64,000 nt of DNA, taken from Polytrichum commune (Eukaryota > Streptophyta > Polytrichopsida > Polytrichales > Polytrichaceae). Position numbers and translations under genes: made by a program. Under the pieces are notes generated by a model. That model searched no databases, was not told where the DNA came from, and saw only the letters and a program-made list of their open reading frames with translations. Positions within the stretch are counted from its first letter, which is position 1; every line of letters begins with the position of its first letter. Shown piece after piece: positions 1-64,000 of this stretch. The stretch is taken from positions 19,528,001 through 19,592,000 of the forward strand of contig OX485804.1 in NCBI GenBank assembly GCA_950295325.1. The letters run 5' to 3'.

Positions 1-3000
1 TATGTCATAGGTACCGTGTATATCTACTCATGAAAAAAATTTGATAAACTTTTGGCCCATTTTGGTGGTGCAACTTACCAAAAGAAGATTTTTTTTGGTC
101 GCACGTGGTGTTCAACTTGACAATGGAGTGATCTCTCCATGTTTTAGTGTTCCAGTAAGAGGTTGATCAAGAATACATTGCATCGTGGAGGACCAAGGTT
201 ACCTCTTTTGGCAAAGAATTGCCAAATTATATTAGCCATGTAATGCCAAACTTGTTGAGCCAACTTTAACTGAAGAAAATGTGCTCCACTGATTCCACCA
301 AAATGAGCCACAATTGGGGCAATTTTTATCTATCTTTGCCAAATGCCGTCCACACCATTCGTTCACAACCCACCGCCTCGTGAATAACAAACATGAGGAA
401 GGCCATTTCCTTTTGAGGGTTGTGCTTGTGCCAAATGGTATTCCAACTCAGAGAGGTAGAGGGAGGAATGTCATTGTTCGAGTCACGGTTCCAGTTGCCA
501 TGAATGGACTTCTTGAGAGTATGTTGAGTAGTAATCCATTTCCGACCAAGCTTGATTCAGTATGCAAGGAAAGGAGCAACCACATGAAATAATTGAGCTA
601 ACAAGGCGGTGCAATCAACAACGTTTAGTCGTAATTCAAGGCCACTTCATTGTTGTTGCTTGAGGCTCGAAAGTTGGGACTTTGCTAGCATGGGCAGGAG
701 TTGGGACCCCATGTGAATCGGCCCTTATATTCAGTACTACTATATGGAGGATGACTATATATCTTATAGCATCTCATCGGTGCATTGTTATTTTTTAAGA
801 TTATCAACAATTGTCCCATTTTCATAACAAGTTATGTGAGACCACAATAACATAAGAAGTTGACGTGGAACATCCTCGGATCTTGCGTGGCAAAATCTCA
901 CAAAAGAATGCAACAAGCCATCCGTAAAACACTTGTAAATTTGTTTCCTTTGCTATTATGTGTCCATTACCGAGCCAAATGTACAAATATTGGGATGGAG
1001 GTCATTATGTCGGGGCCGAACACTCTTAAAAAATGTGGTCATGTCACCTGGCATAGTGCACTCCTTAGTTTTCATTTTAAAAGAAAAATGTATAATTTCT
1101 TTACACAAGGGATTTCCCTTCGAATCGTGCATGTCAAGATTTTCGGACACTACCCTTGGGTTGTCACACCTCAGGCAATGCCCTTGAATCTTGGAATGCA
1201 CTCCTCTTAGGGCATTTCCCTACACCAAGAGACTCACTTCATTCAAAAGTGAACCATCACTTTCCATTGAGGATTTTGAGTAACAAGCTTCTACTAGAAT
1301 CTTATTGATGCCAAAACAAATATTTAATGGCATTTTTAAAGATATCATATCACCGTTATGACATACTAGAAAGTGACACAAAGCTTAGTTGAATCTTGCG
1401 TGGCAAATTGTGATGAAAATGAAGTTCCGAGCCACATGGAAACTTCTTACTATAGGTGATGAGCATGTTTTACACAAACTAAATAAAAGTTTGAGCAAAG
1501 TGCCATGTGTCACTTTCATATATACTTAGGACATGCATAACATCACATGTGTCACTTCATAATTAACATTTTGACACCAAAGTGTTGAAGTTGTTCATCA
1601 CCCTACAATGTTGGAATTTGGTGACCTCAAATTGTTAGACAAGCCAATGGGAGTGCGGTTTGTTGTGTGGTTCAAGTTTACAAGTTTGTTTACATGAACT
1701 CTGGAAAAAGGTGTCCTTGTTATCTCACCTCTTAATGTTAATTTGTAAACAATGCGATTTGAAGAAAGTTTTAAGGTTGCATTTGACACGAATTGTCAAT
1801 CACATCCTTTTTGTTTTGCGTGTTTAGTCAGCCTTGTTAAGTTCATATTGAAGTTGATAATGTTTTGAGATTGCTCAATTTTGGATTTTCTTTGGTTGTG
1901 AACCTTAACCTTGATTGTTCCAAAGTGCATTCCAATGAAATTGGAGATTTGGTACCACCTTTGATGAGCCCACTAACATCAACAATTGTTTTAATCATCC
2001 ACTTGCATGTAGGATTCAATTTCACGATGAATGTATAAGAATAAAATATCACCATATCAACAAAATCCAAAAATATCCAACAATTGCAGAGTTGAAGTTA
2101 CCAGGAAGGGCGACTAGAGAATTTTCTTATCAATTTAAACAATGGGGATGGTTTGTGAATGGGTTTGGACCTTGTATTATAAGATATACACAATCCCAAA
2201 TTTGAAAAACATATATGTGACATTTTCAATTTCCAAATTTGGAGTTCATATGCCTCTTCTAGAGGCAGTCGGATGATTGGATGATGGGCGTCTCTCTTAT
2301 TGAACTCGAATGCCCAAGTTGCTAAAGATAATCGATTCTTACAATGGGTAACTCATGCGGACAATAAAAGTTGCCTCCTTGCTCAAGTCTTGGTGATTTT
2401 TTTAAGAGGATCAAATACACTTTGAAGCAATGTTCTCCTTCATAATAAATCAAAATTCAATGGGACTTGCGCCTATTTCTTCTTGAAGTTCATAAAAGTC
2501 ACCATGCCAAGTGGGAGACTTGTATGATGATGTCAGGTGGCGATTTGAGACACTCTCCTAGCAAGAGATGATCCCTTAGATCACCGAGGGCGATAAAGGG
2601 CTAACACAAGCCCACCAACTATCTCTCCAATACTTACTCCAAAGTGGCATTGAAGGAGTTTGTGGAGTACTCCGAAGGGGCATTGAAGAGGCCCCATGAT
2701 TATAATGGGGGAGGCATCACTGCTATAATACCAATCGTTATTCTATGCATGATGACATAATCCCAAAATGTGCACAAGATAGTATTCAAAAAGTGCACTA
2801 TCAATAAAACAACCATGTACATTTTATTATAGAGCATGAAGTGCTCATGAAGAGAGAACTTTCTACCATATGCATGACTGTGATAGAGGAACCACTATAT
2901 TGTTACAACAAATAGAGTCCCATGTTCATTCAGGTCCCTTTAAATATTACATTGGACAAGTGCAAAGGGAGATGCTCTTGGTTTGAGAGACCAATCTTTA

Positions 3001-6000
3001 GGCTCGGGTACGAAACAAATGTATATCAACCCTTAAGCATCCAAGAGGCCCATACTTGGCCTCTCCATGCATAGGCTCAAGCACATTTTGCAACAAGGCA
3101 AACCTATCACTCACTATGAGAATACGAATAGGTTGTTACATTCCCCATATTAAAGACCAACCCTAAAAACATTGGGCATACTCTAGCGCATGGACCATGG
3201 CTAAGGCTTTTATAATAGTTTGGTGAAGGCAACAAAGGATGTTATTGGAGCCTCGATCAATGTGCAATTTTTTCATGCATAGAGGCATTACTTTACGATC
3301 ACCATGCGCTCTAGTGTAAGTTTTCTAAAGAAAAAGCTTCATAATCCCCTAATTACCCTTATGAAGCTTGTTGTGCAAATGTATATGCAAAAAAACACTT
3401 TACATTGGAGACATTCCCCTATGTGGAAGCAATTGATGATTGGAAGGCCGTTGATACATATATTGGCTACATATATGAGAAGCCAACGCTAGTTGCAAAG
3501 ATCGTTTTCAATGTTGCTCGTGTGTTTTATAAGTCAATAGTGTGCTTCAAGTGTTGTTTGTTGGCCTAAAATGCATGATAGTGTTGCTTGGCTTCATATT
3601 ATATGGTTGTTGGGACATGTTAACATCATTAGGGTTTACGCTCTAGAACAACCAACTTGTTGCTTACCAATTGAGGCTAATGAGAGGTTGGCTACTAGAC
3701 TCAAACGCCATGTATTGTAAATCTCACTCGCACTTTGCAATTGACTAGTTTTGTGACTATTGGAACTAGTTGGGGTTAGTTCACATTTTGTAATGTTGTT
3801 TTGTGTAAGATTTTGAAAGAAATTATAAATTGGTTTAAATGAAATTGAGACTTTTAGCTTCTTTTGTATTGACTTTATGGGGTATTGTGGCCTTACTTGT
3901 TTGAATGTGCGCATGTCCATTGTATGCTACACTAGGCAAAGCCTTTGGGTTGGGGTTCAAGTCCCCCACGCAACTCTTGATGTTCATAAATTTGCCTTGC
4001 TTAAGGAAGGGCTAGTTTTCAGTTTTTCAGTTTTGAAATATGTATATAGAAGAAAACTTTGCCACAACCTCATTAAAACACTCTGCCAAAAATTCCACTC
4101 TCTTAACCCATAAACATTTTGTATTGCCAGAAGAGGCCCTATCCACATGCGACATCACCAAAGTGTAAGGACATTTTTTGAGAGGCTTTAGGCACAATTC
4201 CACATAAGTTTAACCCCCTTTGCCACCTATTGCACGAAAATTCCTTGGTGGCATACCCTCCACTGCTGGGGCACACCTTCATTTTTTATTTTTTATTTTG
4301 AAATTCACTTGGTCTCCATTGAACAGGGAGAACCGGCTGCTACAGTTGTAGATGAACCGGTGGTGGGGTTGATCGCACCGGCATCTCCAGCTGCAACAGT
4401 GTGAAAAGTGATGGGCCCACATCTATTTCTCAACATAATCTCCAACAGTTTCACGACTAGAACCGGGTGGAAATTTTGGTGCGATGGGGCATGAGCTTTG
4501 CGAAACAATCAATTGAAGCTCAAGACTTCAGAAAAAAAAACTACCGATCATTCTAGAGGACTCTTTATTTATTATATAAAAAAGAACCAGTTCCATAAAG
4601 AAAAATGGGGAAAAAAAGATGTCAACATGTAAGAACAAGTGGAGAAACAACTTGGAAACAACTACAATATCGACCGATGATTAAGTTATGCCCCGAAATC
4701 TACCCCGACACTGCCGGTCCCCACTGAGGTGAGAACCCTTTATTTCTGTCATAAAATTCATTTCAAATTCTCGAATACTGCACTCAACTGCGGTCGCCAC
4801 TTAAGTTACCTCGGGTACACAGCCCATCGTTTTGTGTTTGGTAAGGTTACTTGCACCTATTCATTACCCTCTTAAGTAGGCTCAGCCATTGAATGCTTGG
4901 TAACATATGTTTGAATCGGGGCATCCATCTTTGCTACTTGCATCATTCGGTTGGCTTGCAGCCTTGCCAGCCAGGCTCCCTCGCCCGCACACGTGTCGCG
5001 CACGCATTGGCCGGCAAGGGAAAGAGAGAAAGAAAAAAGAGAAAAAAGAGAAGAGAAAACAAAAAAGGCACGGCACATACCTTATGCGACCAATAGCCTT
5101 TGTTATGTGGGGGTTGTGACAAGTTGGGCATCTTAACTAGCCAACGGATGTTGAACCAATCGGTATGCAAGTGAATGCACGGTTTCAATGATCGACGACA
5201 TCAATTCATGGTATCGAAGAACCCATCCGTGAACTTAAACATTGGGACACCATTCAAATACTCGTATGTGGTGGACATCTCGAGACAATAAGAGGATTTA
5301 TGTGCATTCGAATTATTCTTTCTAAACTGCATTCGATAATAGGGTGGTTTTATCTACATATGGAGATTGTTGCATGGTAATAGGTTTGAATGGCATGGAA
5401 AGCAAGTGGTATCAACCTACACTAAACAAAGTGTGTAGAGTAGTTACAGACCACATAACGTTGTTGAGCCAATATCATCTTGACCCTTTTTTCTAAATCC
5501 GTTGTTCAATCGCCATTCCTGACCCTGTCATGACGAAGAAGAAGAAGAAAAAGAAGAAAAAGAAGAAGAATTTCCGTCTCCAAAGGAGAGGTGGGAGTGA
5601 ATGTGGCCACGCCTTGTCCTATCATGAATGTAGCATGATGTGCTCCCAAGCATTGGACGAGTCCTTGAAGATAAAAGTCTATCTTTTGAAAGGATAATAA
5701 CTTGTGGTCTCATAATTAACTTAAGATATTCGAGTATGCAACTTGATGGTTTCTCCATGCACTTTTACTCCTCGTTTAAGGATTGGAAGGACACTTTCTT
5801 TACAAATGGCTTGTGAGCATCAACAAAGCATTCTTGCATCATGATTATCAAAATTCAAAGTCAACAAAGGGATTGCTAAATATAGTTGTTTACAACATGA
5901 CTTACAATGACAAAATTCAACTACAAAAGGGAAGGTCAAATTTGGCTCCTCGTGTGCCTTTGACAATCTATACAAATAAAAGTCATCAACATAATTTCTA

Positions 6001-9000
6001 GTAGTGTGTCCGAACCTCGTGTAAATGTGAAAGATGCAATTGATAACTCATGGTGGAGTTCGGAAACGCAATTGGAAAAAACCTACAATAATTCGACTAT
6101 CACAATAGGCATCGTATTTCATCTTTAATAAGTATGTGGGCTTTAATTGAGCACCACCATCCTACTTGGACGGCTTCAATAGAAATTATGTTGCTTCATA
6201 AAATACCAAAAAGTATGTATAATTTATTTTCATGAATATAACATTTAATAAGGATGTTTCGAAGAACACATCGATCTACAAATATGTTAGCTTTTTTGGA
6301 AAATATATAAGATATTTTATTCTTAAATTTGAAACCGCTTCGGTAGGACATTAGTCTTGTGATTGGACCAGGTGTGTGCTCAAAAGAAGCACTCCACTCT
6401 AGGTTTAGTAGTTAACACAAATTGGGAGGTCATGCGTAAAGAAGACATTGTGTAAAGAGGAAGAAGAGTTTACTTTTCACCTCTTGTAGGATTTGGACCT
6501 GAAGTTTGTTTCTAACACTTGACATGACAATCTTGTGATTCACAATTGCTAACTGGATTAGATAATTTGAGATCACATTCAATGACTGCGAGTGTATGTG
6601 GACTTGGACGCGTCCATCATAAGCTCGCATACCTTAGTGTCGTGATATAGTTCCCATGTGGCATTCAAATGGAACATGACTAATCGAAGGATGACACATA
6701 GCATAATTTGAGGGTAGATTAATTACACTTTATCGCAATTATGAACCTTTTGGTGAAGATCATCACACACATGTGATGCTTTTGAGTCACACTTCACATA
6801 TGAAGTGACCACCTAGGCAACACACATTAACAAAATGTGGACTTAAAAGTGCACAACATTGTAGGTGATAAACACAAGCGACACTTTAGTACCAAAATAT
6901 TGATATTTTGCTGTGACACACTATAATTTTTTGAAGGCTACTAATCGTGACACATGACACTTTATTTAGTTATCAAATCAATTTGTGTCAAACATGCTTA
7001 TCACTTACACGAATCAATTTTGGTTTCAATTCCTTAAAATTTACTAAGCAAGTAACTAAAAACAAGTGTACTACACAATTGCCATGGACGAAGTCCCCAA
7101 GGAGGGTGGACTGAAGTTTAGTATTGACCTAAAGGTCCAAATGAAGGCTACATTTAACGACTTTTGGGTCAAATTTACAAATCATGATACTATTATTGGA
7201 TTTCTAAAACCGATAAGGAAAGTCATGGGCATTGCTTTTGGACTTCAAATCATGATATAATCACGAATAGAATACCTTTTGAAAAGAATCATTACTTTTA
7301 ACTCATATTTATTTAGTTATAACAAGTATTGAAGTTTGTCTTGTATCCCTTCTCCACTTCCCCAAGGGCTATCCACCTCAAAGGAACGTTGGGTTTTATG
7401 TCCGCAATGCTCCACCACCTAGATCCTAATAACGAGCCCCATGGGACACGATATCCTTCAAGGAGCATGAAGAGAATGCTCCTTACTCTTTGAGTCAAAA
7501 AAGTAAAGATGCAACTTATCCAAAAATGCTCCTTCACAAAACTACAAATACTTAGTGTGGATAATCCATAGTTGGCTAGTAAATAATGAAGATGCAAGGT
7601 ACATGGTCGCTATACTAGGATTGGGGAGTTGGTTGATTGGCAACATCCAAAACCTAATGAATCCAATTGAGTCAAAGTCGGAAATTATGCTATTTGAACA
7701 CAATATTCTTGATTTTGAGGATAACAACAAATGTGCCAAGATTGTTGAATTTTCAATGTCAAAATTTCCAAACACAACCAAAAGAATTATATGCAAGAGG
7801 CCACTCATGCTAGTACATTATCCTACATAAAGACATATCTCATTTCTAGATTTTTGGACACAACGTTACTAAGCAACCATGTGTTATGCACACATTGTGC
7901 TTTGACAACTGAGAATGATGAAGGGATCTTTGCCAAGGTGGGTTCCCGTAAAGATGTGAATATACATGAACATGGTCAGTCATTGTTAGAACGAGCATAG
8001 GCATGGCACCATGTTGGTTGGTTGTTTGCAAGAACATTCTAACAAGCTGGTAGATCTTGCCTCTACATTCACATACGCCAATGTCTTGGGCATACTTAAG
8101 CTACAATACCCAACACCATTGCAATAAAAAGGAGGCATTCCACAAATAATGGGAAGACAACATAGAGGCTATTTAATATGTTGAACGTTACACACTCTAA
8201 ATTGTAAAGGCATATTGGTGACCTTCTAATTGTAACATTTCATGGTACACATTGGGTTTTCATTGAGACGTGTTGACCAATGCATTTCCTACATTAAATG
8301 CATTGGTATCAAAACATTGAATCTAGTGCATTTTCCATGTAAGGACTCCTTTGGGCCTTTGCCTTGAGGGGTGTTTACACTAGAAAAAATATTCAAACCA
8401 ATGCACTCTCCTATACATGATGTATTGTGTTGTTGCATTGCCTTTGCCTTGATGTTTTAATAGTTCTAGCATATTTTGTAGAGTTAATGTAGCATTTCAT
8501 TAATATGTTTTTTCCCCGTTTAGTTGTCTACGTCCATGCTTGTTGTAAGAGTGGATGTCATCTTGCTACTTATGAGGCATGTGACCTTAATTTCATCAAG
8601 GTACTTCAACTACTTTGGAAGTCCTCATTTCAAAACCCCGTAGTTGGTCAATCATCACAACCACCTACCTTCATTGGCAGACAATGAGGAACCTTCTTGA
8701 AAAGTGGCAAGGAAATCATGTTTGAGTACGTGAGTTTTGCCCAACCTATTTTAATTTAGTGTTTGTTGGTTTTGTAGATCGTCAAGTTAACCAACGCTCA
8801 TTTTGTATATCTATATGTAGTGTTGGCAAAATGATGAAGTAGTTGCCATCGCCTCCAAGGTCATTGTTGCTTGCAGGTGTATGTGGACATTGTTGCTCGT
8901 ACACAAGTGGCACAACAACATGGCCACCTTGCCAAAAATCTTGCAAGGTCAATCCCAATGTGGAGATGTTGTTCACTAAGAGGCATCGGAAGACAGTTGG

Positions 9001-10950
9001 GAAAAGTTACATAGTTGACAATACCATCCATTATATGTTTGATTGGATTGCATATGATTGGATCAAAACTTAGACTGCATTGAACTTGGCATTTTATATG
9101 CTTCCGGCTATATTTAATAGTTGCATCAATAAACGTAAAGCTTGAGCCCATTACTTGGATTTGTGTGACAATGTTTGGATTGTTGGCTTTCTCTTAAATT
9201 ACCACAAACATTGGACATTGAATTGAGTGCGCAATTTCCTCTTATACTACCAATTATGCCCAAAAACTTGAGTTTCTATGCCTCCTAAAATTCATTTCCC
9301 AAACCCATGAAGCCTACAATATGGTTCAAGGAATGTTCAATGCATGGAATGTGCATACATTTTTTTAATGAAAATATTAAAATCCAATTCCAAACCCCTC
9401 GTGCCAAGTTGCGTATGTTGGATTTTAGTAGGTTAATTGGACTTTGATTAAACTCATCACTCATATGATTAACCATTAAAGATGTTATTGTTTATGACAA
9501 GACACCATGGGTATAGGACACTAGTGGGTGTAATTTCAAATATTTTTGCTCCCTTACCACTCACAAGTTATAGCTCATTGCTCATCGCTCGCATGATAGC
9601 ACTCCTCTTATGGAATATCAATGCATTATGTGGTCAAATGCATATGCCTTGGAGAATTTCATGAATTTTTTTTAAAAACAAACTCCCTTGTGATTGTACC
9701 TTTATTGAGAGCTACCAATGTGTTTCCCACATATAGAATTCTCCTAATTGTCTACCTAGATGATGACCATATCCTCATAAAGCTCACACCTATATGAAGA
9801 TCTTGAAAAACACACTCAACATGTATATAAAACATACAATACAAGCATATTCTCGACTTTGTATGAGGAAAATTATGTCAACCTTTCATATTTCCAAGCT
9901 CACACCTTTAATAACTTGGAAGGGCGTTCAAAGTGGTTGCGGCTGGCTACTATACATACAGAGAACTCCCCGTATCTATAAATTTGAAAACTGTCAAGTA
10001 TTTGTCAATATCATTCATGTAAAAATCAAGTTAGTTGTGTTATATATTTAACACGCCTCTCATAGAGGACACATCACGTCTAAAATACAAGGAAAACACA
10101 CCAAATGTAGACACAACAATGTTCACAACACATGTAAGGCATACACATATGTTGCCATATAATGATAATTTTCTTTATTCTTTCTTCAAAATTCCAACAT
10201 CAATGGGATGTTATCCACATACTATGTACTTAGGTTTTGGAAAGGCCTCTAGAGTTGCCACCCAAATTTGCTCAATATTATCATAGAGGCATGTCATCTC
10301 TTAAAAATGGAAATTGCTACCTAAATTTGATGCCCATCAGATTTAAAGAAATGCTCAATCATGTATGTTTGATTTAGTATTATTTAAAAACCCATTCTCT
10401 CAAATAGGCCACACTAACATTTGGAACTCAAAGACACACACCTTTAGACGAATCGTGTAATATAAAATAGTCGGACACACATTCGTGTTGTTACAAGGAT
10501 GACAATTTTCTCAACCCTTTGTCCCACTTAATCCCAATAATTATGAATTGATGCCCTTGGCCTCCAATCCACCCTCAAGTTTGGCAAGTCCTTTTTGAGT
10601 GATCGCACGAGCCCACATAAAAAATGCACCCATTTTCAAGATATTACGAGTCATTCGATCTATGAATGTCAACCCAAAGTTGCCTTACAAACATGAAAAC
10701 ACACACATATGTGATGGTGTAAGAGGACACTTCTTCCCACATCTCCTTCAAAATCCCCACAACTTCCCGGGTATTGCCCTCAAACTCCAAATGTACACGA
10801 ATAATTGGGGAAGGACCTCTAGAGCGACCCCATGGACCCGTCCAAACTCGGCCACTTTACTATACGTAAGCGGCATCCCGTATCCGGGGATGTGGAAATG
10901 ACCATGTAACTATGAATACCAACCTATGCTAAATTGGGTAAGGGGTCCAT
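1..10950. other. AT-rich spacer, no recognisable gene
   Basis: About 11 kb of AT-rich DNA in which every open frame is short (under about 120 codons), unsupported by splice-site context, and not recognisable as a protein family. It contains a purine-rich run near 5,030-5,075, a GAA-rich microsatellite at about 5,533-5,570 and a T-arm-like sequence near 3,953-3,975. I see no rRNA, complete tRNA, CRISPR or long terminal repeat. It probably consists of old, decayed repeats, but I cannot classify them by eye. Confidence 0.6.
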
Positions 10951-10974
10951 AGTAAGTTGGTAAGCCTTACTAGT

Positions 10975-11603
10975 ACTTATTAACTTACCCAGACGGTCGC
11001 TGCGCCGGAAGGACCGGTGGTCGCCGGGTCGCACCAAGATCCCGAACCCGTTCCCACCGATCCGACCTCGGTCCCCAGCGAGCGATGGGGGTGGAGCTCC
11101 TCGCAATCGCAAACCCACACACACAAACGCACAGGAACACACGCCAGGCACCAAACACCAAACACAAAAACAAAACCCAAGGAATGAAGGAAGGAGAAGT
11201 AGGAGCAATGATGTGAGCCAAGCGAAGCCAAGGTAAGCCAGTATTCGGGAGGACGATTCCACAATCGCTCGCAGGCAGGCAGGCTTTTAGGGTAGGAGGA
11301 CGCTTCTCCCACGATGCACGCAGCGATCGGAGCGAGATCGGGAGCAGGCATGGAGGGGGCGGAGTGGTAGCTGAGCATGCGGGCATGGGGGGAGGATGAG
11401 GGGCGGGGGTAGGGTGGAGCGATCTGGGATGGTTTGTAGGCGCCAGGGTTTGGGCGGGGGCGGGACGGGACGACGCCAGGCGATGCGGGGAGAGTTGCGC
11501 AGGAGCAGGAAGCAGCAGAGGATGCGCAGGAGGAGGCTGGCGCTGGAGTAGGGGCGGGCGGGTGGGAAAGCGGAGCGAGCTGGAGGAAATTGGGGCTTCA
11601 GAG
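10975..11603 (+). promoter_or_regulatory. GC-rich upstream and 5' leader region of kinase copy A
   Basis: Base composition switches abruptly from AT-rich to strongly GC-rich at about 10,980, just ahead of the PBL27-like gene. The last 333 bases before the start codon (from 11,271) appear identical to the leader of copy B. Upstream of the GGCA-repeat junction at 11,271 the two flanks are unrelated, so the two genes probably have different distal promoters but the same proximal leader. I see no convincing TATA box. The transcription start is not determined. Confidence 0.5.
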
Positions 11604-14600
11604 ATGGGCTGTTTTCCCTGCTTCGGCTCTAAAAAGGAGAGGAAGGTTCTGAAGAAGGACGACAGCATCCGTGATGGGCAATCGCCTGCTTCCAACAACG
11701 CTGCTCACCTAGTGAAGCTTCCCTCTGGTGAGCGAGAGCAAGAGCAAGAGAGTGTGGGTTTGGGGTTGGGCACGGGCATGAGTGTGGCGGGTGTGTATGC
11801 GGGGAAGTGTGTCGGATCCATGTGGTGGCGATGTTGTGCGGGAGCGGGTATCAGGGTTGGGACGGGTTCCGGAGGTTGTCGGGTCCCCGTTGTGGAATCC
11901 CGGGTGGGTGGGTGGTTGGGGACCCGAGGAGCGTGCTTGGGTTTGTGTAAGCTTGTTGAGCGCAGGTTGTGAGTGGTTTAGTTGATGTGGTTGGTGAGGG
12001 GAAAAAAAATTAGGAGGAGAAAGTGTGTGGGAGCATTATGCGCGGAGCTGGTTTGTTGTGGTTAGCGGGCTGTAGGTGCACATTTTGTAAAGAGATAATG
12101 ATTATATGAGACGGGAAGTTGGGTTTTGAAATGGTGGAGTGAGTTGAGAGCGGGACGGTAAGTTGGTGTGTATCCTGATGTTAAGACGTGATGTGAGCAG
12201 TTAATGCAGATAAACTGAAATCGAAACCATCATTTGACAAAAAGGAAGGTCCACGAGATGGAACCACGCATATTGCCGCTCAGACGTTTACTTTCCGTGA
12301 GCTTGCGGCCGCCACTAAAAACTTCCGACCGGAGTGTCTACTTGGCGAGGGCGGATTCGGACGGGTGTACAAAGGGAAGCTGGAGAATACGGGGCAGGCA
12401 AGTGAATGCATGTGGTTTGCGTGTTGGGCAGTGGGCACGTGGTTGTGTGTTGTGAGTGAAGGTGGGTGGCATTGGGTGGCGTGGCTGATGGTTGGGCGCG
12501 GGGAGTTTGCAGGTGGTGGCAGTGAAACAGCTGGATCGAAACGGGCTGCAAGGGAATCGAGAGTTTCTGGTAGAAGTGCTGATGTTGAGTCTTCTGCATC
12601 ATCCGAATCTTGTGAATTTAATCGGATACTGTGCGGACGGCGACCAACGTTTGCTGGTGTACGAATTCATGCCGTTAGGTTGCTTGGAGGATCATCTACA
12701 TGGTAAGTGGGGGCAGGGTTTTCTGTGAGCGGTGGATGATGGCGAGGGACTGGTGGTGAGGTGCAGAGGGTAGGAGGTGAGGTGGAGAGGGTAGAATGTG
12801 AGAAGCGGGGGATGATTTGGGTGGGGTTGGCATGTGCAGACCTGCCCCCAGACAAGGAAGCATTGGACTGGAACACCAGGATGAAGATTGCAGCGGGAGC
12901 AGCCAGGGGTCTGGAGTATCTGCACGACAAAGCAAACCCACCTGTTATTTATCGGGACTTCAAGTCTTCGAACATTCTTCTGGACGACGGTTTCCATCCG
13001 AAACTGAGCGACTTTGGGTTGGCGAAGTTGGGACCAGTGGGTGACAAGACTCACGTATCCACACGGGTGATGGGGACTTATGGGTATTGTGCTCCGGAAT
13101 ATGCAATGACAGGGCAGTTGACATTGAAGTCAGACGTGTACAGCTTTGGTGTGGTGTTGTTAGAATTGATCACGGGGCGCAAAGCCATCGATAATGCACG
13201 GGCGGCTGGGGAGCACAACCTGGTGGCATGGGTAGACCTCCTGATCTTGTTTTTGCAACCTTCTAAAAGCAGTTCGGCACTATTCTAGTTGTCCTGGATA
13301 AGGTTATCGGCAGCTAATGTTGGAATCTTCACACTTACAACTCCAGTAAATTGCTAGTTGGTGGGATTTGTAGACAGAGTCCTTGGGAATTGTGGAATCA
13401 CTACAAGTTCTCGGTGGTCATGGGCTCTCAAAATAACGTGTGCATCTTATCTTATAGTAGTTAGGGTTGCTTGGAGGACGGCATGAATATTTGAGTGTCA
13501 TTGTTATACTTGTGTTACTTGTATTTGCACATGATGCGATTCTCACTGCATGAAGCTGGCTGATGAATGCAAGTGAATGTTGATTAATAGTTTTGCTATA
13601 CGCCCCCTTATTATGGTGCAATAAGATTCAGTCTTATATCCTTAATTTATGTGCAGAAATAGCTGAGTTTCCTTTTCCTAATCTATGCTCACGGGTGCTG
13701 CCAGAAAGCTTGATGAATCTAGTTCCGTTAATGAGTGCTTTTTTCTTCCTCTTTTATTGGAGTTTCAGCCTGGCAATGAACAAATGTATAATTACCATAC
13801 CTCCGTTTTGTATTGGCAATATCTTCGTTTTATTACATCTGATTAAATGCCAATATTTATAAATAGCTCTTGTTGAATCTATTGACCAAATACTGTGCAT
13901 TGGGAGTGACGATTTACAAAGGGCCTAATTGACACATTCAGGTCTATCATGGCAAAACTGATCTGACAAATTGAGGATGATGGTGCAGGCACGACCTTTG
14001 TTCAAGGACAGGAGGAAGTTTCCATCCATGGCAGATCCCATGCTCCAGGGTAGGTATCCAATGCGGGGTTTGTATCAGGCTCTAGCTGTAGCAGCTATGT
14101 GCTTACAAGAACAGGCAGCCACTCGTCCTCTTATTGGTGATGTGGTGACTGCATTGAGCTACCTAGCTTCACAAATATACGATCCTGGTGTGCACCCAGT
14201 TGGCAGTAGTCGATTTGCACCTCCGACCCCATCACGGGAGAAACGTGAAAAGGAGAAGAAGATGCCTCCAGGATCAAACACAATAGAGGAACGGATGCTG
14301 AAAGATCAACGTGCTGGGAAAACAGGTGCTCCACGATCACCATCTGTGCATTCTCAGGCATCACCTGATTTGCGGCCCAAGGAAGGAGGGGCTCGGGCTA
14401 GGATGACCAATGGGACATTTGATGGAGGGCGTAGTCAGGATACTGGATCTGGTAGGAAACGGGATTCAGATGATTGGGACAGATTTGAAGGAGGAGGGAG
14501 AGACAGTCCTAGCTATGCAGGGAGATCTGCAAGAGATGTGACTAAGCAAACAGGTCCCACACGAGAGCGTGAACGGGCTGTGGCAGAGGCCAGAGTATGG

Positions 14601-14639
14601 GGGGAGAACTGGCGAGAGAGGAAGAGGGGCAACGCTTAG
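11604..14639 (+). CDS. PBL27-like: PBL27/RLCK185-like receptor-like cytoplasmic kinase, copy A
   Basis: Five exons: 11,604-11,727; 12,210-12,397; 12,513-12,702; 12,840-13,231; 13,989-14,639. Phases join cleanly to 514 aa, close to Arabidopsis PBL27. The start is chosen at MGCFPCFG, where Gly2 and Cys3/Cys6 give a myristoylation/palmitoylation membrane anchor. Visible kinase motifs are the glycine loop [16 protein letters not shown] lysine, [11 protein letters not shown] catalytic loop, DFG, the [16 protein letters not shown] activation segment and APEY. The tail ends [19 protein letters not shown], a match to PBL27 rather than PBS1. In the family, PBL27 and rice RLCK185 relay chitin signals from CERK1 to a MAP kinase cascade at the plasma membrane; that role here is inferred. 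Intron 2 has a GC donor (CAG|GCAAGT). A degenerate PTB copy follows downstream, as an intact PTB follows copy B. Confidence 0.93.
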
Positions 14640-15375
14640 GTAACATGGTGGGGGAGATGGAGGTATTGATCAATGTGAGCCAGTGGGTTCCTTGTGGTAC
14701 TCAAACTGAACTGAAAATGGGAGTGTGCTGCATGCATAAATTTGATCTTTTGAAAGGAGTCATTGTGGTCAGATTTTCTGAATTGATAGAGGCATACAAA
14801 GTATGAGTTCATTAGGAAATCTGAACCTCACTCTGAACAACATAGCTAAGGTGCTGCCTCACAGATTTTTTGGGGAAGCATTGATGCTTTCATGATTAAT
14901 GAAGGGATTGTTTCACAAAGTTGAGACAGCATACAGATGATTTGAGAGCTAGAGAGCCTCAGGTGTTTGCCTTCTTCAAAAATTCAGATAGGTTCAGAAC
15001 TTGTCTCATAGGTCTTTAAGAAGGTGGGAGTTTGTTGGACTGGTCTTGTAGAATGATGGCCTTGTTATCTTTGTAACAAGACTGGTCACATGTTAAGCTT
15101 GATGCAGTTTTTGGCTGCATTTCCTCTCCGTTGTAGGCTGCCTTGAAGTCAAGCATTCTATTATTTGAGAATGATCCAATATCCATCTTTATGTTTTTAG
15201 CCTGGTATATTGCCATGCCTTGAGGCCTGACCTTCAGAATCATGTAGTGATGTAGGTACATATTTATACAGTTCTTTCTTTGCAAGTTGTGAGTTTTCTA
15301 GGAGCCTGATGTGGAAAATATTGTTTCCCTACTAGGCTGGTATAATGCAGTAAATGTGTCCCATGAGGACTTTCA
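14640..15375 (+). other. 3' region of kinase copy A, duplicated downstream
   Basis: This stretch aligns, with many substitutions and small indels, to the sequence after copy B (27,230 to about 28,070). Shared blocks include the region around TTGAGACAGCATAC and a closing block (TGTGGAAAATATTGTTTCCC...). Beyond about 15,375 similarity stops. It marks the 3' side of the alignable kinase unit and probably includes the 3' untranslated region. Confidence 0.6.
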
Positions 15376-17100
15376 CTGTGGTATGTAAATCTTGATTGTA
15401 GTTTTGTTCTGGACAGTGACCTCCTTTGTGCTGAATGTAATGGTTTTGTGTTTAGTGTGGAAATGCTCATTTAGGGAATCTGTGAAATGTGGTATTGTCT
15501 AGATTTAAGAATTGATGCTACTGGCAACTTAAATGCATGTGTGTGACATTTATCGCAGAGAATGGTCAGGCAATGAATGGTGAATGTCTGATTTCTGTGA
15601 AGTTTCATCTTGATGTTCTATTCAGCTGATTTAAGGGATACTAGTGGTCACCATATAGTCAGGGGAGATGCAGACAATTGGTTGGTTTAAAAATGGGATG
15701 TAAGTTGTAGTGCACATTCCTTGGCAGAGTGTCAATCTCTCGTGCCTATCAATTTGAACTTCGAAGTGATTCAGATGAGTCCTTAGTGCTGTCCAGGGCT
15801 TTGGGAATTGTGTTGCACTTTTGTACATCTCCCCAGAAGATGAACAGGCATACTTTGGAGGAGCACCTACCACAAGTATTAAATATGTCAGAGGCTGGTT
15901 GACAGTCAAACCTAATTTGGATCATAATCTTTCTCAGATAGATGGGCAAATTAAGATACATGTAGAACCTTATTATCTATTTATCATCTTTTGAAAATGC
16001 CCTGACTAATAGAATATTCCATCTGTCAGTGGACATCCAATGATTATTTTACCCAATTTATCTGATATCTCCGGAGTCTCGTATTAAGACGCTAAATTCT
16101 ATGTTAATTCCACTTTTGAGTGTCATGCAGATGTTGCAAATCTCTGTGGTTAATGTGTCCTACATAATACAGGACTGTCTCCCCCCGTAATTAAATTGAC
16201 ATGGTAACTCATCTACTTGGTGTCATGTTATCAAAATAGAGGAGGCAGAAACTTTGCAAAAGTAGATGGTAGTAGGCACTGCACCAATTTACTTTGACCA
16301 AGGTAATCACTGATATTTGTTCATGCTCGTAAGTAGATGATGTAATCATGTATTGTCACAGAATTAATGTGAAACTTTGTACAGCAGATTTATCTTCACA
16401 TAATGACCCAACTACAACGAACTATCTCTAGCAAATATTGTGCTGATCGCTGCAGAAAGAGATATGGAGCATCTTATTTACCTGAAGGAACACCAATTTC
16501 CAATTCTGGGCTGAAATTTATATCAACCTTTGTGAATGGTAGATGGAAAAATAGAAATGCTGGCACTAATTTACTACGTTCAGCATTAGTTGAGAGACAG
16601 ACTGGATATTAATACTACAAAGTCGGTAAGTAACAGATTATTTGTCATGCAACACGAATCAGATGATTCTGTCTCTTCGTACCTATGTTTCTTTTGCTTA
16701 TATGTGTGTATCTTGAAACTGAGCATTCGGTGGTGATTGATAGAACAGTTCACAACTTTACATCAAGCAAATATAGTAAGGTTCAAGCCCTTTCTCGTCA
16801 TGTTTTCCAGGCACTCTTTGTTCATGTGACCTGGAAGGAGGTGAGACTGGAGAGAGAATGGAGATGTGCACACATTTGGTTTTTTGTTGTTGTCACTCTT
16901 TTGGTGGATTTAACAAACAACCCACTTATAATTGTTGTGCTCACTCTGGACTTGTTTCAGCATAATTCTTTGACTTGTCTCAATCAACCCTCACATGGAT
17001 GAATGAGTGATTTGTTGACAATTATACAAATGTACAAATGTGCCAGATTTGTATCTTGATAGCTCTCAAAGTATTCTTCTATAATAATCTTGGACAACAA
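15376..17100. other. Spacer between kinase copy A and PTB pseudogene
   Basis: No gene is recognised. Open frames near 16,403-16,612 and 16,685-17,002 show no family signature and no supporting splice context. I could not align this stretch by eye with the corresponding spacer before the intact PTB gene. Confidence 0.5.
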
Positions 17101-17108
17101 CATGTTGA

Positions 17109-18900
17109 ATGTGACAAACCGATCAAAAGTGCTTCAAATGCGAATCGTAGTCCTTAAACTACCTGAGGTTGAATTGCCATTAATCAACATGACGTTGAAC
17201 GCTTAGTTATGGGTTAGGAGTATGCATGACAATGGATATTCTTCACTTTTTCGAGGCTAGGTTTTATTCCAGGGAAGAAAGAATGAAAGAAACTGGAGGA
17301 CAAGTGGTATGAAAACCTAAGACTTTCATCTACTTTGGTTCGATTCCTTCAATTTTTCCTACTAAATTGTGTGAAATTGCCCTTGGCAACCTCACTTCAT
17401 GAACTACATTGAGTGTGAAGCTCAAGGTGATGCTTGATATTGGAACATAGATGTAGATTGATCTATATCCACTGAAGCTTGAGAAGTTGATCTCATGTCT
17501 ATGGCACCTCGGTGATGCCATCAGATTTGACCTCCGTCTAATTATCTTCAAGCCTTACTGCGTGACAATACTGTAGAGTGTTGTCTGGTCCAACACTACA
17601 TAGTGTGCCAAGGTATTGAACATGGTCTTCATCAATGTGAATACACAAGTGACAAATTCCTTCCAACCAATATTTAATTTACGTTGAACCAGACAGCACC
17701 GTGCGCTATTAGAACATCAGGCACTTCTGAATGTCCTTTCCCTTCAGCAGCAACTCAGTCCTTCGAAGTGATGGTGCTAAAGGTCGTGATGCTGTAGACA
17801 AAGACTTAGGTAATAATTTGAAGCAGAATAAACTGCTGACTTGAAATGATGTCGAATTGTGCTAGCACATTCCAGAGGTTGGTTGGTGGATTTAAGCACG
17901 TTCATGTTCACAAATCTGGCATTGTCGCGAACATATCTGGCGTGTTTCTCTGTGCAGGCTTGGGTGTAGATTCAGGATACTCCATCATTCCTCTTTACAG
18001 AACCTTGTGCGTGTGGAGTCATTCAAAGCAAGCGATAAGTTTACATCTACATTTGTGGTCCAAATGCTGTGGTGATAATTTATAGTGTATTTTGACATGA
18101 AAACCTTGGAATTTATCTGCTCCAGTATACTTGTGCAAGGTTTCTGACAAATCTTTGTTTGAAATATATAGATATCTCTCTCAGAGCTATCTGAGTCTGT
18201 AGGTCTTGTCGATAAAGCTTCTCTCATCATGTCAGTTCTGAAAGTGACTTGAATAAAGCAAAGAATGCACTGTATACTGGTAAGTTCATCCCTGATGGGT
18301 CTAATCAGGATTTGACTGATTGTTTTGGCCTTTTATCACTGGGAGAATGTGTAATTCCAGTTATCATTAACATCAGGAACCGATAATCGCATATTGCCCT
18401 CACACGTGAGGTGGGTATCTGCAGACCAGGCGAGTGCCCTATCACAATGTTTCTTCTCAAATTTCTTCTTAAATATGTCCTGTGTCTCTCTCCCTTGCCA
18501 GCTAGCCTTTCTTTCCCTCTCGTCCAATCCTCTATTTTCTTTATGACCTCTTCAGGCTTCGCTAATTGTATCCACAATATTATGCAAATTTTGTTATATA
18601 GATTCTGAGAGAGGGAATATAGTATGTTTTTCTTGATGGTCATCACTAAAATTGTGTCTCAAAAACCACTTCGTCTGTGCAGGGCTCTAACCTTCAACTC
18701 TGCATTTTGCAATCCAGCTAGAAATATACTGGAGGCGAATAATGTTAAGAGTTCACCACCCAACTTGGTTTTTGTTAATTTTACACTAAGTTACGTGTAC
18801 TTTATGTCATATAATAACTTAGATTTGACATCCTACCAAGTGTTCTTCAATTTATTTTAGAACCTGGTAGACTTGTTTTACAGTTTTTAGCTGCAGTTGT
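17109..18900 (+). pseudogene. Decayed PTB (polypyrimidine tract-binding protein) gene copy
   Basis: Degenerate but collinear copies of PTB exons, compared with the intact gene at 31,886-37,046. Exon-1-like at about 17,109-17,168 shares ATCAAAAGTGCTTCA but its ATG is followed at once by TGA. Exon-2-like at 17,747-17,809 has intact AG and GT borders, is 63 bases instead of 72, and a tryptophan codon has become TAG. Exon-3-like runs about 17,958-18,014, exon-4-like about 18,340-18,440. Exon-6-like at about 18,683-18,734 is 13 bases shorter, shifting the frame. Exon 1 to 2 spacing (about 579) nearly equals that in the intact gene (595), so this is a genomic duplicate that kept introns, not a retrocopy. 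Exons 7-14 were not found, apart from a weak exon-8 trace near 18,885. Confidence 0.75.
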
Positions 18901-21900
18901 GAGTAGGCATCTCAAGGTAGAGAATTGAGAGAGAGGACATCATGTGTTTTTAAATAACAAACGTATACTCACGTATGTAATCACATATATGATGAGATCT
19001 ACCAATACAAAGCTTCATTTCTGAAGTGACATCCATGAATATGTTATTCTATATCTTTTGACACATGTGATCAGTGTCATTTCAACATTCAAACACATGC
19101 CAAAAATTCTTCTACGAAAGGAATAGGTCCTATGTTGACATTTGAATACAGAAAGTGAGGCCTAGCAAGCCAGAAGAAGTGACACTGGGTTGACCCTGAA
19201 TATTATGCATCACTGTAGTAATTTCACCCAAGTTTTTAGACCAAGGGGTGTGGCTGTCTAATCTTGGCTGTTGGGTTGAATTGGCAATTTCCCCATCTGA
19301 TTAGGAATCATGAATTGTGAAGATTTGTTATTTCTAGTTCCAAAAATCGAGGTTGAGATGCAAAAGTAGTAAGACGTCAAAGTGAAGATTTAATGTTTTT
19401 TTAAATTGATCACGTAGGCATTTAATCACCTCTGCCCAGTCCCATGTGGACAACGATAAGGGATGGTGAATGGACATCGTACGAAATGCAAATGCATTGA
19501 CATTCATTTTCTTTCTTTTATGATCACATAGGGCTTCTCATTCCTTTCAACTATCACTGAACCTAAAATGCTTAATGGACTTGAGCACATACTAGTCTGA
19601 TATCATTATAACATGTGTCTTTTTGGTGTTTGTTCATCACTATAAGCTTGTCATAAGATACCCAAATAAAGGTAAGGCTTACATACCTTTATTTGTGTGT
19701 TATATGTGACTTGGTTAAATGACATTGTATTTAGTGCATGTGTGTGTGTATATGTATATATATTTGTGTGTGTGTGGGGGGGGGGGGGTTACATGACCAC
19801 GTAAGGCTTACATACCATACCATCAACTATGAAATGCCTAAGATGGTGCCCATTAAGACTGCTAATTGGGACCATAATCTAGAAAAGGTTTACATGGTCA
19901 ATATTTGAAACTCTTGTACCAAATGGTCGTTTGGTCCACATTTGCATATGTTTGAAATTGACTCAACTACGTATTGGTGGTCCCAGTCCAACATTGTAGA
20001 TTGGGAGTAAATTATTTGTCAAAAATATATCGGTATGAATATGTCAAACATTGTGGCTCTCTCCATGACTCATAATTATGTAAATTTGGACCAAGTCCAA
20101 GGCCTAAATTACAATATCTCATTAAGTTGTGTGCATTTGGGGGGAGGGGTCAAGGATTGATTACGTGTGGGTATATTATTATAACATTGAGATAAAATTT
20201 TGGATTTGGTATTTGTTATCAAATTTTTACATAGATTTTGAATCATAATATAGTACACTGAGACTATTTATCATATTTTAGCACTATGCCATTCTAATAT
20301 CAAACAAAAAATTCATTTTTAAAAGACAATTTAAACAAATAGAACGCATAGTAAAACTATTTATAGTATCGAGTTAACCAAAAGCCCAATTTTATGGTAA
20401 TCATATCCACTTTTACTTAAACATGAGTTCCATATGTTGTGTTTGATATTAAAGTGTTAATGCAGCTCGACAAAGCACAAGTTTGACATATGGATTATGT
20501 GGAATATTGTATTTTGGCATTTTATTATATAAATATAACTATATAATTGCATGAAATTTGGATGTCCATGTCAAGCTCAAATTGGCTAGTGTTGGTCAAT
20601 TAGCTTGCTCTATGAAATGGCCTTGTGGACCTCTAGAAGAAGCTCTTGGTCCAATATCGCATGAATGGACCTTGGGTACAAGGGCCTATTTTAGGTGGAC
20701 AAAGGCAAATGTGTCCAAAGCGAAAGGTGGTGGAGGAGGAGGAAGTTGTTGGGAAGAAGACTTGCTTCTTGGAAACCAATGAGAACACCCTATTTTGGTC
20801 TTTGTTTGGCCCTTACTATACAATTGGACCCCTTAGATTGCACCAAGTTGGCTCTCCACAACTTTGACCTTTAATTTTACGGACTGGGCAAATGGTGTTT
20901 CTCTCTAGAACGATTGTGTTAGAACATCGCCTCATTTCAATGCTTCTTGGTTTTGGATCTTTGTGTAAAACCCTTGGGGTCCAATATTAAAGCTTTCAAC
21001 GCTCTGGCTACTGGATTTCAGAGGTCCATGACAAGGCCTACATGTGATGTGATTTCTTTTTATTGTTTAACCCCCAAGGTTGAGCCATGTCAAATCTTAT
21101 AGATGATCTCATTTTTTGAAGGCGAGCCCAACTATGTTGGACCAAAGTGGGCAATTGAGACTTGAGATATGCTTTACCGGCGCGGGCTCCCAAAATGCTT
21201 TTGGGCATCATGTCGCATCACCATACTACATTAGATATTGTATTTAGTGTCATATGGTATTGTATGCCACTGTAATAACTTTTCTAATGAAATGAAATTG
21301 AGTTTAAGATCTGGGAAGCCAAAAAGCCTAATGGCACTTCTTATGAATAAGTGTGCAAGTTTTGTTATCCCAACCTACATTTTTGTAATTAAATACTTGC
21401 AAATTTTGGTACATTTTGCATCCTAACATTTATGAAATGAAATATTGTCATGGATGATTGAAATTCAATGGCATATTGTTTAGTGAGTGACAACAATTGC
21501 AACATTATAATATGCAATGCTCAGATGTTTTCTACAAGGAATGACAATTAAACAATGGCAGGTTTATATTTAGTGTTGGGTGACACTACATGGGCAGTTT
21601 ACAATTAGCAATAAGCAAGACAAATATAATTGGTGATACTAAATACACTATTTAGTGTAGGATTTTGGACATTTAGGCTTGTGGTTGTGTGGACATATTT
21701 GTTTTTGTAGATTTGAAGGGGTTAAAATTCTCACCTTACAAATTTCACTTGCTCAAAACAACTAGACGTAATGGAGGTATAGTAAACAAACAATGTGATT
21801 GGATCGGTATATAGAAGGTCGGTAGCTCAAATAAGCAAGTATGGAGTGGCTATGTTTGACCACAAGCCTTCCACAATGACACGCTTGCAATGTTATGTCT

Positions 21901-23650
21901 CTTGCTCACTTTTCTATGCAAAAAAGTAAATGAAATGTCTGTGTAAGAGATCTATTGAATATCTCTTCAAGGAGCTATCACTCATCTAATTTTCTCCAGT
22001 CATGTGAAGTAAGCAAGGGTTTGAAGTTCCTACACATGGTCATGGCACAATAAAACATGACAAAGTAACCATGTGATTGACTAGTCTTTTAAAAAGTTAA
22101 AGAATGTGTTGCCTAAGTAGAAAAAACAAGTGAACATGGTAACTATGATGTGCAATGGGTCCATTTGCCAACAAGTAGTCAAGAGTGCTTGCCCTTGAGT
22201 CTATCATTGAGGGGGTATTGGCTACTTTTAGCAAGTGGACCAAACTAGTCTACATTGAGCTATAGAACATGCATTCTTTAATAACATTTCCTCAATGAAA
22301 GTCCAATACATGTCTTGAAAATTCCCAAGCGATGCGTGTCGGTTCATTTTCCATATGTTGGACTCGGATCTTAATTTAGGCTCTATGAGTCCAATCCTCA
22401 AGGTGAGTTGACATTAGCGTCGAAGACCAAAAAAGAAAAAAAGAAAGACTCCAAGATCAAGTGCCCCCATTGGATCAACATGTGAAAATCAGAACCATGA
22501 TTTTTACATAAGGCACTGAGTCCCAAGTGTAAAAAAAGATTGAAATGACATTCTTGTGGCATTAGTTTCATGATTCTTTTTGGTTTTTGAAACTAAGAGG
22601 AGCACTTTGTTGAATTGGGACCTACAAGGTTTGGTGGGACAATGATGTCATATCAACGTCATTCAATGATCCATACTTTTGGCTCAGACAACAATGTAAA
22701 GTCCATCACCCGAAATTTTAGTCTCGATCAATAGGAGCTCGCGAATTAGGCGTAGTTTTGGATCTTTAAGTAAACACAAAACTATCAAGCTTCCTCAAAA
22801 AGTCAAAGTTGGTAGTACTTAGGCATGTCCACAAATAACTGTAAAACCGATCTACGAATCATCGACTTTCAGAGATTTTTGGGCCAACATTGCTGCATAC
22901 TCGTCCCACTCATGAAGTCCATGTATATAGGCATATCCTAAATCTTCAATGCACACCGATGATTTGAAGAAAGAAAGCCCATTAAAGTCTCAATTCTCAA
23001 GGGTGACTTTCTAAAATTTGCAAAAGTTGGGAGTTGGAGAAGTATTTGAATATGATTGTTGGAGGCTCCCAAAGAACAACTCATGTACGGTTACTTGGAA
23101 AATGCTTGCTTTTTTTAAAACCAAATTTCTAAGTTTGTGTGGGGCAAGGGTGCTTATCTAACCCATATGCTTTCCGAATCCTTATTGCCCATCTCGTGAC
23201 CCAACCTCTCAGACCCGTTACCACCCTCCAAAAGTTAAGATTTGAAGGATTTTGAAGAGTTGTCTCTTTTCCAATTACTATTGCACAATGATAACAAACA
23301 TTTCTCATCAATCCCAAAAACTTTGATAACCCATTTTGAGAGAATCAATTGTCAACAAACATAAGAATTGTTGCTCTTGGGGTGAATGGGGTTTATAGAG
23401 GGTCCGGTTCAAGAAACTTGGATTCCCAAAACACCCTTTAATGAACTTAACTTGTGGACTCCAAGCATGAAGATTGGGTTAAATACTCAACCTAAGAAGA
23501 GTATTTACATGAGTGGACATTGCGGAGACTTAGAAAGAAAGTGATGTCACACTAATGCCACTTCATTTGATCATATTTTGGAACCAAACCTCTAATGTAA
23601 AATCCTTCCTTGAGTCCAAACTTTGGCTCTTGCCCAGTATAATTAGATCG
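18901..23650. other. AT-rich spacer between duplicated units
   Basis: No gene is recognised. It contains a diverged copy of the dispersed repeat also seen at 45.5, 53.8 and 55.4 kb (here about 19,357-19,640), TG/TA microsatellite sequence at 19,740-19,775 and a run of 13 G at about 19,776-19,788. The remainder has only short open frames. Confidence 0.55.
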
Positions 23651-23689
23651 CTGGAGTTTGGAGTTTCTTTGGTCTTGGACAACTAAACC

Positions 23690-23822
23690 CATTCCCGAGC
23701 CTGCTGAGTCACCACCTGCCCCCGGTGGTCGGTCGCCTCCTCCACGTAGGCCGTTCCCACAGTGGTTCCCAAAACAGTTCCCAATACCGTTCCCGGCGGC
23801 CAAGGGCAAGGGGGTGGCTGGA

Positions 23823-23870
<48 letters not shown>

Positions 23871-24282
23871 AAAGAGCGATGCACGTGACCAAGTAGAGTA
23901 GCAACGCAGGCCAAGCTCACAGGACTCCACAGCGCTCTTTCGTTCGAAGGCAGGCAGGCAGGCTTTTAGGGTAGGAGGACGCTTCTCCCACGATGCACGC
24001 AGCGATCGGAGCGAGATCGGGAGCAGGCATGGAGGGGGCGGAGTGGTAGCTGAGCATGCGGGCATGGGGGGAGGATGAGGGGCGGGGGTAGGGTGGAGCG
24101 ATCTGGGATGGTTTGTAGGCGCCAGGGTTTGGGCGGGGGCGGGACGGGACGACGCCAGGCGATGCGGGGAGAGTTGCGCAGGAGCAGGAAGCAGCAGAGG
24201 ATGCGCAGGAGGAGGCTGGCGCTGGAGTAGGGGCGGGCGGGTGGGAAAGCGGAGCGAGCTGGAGGAAATTGGGGCTTCAGAG
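23690..24282 (+). promoter_or_regulatory. GC-rich upstream and 5' leader region of kinase copy B
   Basis: GC-rich segment with a reiterated GTTCCCA-type motif at about 23,750-23,795 and a long GA microsatellite at 23,826-23,866. From 23,950 to the start codon it appears identical to the leader of copy A. Upstream of 23,950 it is unrelated to copy A. The GA tract resembles GAGA-type promoter elements of plants, but its function here is only a guess. Confidence 0.5.
23826..23866. repeat. GA dinucleotide microsatellite
   Basis: About twenty uninterrupted GA repeats lie roughly 420 bases before the start codon of kinase copy B. Copy A has no such tract. It is likely to vary in length between individuals and may lie in the promoter or leader. 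Confidence 0.95.
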
Positions 24283-27229
24283 ATGGGCTGTTTTCCCTGC
24301 TTCGGCTCTAAAAAGGAGAGGAAGGTTCTGAAGAAGGACGACAGCATCCGTGATGGGCAATCGCCTGCTTCCAACAACGCTGCTCACCTAGTGAAGCTTC
24401 CCTCTGGTGAGCGAGAGCAAGAGCAAGAGAGTGTGGGTTTGGGGTTGGGCACGGGCATGAGTGTGGCGGGTGTGTATGCGGGGAAGTGTGTCGGATCCAT
24501 GTGGTGGCGATGTTGTGCGGGAGCGGGTATCAGGGTTGGGACGGGTTCCGGAGGTTGTCGGGTCCCCGTTGTGGAATCCCGGGTGGGTGGGTGGTTGGGG
24601 ACCCGAGGAGCGTGCTTGGGTTTGTGTAAGCTTGTTGAGCGCAGGTTGTGAGTGGTTTAGTTGATGTGGTTGGTGAGGGGAAAAAAAATTAGGAGGAGAA
24701 AGTGTGTGGGAGCATTATGCGCGGAGCTGGTTTGTTGTGGTTAGCGGGCTGTAGGTGCACATTTTGTAAAGAGATAATGATTATATGAGACGGGAAGTTG
24801 GGTTTTGAAATGGTGGAGTGAGTTGAGAGCGGGACGGTAAGTTGGTGTGTATCCTGATGTTAAGACGTGATGTGAGCAGTTAATGCAGATAAACTGAAAT
24901 CGAAACCATCATTTGACAAAAAGGAAGGTCCACGAGATGGAACCACGCATATTGCCGCTCAGACGTTTACTTTCCGTGAGCTTGCGGCCGCCACTAAAAA
25001 CTTCCGACCGGAGTGTCTACTTGGCGAGGGCGGATTCGGACGGGTGTACAAAGGGAAGCTGGAGAATACGGGGCAGGCAAGTGAATGCATGTGGTTTGCG
25101 TGTTGGGCAGTGGGCACGTGGTTGTGTGTTGTGAGTGAAGGTGGGTGGCATTGGGTGGCGTGGCTGATGGTTGGGCGCGGGGAGTTTGCAGGTGGTGGCA
25201 GTGAAACAGCTGGATCGAAACGGGCTGCAAGGGAATCGAGAGTTTCTGGTAGAAGTGCTGATGTTGAGTCTTCTGCATCATCCGAATCTTGTGAATTTAA
25301 TCGGATACTGTGCGGACGGCGACCAACGTTTGCTGGTGTACGAATTCATGCCGTTAGGTTGCTTGGAGGATCATCTACATGGTAAGTGGGGGCAGGGTTT
25401 TCTGTGAGCGGTGGATGATGGCGAGGGACTGGTGGTGAGGTGCAGAGGGTAGGAGGTGAGGTGGAGAGGGTAGAATGTGAGAAGCGGGGGATGATTTGGG
25501 TGGGGTTGGCATGTGCAGACCTGCCCCCAGACAAGGAAGCATTGGACTGGAACACCAGGATGAAGATTGCAGCGGGAGCAGCCAGGGGTCTGGAGTATCT
25601 GCACGACAAAGCAAACCCACCTGTTATTTATCGGGACTTCAAGTCTTCGAACATTCTTCTGGACGACGGTTTCCATCCGAAACTGAGCGACTTTGGGTTG
25701 GCGAAGTTGGGACCAGTGGGTGACAAGACTCACGTATCCACACGGGTGATGGGGACTTATGGGTATTGTGCTCCGGAATATGCAATGACAGGGCAGTTGA
25801 CATTGAAGTCAGACGTGTACAGCTTTGGTGTGGTGTTGTTAGAATTGATCACGGGGCGCAAAGCCATCGATAATGCACGGGCGGCTGGGGAGCACAACCT
25901 GGTGGCATGGGTAGACCTTCTGATCTTGTTATTTTATATATCTACATCTAATTAGCCCTAAGATCAGACATGAAGCAGATTGGTGTGAGTGTATTGACAA
26001 CTGCTGTTGGAATGTGGACATCCAATACCCTCGGGGTAGATAGGCTAGAAGTGAATGTAATTTGACTTTGAGTTGTGGATGGTTTTGTGCACGTTCTTCA
26101 TAGTCTATATGGTTGCGTGTAGGTTGGTATACTTGTCCTTGTCTTATATCCAGGTTATACAAAGTAGAAAGTTTGAGTACAGGATCTTTATATGAATTAT
26201 AGCTATATATGGGGAATGCTTGTAATAGGTAATGAAGAGGATTGGTAGTTGTTTGTTCCCTGATTGGTTATCACGTTGGAACAGAGATGAGACCTAACTT
26301 GGAGACTAACTTGGAGAAAGTGTGTGAGCTGGATGCCTGATCACTGGTAGAGCAATGTAACTTGTTACTTTACTCAGTGTGTTCTTGTGGTCCATTTCTT
26401 CTACAATGGTCCTGAGGTTTATCCAAGGATTTTCCTGTTAGCACTCAAGTAATTTGGTTATATTCTGGATGTTTGTAGAGTTTGGACTATTTTAAAAATC
26501 TATTTGTTGAAGAGTTTTAAAGGAACCTATTGAACCGTATGGAAGGTAAGTTTATAACTGATCAGACAAATTGTGCAGGCACGACCTTTGTTCAAGGACA
26601 GGAGGAAGTTTCCATCCATGGCAGATCCCATGCTCCAGGGTAGGTATCCAATGAGAGGTTTGTATCAAGCTTTAGCTGTAGCAGCCATGTGCTTACAAGA
26701 ACAGGCGGCCACTCGCCCTCTTATTGGTGATGTGGTGACTGCATTGAGCTACCTAGCTTCACAAATATACGATCCTGGTGTGCACCCAGTTGGCAGTAGT
26801 CGATTTGCACCTCCGACCCCATCACGGGAGAAACGTGAAAAGGAGAAGAAGATGCCTCCAGGATCAAACACAATAGAGGAACGGATGCTGAAAGATCAAC
26901 GTGCTGGGAAAACAGGTGCTCCACGATCTCCGTCCGTGCATTCTCAGGCATCACCTGATTTGCGGCCCAAGGAAGGAGGGGCTCGGGCTAGGATTACCAA
27001 TGGGACATTTGATGGAGGGCGTGGTCAGGAAACTGGATCTGGTAGGAAACGGGATTCAGATGATTGGGACAGATTTGAAGGAGGAGGGAGAGACAGTCCT
27101 AGCTATGCAGGGAGATCTGCAAGAGATGTGACTAAGCAAACAGGTCCCACACGAGAGCGTGAACGGGCTGTGGCAGAGGCCAGAGTATGGGGGGAGAACT
27201 GGCGAGAGAGGAAGAGGGGCAACGCTTAG
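24283..27229 (+). CDS. PBL27-like: PBL27/RLCK185-like receptor-like cytoplasmic kinase, copy B
   Basis: Five exons: 24,283-24,406; 24,889-25,076; 25,192-25,381; 25,519-25,910; 26,579-27,229. They encode 514 aa with the same lipid-anchor start (MGCFPC), glycine loop, VAVK lysine, catalytic loop, DFG, activation segment and PBL27-type C-terminal tail as copy A. Exons 1-4 and introns 1-3 show no difference from copy A at a constant offset of 12,679 bases. Intron 4 is 668 bases against 757 and is largely unalignable. Exon 5 has 13 substitutions, ten silent and three changing residues (Met to Ile, Ser to Gly, Asp to Glu) in the variable tail. Both copies look functional. The GC donor of intron 2 is shared. 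An intact PTB gene follows about 4.7 kb downstream. Confidence 0.93.
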
Positions 27230-28070
27230 GTAACATGGTGGGGGAGATGGAGGTATTAATTGATGTGAGACTGTTGGTTCCTTGTGGTACTCAACTGAAC
27301 TGAAAAAGGAAGTGTGCTGCATGCATAAATTTGATCACCTTGAAAGACTCATTGTGGTCAGGTTTTCTGTATCGATAAGGCATAGAAAGTATGAGTTCAT
27401 TAGGAAATCTGAATCTCACTCTGAGCACTCGAGCTAAGGTGCTGCCTCACAGAGATTTTTTGGGGAAGCATTGATGCTTTCATGATTGACAGAGGGGTTG
27501 TTTCACAAAGTTGAGACAGCATACGAATGATTTGAGAGCTAGAGAGCCTCAGGTGTTTGCCTTCCACAAAACCTCAGATAGGTTCAGGACTTACCTCATA
27601 GCTCACACTGTTCTTGACATGTAGAAAATGGGAGGGTTGAGGGTCAGGTGTTGGGTTGTGATAAGTGGTGGCTAGAAAGGCGGGAGTTGTTGGACTGGTC
27701 TTGTAGAGTTGCAGGCTTGTTGTTTGGTGTAGCAAGTGTTCAAATTTGCTGTGCAGGCCGTTTACATGTTATTCTTGGTGCAGTTTTTTGCTGCGTTTCC
27801 CGTCCTTAGGCTGCTTTGTCAAAAAGCATTCTTTTGTTTGACAATGATCCAATGCCCTCTCTATAATTTTTCCTGGTATATTACCATGTCTTGAGGCCTG
27901 ACCTTCAGAAATCATGTAGTGATGTAGGTACACATCTCAAAAGATACATACATATTTATACAGTTCTTTCTTTGCAAGTCGTGAGAGTTTTCTAGAAGCC
28001 TAATGTGGAAAATATTGTTTCCCTACTAGGCTGGTATAATGCAGTAAATGTTTCCATGAGGACTTCCAGT
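27230..28070 (+). other. 3' region of kinase copy B
   Basis: Aligns with indels to the 3' flank of copy A (14,640-15,375) and probably contains the 3' untranslated region. The matching ends after the block near 28,015-28,065, defining the end of the alignable kinase unit. Confidence 0.6.
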
Positions 28071-31000
28071 TTGGTGTAGTGAGTCTCACTCCTATGGTGT
28101 TTTTTTTGGGTGTCAGATTATCTCCATGGATGTATGAGATAGTTTTATTTTTACATTGGGTCCTCATAAGGGATAAGATTTTTAGTCTTCAATCTCAGGA
28201 GTCAGAATAGAAGATGTTGGCCATGTCAGATGGGATATAATTGAATTGCACTTCAAAAACACTTGTGCTTAATGAGGCTGTTCTGCTTATTCCTGTCTGG
28301 CCATTCTAGTACAACACATAAGTTACATGGTATGATAGGGAATATCAATGTGGAGACTGTTGGTGTGCAGGTGGCACATTCTATGTGTCGTCAATGTTTA
28401 AGATATATGATATCAACAGGACTCAGAATAAACTTCGAAAGCTTCCAACAGCTTGGAAAGTGTGTCGTGCTTTTTCAAAGCTATCAGAAATTAATTTGCC
28501 ACAGTTTCGGGGGATAACCTACCAAGAGTATTATTGGCGAACTTGGCTATCTGCCGAATCAGATTCGAATCTTAATTGTTTGGACATATGCACAAAAATA
28601 TACTACTTTCGCTCCAGGTGCTAATTGCTTAAAATGATCTGAACAGGTGTGGAAGGAACAAGATCTTATTGCAGTAACATAGGGAACTGATGTAGTTTGT
28701 GTAATTGGGTACATGACCAGGATCTGTGTGGACCAGCAGACTACTTGTTTGGGAGTTCTATTAATTAACTTGCCCCTTGGTAAATATTTTAGGAAAGAAA
28801 TCTCGTATAGAAGACAAGTCATCACGAGGCCTAGCATTACTGATAAAAGCAATTTATACATACTAATTCTTTGTCCAGGACACATGACGCATGTGAAAAC
28901 ATTTATTGACTCTCCACTTGCTCTAACCATTCCTAAACTTTTGTGTGCATGCTCTACTCAGTGGTGACTCCTCCACCTGGCTACTTGCTACAAGTTTCTA
29001 AAACATGCAAGAAAAAGAACCATCTGTTACTCCTTCATTATCTGGTGCACATTCTAATGAAGTTCACCTTTGTCCAAAACTGCTCTTCCTCAACCCACAA
29101 AATAAGTAAAGAAGCATTATTTTGCCTAGTAACTACAACAACAGTTGGAAAACGGGGAAAAAACACGTCTACCTTCCGTTTGAGCATCGTAGAAGTGAAC
29201 AATCATAGGGAAAAAGCAATAAAAACAAATAAACTAGATAAATAACACACTGTGACAATGAGCATGCTAGACACTGACACAAAATAAACAAAGACACCCT
29301 TGACTAGCAGGCCTCCTTTATGTATAAACTAGCCTTGCCAACTTCTATTCCCGGAGTGTACCAACAATTGACACTTGTATGCATGCCAAGCTTCACAACT
29401 ATAAATCTTTCCAACCCCTCTCTTGGCCAATAGGTTTTAATCGTTTACCCAAAAAAACCGCTCTTATTTTTTTGGATAATGGTTGCCAAAACACACTACT
29501 TATTGGGTTGTCACTTTAACCCCTAAACTCTCCATATTAAACAACTAATGGGTCATGTTGAAGCCTATGTTTGAGGAATTCTAAAGTGGGATCAAGTAAC
29601 CTTTAGTAGAATATAATCATATGGATGTGAGAAATACAAAAGTGTTATATTTGATGTTTTTATTAAACCATCCAAGAGATATACTACATGGTACTATAAA
29701 TCGGTATAGAGTTGGATGATTAATTTGTATAAATTTGGTTGTTTTTTTTTGGAGGAAAATTATTAAATTCTATAGTAAAATCTAGTTGGAAATCCATTTG
29801 AATGTAATTCCAATTCAATGCAAGAAATTTCATTTCATTCCACTTTGATGGGAATGTATCTTAAATCTTGCAATGTAGACCCCCCCCCCCCCCGAAAACA
29901 AAACTCTCAATCCTTTCGCATTTCTAAAGAGTGGAGATGACATTACTCAACACTTAGTGCATGTTTAGTGGCCCCTCGGAATATAACAATTGGGTGTTTG
30001 GAAAGATGTGTAGGGAAACTCAAGTTTTAACTGAGCTCCCAACATCTGACTATAATGTTATGAGGGCCCGCATCCCTAAGTAATATTATGGATTTTTTTT
30101 AATGAAATATTTAACATGAAATGGTCTTTAGGGGTCCACCCTAAATATACTTATGAAGAATGATTATCTCCTTGTAGATAATATTAAATCACAACTGAAC
30201 ATGCGGAGGATGTGTCATCATTGCTTGCAACACTTGTAAATATATTTGGATCAATTTGGGTTAATGGAGATCTCAAAAACCCTCTCTTAGTGAGCATAGG
30301 GGTCATATTTGACCTTAAGTTCAAAATGTTGTCCAAATTCGATGTATTCTTCACACGATCATTATTGCAAAGTGATGTCTCCATCATCTATTGTGTTACA
30401 TCATCATAGACTTATGTAAGGGCCACTTCACACATGAGCCATTGGTTGTGACCATGTAATTGTGAGGACCCCTGGCTCTCATCCAAAGGCCCTTACCAAT
30501 CGTTTAACTGACATGGTTTGCCATGTAAGAATCCACGTAGACTTTCCATCCATGATAATTTCTTTGGGCCTATAGGGCCTTCACTTTCTAGTGTGAAGTG
30601 AACTAGGAAGATCTTGGCCTTTTTGACCAATGAGAGATCTTAGAATGCAATGGTCACGGGCCTACAGTCCCGTGTGCGAAGTGGCCCTAAGATGTTCACC
30701 AAGGTGCATTAAGTCAACCATTTGACGTCTAAGATTGACGTCAACCAATTGTAATGGCTTGTGCTTAGAATGATCAAAAGATTGGAATAATAGATAGAAT
30801 ACACGATTTTCATGGGTTTTGGGGATTGAACTGCAGTTTCCAGCACCAAGATGGTCACACGCTCTCCTCAATTCTACAAGAGTCACTCAAGAGATCCGTT
30901 TCTCTTGGTAGATTATGTTTCAGTTTTATGTGCAAATTGATCACATGGAAGGGATTCACAATAAGGGTCTTGGCAGGGGAGTTTTGAAGTTCTTTTGGTA

Positions 31001-31840
31001 TGCTCTTTAACCACCTGCCCATTACACCGCATAATCCTCCTCCTCTCCCGAACTCAAATCTTTCTTTACCGCATGAGCTGTCTTCTTGCAAACAACGACA
31101 ATTCGTTGACACCGATTTGCGTGTGCAAACACCCCCGCCCGTCGAGAGTGCTGCTTAGTGTGGCGATCCAAGTATGTACATAGCAATGAGTTGAGCAAAT
31201 CATTTCTTGGCTTGGTGCCATTAATAACCAGCCTTTCCCTTTGGTATTGGTCTATTTTCCTCCTCACTTCTTCGCTCCATAAGAAGCCTCACATTGATTG
31301 AACAGGGGTGTCAATTTTTGCGTTTGCTGCTCAATTTCTCACTCTCTGTCTTCAATGTTGTACATTCCTTGTGCTCTTGCATTAATTAAATATTTCTTTG
31401 TGATTTTCTATGTGAAATATTATTCTATTATTTAATTATTTTTCATGCCATTTGTATGACCTTGAAATTGTGGTGCTTTTTGTGGTTTTGATAATCTCAC
31501 ACTTGGTTGCATCACTCTCTTGAAATCCATATCGGGTTTCATCTCATGCCCCTCTGAAGTAGAACGAGGCTGGAAAAATATGGGAGATAATCGAAAAGAT
31601 TGGCAAGTTACATTGTTGATGTTGTGAATCGCCATGATGATGCTGTTTTTTTGAAGATGCTGTATTGCAATTCGCCTTCGTGAAGTAAATTACAACTATA
31701 TCAAACAACGAACGATGTCTTTTCTTTGGAGCAGTCTGAAGCTGATTTCTTTCATTCGTCTTAGAATGAAAACTCACATAGATTTGAAATTAATGATTTT
31801 TTCTTTTTCCATTGTGCCACAATTTTGATATCGTTCAAAG
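28071..31840. other. Spacer before the PTB gene
   Basis: No coding gene is recognised. It includes a run of 14 C at 29,880-29,893. The last few hundred bases probably hold PTB promoter and leader sequence. A good 3' splice site at 31,865 (CTTGTGCAG) 21 bases before the PTB start codon suggests a 5' leader intron whose upstream exon lies somewhere in this stretch. Confidence 0.5.
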
Positions 31841-31885
31841 TATTCTTATTAAATGTCTTGTGCAGCGCTGGTCCATAACATCAAA

Positions 31886-34800
31886 ATGACGGAGCCATCA
31901 AAAGTGCTTCATATACGAAAGGTAGGCCCTGAAGTATCAGAGGTTAACGTTCCTCATAAAATACCAATTGAAAGTGAGGTCTTTAAGCTAGTCATGAAAT
32001 GTATGTTGGATGCGTATCTGGGTTGAGGTGCGGACTGCTTCAAGAATGTGCAAACCCAACTAGGAAGGGTTTGCTCATTCTTGTTTGCTTACCTTCTACA
32101 AATTTCAAAGTGTTTAGCAATCAGGTTTGAGGCGTCGGAGGTGGAATGGCGAAGGAGCCGACGTTCAATTTAGTTGTTTAAAACCCAGGAATTTGGAGGA
32201 AAACTGCCATGAATGCCAAGTTGGGCTTTTGGCTCGAGCATCTCAACCATAGTGGTATATAACAATTATATTTTCATTTTTTTCCCTGTATCATAAAGTC
32301 AAGTTGGAGGCATCCCTTGCCACCTTATTTTCAAATTGAATCAATAGTTGTCAAGGGGTTTCCACTGCTTGCGATGTTTGTGGGATAAATGTGAACTTTG
32401 TCCGAGCATCTTGAAAGATTTACATATCCATAGTGGTCTCAATCATGTACCTATTGCCTTTCTTCATTGCAATTACCTCACCACTTAGAACCCTTGGCTA
32501 CAATATTAATTGCACGCCAGTGATTGTGATTTTCCAGCATGACCTGCAACAACTTGCTCAATCATTTGGAGTGGTGCAAAAGGTGGTGATGTTGTGGGCA
32601 AAAAATCAGGTGTTCTTCTAAACTATTCCAAATAACATGGTCGCATTGTGAAGACACATTCCATGAGAAAAAATTAACACGTGGTGGTGGTTGTTGATTA
32701 TAATTTTTTTCAATTGTGTGGAACACTGTAGTCATGTTTCAAATACTAATTAGTATTGGTTTTCTACCGTAAATTGGCTTTTCTCCTTTCTGTAGGCTCT
32801 GTTGCAGATGCAAGATATTCCATTTGCAATCAACGTTATTCAATATTACTCTACAGTACCACCATGTGTGCGGTGAGTCAGTCAAATTGGACCCGTGAAC
32901 CAGTCGATTCCGACCTTCACACATCAATTTGTGTATTAAGGAATATAGAGTGTATTTTGACATTACATCATGTGGTTATATCTACATCATTCTATTTATG
33001 CAAGCTACTGACATCTTTTTGTTATAAACGATCACCTTCTCCCAAAACTATATGTAGCTGTAGTTTGTTTTGATAAGGTTCTTGTAGTGCATCACTTGGG
33101 AATGTGTGCTGTTCCTAGTAAATTCACCTTGTGTATCAAAATAAAAAAGGCATGGTCTACCTGACTTGCCTCAATTATTGGAGCCGCAGAGGGAGGAATG
33201 TCTACATGCAATTTTCTTCACATCAAGAATTGACGACTCCAGATCAACAAATGCGGCGAGTCCCTGGTGATCAGGTTAGGGACATTCACTAACCATATTT
33301 CTCGAATTCTCTCCCCGTTCTCCGCCTTGGGCCCTTCATCTCTACCTCATGACAACATAGCCTTATTTTCTCTCCATTCAACGCTCTTCGCTTGCTTCTC
33401 TCACTTCTTCCCCTCCATTCTACCCCTGCCGGGGAGGATGGAAACTTGTCTTTGCTTTGCTCGTCTCCAGGAATTGCTGCCCAATCGAATTCTTTTAATA
33501 TCCATTTACAACCCGCTTTATCCTATCACTTTGGATGTGCTGCACCAAGTATTTTCACCCCATGGCTTTGTCGAGAAGATCGTCACCTTCCAAAAGTCAG
33601 CTGGTCAGCTTCTCTTCTGTCTCAACTATCTTTTATATCTCTCTATTTCTCGTGCGTCTTTCTTTAAACCCCTTAACACTGTTGCCTCAATATATAATGG
33701 GATACAAACTGATCTGGAAACATTTACCAACATTGTTTGGTTGAACTGAGTTTCAAGCATGCACTGAGCGTTTCAGCTTGAAGGAAACTAGTAAGAAATT
33801 GAGATCTTCCTAGGTTCTTCATTGAATTTAGGAAGGCTGGATTGGGAAGGTCAAGCAGAAGGAAACCTTGTGCGTATGAAAAACTAAATCTATTGTGTTT
33901 ATTGCATGCTTTTGCTAATTTCATACCGTCTCTTTGTTTGTGTCTACATCTAGTCTGTGAAAGGGGGAAACCTCCAATTGTAGCTCAAATATCTCAATTT
34001 TGTACGAGGCTACATTTAAGCTCAAGATTGTTATTCTTTCGAAATTTTGAGCTTGTTCTTCAATTATCCGTGTTTTGCATATTTATGGGATACAAATTAT
34101 GATGTGTTGCTCTTGAAGTTCATTGTTATGGTTATTTGTGTGATTGTCCCTGAACATTCATGCTTGTTGCCACCACCTCCTAGCTCACAAACTACTTTGT
34201 GTGTGCAGGGCTCCAAGCTTTGCTGCAATACGCATCCCAACTGAATGCAATTCAAGCTAGAAATACCCTTCAGGTGATTAATGCTGAGAGTTCAACGAAC
34301 CATTCAATACTTTTAAGACTTATACTTGTCCATTTGGTCATCATGATACTCAACCATTTTTGTGTTCAGGGCCGGAATATATACGATGGTTGTTGTACAC
34401 TAGATATTCAATTTTCCAAGTAAGTTTCATATATGTCATCTTTCTACATTAAAGTGGATGATCCACTACTATACTTTCTACCTCCTCTCCTTTGCAGTCG
34501 TTTTGAGTTTTGCCAACCTCCTTCTCATGGCATATAACAAAGTTTTTATGTTGTTGTAACACTAAGCTTGGAGGAGTGAACGCATGTGGGAGTCATTGGC
34601 GACAAAGTGAGGACCTGAGTTACTATAACTTGAATCCGATCAAAATCTACGTAGCTGACCACCATGTACATAAGCATCATATGTGAAGAAATGTTCAAGA
34701 TGAGGTCATTAACAATTTTTGTTATCTTCATGATACATCTTTCGTTGACCAAGTTTTCTTGCCATCTCCAGTCTTCAGGAGCTGCAAGTGAATTACAATA

Positions 34801-37046
34801 ACGAACGGACCAGGTACGATTCATAAATACTATACATATTGTAGACCCAGTCGCTAGTATCTGACATGTTTTTCCATGTCCTCCTACAACTTGAGGTATC
34901 AAACAATTTTTGCTACAAATCATATATTTTGTTGGAGGTCTTGTTACATGCTTTCAACTTGGAGACTGGATTGTCTTCTTTAAATTTTGGATATAATCAA
35001 GGCTTCATAAAATGATTTATTGGGAACAACCTAATATTCTTGGGCTTCAGTGTGTCAAGTTTGTAGTATATATGTTTTTCCCATGTCTAGCATGAGTTAT
35101 ATGGGTATACACAAGGGCTAAAGATATTAAGGATCCAATACTCTTCTAGTCATCTTATGAATTCATGAGGTATATCATGCCATTTGCAAATTCCACATGT
35201 GCAGGGATTTTACAAATGCAACATTGCCTTCTGAGCAAACACGACTAGGCAATCCGGGCAACAACATCATGGTTTGTCACATTGACTCATGAAGCCTAGA
35301 GGATATTTTGATATCAACTTGATTATTATTTTTTGACCAAATGGTGACTTCCTTATGTCAGTGCTATAGTTGGAATAAGTCTCACTTGTTTCTCTTGTAT
35401 TAGCAAGTGATTTAATCCTTAATAAGATGCCACTCACTTCAGATGTTTATGACTTGGATGTCTTTTGCATCTCTTAGGGAGTTTCCTTGCTACAATCATC
35501 CATATTCGGGGAGGGGGGCAATATCTATAATATGCAGCATGGCGGCCATAGGCCTGGTATGAATTCTCTTGATTACATCAACTTAATAGCCATCTTTACT
35601 TCATATTGATGTAATGCTAGATTGTGACTACCATAAGAATTTGTGTGATGGAGGTTAAATCAATTAGTGATGGGCACTTGTTTCATGTACCAAATTTGTA
35701 TTGTTGCAAAGGTTCTTTGAGAATTTATAATCATGTCTTGTTTCTTGCTCAATTGAGATAGGAAAGTATCTAAGTAAACAAAGAGGTCACTCAAAAACAA
35801 TGCTCTATTTGGTCTGTACTTGTATTGCTCAATACGTGCAACATTATCGCTAATGATGTTTTGACTTCAAGTCTTAAATCATATATACTATCAGTGAGAT
35901 GACCTGATAGTTGTTGAGCAGGAGGATTTCAGCAGCTTGGAGGCCCCCCGTTAGGCATGAATACTTTCCAGGTACAAGATACATAATACGCCATTATAAC
36001 AACTCACTTGACATTCTGGTGGTAGGACATTGTATTCTAGATATCTATTTTGCAAGTACGTGTACAATGTGTGCGCCAAGTTAGAGTTTCACACCCTGCA
36101 TCTTGTTCTTTCTAGGGTCCTCTGGGTGGAGTATCTGCTGCCGCAACCGTCTTTGGAGGTGTTCTACCTCCAGGGATCACAGGGACTAATGACAAGAGCA
36201 CACTTCTTGTTTCCAATCTAGTACCGGAGGTATATTGTGTGTCATTTTCTAAGCTTTTGTTGGTTGACCATCTCATTTAGTGCAGCCTTGGTAAATATTG
36301 GTATTGGAGGAGTGTTTCAATAGCATCACCTTGATTCTATCCTCCATACTAAACGTTGCATGCTTGCAGAAAATTGACGCTGATAAATTGTTCAACATTT
36401 TCTCCAACTATGGAAACATCCTGCGAATCAAGATACTTCATAACAAGCCAGACCATGCTCTAGTGCAAATGGGAGACGGCTTCCAAGCGGAGCTCGCCTT
36501 CAACTACCTAAAGGTGTGCAATACTCATAAGATGCCTTTCTAAATCATTCTTTCACTTCATTGCATTTATCTCTTGCTTTATTGAATTATGATTTTCTAA
36601 TCTTTGACGATTGACAATTTATTGCCCTTAACTTCATGAGCATTGGAGATGTGCAGGGGGTGACCCTCTTCAATAAACGTATGGATGTCAACTTCTCCAA
36701 GCATGCACAAATCAATGCTTCTCCAGACACGGCGGATTTTTCAACCTCTTCTCTCAATCGTTTCAACCGCAATGCTGCAAAGAACTACCGGTATTGTTGT
36801 GCCCCAACCAAGATGATTCATGTGTCTAGCCTCCCATCAGATGTGGTTGTTGAAGATATCACCAATCATCTCTCTGGACATGGCACCGTAGTAAATGCAA
36901 AGATTTTTGAATCTAATGGGAAGAAACAAGCTCTAGTCCTCTTTGAAACAGAGGAGCAAGCAACAGAAGCTTTAGTGTGCAAGCATGCGAGCCAGTTGCG
37001 GAACAACACCATTCGACTTGCATTCTCTAAGCTTGTTTCAGTTTAG
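31886..37046 (+). CDS. PTB3-like: Polypyrimidine tract-binding protein homologue (PTB3-like, hnRNP I family)
   Basis: Fourteen exons in consistent phase give 474 aa: 31,886-31,942; 32,538-32,609; 32,796-32,872; 33,190-33,274; 33,471-33,603; 34,209-34,273; 34,370-34,419; 34,772-34,813; 35,205-35,271; 35,478-35,556; 35,922-35,971; 36,116-36,229; 36,370-36,513; 36,657-37,046. Four RNA-recognition motifs are visible at about residues 4-81 (starting MTEPSKVLHIRK), 101-178 (PNRILLISI... GFVEKIVTFQKSAG), 284-361 (TLLVSNL... HALVQMGDGFQAEL) and 392-470 (KMIHVSSLP... KKQALVLFETEEQA). Arrangement and motifs match Arabidopsis PTB3 rather than the shorter PTB1/2. The family binds pyrimidine-rich RNA and controls alternative splicing and RNA fate in nucleus and cytoplasm. 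A decayed copy lies 14.8 kb upstream. A leader intron acceptor at 31,865 is likely. Confidence 0.94.
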
Positions 37047-39589
37047 TATCTTGTCCATCAGATCTCACCTCCCACCAGTGTAGTGTTGGCCACAATCTTG
37101 CTGTTCAGAAGAGTCTCCATCATTAATTTGTCCCTTGGTTCATTATTGTTAGTGTTGTATATATAAGCAGTTGAAGCTGCATCTATTACCATTGTGGGGA
37201 GTCCTGCAATTTGTAAGTCATCTCAGGAAATCAATTGCCAAGCCCGTTGTATATGCCCTCTCTTACCTATCTTTGTTAGTTTTCCCTCTGCTGAAGTCTG
37301 TGGGGCATGCACTATGCCTTGTAATGTACATTCTTCATTATTCTTCATTGCGCAATTCCAATTATATTGGTAAGAGTGAGGCTTTGTATTTCAATGATAA
37401 TACTCTAGTGTAGTTTCAGACATATGCCTCCATGATTTTGCTTTTGTTACTCTACCTATTACTTGTTGGAGAACCATCTTTGCATATCCAATCTCTCATG
37501 AATATATGTTGCAGAATCTTCAAGACATTACACAAACATATATTTGAAAAGGTCTAATGAAGTTTCCAAGAAATATGTGTACTGAAGGTTGTAAGTTACG
37601 CATGTTTGAGTTTGGTTAGATGATATGCAGGGCATGAATGCATATTGTGATAGGACTACCCAATTTCTTTGTCGGTGTTTGCAATGTAGAGAAATTCCAT
37701 AAAGACCTCATAACCAAGGTCTCGTATTTTTGAGCATATTGGAATAATACTCAATTGCTTGGCATGTAAGAACACGTAATCGCTTGCTTGAACATGTATT
37801 GGAGAATGTCCTCTCCTTAAATTTCATCACATGCAAAAAGATCCAACAACATGGAGTTGGAGTGCCTTTTGTGGATTTCGCTCACTATGTTGACTTGCTA
37901 CATCATTTTCAAGTAGAGTAATTAAACTTGCTTGAGATGACTTAAAGATAGATGTGATTGAGACAAAGGTAGACATAGCTTAACATACAAGTTGAAGACA
38001 TGGATATAGTACTGTTACAGAGAAGGTGCTATCGACTAAGATGAAGATGATAGCAAGCTAATATAGGACACAATAGATATTCTAGGAGAGGTTTCTCTAT
38101 TATGCATGCTCCCAAATTTCTTCGATTTGCATACACAGTAGAGAAACCTTGTAGATTGAACATCGAGAACTTCTTCTCCAAAAGAATGTTTTATAAACGT
38201 AGTCCCAGGATCAAGAATCAATAACCACATGGTTAATCATCATGTAAATGTAATATATTATATTCTTGCTCACTAACTTAAGGTATGCAAATCAAAACTT
38301 GAGATCACTGAGAAAATTCTCTAGATGATTGGGGATGATTAATTACTTTCAAGTGTTAAGAAGATTGCCACTATGGCTACACCAAAAACCATGCACAAAT
38401 AATTGCACGAGTTCACCTTCAAAACTTGAGATAAACAATAAACCTTACGTATAGACACATCCAAGTCTAGACATTTAAACTGTTGAGGCCCTCCCAAACT
38501 CAACAAACAAACATGACCTCTTCTACCATACTTCAACTACTATAAGAATATGTCAATCAAATGTGAAAAAATGACCAAAAAATGCACATTATCATAATTT
38601 ATCATGTATTAGAAAGAGTCCTTAAAGTCTCAATTGAAGGGTCATACAAAGGTGGGGCTTAATAGACGTTTCGTAATTATGGTTCTTATTGGAGTCATGA
38701 TTACAATGAAATCTAAATTTTTGGTAGCAGGGTGACTTGACTCCTAAGTTTATTTCTACCAAAGCCTCACACTCAACAATAAGACTTCTAAAAATAAGAA
38801 AGAATGTGATGTCCTCAAAAATTGGCTAGCATTTGAGAACCTTGTATAGTCAAGAACTCCTTTGTTGCACTTGCACCTCCACCTTCGGTACAAAACCCTA
38901 ACAAACCACCAAATTTTTCCACCAATATGAGAAATTGGTCTTCCATGAGTAGGAAATTTGTATTTAATTTTTGTGACACAAATCAAGAAGGAGAGGTCTC
39001 TATTGAAAGAAAGCAAATCATATTACCCACAAGGGCACCAAAACAAATTCCATGTTGCTCCTTGAAACATGATGGTTTGCTTGCTATACATGCAATCATC
39101 TTGGTGCATGTGTTGATCTTTTGAGGAGCTAACTAAACCTTTTACATCTATTAATGTGGGGTGAAAATTAGCATGGGTGGAAAATGCCGTGGCCACTATA
39201 TTTCATGTGTGGGTTGAAAATCATGGTGGGTTATAAATTAACCCCTAAAGGACATGGGGTCCAAGGGTGACTTTATTGTTTTTTTGGCCACTTTTACTCC
39301 AGCTCTTACTAAATGCAATTAAGACCTAATTTGACCAATCCAACCGCATGATCAAAAACCAACTAGCCCTATTGTTTCTCCTTCAATTCTCAGGCACAAT
39401 GATAATGTCTATTGTTTCACTTGAGTGGTGAGTTTCAAACATAATTTGTTTTTTTTGATTGGGTAGAGCTTTTTTTTTATGATTCAAAAAAACTACTTGC
39501 CTTTGTATTTTAATTGGAGCATCACTAGTGGTAATTAGGCTCATGTAGGAAGACAATACTAAGATGGTTTTCTTGTCCATTCATACTAC
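37047..39589. other. Spacer downstream of PTB
   Basis: The first few hundred bases are probably the PTB 3' untranslated region. After that I see no gene or classifiable repeat; open frames are short and unsupported. Confidence 0.5.
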
Positions 39590-40890
39590 TTTTGTCATCT
39601 TATAAGTTACATGCATCCTCCAATCTTATGTGCCTTGTGGATTTTTGCCAAATGCCTTACTTTGTGCGAAGTCTCATTGCAAACCAATAAGATTGCTACA
39701 AACAACCCTGTAGCACAAATTCCTCTTTTCTCCCAATCATGAAACAACTTTCCACTCATGAAAAATTTGTCCATCATACAAATGTGCCCCCAATTATAAT
39801 CAAGTAATCTCTTGACAACTTTCATTCCTTGTTTGGGTTTTCCTTTATTTACTATAAGTTGTCCTTCCATGAGGTGTGACGCCCCACAATATACATCAAA
39901 ATTCTACACATACTTTGAATGAGAGTATGGTGTCTCAACATGCATGCATTGTCTTATAGGACCATCCCTTTATACCTAATCACCATCTTATTTGTTGTGA
40001 TCAGTAGTCCAAAATTTCATAAAGCCTTACACATATCCCCAAACTCAACTAGCAACCAATGAATCTAGTATGTTTTGTCATATTGTGTGGATTTGCAATC
40101 AATGAGACCATGTTTTGATTGTATAAGACATAGACATCTACAAACACCAAGTTGCCTATCACTATCCATAAACTTTTAGAGATTATAGGTGACCAAAAGA
40201 CTAGCTCACTACTAGCCCCATATAATGCCATGTTAGGAAGTTTCTTGACACCCATGTACAAACATATAGACATGAATGCTTTCAACTCAGGTTGTCTAGC
40301 GGAATCCTTCTCTCCACACATTTGCAACCTTTGGCCAACCTCTTATTAGCATAGATATTTGTCTCCACAACAGTGCAATGCAAAGTGCCACGTGACCAAA
40401 TTCACCAAATATTTGTAGATAGGTAGGATACCTTGGATACTCCTCAGTGAGACCTGACTATTATTTGGTGGATGGTTTTGGAAGGGGGTCAAATATATTG
40501 TGATTTTGACTCCACGTGCTCTTGGTGCACATATAACAATCATGGTCCACCTTCTTCTCAATTGTTGCCTTCCTTTTGGGGGGGGGGGGGGGGCGTCCTC
40601 TAGGTTTGGGTAGTGTCACATCGTCTCCTTCATCTTTGACAATAATCATTGAAGGGGAGGTCACCTTTCATGACCTCCCCTTCAATTGCAATGGGCATGG
40701 TCATTGTGGAACTTTTGGTGGCAAGTCTGTGTCACTATCATCCATCTGCAATAAAACATCATCAATCTTTGGTGTGATGTCACCATCCACTTCTTCCAAT
40801 TATGGGTTACTATCCTCTTCTTCATATGAGGATTCATTGCAACATAATACACCTGGGTTTGTGTCAACCAAATCAATACCAACCTCATCA
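39590..40890 (-). mobile_element. Broken piggyBac-like (DDE_Tnp_1_7) transposase relic
   Basis: Minus-strand fragments in different frames resemble a piggyBac transposase in order. At 40,327-40,049, ELKAFMSICLYMGVKKLP with nearby FWSPIISKSL resembles the start of the family domain (ELKAFLG-ILMG-KLP...). At 39,870-39,607, WGHICMMDKFFMSGKLF followed by RGICATG resembles the conserved DNFFTS...GTYATGT region, with the catalytic Asp kept but the next Asn changed to Lys. A proline/basic segment at 40,664-40,461 and an acidic stretch further upstream could be the N-terminal region. Frames are interrupted, so it is dead. Terminal repeats and TTAA target sites were not found. Confidence 0.55.
40578..40593. 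repeat. 16-base G homopolymer
   Basis: Uninterrupted run of 16 G within the piggyBac-like relic (a C run on the coding minus strand, where it encodes a short proline stretch). Likely unstable in length. Confidence 0.9.
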
Positions 40891-43800
40891 AGAATGGGAT
40901 GGTCCTCTTGTCTCAATATGGGCATATATTTTATAGGAGACAAAGTCAATTGGATTCCATTAGGAAATTGCACTCAATACAAGGAAGTGCCTAGCACATA
41001 TGAACCTACTAATATGTTAGAGCCTGTTGTTAGCACTTCTACACCTATGAAAGCCTCTGGAACTTGAAGTGGTGCTGGAAATTCCAACAAAGAATTGTTC
41101 ATCGTTTAGGCTAGTAGGATGACACAAATACTATACTCCTGCTTGGCAGCAATTGACGTCCAACACGGTTGGTTAAAATTCGATAATGCATGTCAACTAA
41201 TCACACAATTGAAGTCCCTATACCCTCAATGTTGGATAATGCATGCCAACTAATCACACAATTGGAGTGCCAATGTGCTTTGTTGGCGATGGTCTCCTCT
41301 TGGCACAACACTTCCAAATTGATTGTTTGTGTGCTGGACCAATACTGGAGGTCTCACCAATGTGGTAGATACAAAGAGAATGCAAGAGTAACCATCTACA
41401 AAGTTGCAGATAGTAAGAATGAACAATTTCAAACCAAGTTAGAGTAAAAGACATTTATAACGAGCGCATGTAGACGAATCTAGTAACACATAATGGGTGA
41501 GGCTAAAGTACAAAATAGAAAGAATTGTATTTTTAGAAAGAAATACATGGGTGGGGGATGCAATAGTTGCTAGGGTTGCTCTCATGTCCAAATTGTAAGA
41601 AGTTGTACCAAGTGAATTAGAGTGGCAAACTCGTTGATTTGGCTCTCCCTCAAGTGGCGAAATGCAACTACACTTGTGGCCGAGACCTATAACCTGGGTT
41701 TTAGCAAATGAGGTTCTTCAATTGGCAAGTTATGAACAAATGGCATGTTTGGCAATGTATACCCATATGGCCATGTTTAAACAACTACATGCCGAGGAGC
41801 TTGTGCATTGGGCCACAAGTATGCCCTCAAATGGAGATTGACTTATTGAGGCATTAACCAAACCCCAAGATGTGGTACTTGATGCTTATGCATCTACACG
41901 TGCTTATAGACTTGAATGCCAATCATTCAAACTTGATTGCTCATTGTCTATGTTTTTGGTGTTTAATGATTGATTTCTATATTGTGTCCAAGTGCTTCTA
42001 TTCGGATATGTATGAGAAGTGGTCACCACCTTGTGGCCTTGGAGGGCAATACAACCATGTTTGATGCCATTTTGTCTCCATTGTGTGTAGTGACTCCTCT
42101 CTTAACATGTGGAACTGTACCTCATACTACTTCTCTCATGGACAAATACGAACCTGTTCAAAATTTTGCAAAGCACAATTGCATTAGTAAGTAAGTCTCT
42201 GCATCTCATTTGATATGTGAATTTTGTTTTATTCCATATGGGTATAATTTCAAGTATCTTGTAGTTGTATTTTGTGTGAACATATTCATGAGCCAATTGT
42301 AATCACCTCCCAACTTGATGTGTTTCCTCCACATATAGAGAATGTGGCACATGTTTTGATGGCTACCTCAACACTAGTCGCTCATCAAAGATCTCTACGG
42401 TCAGTTTGGTTGGCATATATCGATAATGAGGTAGAAGAAGGTAATGAAGTAGATAGGGAGAATGAATAGCATCATAGTCAGTCTTAAAAAAATATGAATG
42501 GATTTGTGTGGGTTGGATTTCATGTTATGCCTTGCTTTGAATAAACCACAATTATGGACTTGGTTTTGTGTGCCAATATCATCTTGCCCCACCATCATTT
42601 AATGGGATATAAATGTGTTGGCAAGTGTTGTGTAATCCCATTGTGTAACACTATATTGATCACGACAATATAATCTAAGTGCATATGAATTTGATTGGTG
42701 AATGGAGTAACCATAATTCTTATTCATACCCATATACATGGTCCATCTTTTTATGGCAAATAATCCATGATTAGAGGAAAGATGTGACCCTATTACCATT
42801 TGAATTTTTTTCATCACTGCTCACTAGCCCATATGATAGTATTCCCCTCCGGGCCCTCCTCACAACACTTTGTCCACCCGAAGAGATTAGCAACTTGCCT
42901 TCGAAGTGCTTAATTGAAGTGCCTAAGCTTTGGACATTATGAAACAAACTATCTTATTTGAGAATCAAGTATTGAGATGTGAAAATCATCTTCTAGACAT
43001 CCCAATACATACGCAACTTGCTGGTCTATGACATGTTGTTTTGCCCTTGCCCATGGCTCAACTACTACCACACTTGCCTATTTATGAGCACGAAGGTGGG
43101 ATAGGGATACAAAGTAGAGATGGACCATTGTGGGCGTGAGGAAGATATGAATTTGAACTCAATGGCGTACATCGAATTCGGCGGCTTCTTGTGCAATGAA
43201 GTGGAAGCAACTGTTATGTGCAACCCTTTTGGCACCTTCTTTTGTGCTTGATTGAGGCCTTGCCAATTGAAGGTGCAGTTGCTCATTACTTGCAAAAATG
43301 ATACAGGTGTCATGGGTTAAGAATAATTACATTGAAAAAAATCACCGTGTTATGACAAAATAGAGTGTGGCTACTGTAATAGGTGTAGAAGGTGTTCCTC
43401 CAATTCTAAAATCTTAGTTAAGAAGTCTTCATGATTATAGACATCACATTGACTACAAGATCAAGGCATCTTTAATTTGAGGAGAGAACACAAGTCTATG
43501 CCTTGTGGCTTGTCCGCACCTTCTGAAAACTCTAACACAACATCATATCCCAAATGCAACAAGTGCACCGACTCCAACATAAGATAGTATTTTGAAACCT
43601 TGTAACGGAATGTGTATGGACATGTGTACAAGTTGCATTAGGCAAGGGCAATAAAGAATTCAACCTAAGGAGCGCGTGCTAGACAACCGTGCAACATGCT
43701 TGTACATGACAAAGGCATGTACTTTAGTATTGTTATGTTTAGAGTAATTGTAAGAGAGGGTCCACTTACATAAGATTTTAAATAAACTCCATTTGGACCA

Positions 43801-44885
43801 ATTGTTTCAAGTAAGGCAAAATTGGGTGTAGAGGCATTTTGTGTCAACATAAGGGGGGAATTGGTGTCATGGAATCTCATGAGTTGAGAAATGGATAATC
43901 ACATAACAAAGTCCTTATACTCAACGATGATGTAAGGAACCTACACCAATGTTAGTGGTTATCCTATACTAAGGGACGCGACTAAGATCAAAGGGAAATC
44001 ATATTGAGGTATAATTGGGCCAAGGCCCTGAATATGATTCAAGCACAACCTCATCACAACTTATTTGAATATGCCAATAGAATCAATCATGTTGGTAGGA
44101 TTATGATGGTATTGAAAATATGTTTTGATGAGTCTGCCATTATCAATGGCTACATAGATTCAACATTGAAAAGTATTATGTTGAATTTCACCACAATTTG
44201 GTACTATAGCATTCAAATAAAACCCTATATTTCTCATAGATTGTATAAAATGTAGACACCTTTAGGCTATGTTGTAGTATTTGCTCAAAAGTTCAAATTC
44301 TCAAACATAACTAATTTCAATTAAATATGAGTTAGGAATTCTAACCCCCACTTATGAACACAAACCCAAAATGCTTTGCAAAAGATTCACACTCACGTTT
44401 GCAATGTTCCATCCTGCGTAGTCATGTCTATGAGATAAAAACTATGAAGATGCATTAGAAGACTCTTGTACTTTAATCAAATTTATCCAAGAGCCTTGGA
44501 TGATTCTTATCAAAATGGCTAGGATGCATGAGGATAGCAAGATGAATATGACCTTCAGTTAGACTGGCACATCAAACTTTTATGCAATATGTGGATTCAA
44601 TATTAGATATAGGTTAAATTGGCTTTATATTTATTATATCATCACAGATGCTATATTTGATTATGTGCTAGATATTTGTTTGAACTTTTGACACATGAGT
44701 TCATAGCATTATTCAATTACTATCCATTGTTCCATTCTAATAACATCAATACACAACATGGACGTGCCAATGCAGTGCTCTGCTGTGAGAACAAACATAG
44801 TATAATTTTGAATAGAATCTGGCTTATTCCCGGTCCCACCCAGTGTACAGACTTAGTTGAATAATGTTATACTTGTGCATTATGA
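40891..44885. other. Spacer upstream of the MITE
   Basis: No gene is recognised. A short tandem duplication of about 53 bases is seen at 41,180-41,275 (GATAATGCATG...CACACAATTG repeated). All open frames are under 90 codons and lack family signatures. Confidence 0.5.
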
Positions 44886-45279
44886 GAGCATCCTCAGTCG
44901 GTCTAGGTAAAGCTCACTGCAAACCAAGACCTATCTTGCTTAAAATGCTCAAAATTTAGAGGGAGTGCACCAAATCTTGCTTAAAAATGGACAGATCCTC
45001 CCACACTCCCTCTAAATGTCAAAAATTTGGAGGGAGTGTGGGAGGATCTTTCCATTTTTAAGCAAGATTTGGTGCACTCCCTCTAAATTTTGAAAATGTG
45101 ATGTTTTCAATGAGGGATTTCACCTACGTCAAATTTTTACAATTCTTTTTTCTTGAGAAATATCTCACGTTTATTTAGGTGTGCTTCTAATGATGGTAAT
45201 TTCAGTTTCTAATTTTAGGTCAGTCAAAAGATAGGTTTTGGTTTGCAGTGAGCTTTACCTAGACCGACTGAGGATGCTC
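44886..45279. mobile_element. Palindromic MITE with TGA target duplication
   Basis: A 394-base element with terminal inverted repeats of about 50 bases: it opens GAGCATCCTCAGTCGGTCTA and closes with the complement ending GACTGAGGATGCTC. Both flanks carry TGA, a likely 3-base target duplication. Inside, a second inverted repeat pairs about 44,955-45,018 with about 45,027-45,090 (CACTCCCTCTAAAT / ATTTGGAGGGAGTG), so nearly the whole left half folds as a hairpin. There is no coding capacity. A 3-base duplication and non-autonomous size fit the PIF/Harbinger group, but the superfamily is uncertain. Confidence 0.88.
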
Positions 45280-46436
45280 TGACAAGGTTTAAGAAACAAG
45301 CACTCGTCACTCTACATTCAAGTTAAGAGGGACCTATGTGGCCTTCTTATAGCTAGTTGTAAGTGGACTTTGATAATTTAGAACAATATGAGATAATCTC
45401 CAACATTTGTGGGATTTATCCCAACTTCTTTAAATACATTTGCAAAGGCACACAAATTTCAACCTCACAAAATCAAACTCATAGTAAGGTCGATGTGTGT
45501 TATTTGGATACTTTTCTCTTTGCACCCACTTCTTGTAGGATATGAGACACGCAATTAGTGCGTGGTGATAATCAAATCCAAATCATGCTTGTAGCCATGC
45601 CCCTTATAATTCTCAAAGCTTATACGAATACTTTATTCAATATCAAAGTGAACATTCTCATGCTCATTAAGTGGTCATATAGGTCTCCCTAATTATGTTG
45701 ACTATTGAACCTAAAACGTTGAACTTATTTTGAGCATGTAGTCCAATCTCTTTTAAACACACGTCTTTTTGGTATCCATTTTTAGATAACTAACCAAATT
45801 AGGGCCGCTCACCATAGCATAGATCAGCAGTTGGAAGCAAAGAACGTCGCTCCTAACCACATACCACTCAAATTCACGTGTCCAAATTATTGCCGTGTTC
45901 GATTAACACATGTCTACCTTATAAGGTGGCAAACAACAAAATGCAACCAAATCAGGCCCAGCTCCCTGAGGTGTCCATTTTAGATAAGTGCAGTAACCAA
46001 ATTAGGGGCCGCTTACCACAGCGTAGACCAGCAGTTGGAGCCAAGCCTAACGGAAGTTAACAGATTCCTTTCCCACCACCCGGACAACCCTGCTCCATCC
46101 CTCTCGTCCTCATCCTTCAAAGATCCTTCAAAGCCCTGCCGATCAGCAGCAGCAGAAGTTGGGAAGACTCGAGAAAGAAGAACTCCTTCACCCAACTACA
46201 TACAGTCGCATCAATTTCTTTCTTCCACCACCAGCTCAAACTTGCTACATACATCACACAAGAAAGGATATCGAAGTGTGGCGCTGTCTCCCCCGAAGCT
46301 GCTGATCAAACAAGCAGAGCTGCGCACGCTCTTCTTTAGCTGTGAGGAGGCTAGGATAGTGGGAATGGTGGAGAATGGTGCTCATCTGTTTCACCGAGAG
46401 GGGACTCAGAGCTTGCATAAGGTGGAGCGGTGGCCA
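45280..46436. other. Spacer upstream of CFAP57 with repeats
   Basis: Contains a copy of the dispersed repeat (45,507-45,790) and a direct repeat of about 70 bases (45,785-45,850 and 45,985-46,055, sharing AACCAAATTAGG and CAGCAGTTGGA). A 134-codon open frame at 46,035-46,439 has no recognised family; its serine- and proline-rich first half looks like leader or promoter sequence. I do not call it a gene. Confidence 0.5.
45507..45790. repeat. Dispersed repeat, copy 1
   Basis: About 280 bases aligning to 53,828-54,117 over their whole length, for example TTTTCTCTTTGCACCCACTT at the start and TAGTCCAATCTCTTTT near the end. Shorter, more diverged matches to the second half occur at 55,371-55,530 and 19,357-19,640. 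The family is unclassified; no terminal repeats or coding region were seen. Confidence 0.75.
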
Positions 46437-46997
46437 TGAGCAGAGAAATTATATATAGAGTTTGGTACCTTTGCTGAGTGAATCTGGAGTGTGGGGTTTG
46501 CGCAGTTTTCATTTGCAGCTCTGAGCACACACATACATGCATGCATTGGAGGAGTGATGCAATCGTTTGTGTGATGATGATGGAGGTGGTAGGATGAGTT
46601 GGCTAGGGTTTGGGTTTTTGGGGTTTGAGTTTTAGGCTCTGGTCGTTCGGGGGCATTTGAGTCCACATTTGTGGAGGATGAGCCATGGCGACAGTATCGG
46701 TAGTCGTGGCCATAAGCATTGCGGGATGTGTCCGGGGAGAGTAGAGAAATGAATGCAGGAACAGTATATGTATAATCTGGTACCTTTTCTGAAATAATCT
46801 GCTGTGTGGGGTTTGTGCAGCTTTAACGTGATGCAGCTTTTGAGCACATACATGCATGCGGGGAGGACTTAATCGTTTGTGTGATGATGATGAAGGTGGT
46901 AGGATGAGTTGGGTAGGGTTTGGGTTTTAAGGGTTTGAGTTTTTGCCTTTCGTCGATCGAGGGCTTTGAGTCCACATTTGTAAGGAGGGAAACAGCC
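46437..46997 (+). promoter_or_regulatory. Tandemly duplicated CFAP57 promoter
   Basis: Two consecutive copies of about 313-315 bases precede the CFAP57 start: about 46,437-46,740 and 46,741-47,040. Shared landmarks are GGTACC (46,464 and 46,779), the TGTGGGGTTTG block, GTTTGTGTGATGATGATG, a telo-box-like TAGGGTTT (46,604 and 46,914), GAGTCCACATTTGT, and GCCATGGCGACAGT (start codons at 46,685 and 46,998). A TATA-like TATATATA occurs at about 46,450 in the first copy; the second has TATATGTATAA. The upstream copy's ATG opens a frame of only 19 codons before TAG, so it would act as an upstream open reading frame if transcribed. Confidence 0.8.
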
Positions 46998-49900
46998 ATG
47001 GCGACAGTGCCGGTGATGGCTCTGAAAAGAGCTTTCGGAGTGAAAGGGAGTCTGCGAGACGGTGTAGTGTTCGTGGATGCCACCACTGTGGTTTACATTG
47101 CGGGCCACTGCGTGGTGGTGAGGGACGTTGGCCTAAGCCACGTGAAATCGAAGAAGGCGAAGGATCGGTTCATCACAGGCACCGCAGACATGGCTGGCAT
47201 CTCATCCCTGGCCATCAGCAAGGACAAGAAGTGGATGGCAGTAGCCGAGGTTGCCCCTGCTCCCAAGTTTCAAGAGGGCATAGCTGCTGCAGGGGCCATC
47301 AACACTTTCCCAGTGGTCACCGTGTACAGCATGAGGAGGCTGGCGATGAAGAGGTCATTAACAAGTGACAAGGCAGGGTCGAGAGAGTATGTGTCCATGT
47401 CGTTCACGTGGGATGGGAAGCACATTGCGGCGCTCGGTGGGGCACCTGACTGGCAGTTGCAGCTATGGCACATCAATGATGCCAAAGTGGTGTGTGCTAT
47501 CAAGACGGCCACTCTAACTTCGTCGGCAGTGTACCAGGTGAGCAACTAATTCCATGGTTGGCAGTGCTGGCATCCATTCTGTGCAATGACGACATAAGTG
47601 TTTGGCTCTTTCCTAGCTAGACTGTCATCTGTTTTTGGGTTTGGTGACTGGTAATCAATTGGGGTTTAGGTCACCACTGTGACATGGGTTTGCGACAGAC
47701 AACTTGAGCTGAAGCTCAAGCTTGGAAGTTGGGTGGGCCAAGGTAAAAGAAGATGAGCCGTTACATGTGCCAAAGATAGTGGAGCTTTGTCTAAAGGTTG
47801 GTAACCGCTTATACAGTATTTGGTTCAATCCGGAACTTGAAATTGTAGTCATGTCAAGTCCGATGACTACAAGTTCAAGTTTGGGATTGAAATTGAACTT
47901 GAAAATCCATCCAAAATAAGGAGGAAGCAAAGCTCCACCATATGAGGCACATAGAAGGTTTAAATCCTTTGACCTTGGCCCACCAAACTTGCAGTCTTGA
48001 GCTTAAGCTCAAGCTGTGTGTGGCCGTGTGTGGCTAGTCCTACAGTCTCTAGGTTGTGTCGAGGATTGTCCTCTTGAATGCAGACCGTGGAAAGCTTACA
48101 CCTCTTAAGAAAAACTATTACAGGGGAGGATTCCCAGCTAAATGCAGACATGGTGAATGTCTGTACTCACGAAGGCCGTGGTGCAGGGATTGATGTCTTG
48201 AGTAAGTGTAAGTGGTCACAATCCTGCACGGTATACTCAAAGTGTGATGCTACCATTGTGAAAAACCTACACCTCTTAAGCAATACTAGTACAGAGAAAG
48301 ACTCTGAGCTAAATGCTGAGCATGGTGAAGCTCTGTAACCACCAAGCGGTCATGGTGCACAGACTCTTTCTTGAGCAGGTGTAAGTGGTCACAAACCTGC
48401 AAGGTATGCTTAAGCTGTAATGATACCATATTGGAAATCTTACAATTCTTCAGAAAATCTACTACAATGAAAGACTCTGAGCTAAATGCAGGACATGGTG
48501 AATGTCCCCACCATCGTGAATAGGTGCAAGCGGTCACAAACCTGCAAGGTATGCTCAAGAAGTACTGCTACCATGGAGGAAAACCTACACCTCTTAAGCT
48601 TTACTATATAAAGAGACTCTGAGCTAAATGCCGGACATAGTGAATGTCTGTAACCCCCAAGCGGTCATGGTGTAGACTCTTTCTTGAGCAGGTGTAAGTG
48701 GTACAAACCTGCAAGGACGTGTGCTCAAGCTGCAGTGCTTCCTTGTGGAACTGGTACTAGATTAAGAGCTGTTCATTGCGTATCGTGATGAGGTCATCAG
48801 CTCTTAGCTGAGAATTACTGACGACACTCTTAGTCCCCTCGTCGATTCGACATTCCAAATGGCTGCAGGTGCGATGCTGCCCAGTAAACGAGCACATTAT
48901 TACAGTAGTTGGGGATGGATTCGCCAAGACATTCAAGGTTCTGGACAACACGATCCGGCAGGTGTCCAGACCTTTTACCAACCAGGAGGGACACAGGGTT
49001 CTGTGCCATGCATGGCTGCCGGAAGGTCTTAAGAAGCCAAAGCACAAGGATAAAGACAAGGGCAAGGGTAAAGACAAAGACAAGGAGAAGGACAAAGAGA
49101 AAGAAAAGGCCGATCAGGACCGAGAGCCAGGAAAGGAAACACATGATTGCGGCAGCGTGTATGCCCTTGACTCTGAGGAGCTTTTATTTGTTGAGAATGG
49201 GGAGGTGGGCACCTATCCGGCCGTTACAATCCCACTTGTGCCGCACGGGTGATGTCCTAGGTACACGTAATCAAAACATAATGACATAGCTTGCTGCGTA
49301 CCCCAGATAGAATCAAGTCTTGAGCCTTCTTGTGAGGTTCACCAGGCCAACCATCACACTTTGAAGCAATTAGCTCAAGAATCCTTGAAAGATTCTTCAT
49401 TTTTTTAGGACATTCTGTTCGTGTTTGTCTCCCTGTATCCCACATAGCTTGTGGCTTCCTATTTCATCTGCAAATATAAATCTTTGATGAGGGAAGGTGA
49501 ATTATTTGCAGGTAATTGAGACCATTCCGATGTATCCTCAAGGAAGTGAGAAGTGCATGGCCTACTCTGTGATCTCGTACTCTCAGGGCTTCATTTGTGG
49601 AGAAAATGGGACCATATCTATCTACGAGAGAGGGAGACATACGTACAAGAAGGTCCGTTCAATCAAAGTGGATGAGTCATTCTCTCCAGTTTACGGGCTA
49701 GACTTATCACCTGAAGAGGATGTGTTGGTTTGCATTGTGTCCACAAATCGCTTCATCCACCTGCCCTTTCGAAATGTTGATGTGATGTCAGCTGAAGTCG
49801 TCTCCGAGGAAGTTCAAACAGAGGTACTTACATACTGCCTGAACCTCGTAGTTGCAGTTGAACGTTAATAATTCCTTTACAGAGGCAATGCAATGTAATC

Positions 49901-52900
49901 TTTTCTTCTGTGTCCATTTTGTGCAGAAAAAAATTAATGACCTAGGATTTCTGGATGGTGACCCCTGCTTTAGAAACATTCCTTCTAATTAGTTCTTGAA
50001 ACTATATCTGCAAGTGTGAACCTTTTCTGATTCAAACCCAAATGATATCAAAGGATTCGTCTTAATTGCCTCCTTCAAAGCATGTTGCTCCTCTTTGAGT
50101 TGTAACAAATCATCAATTCGTTAGAAGCATGAACCAGATGTGCTTTAAAACAGATGATCCAAAAGGAAAAGTTGCAACCCCGTGCATTTCAAATTCTATT
50201 GAAGTGAATCTTCCTGTCTCAGGCTGTTAGATATGATTGCTAGAGCGTGGTGGAAATGCCTAACGTATTTTACCTTACTTATTGTGGGGGATGGGATCAG
50301 TCATATCATCAAGCCGCCATCACAGGCATGGACATTTGCCTGCTCAAACCATTTGTGGTAACATGTAGTAACGACTCGACTGTGCGCGTTTGGAACTATG
50401 TGGAGAATTTGTGCGAGATTGTGAAATTTTTCCCATCTGAAGCGTTGTCGGTTTCCATTCACCCTACTGGTGCTTCTTCTTACCCATGCACCGGTTATTA
50501 ATTCCTCCTCCTTTGAAAACTTCCGGCTCCCCCATATAAATCCCGAAACAAAGTAAGTACAACAGAGTTATCCTTTAATTCAACCGGACTTTTGGTTGGG
50601 AGTTGGTTGTTTTGCATGCAACACATTCCATGTTCGACAAGCTTTCGGTTCATACTTCGAGTCGGTGTGGAGGTTCTAACAGAGAACATTCTATGTCAGT
50701 TCATTGAGGGCCAAACTCATTTTAGCACCTCTTGGCATGTTCTTCGCTCAAACTCCACATCAACCCCAAGGTTGCACCAAAAACCACCAAACGTGGAAAG
50801 TGTTGTATTCAAAACAACCAGCTCTTGACCAAAAGTCATGTTGAGGTAGAGGATAAATCTAGTATTCGAATTCAAACTGACTTGATACGAAGGGCATGGC
50901 AGGTCTATATGTGTTGGTCGGGTTCCCCGAAAGCTTGCAGTTGTTCAATGCACTCGTTGATGACTTGAGGTTATGGAAAGAGTTCACCGCGTTAAAAGGT
51001 TGCCTTGACTGCGCCTTCAGCTGCGGTGGACAGTACTTTGCGGCCACGTATATCAACTCCGTTCATATCATTTCAACATACACCGGTCAAAGTGTTGCCC
51101 AATTACGGGCACATTTAAGTAAAGTAAGCACACACTCTGATTGGAGACTTGATTCTGAATCTCTCCTCTGCGGCTTCGGTTGTCACAGCACTTAATTAGC
51201 TGATCATAACGCGAACCAAGCTCTTACTGGCATTCTTTTTTATATAGGTGCGAAGCATCTGGTGGGCACACGACGACTACAATATTGTAACAGCAGGGAT
51301 GGATGGAGCCATATATGAGTGGACGCTCAAAACTTTCAAGCGAAGTCGGGAGCATGTCATCAAAGGTTGCATGTACACCTGTGTGATCGGGGTACCAAAC
51401 TCGAAGTGCTTTCTTAGCACGAGCACCGATCGCAAACTTCGGGAGATGGACGAATTGGAAGTTTTCAAAGTTCTGTCCTCGTACCTATTCTTCACCTTTC
51501 TTCTTGTTGCTTGTTACGTCCGCTTGCAGATGACTTCTCCGCTGATTCCCGAACGTATCTATAGATCGGTTACCATGAGAAATAAGTTCAGTTACAATTT
51601 GATGATACGGTTTAACACATGAATTTGGAATCTACTAATATCCTGGCTGGAGGTGTTCACTGAAGAGGATTGGGGTGTCCGATGTGGGCACAGACAATTG
51701 ACAGCAACGTAAGCCTACCACATATTGCCCTCTCTCTAGGTGCCGGTATTTTATTTGCTGTAACAGCACACGGAGCTATTCGAGCTTATCAATATCCCCT
51801 CACAGGCATGCTTCTCCTGCATCCCCTTGATACTACTAGGATCAAGTTGTATAATCTAAAGATTATGATTGTCTTGAAAATCCTGATGCCTATTTAAAAA
51901 ACATGATCGTAGTAGTCATTGAGAGTCATGTGCAATTGAGGTTATGCTACTTTTGCTCTTACAATGTAGTTGAAAAAGAGGTGCACTTTATGCTGGAGTG
52001 TCCCTCTACAACTCCACTAGAGATAGGTTTCCTTCCTTAATTCAAAATCTAGTAGTAGGCAGTCTCAATTCTTACTTCCAATTGACCTTTCAATTTGATA
52101 TTAGCCACTATTTCACGGAGGCCCCTGCACTCCATTACTAAAGGGAATCAACCTTTTTGACACCACCTTGATGAACTTTAGCTGCCCGGACTTTGAAATC
52201 AATTTCATTTCAAATCATTTCAGTGAGCCTATTTGCATCACATATACAGCTGCGGCACAGCCAAGGAGCGCTGCCAATTGCTAATAAGTTGGTCACCAAT
52301 GATATTGAGCTTTGGATGTCAGGCCACAGGAGTGTTTCATGAAGTAAAGGTATGTGCGGCAGCAGTTGTAAATTTGTGTGTGAGCAATAGTGACAGCCAC
52401 CTCTTCTGTACATCAGAGGATGGTTTGATGATGATGTTTGATATACGCAACGTTGCTGGGACACTGCGAGATAAATCGGCTGCCTTACCTTGGAGCCACG
52501 AGGTCCTGATCACAAAGAGTGACATCCAAGAGTATAGATCCAAGGTCAAGGAATTGAGAAGGAAGGTATGTTGTTGGGTATTGAGGGCTTTCTAATTGTT
52601 TGTTTGTAGGTAATCTATCACCTAAGCCCCAACGGGCCTTTGAGAGAAGAAAAATGAAATATTCTTCTCACTATGTTCATCTTTTGTTGGTCTTTTTTAC
52701 CTAAAGCCGTCTTAGAATAATTTTATTCTTCTAGTGAGGTTCTCCGATTGAAAAAAGAAGTTGAAAGTAGGGTGTAAGTACGTGAAGGAATCCAATGTAC
52801 AACTCGATGCAATATCTGGTATTTTGGACTACCAATTCTTCACATGATTCTAATTCTTGTACCTTTCACGCTATGTTGTAAATGTGATTAATTTGGGACC

Positions 52901-55900
52901 TCGGGACACATATTCATATAATTAAAACCATCCTATGAATTTTTTATGAATATTGTGACAGGATTCACTGACTCAATGCATTTATGCCTTAAACGACCCA
53001 CACTCCTTTGTAGTCCTTGCACATTAAATGATTAAGTTTGGGTCACAATATTTTGTTATATGAAGATGGTAAGAAGTCGGAGAATGTTCTCCACATTCCA
53101 ATTCTCCACCCAATGCACGACTTGATTCTTTCGTCAGCTCGAGCACTTAAAATTCTTGTTACCTCATTCTTTTGATATCTCAATACCAATTCCTGATTCA
53201 ATGCACAGTGGTGGTCATGACTGAATTCCAGGTCGAGGAGACCGAAAAAAATTGTGATTACCAAGTGCAATATAAGGATGAACAGATGGATGGGAGGATC
53301 AGGGAGCTGGAAGAACACTATGAGAGATTGCTGGATGAAGCACGCACTAAATACGAGACACTAAAAATGGAAAAATCGGAAATGGTGATATATCTCTGAC
53401 TGTTTTAAGTTTTTTGTTGACATGTTTGTGACACTCATCATTCCAGAAATTATAGACTACCTGTGTGGATTTTAAGATAGTAAGGTTTGAGGAAGTTGTA
53501 GACTTGTGGAAATGGCGAGGAATGCAGGAGCTACAGTTGGACAGGAAACAAATACAAACTGAGGAGATTCATGCCCAACGTTTGCGGGATATGGAAGATG
53601 CATACTGTACTAAAATGTTGGTCGAGACTGCAAGGTCTTTTTCTATGATCGTTAATATTATCCCTTGTATTGACACCTTCACCTCCCTATGTTTATGTGC
53701 AAACCAGATACAGAGCGAAGAGTTCGACGTAAACTTCTTAAATTATTTTAAAATATTACAAAAGTGGCTTAATTTCTAGTTCTCATCAACTGGGGATTAA
53801 AAATTGACGTTAGGTAGATGTGCATGATGCGGACACTTTTCTCTTTGCACCCACTTCTAAAAAGATTTGAAACACATGATAAGTGTGAGATGAATAGCAA
53901 ATCCAAAACGTGCTCATAGCCATTTGCCTCATTATTTTAAGCGTGCATATGAATATCTTATTCATTATCATAGTGAAGATTCTCATGCTCTTTATATGGT
54001 CATATAAATCCCCCACACCAATTATGTTGACAATGAAGTGCAGAATAGTTAGCATATTTTGAGCACATAGTCCAATCTCTTTTGAACACATGTATTTTTG
54101 GTGTCTGTTCTTAGATCCACACCTAACCACATATAAATCAAACATAGGTGTACAATTCTTGCTATGTTGGAATTAGACACGTGTACCTTAGCACTCTTAA
54201 GTTTATGTAAGGACGTCCTCTTTCTATTCTAGCTTCAGGAATAAATCCCTAGATGCATATCCAGAGAGAACACCCACACGACCACTTAAGATATCTATGG
54301 ACATTTGAGACTTTAAGCGTGGCATGCTTTTAGATGTCAGTTTCTCCTATAAACATGTTATATCCATTGATGCCTGGCCAGGTACAACAATGTTGTGCGT
54401 AGTAAGGAGGCTGAAAGTGCAGATTGGGCTCAAAGAGTGGAGACAATGACTAAGGCCCATGAACTTGCCCTTCAGGTGAACCTGCATCCACTTAGACTTA
54501 TGGACAGAAATCAAGGATAAACAAATATTAGTTTGTTATGCAAATACAATCATTCTTATTCAAATGGCTCTCGATCCCCCCTTGATCCTAAGAAAATTTT
54601 ACACGGATATGTCTTTAGTTGTGTTAGTGATGCTGTGGGATGTATCAGGAACTCATGGAAGCATATGAGACAAAACTTGAAGACACCCAAGAGGAAGTCC
54701 AGAAACTGAAAAAGGCCAAGGAAGAGCTGAACATTAATTTTGAGGAAATCCGGAAACAAGTGGAGGAAGATGCGGACTTTGAGATTCAACAAACAAAAGC
54801 AGGGTGTGTTGTCAACTCTTATATATGAACACCTAACTACATCTACAGTGAAACTCCTTGGACCTTCTCTTTCAATCTCAAAAACCTGGAAATCTAAAAT
54901 AGGGTTCGCCCATGGGACCTGCCACCCTAAATTTGGGATCAGCCTATCCAAGGTTAGCTTGGAACACTGATCCTAATATGACAAGCTAGAAATCCGTACT
55001 TCTATAACCCAATCCCACTTTTTTAGCATGTTATTTTAAGCCTCAAGGAAACTTAGCTGACTTTAGAAATTAGTTCTTGAACTCACATTTTAGCCAAGTC
55101 ACTAGGAGTTTGATCCCAAGACTTTACACAAATCTCTATTGCTAAAAGATGTTTGCTATGCTTACGAAACATCCATCTTTTTTAAGATCTCTCAAATTGA
55201 AATACAATTATTCAGCAATAAGGTATGTGGCCCTCTTGTGGCCACTTCCAACTCCCTACACAAATTTAATCATTGGATTGTTTCGGGAAATGTCACATAT
55301 GATTAGCAATTGCGAATCACACAGATTTTTATTCCAAGTTTTATCATAATCAGAATTGACATGCAAGAGTTGTAGGAGGTCAAAGTGAAGATTCTCTTTC
55401 ACTTTAAACAATCACATAGGCCATCCCAATTGTGTCATTGGCAATTGAGCCTAGAATGGTTAATATCTATTGAGCACATAGTCCGATCTCATTGTAAGAC
55501 ATCTTTCTGGTGTCCATTTTCATTCACAAGCCTTGCCAAATACCACTCACCCATAGGTGTCCAGAGGTGGTTGATTCACTGTATTTTATCCCTCTTGTAG
55601 GAGTACTGATGTTATGAACACATTATCAGGTATGAAATAAAGTTGGAGGAAGCAAAAGACACAGTATGTCGAGTTACAGGTGAAAATGGCATCCTGAAGA
55701 GCAAATTCCTTGAATTTCAACGAGTTGCAGATGCATCACATGGGGATTTGCAAGAGGTGGTGAATCAGAGGAAGGAACTCTATGACATCATACATACATG
55801 CCAACGTGATGTCAGGTAGGAGTTACTCGCATAGCCATCCCCATAATTTTGGTTTCACATGAGGATACCTATACCTTGTTTTATATGAAGTTAATATTGG

Positions 55901-58148
55901 CTATATCTAAGGACTCTCACACAAGAAGAGATGGCCCCTTGTTTAGGTAATGCATTCCTAAATCGATTAATTTATCAGTATTTAGTTAGAACCACTAGCC
56001 AGCAGCAAAAAGTAGAATATAGGAGTCCGATGAGATCCTCACTTGTCAAGCTCAATTCACAATAAAAAAAGATGAAAAATTGATGTATTTAATGGCGATC
56101 TGTACTTGCAGGACACTGAAACATGACATCAAAGACAGGGAGGGGATAATAGATGAAAAAGATTTACGAATTCATGATCTTAAACGATCAAATGAGGTAT
56201 GATCCATTATTACACAGAACGAAACCTTCCACACTTCTAGTTGTCGCTATCCCTCTCAATAAGTCCTAATCAACTTTGTGAGTTACTATGACTGAATTGT
56301 CTGGTCCAAATACATGATCCATTTTTCAGGAGTGAACCAGTCCATGAACCCCTCTGCAGGTTCCAGCCTAAACCAGACTTTTACTGATGCAGGAGCTAGA
56401 GAAGTTCAAGTATGTGCTGGACTACAAAGTGAAAGATCTTCTCCATAACATTGAGCCCACAGAACAGGAGGCCAGACAATGTAAAGAGAGGATGCAGAAA
56501 ATGGAAGTGGAATTGTTCAGGTTTGTGCCCCTCAAATGACAATGAGCTCGTGCAACCTTCTGAGAGAATCTTGGTGCCACATTCTTATTTTAGGGAAGAA
56601 TTCTCTTAGCAACAGGGATGCTTTCACAGTTGCTCCCTCAACCAACCTAAACACTAAAGATCTCAGGTTGCCCCCTCTTTTTGCTCTTCCTTGATCTAAG
56701 CACAATCTCATGGCAATGACCCCTAAACCTCAACATTTCTGCAATGAAGGCAAAACTTCAACCTCAGACCTCACATTCAAACATACAAATCCCGTGCAAT
56801 GAGGAGAATTGAGGTTCTCCCTCCTTTTAAAGAAATTTCAAACGTTCCCCCAAAAATATATTTACATGTCACCCTAAGGCTTGCTTATTCATTTTGGTGC
56901 ATATAAACACTTTCCCCCTAACATCAATTACATTATTGTTACACTTTCTGTAAATCTCCGTTTTAGTTGGCACCCTGAACAACGCAACTGAGGGTTGTAG
57001 CGCCTAATCCTTTTTGTGTGATATACAGTCAACATGACAAATTGCTTCACAAGGACATGACTTTGAAAAGCTTGAAGGCCAAGCTCTCCGCTCTCGGCAA
57101 GGAAAGAGTACGACTGGTTCAAGCCAATTCTAAGCAGACTGAACTCATGAGTCGATTTCAGCTGGACTACTATGAGCTTGCACAACAGATTGAGGTTGTA
57201 TGCTATTATACAGCCTGTGTCCTTTATAGGCAAGCATTCCCATATGATGTAAAATATGGAACAGAATATTATCAAAAATAATCATATCAGCCAATTCGAA
57301 TACTTCAACTTTTACAGAGACTTTGGATTTTATGACTAAGAGGTTGCTGAATCCGAGTTGAATGAAATATGCAGAATCCTCGAGCTTTGAAGAAGAAAGT
57401 TATGGAGATCTATGCCAAGTATGTTGGAAACCAAGTCAAAGTTACAGATATTAATGTTCCCTTGAAAGAAGAGAGCTTTCATCAGCGAGACATTTTGGAA
57501 AGAAAGGTATTCTGTCGCCTTTAACAGGAACTAGGCTGGGAAATGAGTTATGGTCTAACAAAGTTTTTAACACCATGACCAACTCTCATGCACATTTTTG
57601 AAATGTCCATGTGTCAAACATCACGTAGGAAAGTACATTACAAACTGCATTATTTTATTTCTTCAAGTTGGGAAATCACATTTTTGATACCAACATGGCT
57701 GGGGCAGGTGAAGGCACTGGAACATGCACTAGAGAGGGAAATAGAGATGAATAAGCAGAACCGGCTGCGCATGATTAAGGAGAACATGTTCCTCATGAAC
57801 GAGGCAAAAGATTTACGTGAGCAGAATAGGTTTCTTGCTGCCCCGTTAAAAAAAGGGACTGCTAAAAAAGTAGCAGTGGCTGAGCTACGAGTGCGAGGAA
57901 GCTTGAATAAGGCATCATCCACCATAAGAGCAGATTCTTTGAAAGGTACCACCACACGTCCACAACTTCCAGAATTGCAAATTGGTAATTTGGAGGATCG
58001 TGTGAAGCCCCAAGACATTGGACCCTCCACCTCCACAACAACAACAACAACAAGGTCCTCCACATCATCCATGAGGCCTTCTAGCGCATCACTAAGGCCC
58101 TCCTCATCATCAATAAGGGGCCCTACATCGTCTGGAAGGCGAATGTAA
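46998..58148 (+). CDS. CFAP57: CFAP57/WDR65 axonemal WD40 and coiled-coil protein
   Basis: About 18 exons, roughly 1,283 aa: 46,998-47,537; 48,869-49,204; 49,512-49,823; 50,244-50,469; 50,903-51,123; 51,248-~51,469; ~51,694-51,805; 52,330-52,565; 53,232-53,384; ~53,528-53,634; 54,382-54,475; 54,649-54,803; 55,630-55,815; 56,112-56,196; 56,393-56,520; 57,029-57,194; 57,375-57,506; 57,708-58,148. Residues 1 to about 690 are WD40 repeats ([39 protein letters not shown]). About 700-1,190 is coiled coil matching animal CFAP57 ([33 protein letters not shown]). The tail is Ser/Thr rich. Residues about 235-262 form a Lys/Asp/Glu run absent from animal homologues. The family sits in the axoneme and helps place inner dynein arms; in plants that means sperm flagella. 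Intron 7 appears to use a GC donor. The exon 6/7 junction and the start of exon 10 are uncertain. Confidence 0.92.
47694..48020. repeat. Foldback element in CFAP57 intron 1
   Basis: Imperfect inverted repeat of about 327 bases. The left arm (47,694-47,745, with CTTGAGCTGAAGCTCAAG and GGGTGGGCCAAGGT) pairs with the right arm (47,970-48,020, with ACCTTGGCCCACC and CTTGAGCTTAAGCTCAAG). Inner segments also pair (GTGGAGCTTTG with CAAAGCTCCAC; TTGTAGTCATG with ATGACTACAAG), giving one long hairpin. Both arm ends hold their own small palindromes. It is non-coding; I could not identify a clear target duplication. Confidence 0.75.
48089..48735. repeat. Four-copy tandem repeat in CFAP57 intron 1
   Basis: Four diverged units of about 150-173 bases begin near 48,098, 48,271, 48,441 and 48,589. 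Each carries versions of CACCTCTTAAG, ACTCTGAGCTAAATGC, CATGGTGAATGTCTG, and GTGTAAGTGGTCACAAACCTGC in the same order. Units differ by substitutions and indels. There is no long open frame. Function unknown. Confidence 0.85.
53828..54117. repeat. Dispersed repeat, copy 2 (CFAP57 intron 10)
   Basis: Aligns along its full length with 45,507-45,790 (CTTTTCTCTTTGCACCCACTT ... GAGCACATAGTCCAATCTC). It lies inside an intron between exons ending 53,634 and starting 54,382, in the same orientation as the first copy relative to the gene. Confidence 0.75.
55371..55530. repeat. Dispersed repeat, partial copy 3 (CFAP57 intron 12)
   Basis: Shares GTCAAAGTGAAGATT and TTGAGCACATAGTC with the other members of the family and matches the 19,357-19,640 copy best. 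It is partial and more diverged. Confidence 0.55.
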
Positions 58149-59381
58149 AAGTAGAGTCTTTCTTGTAACAAAACTCTCTTTTTTTTGGTATTTTGAATTA
58201 GCACTGGCAGGGCAAGTAGTATGGCTACGAATGCCCTGGTGATGACGGGTGACAGTTGCCACTTTTAGATTTTCATAAAAGAACTGGACAATGTTTGTTG
58301 CTGAAGTTGCCATGCAAACTTTGAACGTGTAGATGGGTCGAAGGAAGGAATTTCTGCAAAACAAATAGTAGTGTTTAGAAGTGAGAAAAGGCTCACAACG
58401 TGGTGCTCCAGGTGATTAGGGGTTATAGTAAATATCCAGCTTCGTGTTGTCAACTCCACTGTTTTCCTGCAAGATATCTCATGCTCTTTCACCATGACTA
58501 ATATAGTGTCCTATCACTCCAGAACAAAGTCTGGCTCAAAAGTGATTGTTAACTGTGAGTGGACTGTAAAATTAACAAAGAGAGACGAATTGGCACTCTG
58601 CAAGAGACCATCATCTGTGATGCCGAAGCCAAACATTGTAGAAAATTATTAACTAAATCAAAAACAACCCAAAAAGTTTGGTTCACCTGTAGAAGCTCTT
58701 GAAGCTCACTCAAGTCTACCTGAAAAGTAAATGCTTCCATCAAACCGTGTATAGTGGCTTCCACCGACTTAGCTGCCCTCGAGTTCGAGAGACTTAACAA
58801 CCAAAGAAAAATGACGTGCCATGGAGAAACGAAGCCAGTATAGATGGAGGACTTCTCTCCACAAGGAAATGATCTGTTCCATTTATATTATATCTCCCTA
58901 AACTAAATAATTGGTGATGGCTAAGTTCAGATCTACTACATTTTGTGCGTCTTGGCACCGGTAGCTGTCATGCAGTAATGTTACTGCGGCCAAGAATAAC
59001 TATCTAGACAATGTGCATCGTCATCCCACGTTTAAAGGCCAACTCATCTCATCAGGAACAGCAGAGTATTACAAATTGTAAGAAACCGCTAGGTACTCGT
59101 CTTGAAAAGAAGAAGAAAACGTCTTAACTAGCAACCAGACGCCCTTCTCGTGTATTTAAATCTGACATTGTACAACCCTTTTTCTAAACCTACCACTAAA
59201 TTCAAGTTAGATAATCTAATCCAACTTGTGTGCAGACATGATGAGCATGGTTAAGAAGCACAATTTGAAATGCCTTGAAAGAATTTTACGCTCCAAGTCA
59301 ATGTTCTAGAATTCACAAAATGCCTGTCATATGATGCCCTCCATAATCCTCTTGCAATGCTCTTTGCAATCTATGACAGTA
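58149..59381. other. Convergent intergenic region between CFAP57 and PMT
   Basis: Holds the 3' ends of two convergent genes. A minus-strand stretch at about 58,800-58,510 has several short open segments bounded by plausible splice sites, but no single consistent frame could be joined, so I do not call a gene. Otherwise nothing was recognised. Confidence 0.5.
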
Positions 59382-62300
59382 TCACTCTGAGGATGCCTCA
59401 GGTCTCCAGAAGCGCTTCTGTGCGACGAGGAGCTTCTGGTCCGACTTCTTGAACGAGAGCACAACATCCCAGTGTAGTGATTTCACAATTTCTTCCACTT
59501 GGCCCAGTACTTCACTTTTCTCCCTGAAAATGGCCCAGCCATCAGGTCGTAGAATGCGGTCCATCTCCATCACGACATTCGCAATCTTGCATCTAAATAA
59601 AAACACATTTACAGAGAGTTATGGATATGTCATGAAAAAGTCAATATAAAAACCATGATATACATTCAACCCTTAAACCCCTCAAGCGTCATAATGAACT
59701 TCAAAGCCTAAACTCTTGAACCCTAACAATTAGATAACAATACAGGGTAGATAGTCACCAACATGGAAATGACCACCATAATAAAGATCTTAAAGTGCAT
59801 GCCAACTAGTAGCCTTTGGTAGGTTAAAATCATCAGCATTCACAACCACAAGGATGTATACAGCACGAAGAATGTGTATAGAAAAGATCTTTGTTCTTTG
59901 AATATATACACTCCCTAGTATACAAACCATACCATTTGTATCTCTAGAAAGAAAATAATGGGCACTTTGAACATTGGACACATTAAAAACTGCAAGTACC
60001 ACCGGTTAAGGAGCACTGAGGAGAATAAGTGAAGGGGAGCATACTTTGTGAGGCTGCTCAACAAGTGGTCGGAGTGCATGAGATCGTAAGAGCGAGGATA
60101 TGTGCTGTGTGGCTCACACCAATCATGGTACATTCCAATCAAACCACGGTCGAAAATAATGGGCAATGTATCTGGCTCAGTCACAGGAACAATGTTCATC
60201 ACCCACAGTGGATGTGCTACAAGCGCTGCAGCAAATCTACAAAATTCACCGCAGCATAGATTTAGTTAAAAGCGCACGAAATGTGTATAGTAAACATGCC
60301 CTTTCACAAAGACAAGACAGGAAGACTCCTAGGTTCCATGAAGTACTTGCTCTCTATGATTCCTTAAAAAAGGAATATGCTATCATAACCGTAATTCAAC
60401 GTTAATAGCAACCCTGTTGACCTCACAACATTTGCAAGTGATTACTACGACATCAATTGACAATAAGGTGTTCACAATGCTTACCCTCCATAGCCAGCCT
60501 TCATGTCCATTACATTACGGATGGAAGTCCAGTTAATGCCTACTCCTTCCAAATATGACTTTGACACAACATGTTTCCAGTGCTGTGTGTCTGCTCGATA
60601 ATCTTCTGCAACAGGCTTGCCGTAAATTCCTTTGTCAGTTGCACTCAGCCATGATGGTGTAGACTCCACACGCACAGGCCACTCCTCTGGCCAACTGGTT
60701 CCCCGTACCCCCTCTCCCTCTGGAATCTCATGCAAACAAGGCTTCATCGGAACATACCTGCCAACCATCCACATAAACATAATGGCATTAATTACTGCGA
60801 TTTATGTAAAAACCAGATAAGGACTGTTTGACATTGTAGTGAGATTACAAATAACGCCAGTGAGCATAATAGATAGTAAATAGAACAGAGTCAAGGTACA
60901 CACCAGGCGGCATCTGGCTTGTCATCTGCATCACAAATTGGAGGATTATCCACTTTACGCATGTTATAAGGCTGATTGTCTTTAGGTTTTTGAAAAACTG
61001 CAATCCCAATTTGAGTCTCATTGTTCATCGCCCTCTTGACCAACGTCCAACCCATTCTTTTGGTCAGGGCAGTGGTTTCTGCAAAACATGGAGCATATAG
61101 GGTTAATCACAATGGCGATTACATATTAGTACGATTCAAGTTAAGTTATTGCAGCATTTGGATAGTATACAACGGTATATTGTAATTGTCTGTAGAATAC
61201 AGCAGAGTTGCAATATACTGTACTTGCAGTATATGTGCATTTAGGCAGAAGCATGCGATTTAGTTATTTAATAAAAATGGAAGATGCAGTCATACCTTTC
61301 CAGATTTGCACATCATCCTCATTATCCCAGTAAACAGGAGTAGCAGACCACACAAAGAATCCGCCTGGCCTCAACACGCGGTTCAACTCAAGAAGAAGTG
61401 TCCCACCTGCAGCACGAACCCAATGTTAATGGAAGAAAACCAAACGAGGACTCACCACATTCACAATTTGATTCATTACTTTCCAATTTATTAAATATAC
61501 AGCTCAAGACAAGAAGTTACCCTCAATATGCCATGGAACTCGGCAGCGAGCACAGTGGACAACATCAAAGACATTGCTTGGGAAGACCAGGCGTTGCGTG
61601 CCCATAACAGCTGAAATAGCTGGGATACCACGTTCCAATGCAAACTGCACTTGAGCTTCATGTTCATCCTTTGGTGCTAGTGACATCGCAAGCACATTCT
61701 TCTCAAACAAATAACCTCCAAAGCTAGCAACGCCGCAGCCCACATCAAGGAGAACCCGTGTACGTTTTCCCCAGGCAATGGCAGGTACTTCCTGGAAACA
61801 GAACGATAAAGGTTCAGACACATATTTAAATATTTCTTTGACCACAGAAATTCAGACCACAGAAGTTCAATTGAATTTTAAAGTCTCCCAAAACGGTCTT
61901 CGTGCTGAACCTAACACACAAACAAAACAAATGAGAAATACACATGAAACAGACTTTCCAAATCAAACAAAGAGTATCACCTTATCAACAAATTCAATGT
62001 AGCGCATTGCACCACCCTCAAACTTGAATTGTGTGCCGCCACCTGGGAAGATGAGTTTCTCTTTGTCCTTGGACTGCTTCACCCAGTTCTGATCAGCCTT
62101 GTAGGATGCCAGTGAAACATGGGGAACATTGTTGAACCAGATCTGCAAATCGTATCTAGGTTATGAGATCTTGATAGAAGAAGCCATGTGGTTGAGTGGG
62201 ACTAACTTGTCTGAAACCTACAAGAAACAACGATCACATGCAACACTCCAAAAAGGTAAAGCAATACAGCCCTACTAAGCACAGAAATAACCTCTTTTTT

Positions 62301-63320
62301 CATCTATGTGCGAGAGACAGCAAATTGGCCCAATGCTACAGAACTATGTGGACGCATACACCTATACACCCAGATGGTCAAAGAAAAATTATGCGTTACA
62401 AATATTTGCGAATTCCCTTAGACAGGAATGTAGCGAAAACGTATGCCAATTCTAGTTGATGTTGAAATAGCCACCTGATTTCTGCTTGTAGGCCATTTGA
62501 TTGAGCTTCTGTAGCCTTTGGGTAAAGGAACCAAACATTTGGGAAGCTCGTCCTCGGTAGGGCAATGGCGCTCCCGGTGCTCGTAATGCTTGGTGCTTGG
62601 GAGTTTTTTGATAGCCTTCTTATTATCAAGGCAGGGGATGTAGTCTTGAGCACCCTCAAATGTGCAAAGCTTCCAGTTCAAACTACCCTCTTCCAGAGTG
62701 TTATCCACAGTGGAAGTGGCATCGGCGGAAGTGCTCTCTTCATCGTCCGAAGAGGAGCCATTCTGGACAACCTTCTCTTCTTTGGACTCCTGCACCTGGG
62801 TGTCAAACTTAGTGTTGTTCACTTCCTTGCTCTCTGTTCCCAGTTCGGCTTGACCCGAAATCGAGTCTGGAAGACTGGAATTACTGTCGACGTTCTCCTC
62901 GATGTTTGTCCCTTCATTCTCTTTAGAAGGAGTTTCCTCCTTGGTCGTTTCATCAAGGACTGGACTTGTTTTATCTTCCTTTAATGGAACATCCTCCTTG
63001 ACATCATCAGTCACAGTTGGAAGTGTTTCCTCCTCCTTCGGTAAGGGTTCCACTCCTTCCTCTTCCGTATTCTTCGCTGTCCCCTCTTCTGCAGCGGAAT
63101 TGTCTGAGACATCACTAGGAGTATCCTCAACAGTTTCAACCGGGTTCTTTGCCTCCTGCTTGGTAATTGCAGAGCCCCCGGATTGCTCAGGTACTGCTGA
63201 AGGTGCACTAAACACCCAGACAGCAATCAAGAAGGTGGCAACAAAAACAGAGCCCATAATGATGAGATACACGGAGGGCTTCGACCTTTCCCCCGGTCTG
63301 TTGTACCTAGGACCCGCCAT
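59382..63320 (-). CDS. PMT24-like: Golgi PMT24-27-type putative methyltransferase (Methyltransf_29, DUF248)
   Basis: Eight exons on the minus strand, 746 aa: 63,320-62,475; 62,142-61,981; 61,791-61,521; 61,406-61,296; 61,078-60,904; 60,757-60,485; 60,236-60,045; 59,592-59,382. The chosen ATG gives [16 protein letters not shown] followed by a membrane segment at residues 17-38, a type II Golgi anchor. Residues about 45-205 are a Glu/Asp/Lys/Ser-rich lumenal stem typical of the PMT24-27 subgroup. The catalytic domain carries the S-adenosylmethionine motif [14 protein letters not shown] at about 350, the CARCRVPWH motif, [16 protein letters not shown], and MDRILRPDG near the end. The family (with QUA2 and ERD3 relatives) is linked to methylation of pectic polysaccharides; the exact substrate is not proven. 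A leader intron acceptor at 63,341 is likely. It ends convergently with CFAP57. Confidence 0.94.
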
Positions 63321-64000
63321 GGCTGCGTTGATTTGCACTCCCTGTACAGAATGCTACATTTAGATCATCTCATGTAGCAGCTCTTCCCACACCCTAGATA
63401 AATGGGGCAAATGTAATTTATGAAGCTTTTCTTCGCACTTCCCAGATCAGACAGCAATTTTTGTAATTGTTTATCAAAGATCAACACGCCCTTGACTAAC
63501 GACGACGTTACAAATCCGCCAATGTGGAGACAAACTGCAGACAAGCACTCCCAGAAAATAAACCAAGAGCTTCAGGCAATTACATGTCTGTAGCCAGTTT
63601 TTGACAACCATATTGTCAAACTAGAATATGATACTTTGACCACAACATAGGTGACTCACTTATCTGCCCTTAATTTGCTAAGAACAGTGTACCATTATTG
63701 CGCACAGAGCACCTATAGCACTCCCGCAGAATAAGAGTGTCAAATTTATGTCTAATCTACTTACCAGATTTGATTTATTGATGTGCGCTTTCTCACAAAG
63801 AAAGCATTCAATTTTTGAAAAGCGTAAACCTCATTGAGAAAAACAGCAACAGGAACTTGTCTTTGTTCCTCCTGCACACAAAACAGCTCGTCAGACAAAG
63901 AAACGAAAGCCTAATCTACGCATATATGTAGACAAAAAACCTTGCGAACCTTGAGGAATGTAAGGGAAAGAAGAATAATAGTAGATTGGATTGTAGCTTA
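63321..64000 (-). promoter_or_regulatory. Upstream region of the PMT gene
   Basis: Non-coding sequence upstream of the minus-strand PMT gene. On that strand a good 3' splice site (TTCTGTACAG) lies 20 bases before the ATG, suggesting that this stretch includes a leader intron and perhaps the first non-coding exon. No TATA box or other motif is clear. Confidence 0.4.

Follow-up and report, generated by a model that had tools for sequence, protein, structure and literature searches.

RESULTS

The window analyzed here is a 64,000-nucleotide stretch of the Polytrichum commune genome (contig OX485804.1, positions 19,528,001 to 19,592,000 of the forward strand), in which two copies of a kinase gene lie in tandem with a spacing of 12.7 kb (Table 1). 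The exon models, with five coding exons per copy, were placed by eye using splice sites and the reading frame. Intron 2 is a GC-AG intron in both copies (12398-12512 and 25077-25191), and the GC donor is kept in the degenerate paralogs L001-L003. The coding sequences of the two copies differ in 12 codons, all of which are within exon 5 and 3 of which alter the residue. A Pfam kinase domain is present at residues 85-291, and the protein starts with MGC, which we take to be the acylation motif of RLCK VII kinases. The likeness to RLCK subfamily VII (PBL2, BIK1) lies in the comparison with solved structures, among which PBL2 was the closest (6j5t, E 8e-101) and RIPK and BIK1 were within the top five. 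Judged by sequence, the pair fits RLCK VII kinases; we assume that both proteins are members of this subfamily and that PBL27 of Arabidopsis is likely their nearest relative.

Table 1. Coordinates of the tandem kinase genes and associated features in the window
Feature	Position	Strand	Remarks
Kinase gene, copy 1	11604..14639	+	CDS exons 11604-11727, 12210-12397, 12513-12702, 12840-13231, 13989-14639; 1,545 nt, 514 aa + stop
Kinase gene, copy 2	24283..27229	+	CDS exons 24283-24406, 24889-25076, 25192-25381, 25519-25910, 26579-27229; 514 aa, 3 residues unlike copy 1
Identical tract, copy 1	11271..13239	+	5' leader, exons 1-4, introns 1-3, first 8 bases of intron 4
Identical tract, copy 2	23950..25918	+	
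Six G-quadruplex-type motifs, copy 1	11381..11921	+	Leader and intron 1
Same six G-quadruplex-type motifs, copy 2	24060..24600	+	
Intron 4, copy 1	13232..13988	+	Reads as old and unconverted beyond about +23
Intron 4, copy 2	25911..26578	+	Reads as old and unconverted beyond about +23
Exon 5, copy 1	13989..14639	+	Differs from copy 2 at 13 positions, which cluster; two long stretches lack silent changes
Exon 5, copy 2	26579..27229	+	
3' untranslated and downstream block, copy 1	14640..15477	+	Homologous to 27230-28173
Counterpart 3' block, copy 2	27230..28173	+	
Old collinear homology downstream of copy 1	16959..18755	+	Three pieces, 16959-17170, 18077-18553, and 18658-18755; 60-70% to 31740-34294
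Counterpart of old collinear homology, downstream of copy 2	31740..34294	+	

Elsewhere in the window, an RRM domain (36615-37046; Pfam E 7.3e-9) is encoded downstream of copy 2, near the old collinear homology listed in Table 1; together with 33234-33749, which is without a Pfam match, it is presumably part of what may be a polypyrimidine-tract-binding-like gene. On the reverse strand, 62418-63353 encodes the N-terminal portion of a protein of the Methyltransf_29 family (Pfam E 2.5e-20). At 44885-45280, a near-perfect palindrome of 145 bases (94%), accompanied by further inverted arms of 53 bases (98%), possibly represents a fold-back element, and 48097-48716 contains a tandemly repeated unit of ~173 bases (2.4 copies, 77%) as well as additional stretches that resemble it.

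In a direct comparison of the assembled sequence, the two tracts have zero differences over 1,969 bases, of which 1,075 are non-coding and 894 coding, the latter with ~209 synonymous sites. The original prediction had claimed exactly this, introns and leader included, and it holds letter for letter. The left edge is abrupt, i.e., the preceding base is not the same in the two copies, and it adjoins a short GGCA repeat. On the right-hand side, the first mismatch is at 13240 (C) and 25919 (T), which by the gene model is position +9 of intron 4, as had been proposed; homology extends to 13254 and 25933 with 2 mismatches in 1,984 bases and fades beyond. Based on a self-comparison of the window, no other repeat in it is nearly as long or as close as the tract pair; exon 5 together with its 3' flank comes next (95% over 1,036 aligned columns), and then another piece on the 3' side (81%). 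Searching the 407.8-Mb genome with 11271-13254 yielded 18 match rows; two were full length and both inside the window, while the other 16 were partial, with 69-90% identity, and lay in other kinase-like loci. Exon 5 with its flank also gave two matches, both inside the window. Thus, there are two separate loci with differing flanks, in which the common segment is far closer than the remainder. The idea that the kinase domain as such had been homogenized goes too far: exons 1-4 correspond to residues 1-298, while the PBL2 alignment spans residues 66-366 of 514, and because the last part of the kinase fold is thus encoded by exon 5, the tract falls short of the whole domain.

Upstream of the tract, the first 700 bases had no detectable homology between the copies (score 12, reached by 54 of 100 shuffles), and comparisons over 3,000 bases and 11 kb gave nothing above chance (best 11-kb match, E 0.019). 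Old dispersed repeats are found upstream of the copies at about 9420-9630 and 23389-23681, with 172 and 383 first-look genome candidates, respectively, 40 of which were scored in each case. With only two full-length places in the genome and no upstream sequence common to the copies, the flanks were not duplicated. Because all detectable homology ends at the left edge, this edge can be read either as a conversion edge or as a duplication edge.

Intron 4, which is 757 nt in copy 1 and 668 nt in copy 2, had been described as largely unalignable, and this is what we find: beyond the shared start, the similarity between the copies is at most marginal, with a score of 16 compared with a shuffle mean of 12.7 that is reached by 4 of 100 shuffles. 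As an outgroup, we used degenerate kinase relatives that the genome search identified on other chromosomes, clustered on C3 at around 43.65-43.87 Mb and as a single copy on C1 (66.11 Mb). Of seven such loci that were fetched, L001, L002, and L003 retain sequence homologous to exons 2-4, to introns 2-4, and to some of exon 5; L004-L007 were excluded as outgroup because they retain too little or are another kinase's locus. The local score test was done with L001 and L002, omitting L003, which is 98% like L001 in intron 4. In this test, intron 4 of copy 1 scored 27 against copy 2 (reached by 5 of 200 shuffles, with gap costs unlike those in the 100-shuffle test) vs 47 against L001 and 48 against L002, while intron 4 of copy 2 scored 64 and 73 against the two paralogs, and none of the latter four scores was reached by any of 200 shuffles each. 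With 23 bases trimmed from the start and 28 from the end, the two intron 4s share 46% identity with each other and 49-50% with L001/L002, values close to those that any forced alignment would give, so that the argument here rests on the local scores relative to shuffles. With the ends and 70-odd exon 5 bases included, the copies are 58.6% identical, copy 2 is 58.7-58.9% identical to L001-L003, and copy 1 is 54.0-54.1% identical to them. Because the copies are as close to each other as copy 2 is to L001-L003, and closer than copy 1 is to them, intron 4 backs an old split without naming the closest pair.

In the tract, introns 2 and 3 are 100% identical between the copies vs 44-57% to L001/L002, and the tract overall is only 44-76% like the paralogs. 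Hence, with L001/L002 as outgroup, the history of the segment conflicts with that of the neighboring sequence, as judged by distances and scores rather than by a rooted tree. When the copies are compared as possible donors against this degenerate outgroup, intron 4 of copy 2 outscores that of copy 1 locally, and by identity the two are equal. Genome searches for a third source of intron 4 returned, for copy 1, the intron itself and 69 bases on C3 (80%) inside a paralog's own intron and, for copy 2, the intron itself only. In the cluster on C3, eight places were matched over at least 305 bases and two over shorter stretches. The degenerate copy on C1 shares 98% identity with L001 across 2.1 kb, with flanks at 95%, which suggests that it may be a fairly recent interchromosomal copy.

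The 13 differences in exon 5 (~2%) had been counted correctly as 10 silent and 3 non-synonymous changes, corresponding to 10 changes in 157 synonymous sites (0.064, uncorrected) and 3 in 491 non-synonymous sites (0.006). Compared with 0 changes in ~1,284 silent and non-coding sites of the tract, the synonymous divergence of exon 5 is significantly higher (Fisher P 1.8e-10). The silent changes are clustered: based on 20,000 random placements and tests chosen post hoc, P is 0.0007 for the combined length of the two longest stretches of codons without change and 0.04 for the longest stretch alone. In the 3' block, divergence per 100 aligned bases, with gaps uncounted, is 8-13% in six of the nine bins, 3% in one, and 19% and 26% in the last two. 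The description of this part of the gene as a free-running tail is not supported, as the divergence of exon 5 is very small beside so diverged an intron and its silent changes are clustered.

Farther downstream, the three collinear pieces scored 64, 64, and 54 bits, compared with 38.3 for the best of 100 shuffles, which fits an old tandem duplication as far as sequence similarity can indicate. A genome search with 18060-18760 returned only itself; because the same search missed its 60% counterpart in the window, this stretch may instead be an old repeat. The match between 15801-15959 and 28453-28603 (39.7 bits) is barely over the best shuffle. Two other matches above shuffles were excluded from the argument, i.e., 20166-20429/44090-44333 (46.8 bits), which is in order with an offset that is larger by >8 kb and may be a repeat, and 19505-19627/45653-45773 (44.0 bits), which is out of order and overlaps a repeat. 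Comparing the spacer with the region downstream of copy 2 for coding similarity yielded four matches that were weak and unconvincing (E 0.002 to 0.010).

The front half of the gene is rich in G on the coding strand. Six G-quadruplex-type motifs lie at tract positions 111-651 (0.55 kb), and 12 of the 14 such motifs in the window fall in the two tract copies. The density in the tract is ~25 times that of fifteen 10-kb control stretches, which together have 18 motifs in 150 kb and were taken at round-number positions on C1-C7 without matching for gene starts. Coding-strand GC skew is 0.49-0.78 in the leader and introns 1-3, 0.00-0.27 in exons 1-4, and 0.09 and 0.29 in the two intron 4s. The maximum 500-base skew of the tract (0.58, scanned in steps of 50 bases) vs that of the fifteen controls (0.23-0.55, in steps of 100 bases) is at the top of the range and not far outside it; L007, another kinase's locus, reaches 0.53. 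The GC content of introns 2 and 3 is 0.59 in the tract vs 0.40-0.46 in L001-L003, and that of intron 4 is 0.37-0.39 in all five sequences; third-position GC is 0.51-0.63 in exons 1-4 vs 0.41 in exon 5. As a lead, this pattern is as expected from GC-biased conversion, an effect that a paper, by its title, reportedly addresses in yeast and Arabidopsis; however, the normal 5' gradient of transcribed genes would look alike.

DISCUSSION

Here, we describe a tandem pair of kinase genes in which different parts of the same gene point to different ages. Intron 4 indicates that the split between the tandem copies is approximately as old as their split from the degenerate paralogs, with the two copies and the paralog family appearing as three lineages about equally far apart. 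Because this conflicts with the identity of the tract, and because the downstream homology is old, we consider it highly probable that an old tandem duplication was followed by a recent conversion of the front half, from leader to exon 4, and that exon 5 and the 3' block had been homogenized earlier. The original prediction of a recent conversion with these limits is well supported now that an outgroup has been added, i.e., the split of intron 4 is old and the tract is without differences. The divergence of exon 5 and of the 3' block resembles that of regions homogenized at an earlier time that have since gained changes. The low silent divergence of exon 5 looks like the result of an older conversion, to which purifying selection would have added, and the evidence for this older event is the low silent divergence together with the post hoc clustering test. 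The recent conversion was at the level of DNA because introns 1-3 were copied too; cDNA-mediated conversion is ruled out for the same reason. From 0 changes in 1,284 sites, divergence since the conversion is <0.23% (95% bound). If a neutral rate of approximately 9e-9 per site per year applies, the conversion would be less than about 130,000 years old.

We speculate that a break or gap arose in the front half of one copy and was filled from its neighbor 12.7 kb away, with that copy serving as the repair template, by synthesis-dependent strand annealing or a similar non-crossover route. Thereby, the leader, exons 1-4, and introns 1-3 would have been replaced. Copying would have halted where pairing reached its limits, on the left where homology ends, which would make this edge an old limit of homology, and on the right at the start of the saturated intron 4. 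An older homogenization may have affected exon 5 and the 3' block, which would then have acquired new changes. That both copies now carry the same sequence argues that the exchange was non-reciprocal.

Alternatively, the duplication could be young, with an age as given by exon 5 (10 silent changes in 157 sites), in which case one intron 4 would later have been replaced, e.g., from a third paralog, before the front half was converted. We regard this history as improbable. It would account for an exon 5 that is only 2% different and for the 8-13% divergence of most of the 3' block; however, both intron 4s are recognizable relatives of intron 4 in L001/L002, and the downstream homology is also old. 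Moreover, genome searches found no close third source for the intron, with the caveat that a missing match is no proof of absence, and a recent conversion would still be required for the tract.

An assembly error, in which a collapsed or miscopied consensus equalized the front halves, is unlikely, even though it would yield the perfect identity of the tract. A collapse is difficult to reconcile with flanks and exon 5s that differ between the copies, as does intron 4, and the copies have differing surroundings within one contig of 70.3 Mb in a window without N. In addition, 1,969 bases would be short relative to long reads, if such reads were used, and polishing would hardly have wiped out intron differences as numerous as those in intron 4. 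Least probable of all is that a recent duplicative insertion of a 2-kb block, or unequal crossing over, took the place of conversion: the left edge does lie at a short GGCA repeat where all homology ends, but unequal crossing over would duplicate the upstream flank, which is not duplicated, and an inserted block would have to arrive in frame and in splice register before an existing exon 5.

Given an old duplication with a recently converted front half, the pair adds a further clear example of an already known process, interlocus gene conversion. Like other tandem duplicates subject to interlocus (ectopic) conversion, it combines a stretch of identical sequence that ends abruptly on both sides with diverged flanks and a conflict with the outgroup; it differs in nothing in kind, and what stands out is the sharp contrast with the adjoining saturated intron. 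A paper on receptor kinases of peanut (PMC8215822) reportedly mentions gene conversion 15 times; our literature search found no paper that deals specifically with gene conversion in this group of kinases, and we claim no novelty on that ground. In the moss Physcomitrella, tandem genes are highly similar, suggesting gene conversion, according to one study (PMC3045890), which refers to a 2008 review. As in the concerted evolution proposed there, the copies here are closer than their age, in this case in one pair only. For RPP8 of Arabidopsis, intergenic exchange is reported to be limited between the tandem duplicates themselves and greater with a copy located far away, feeding diversity (PMC6771003). 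This immune receptor family, as portrayed there, resembles our case in being a plant tandem gene family with intergenic exchange; in contrast, here neighbors exchange and diversity is removed.

The G-rich tract is a possible reason for a conversion hotspot at this locus. In such a scenario, R-loops or quadruplexes in the transcribed front half would cause breaks that are repeatedly repaired from the neighbor, each conversion would raise G+C and thereby renew the hotspot, and intron 4 would act as a firewall. We consider this self-renewing hotspot doubtful; it is a lead only, because a 5' gradient mimics the pattern, L007 reaches a comparable skew, and the controls are not gene starts. If it were true, the two genes would share one promoter-proximal, ATP-binding half and keep separate introns. 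Moreover, if the G-rich front half drives exchange, the pair would make it possible to test directly whether, in plants, gene conversion is seeded by DNA structures linked to transcription.

Altogether, our findings support that one intron dates the tandem duplication, while the adjoining exons mask that age. Dating such duplicates by coding sequence alone would, therefore, be badly wrong.
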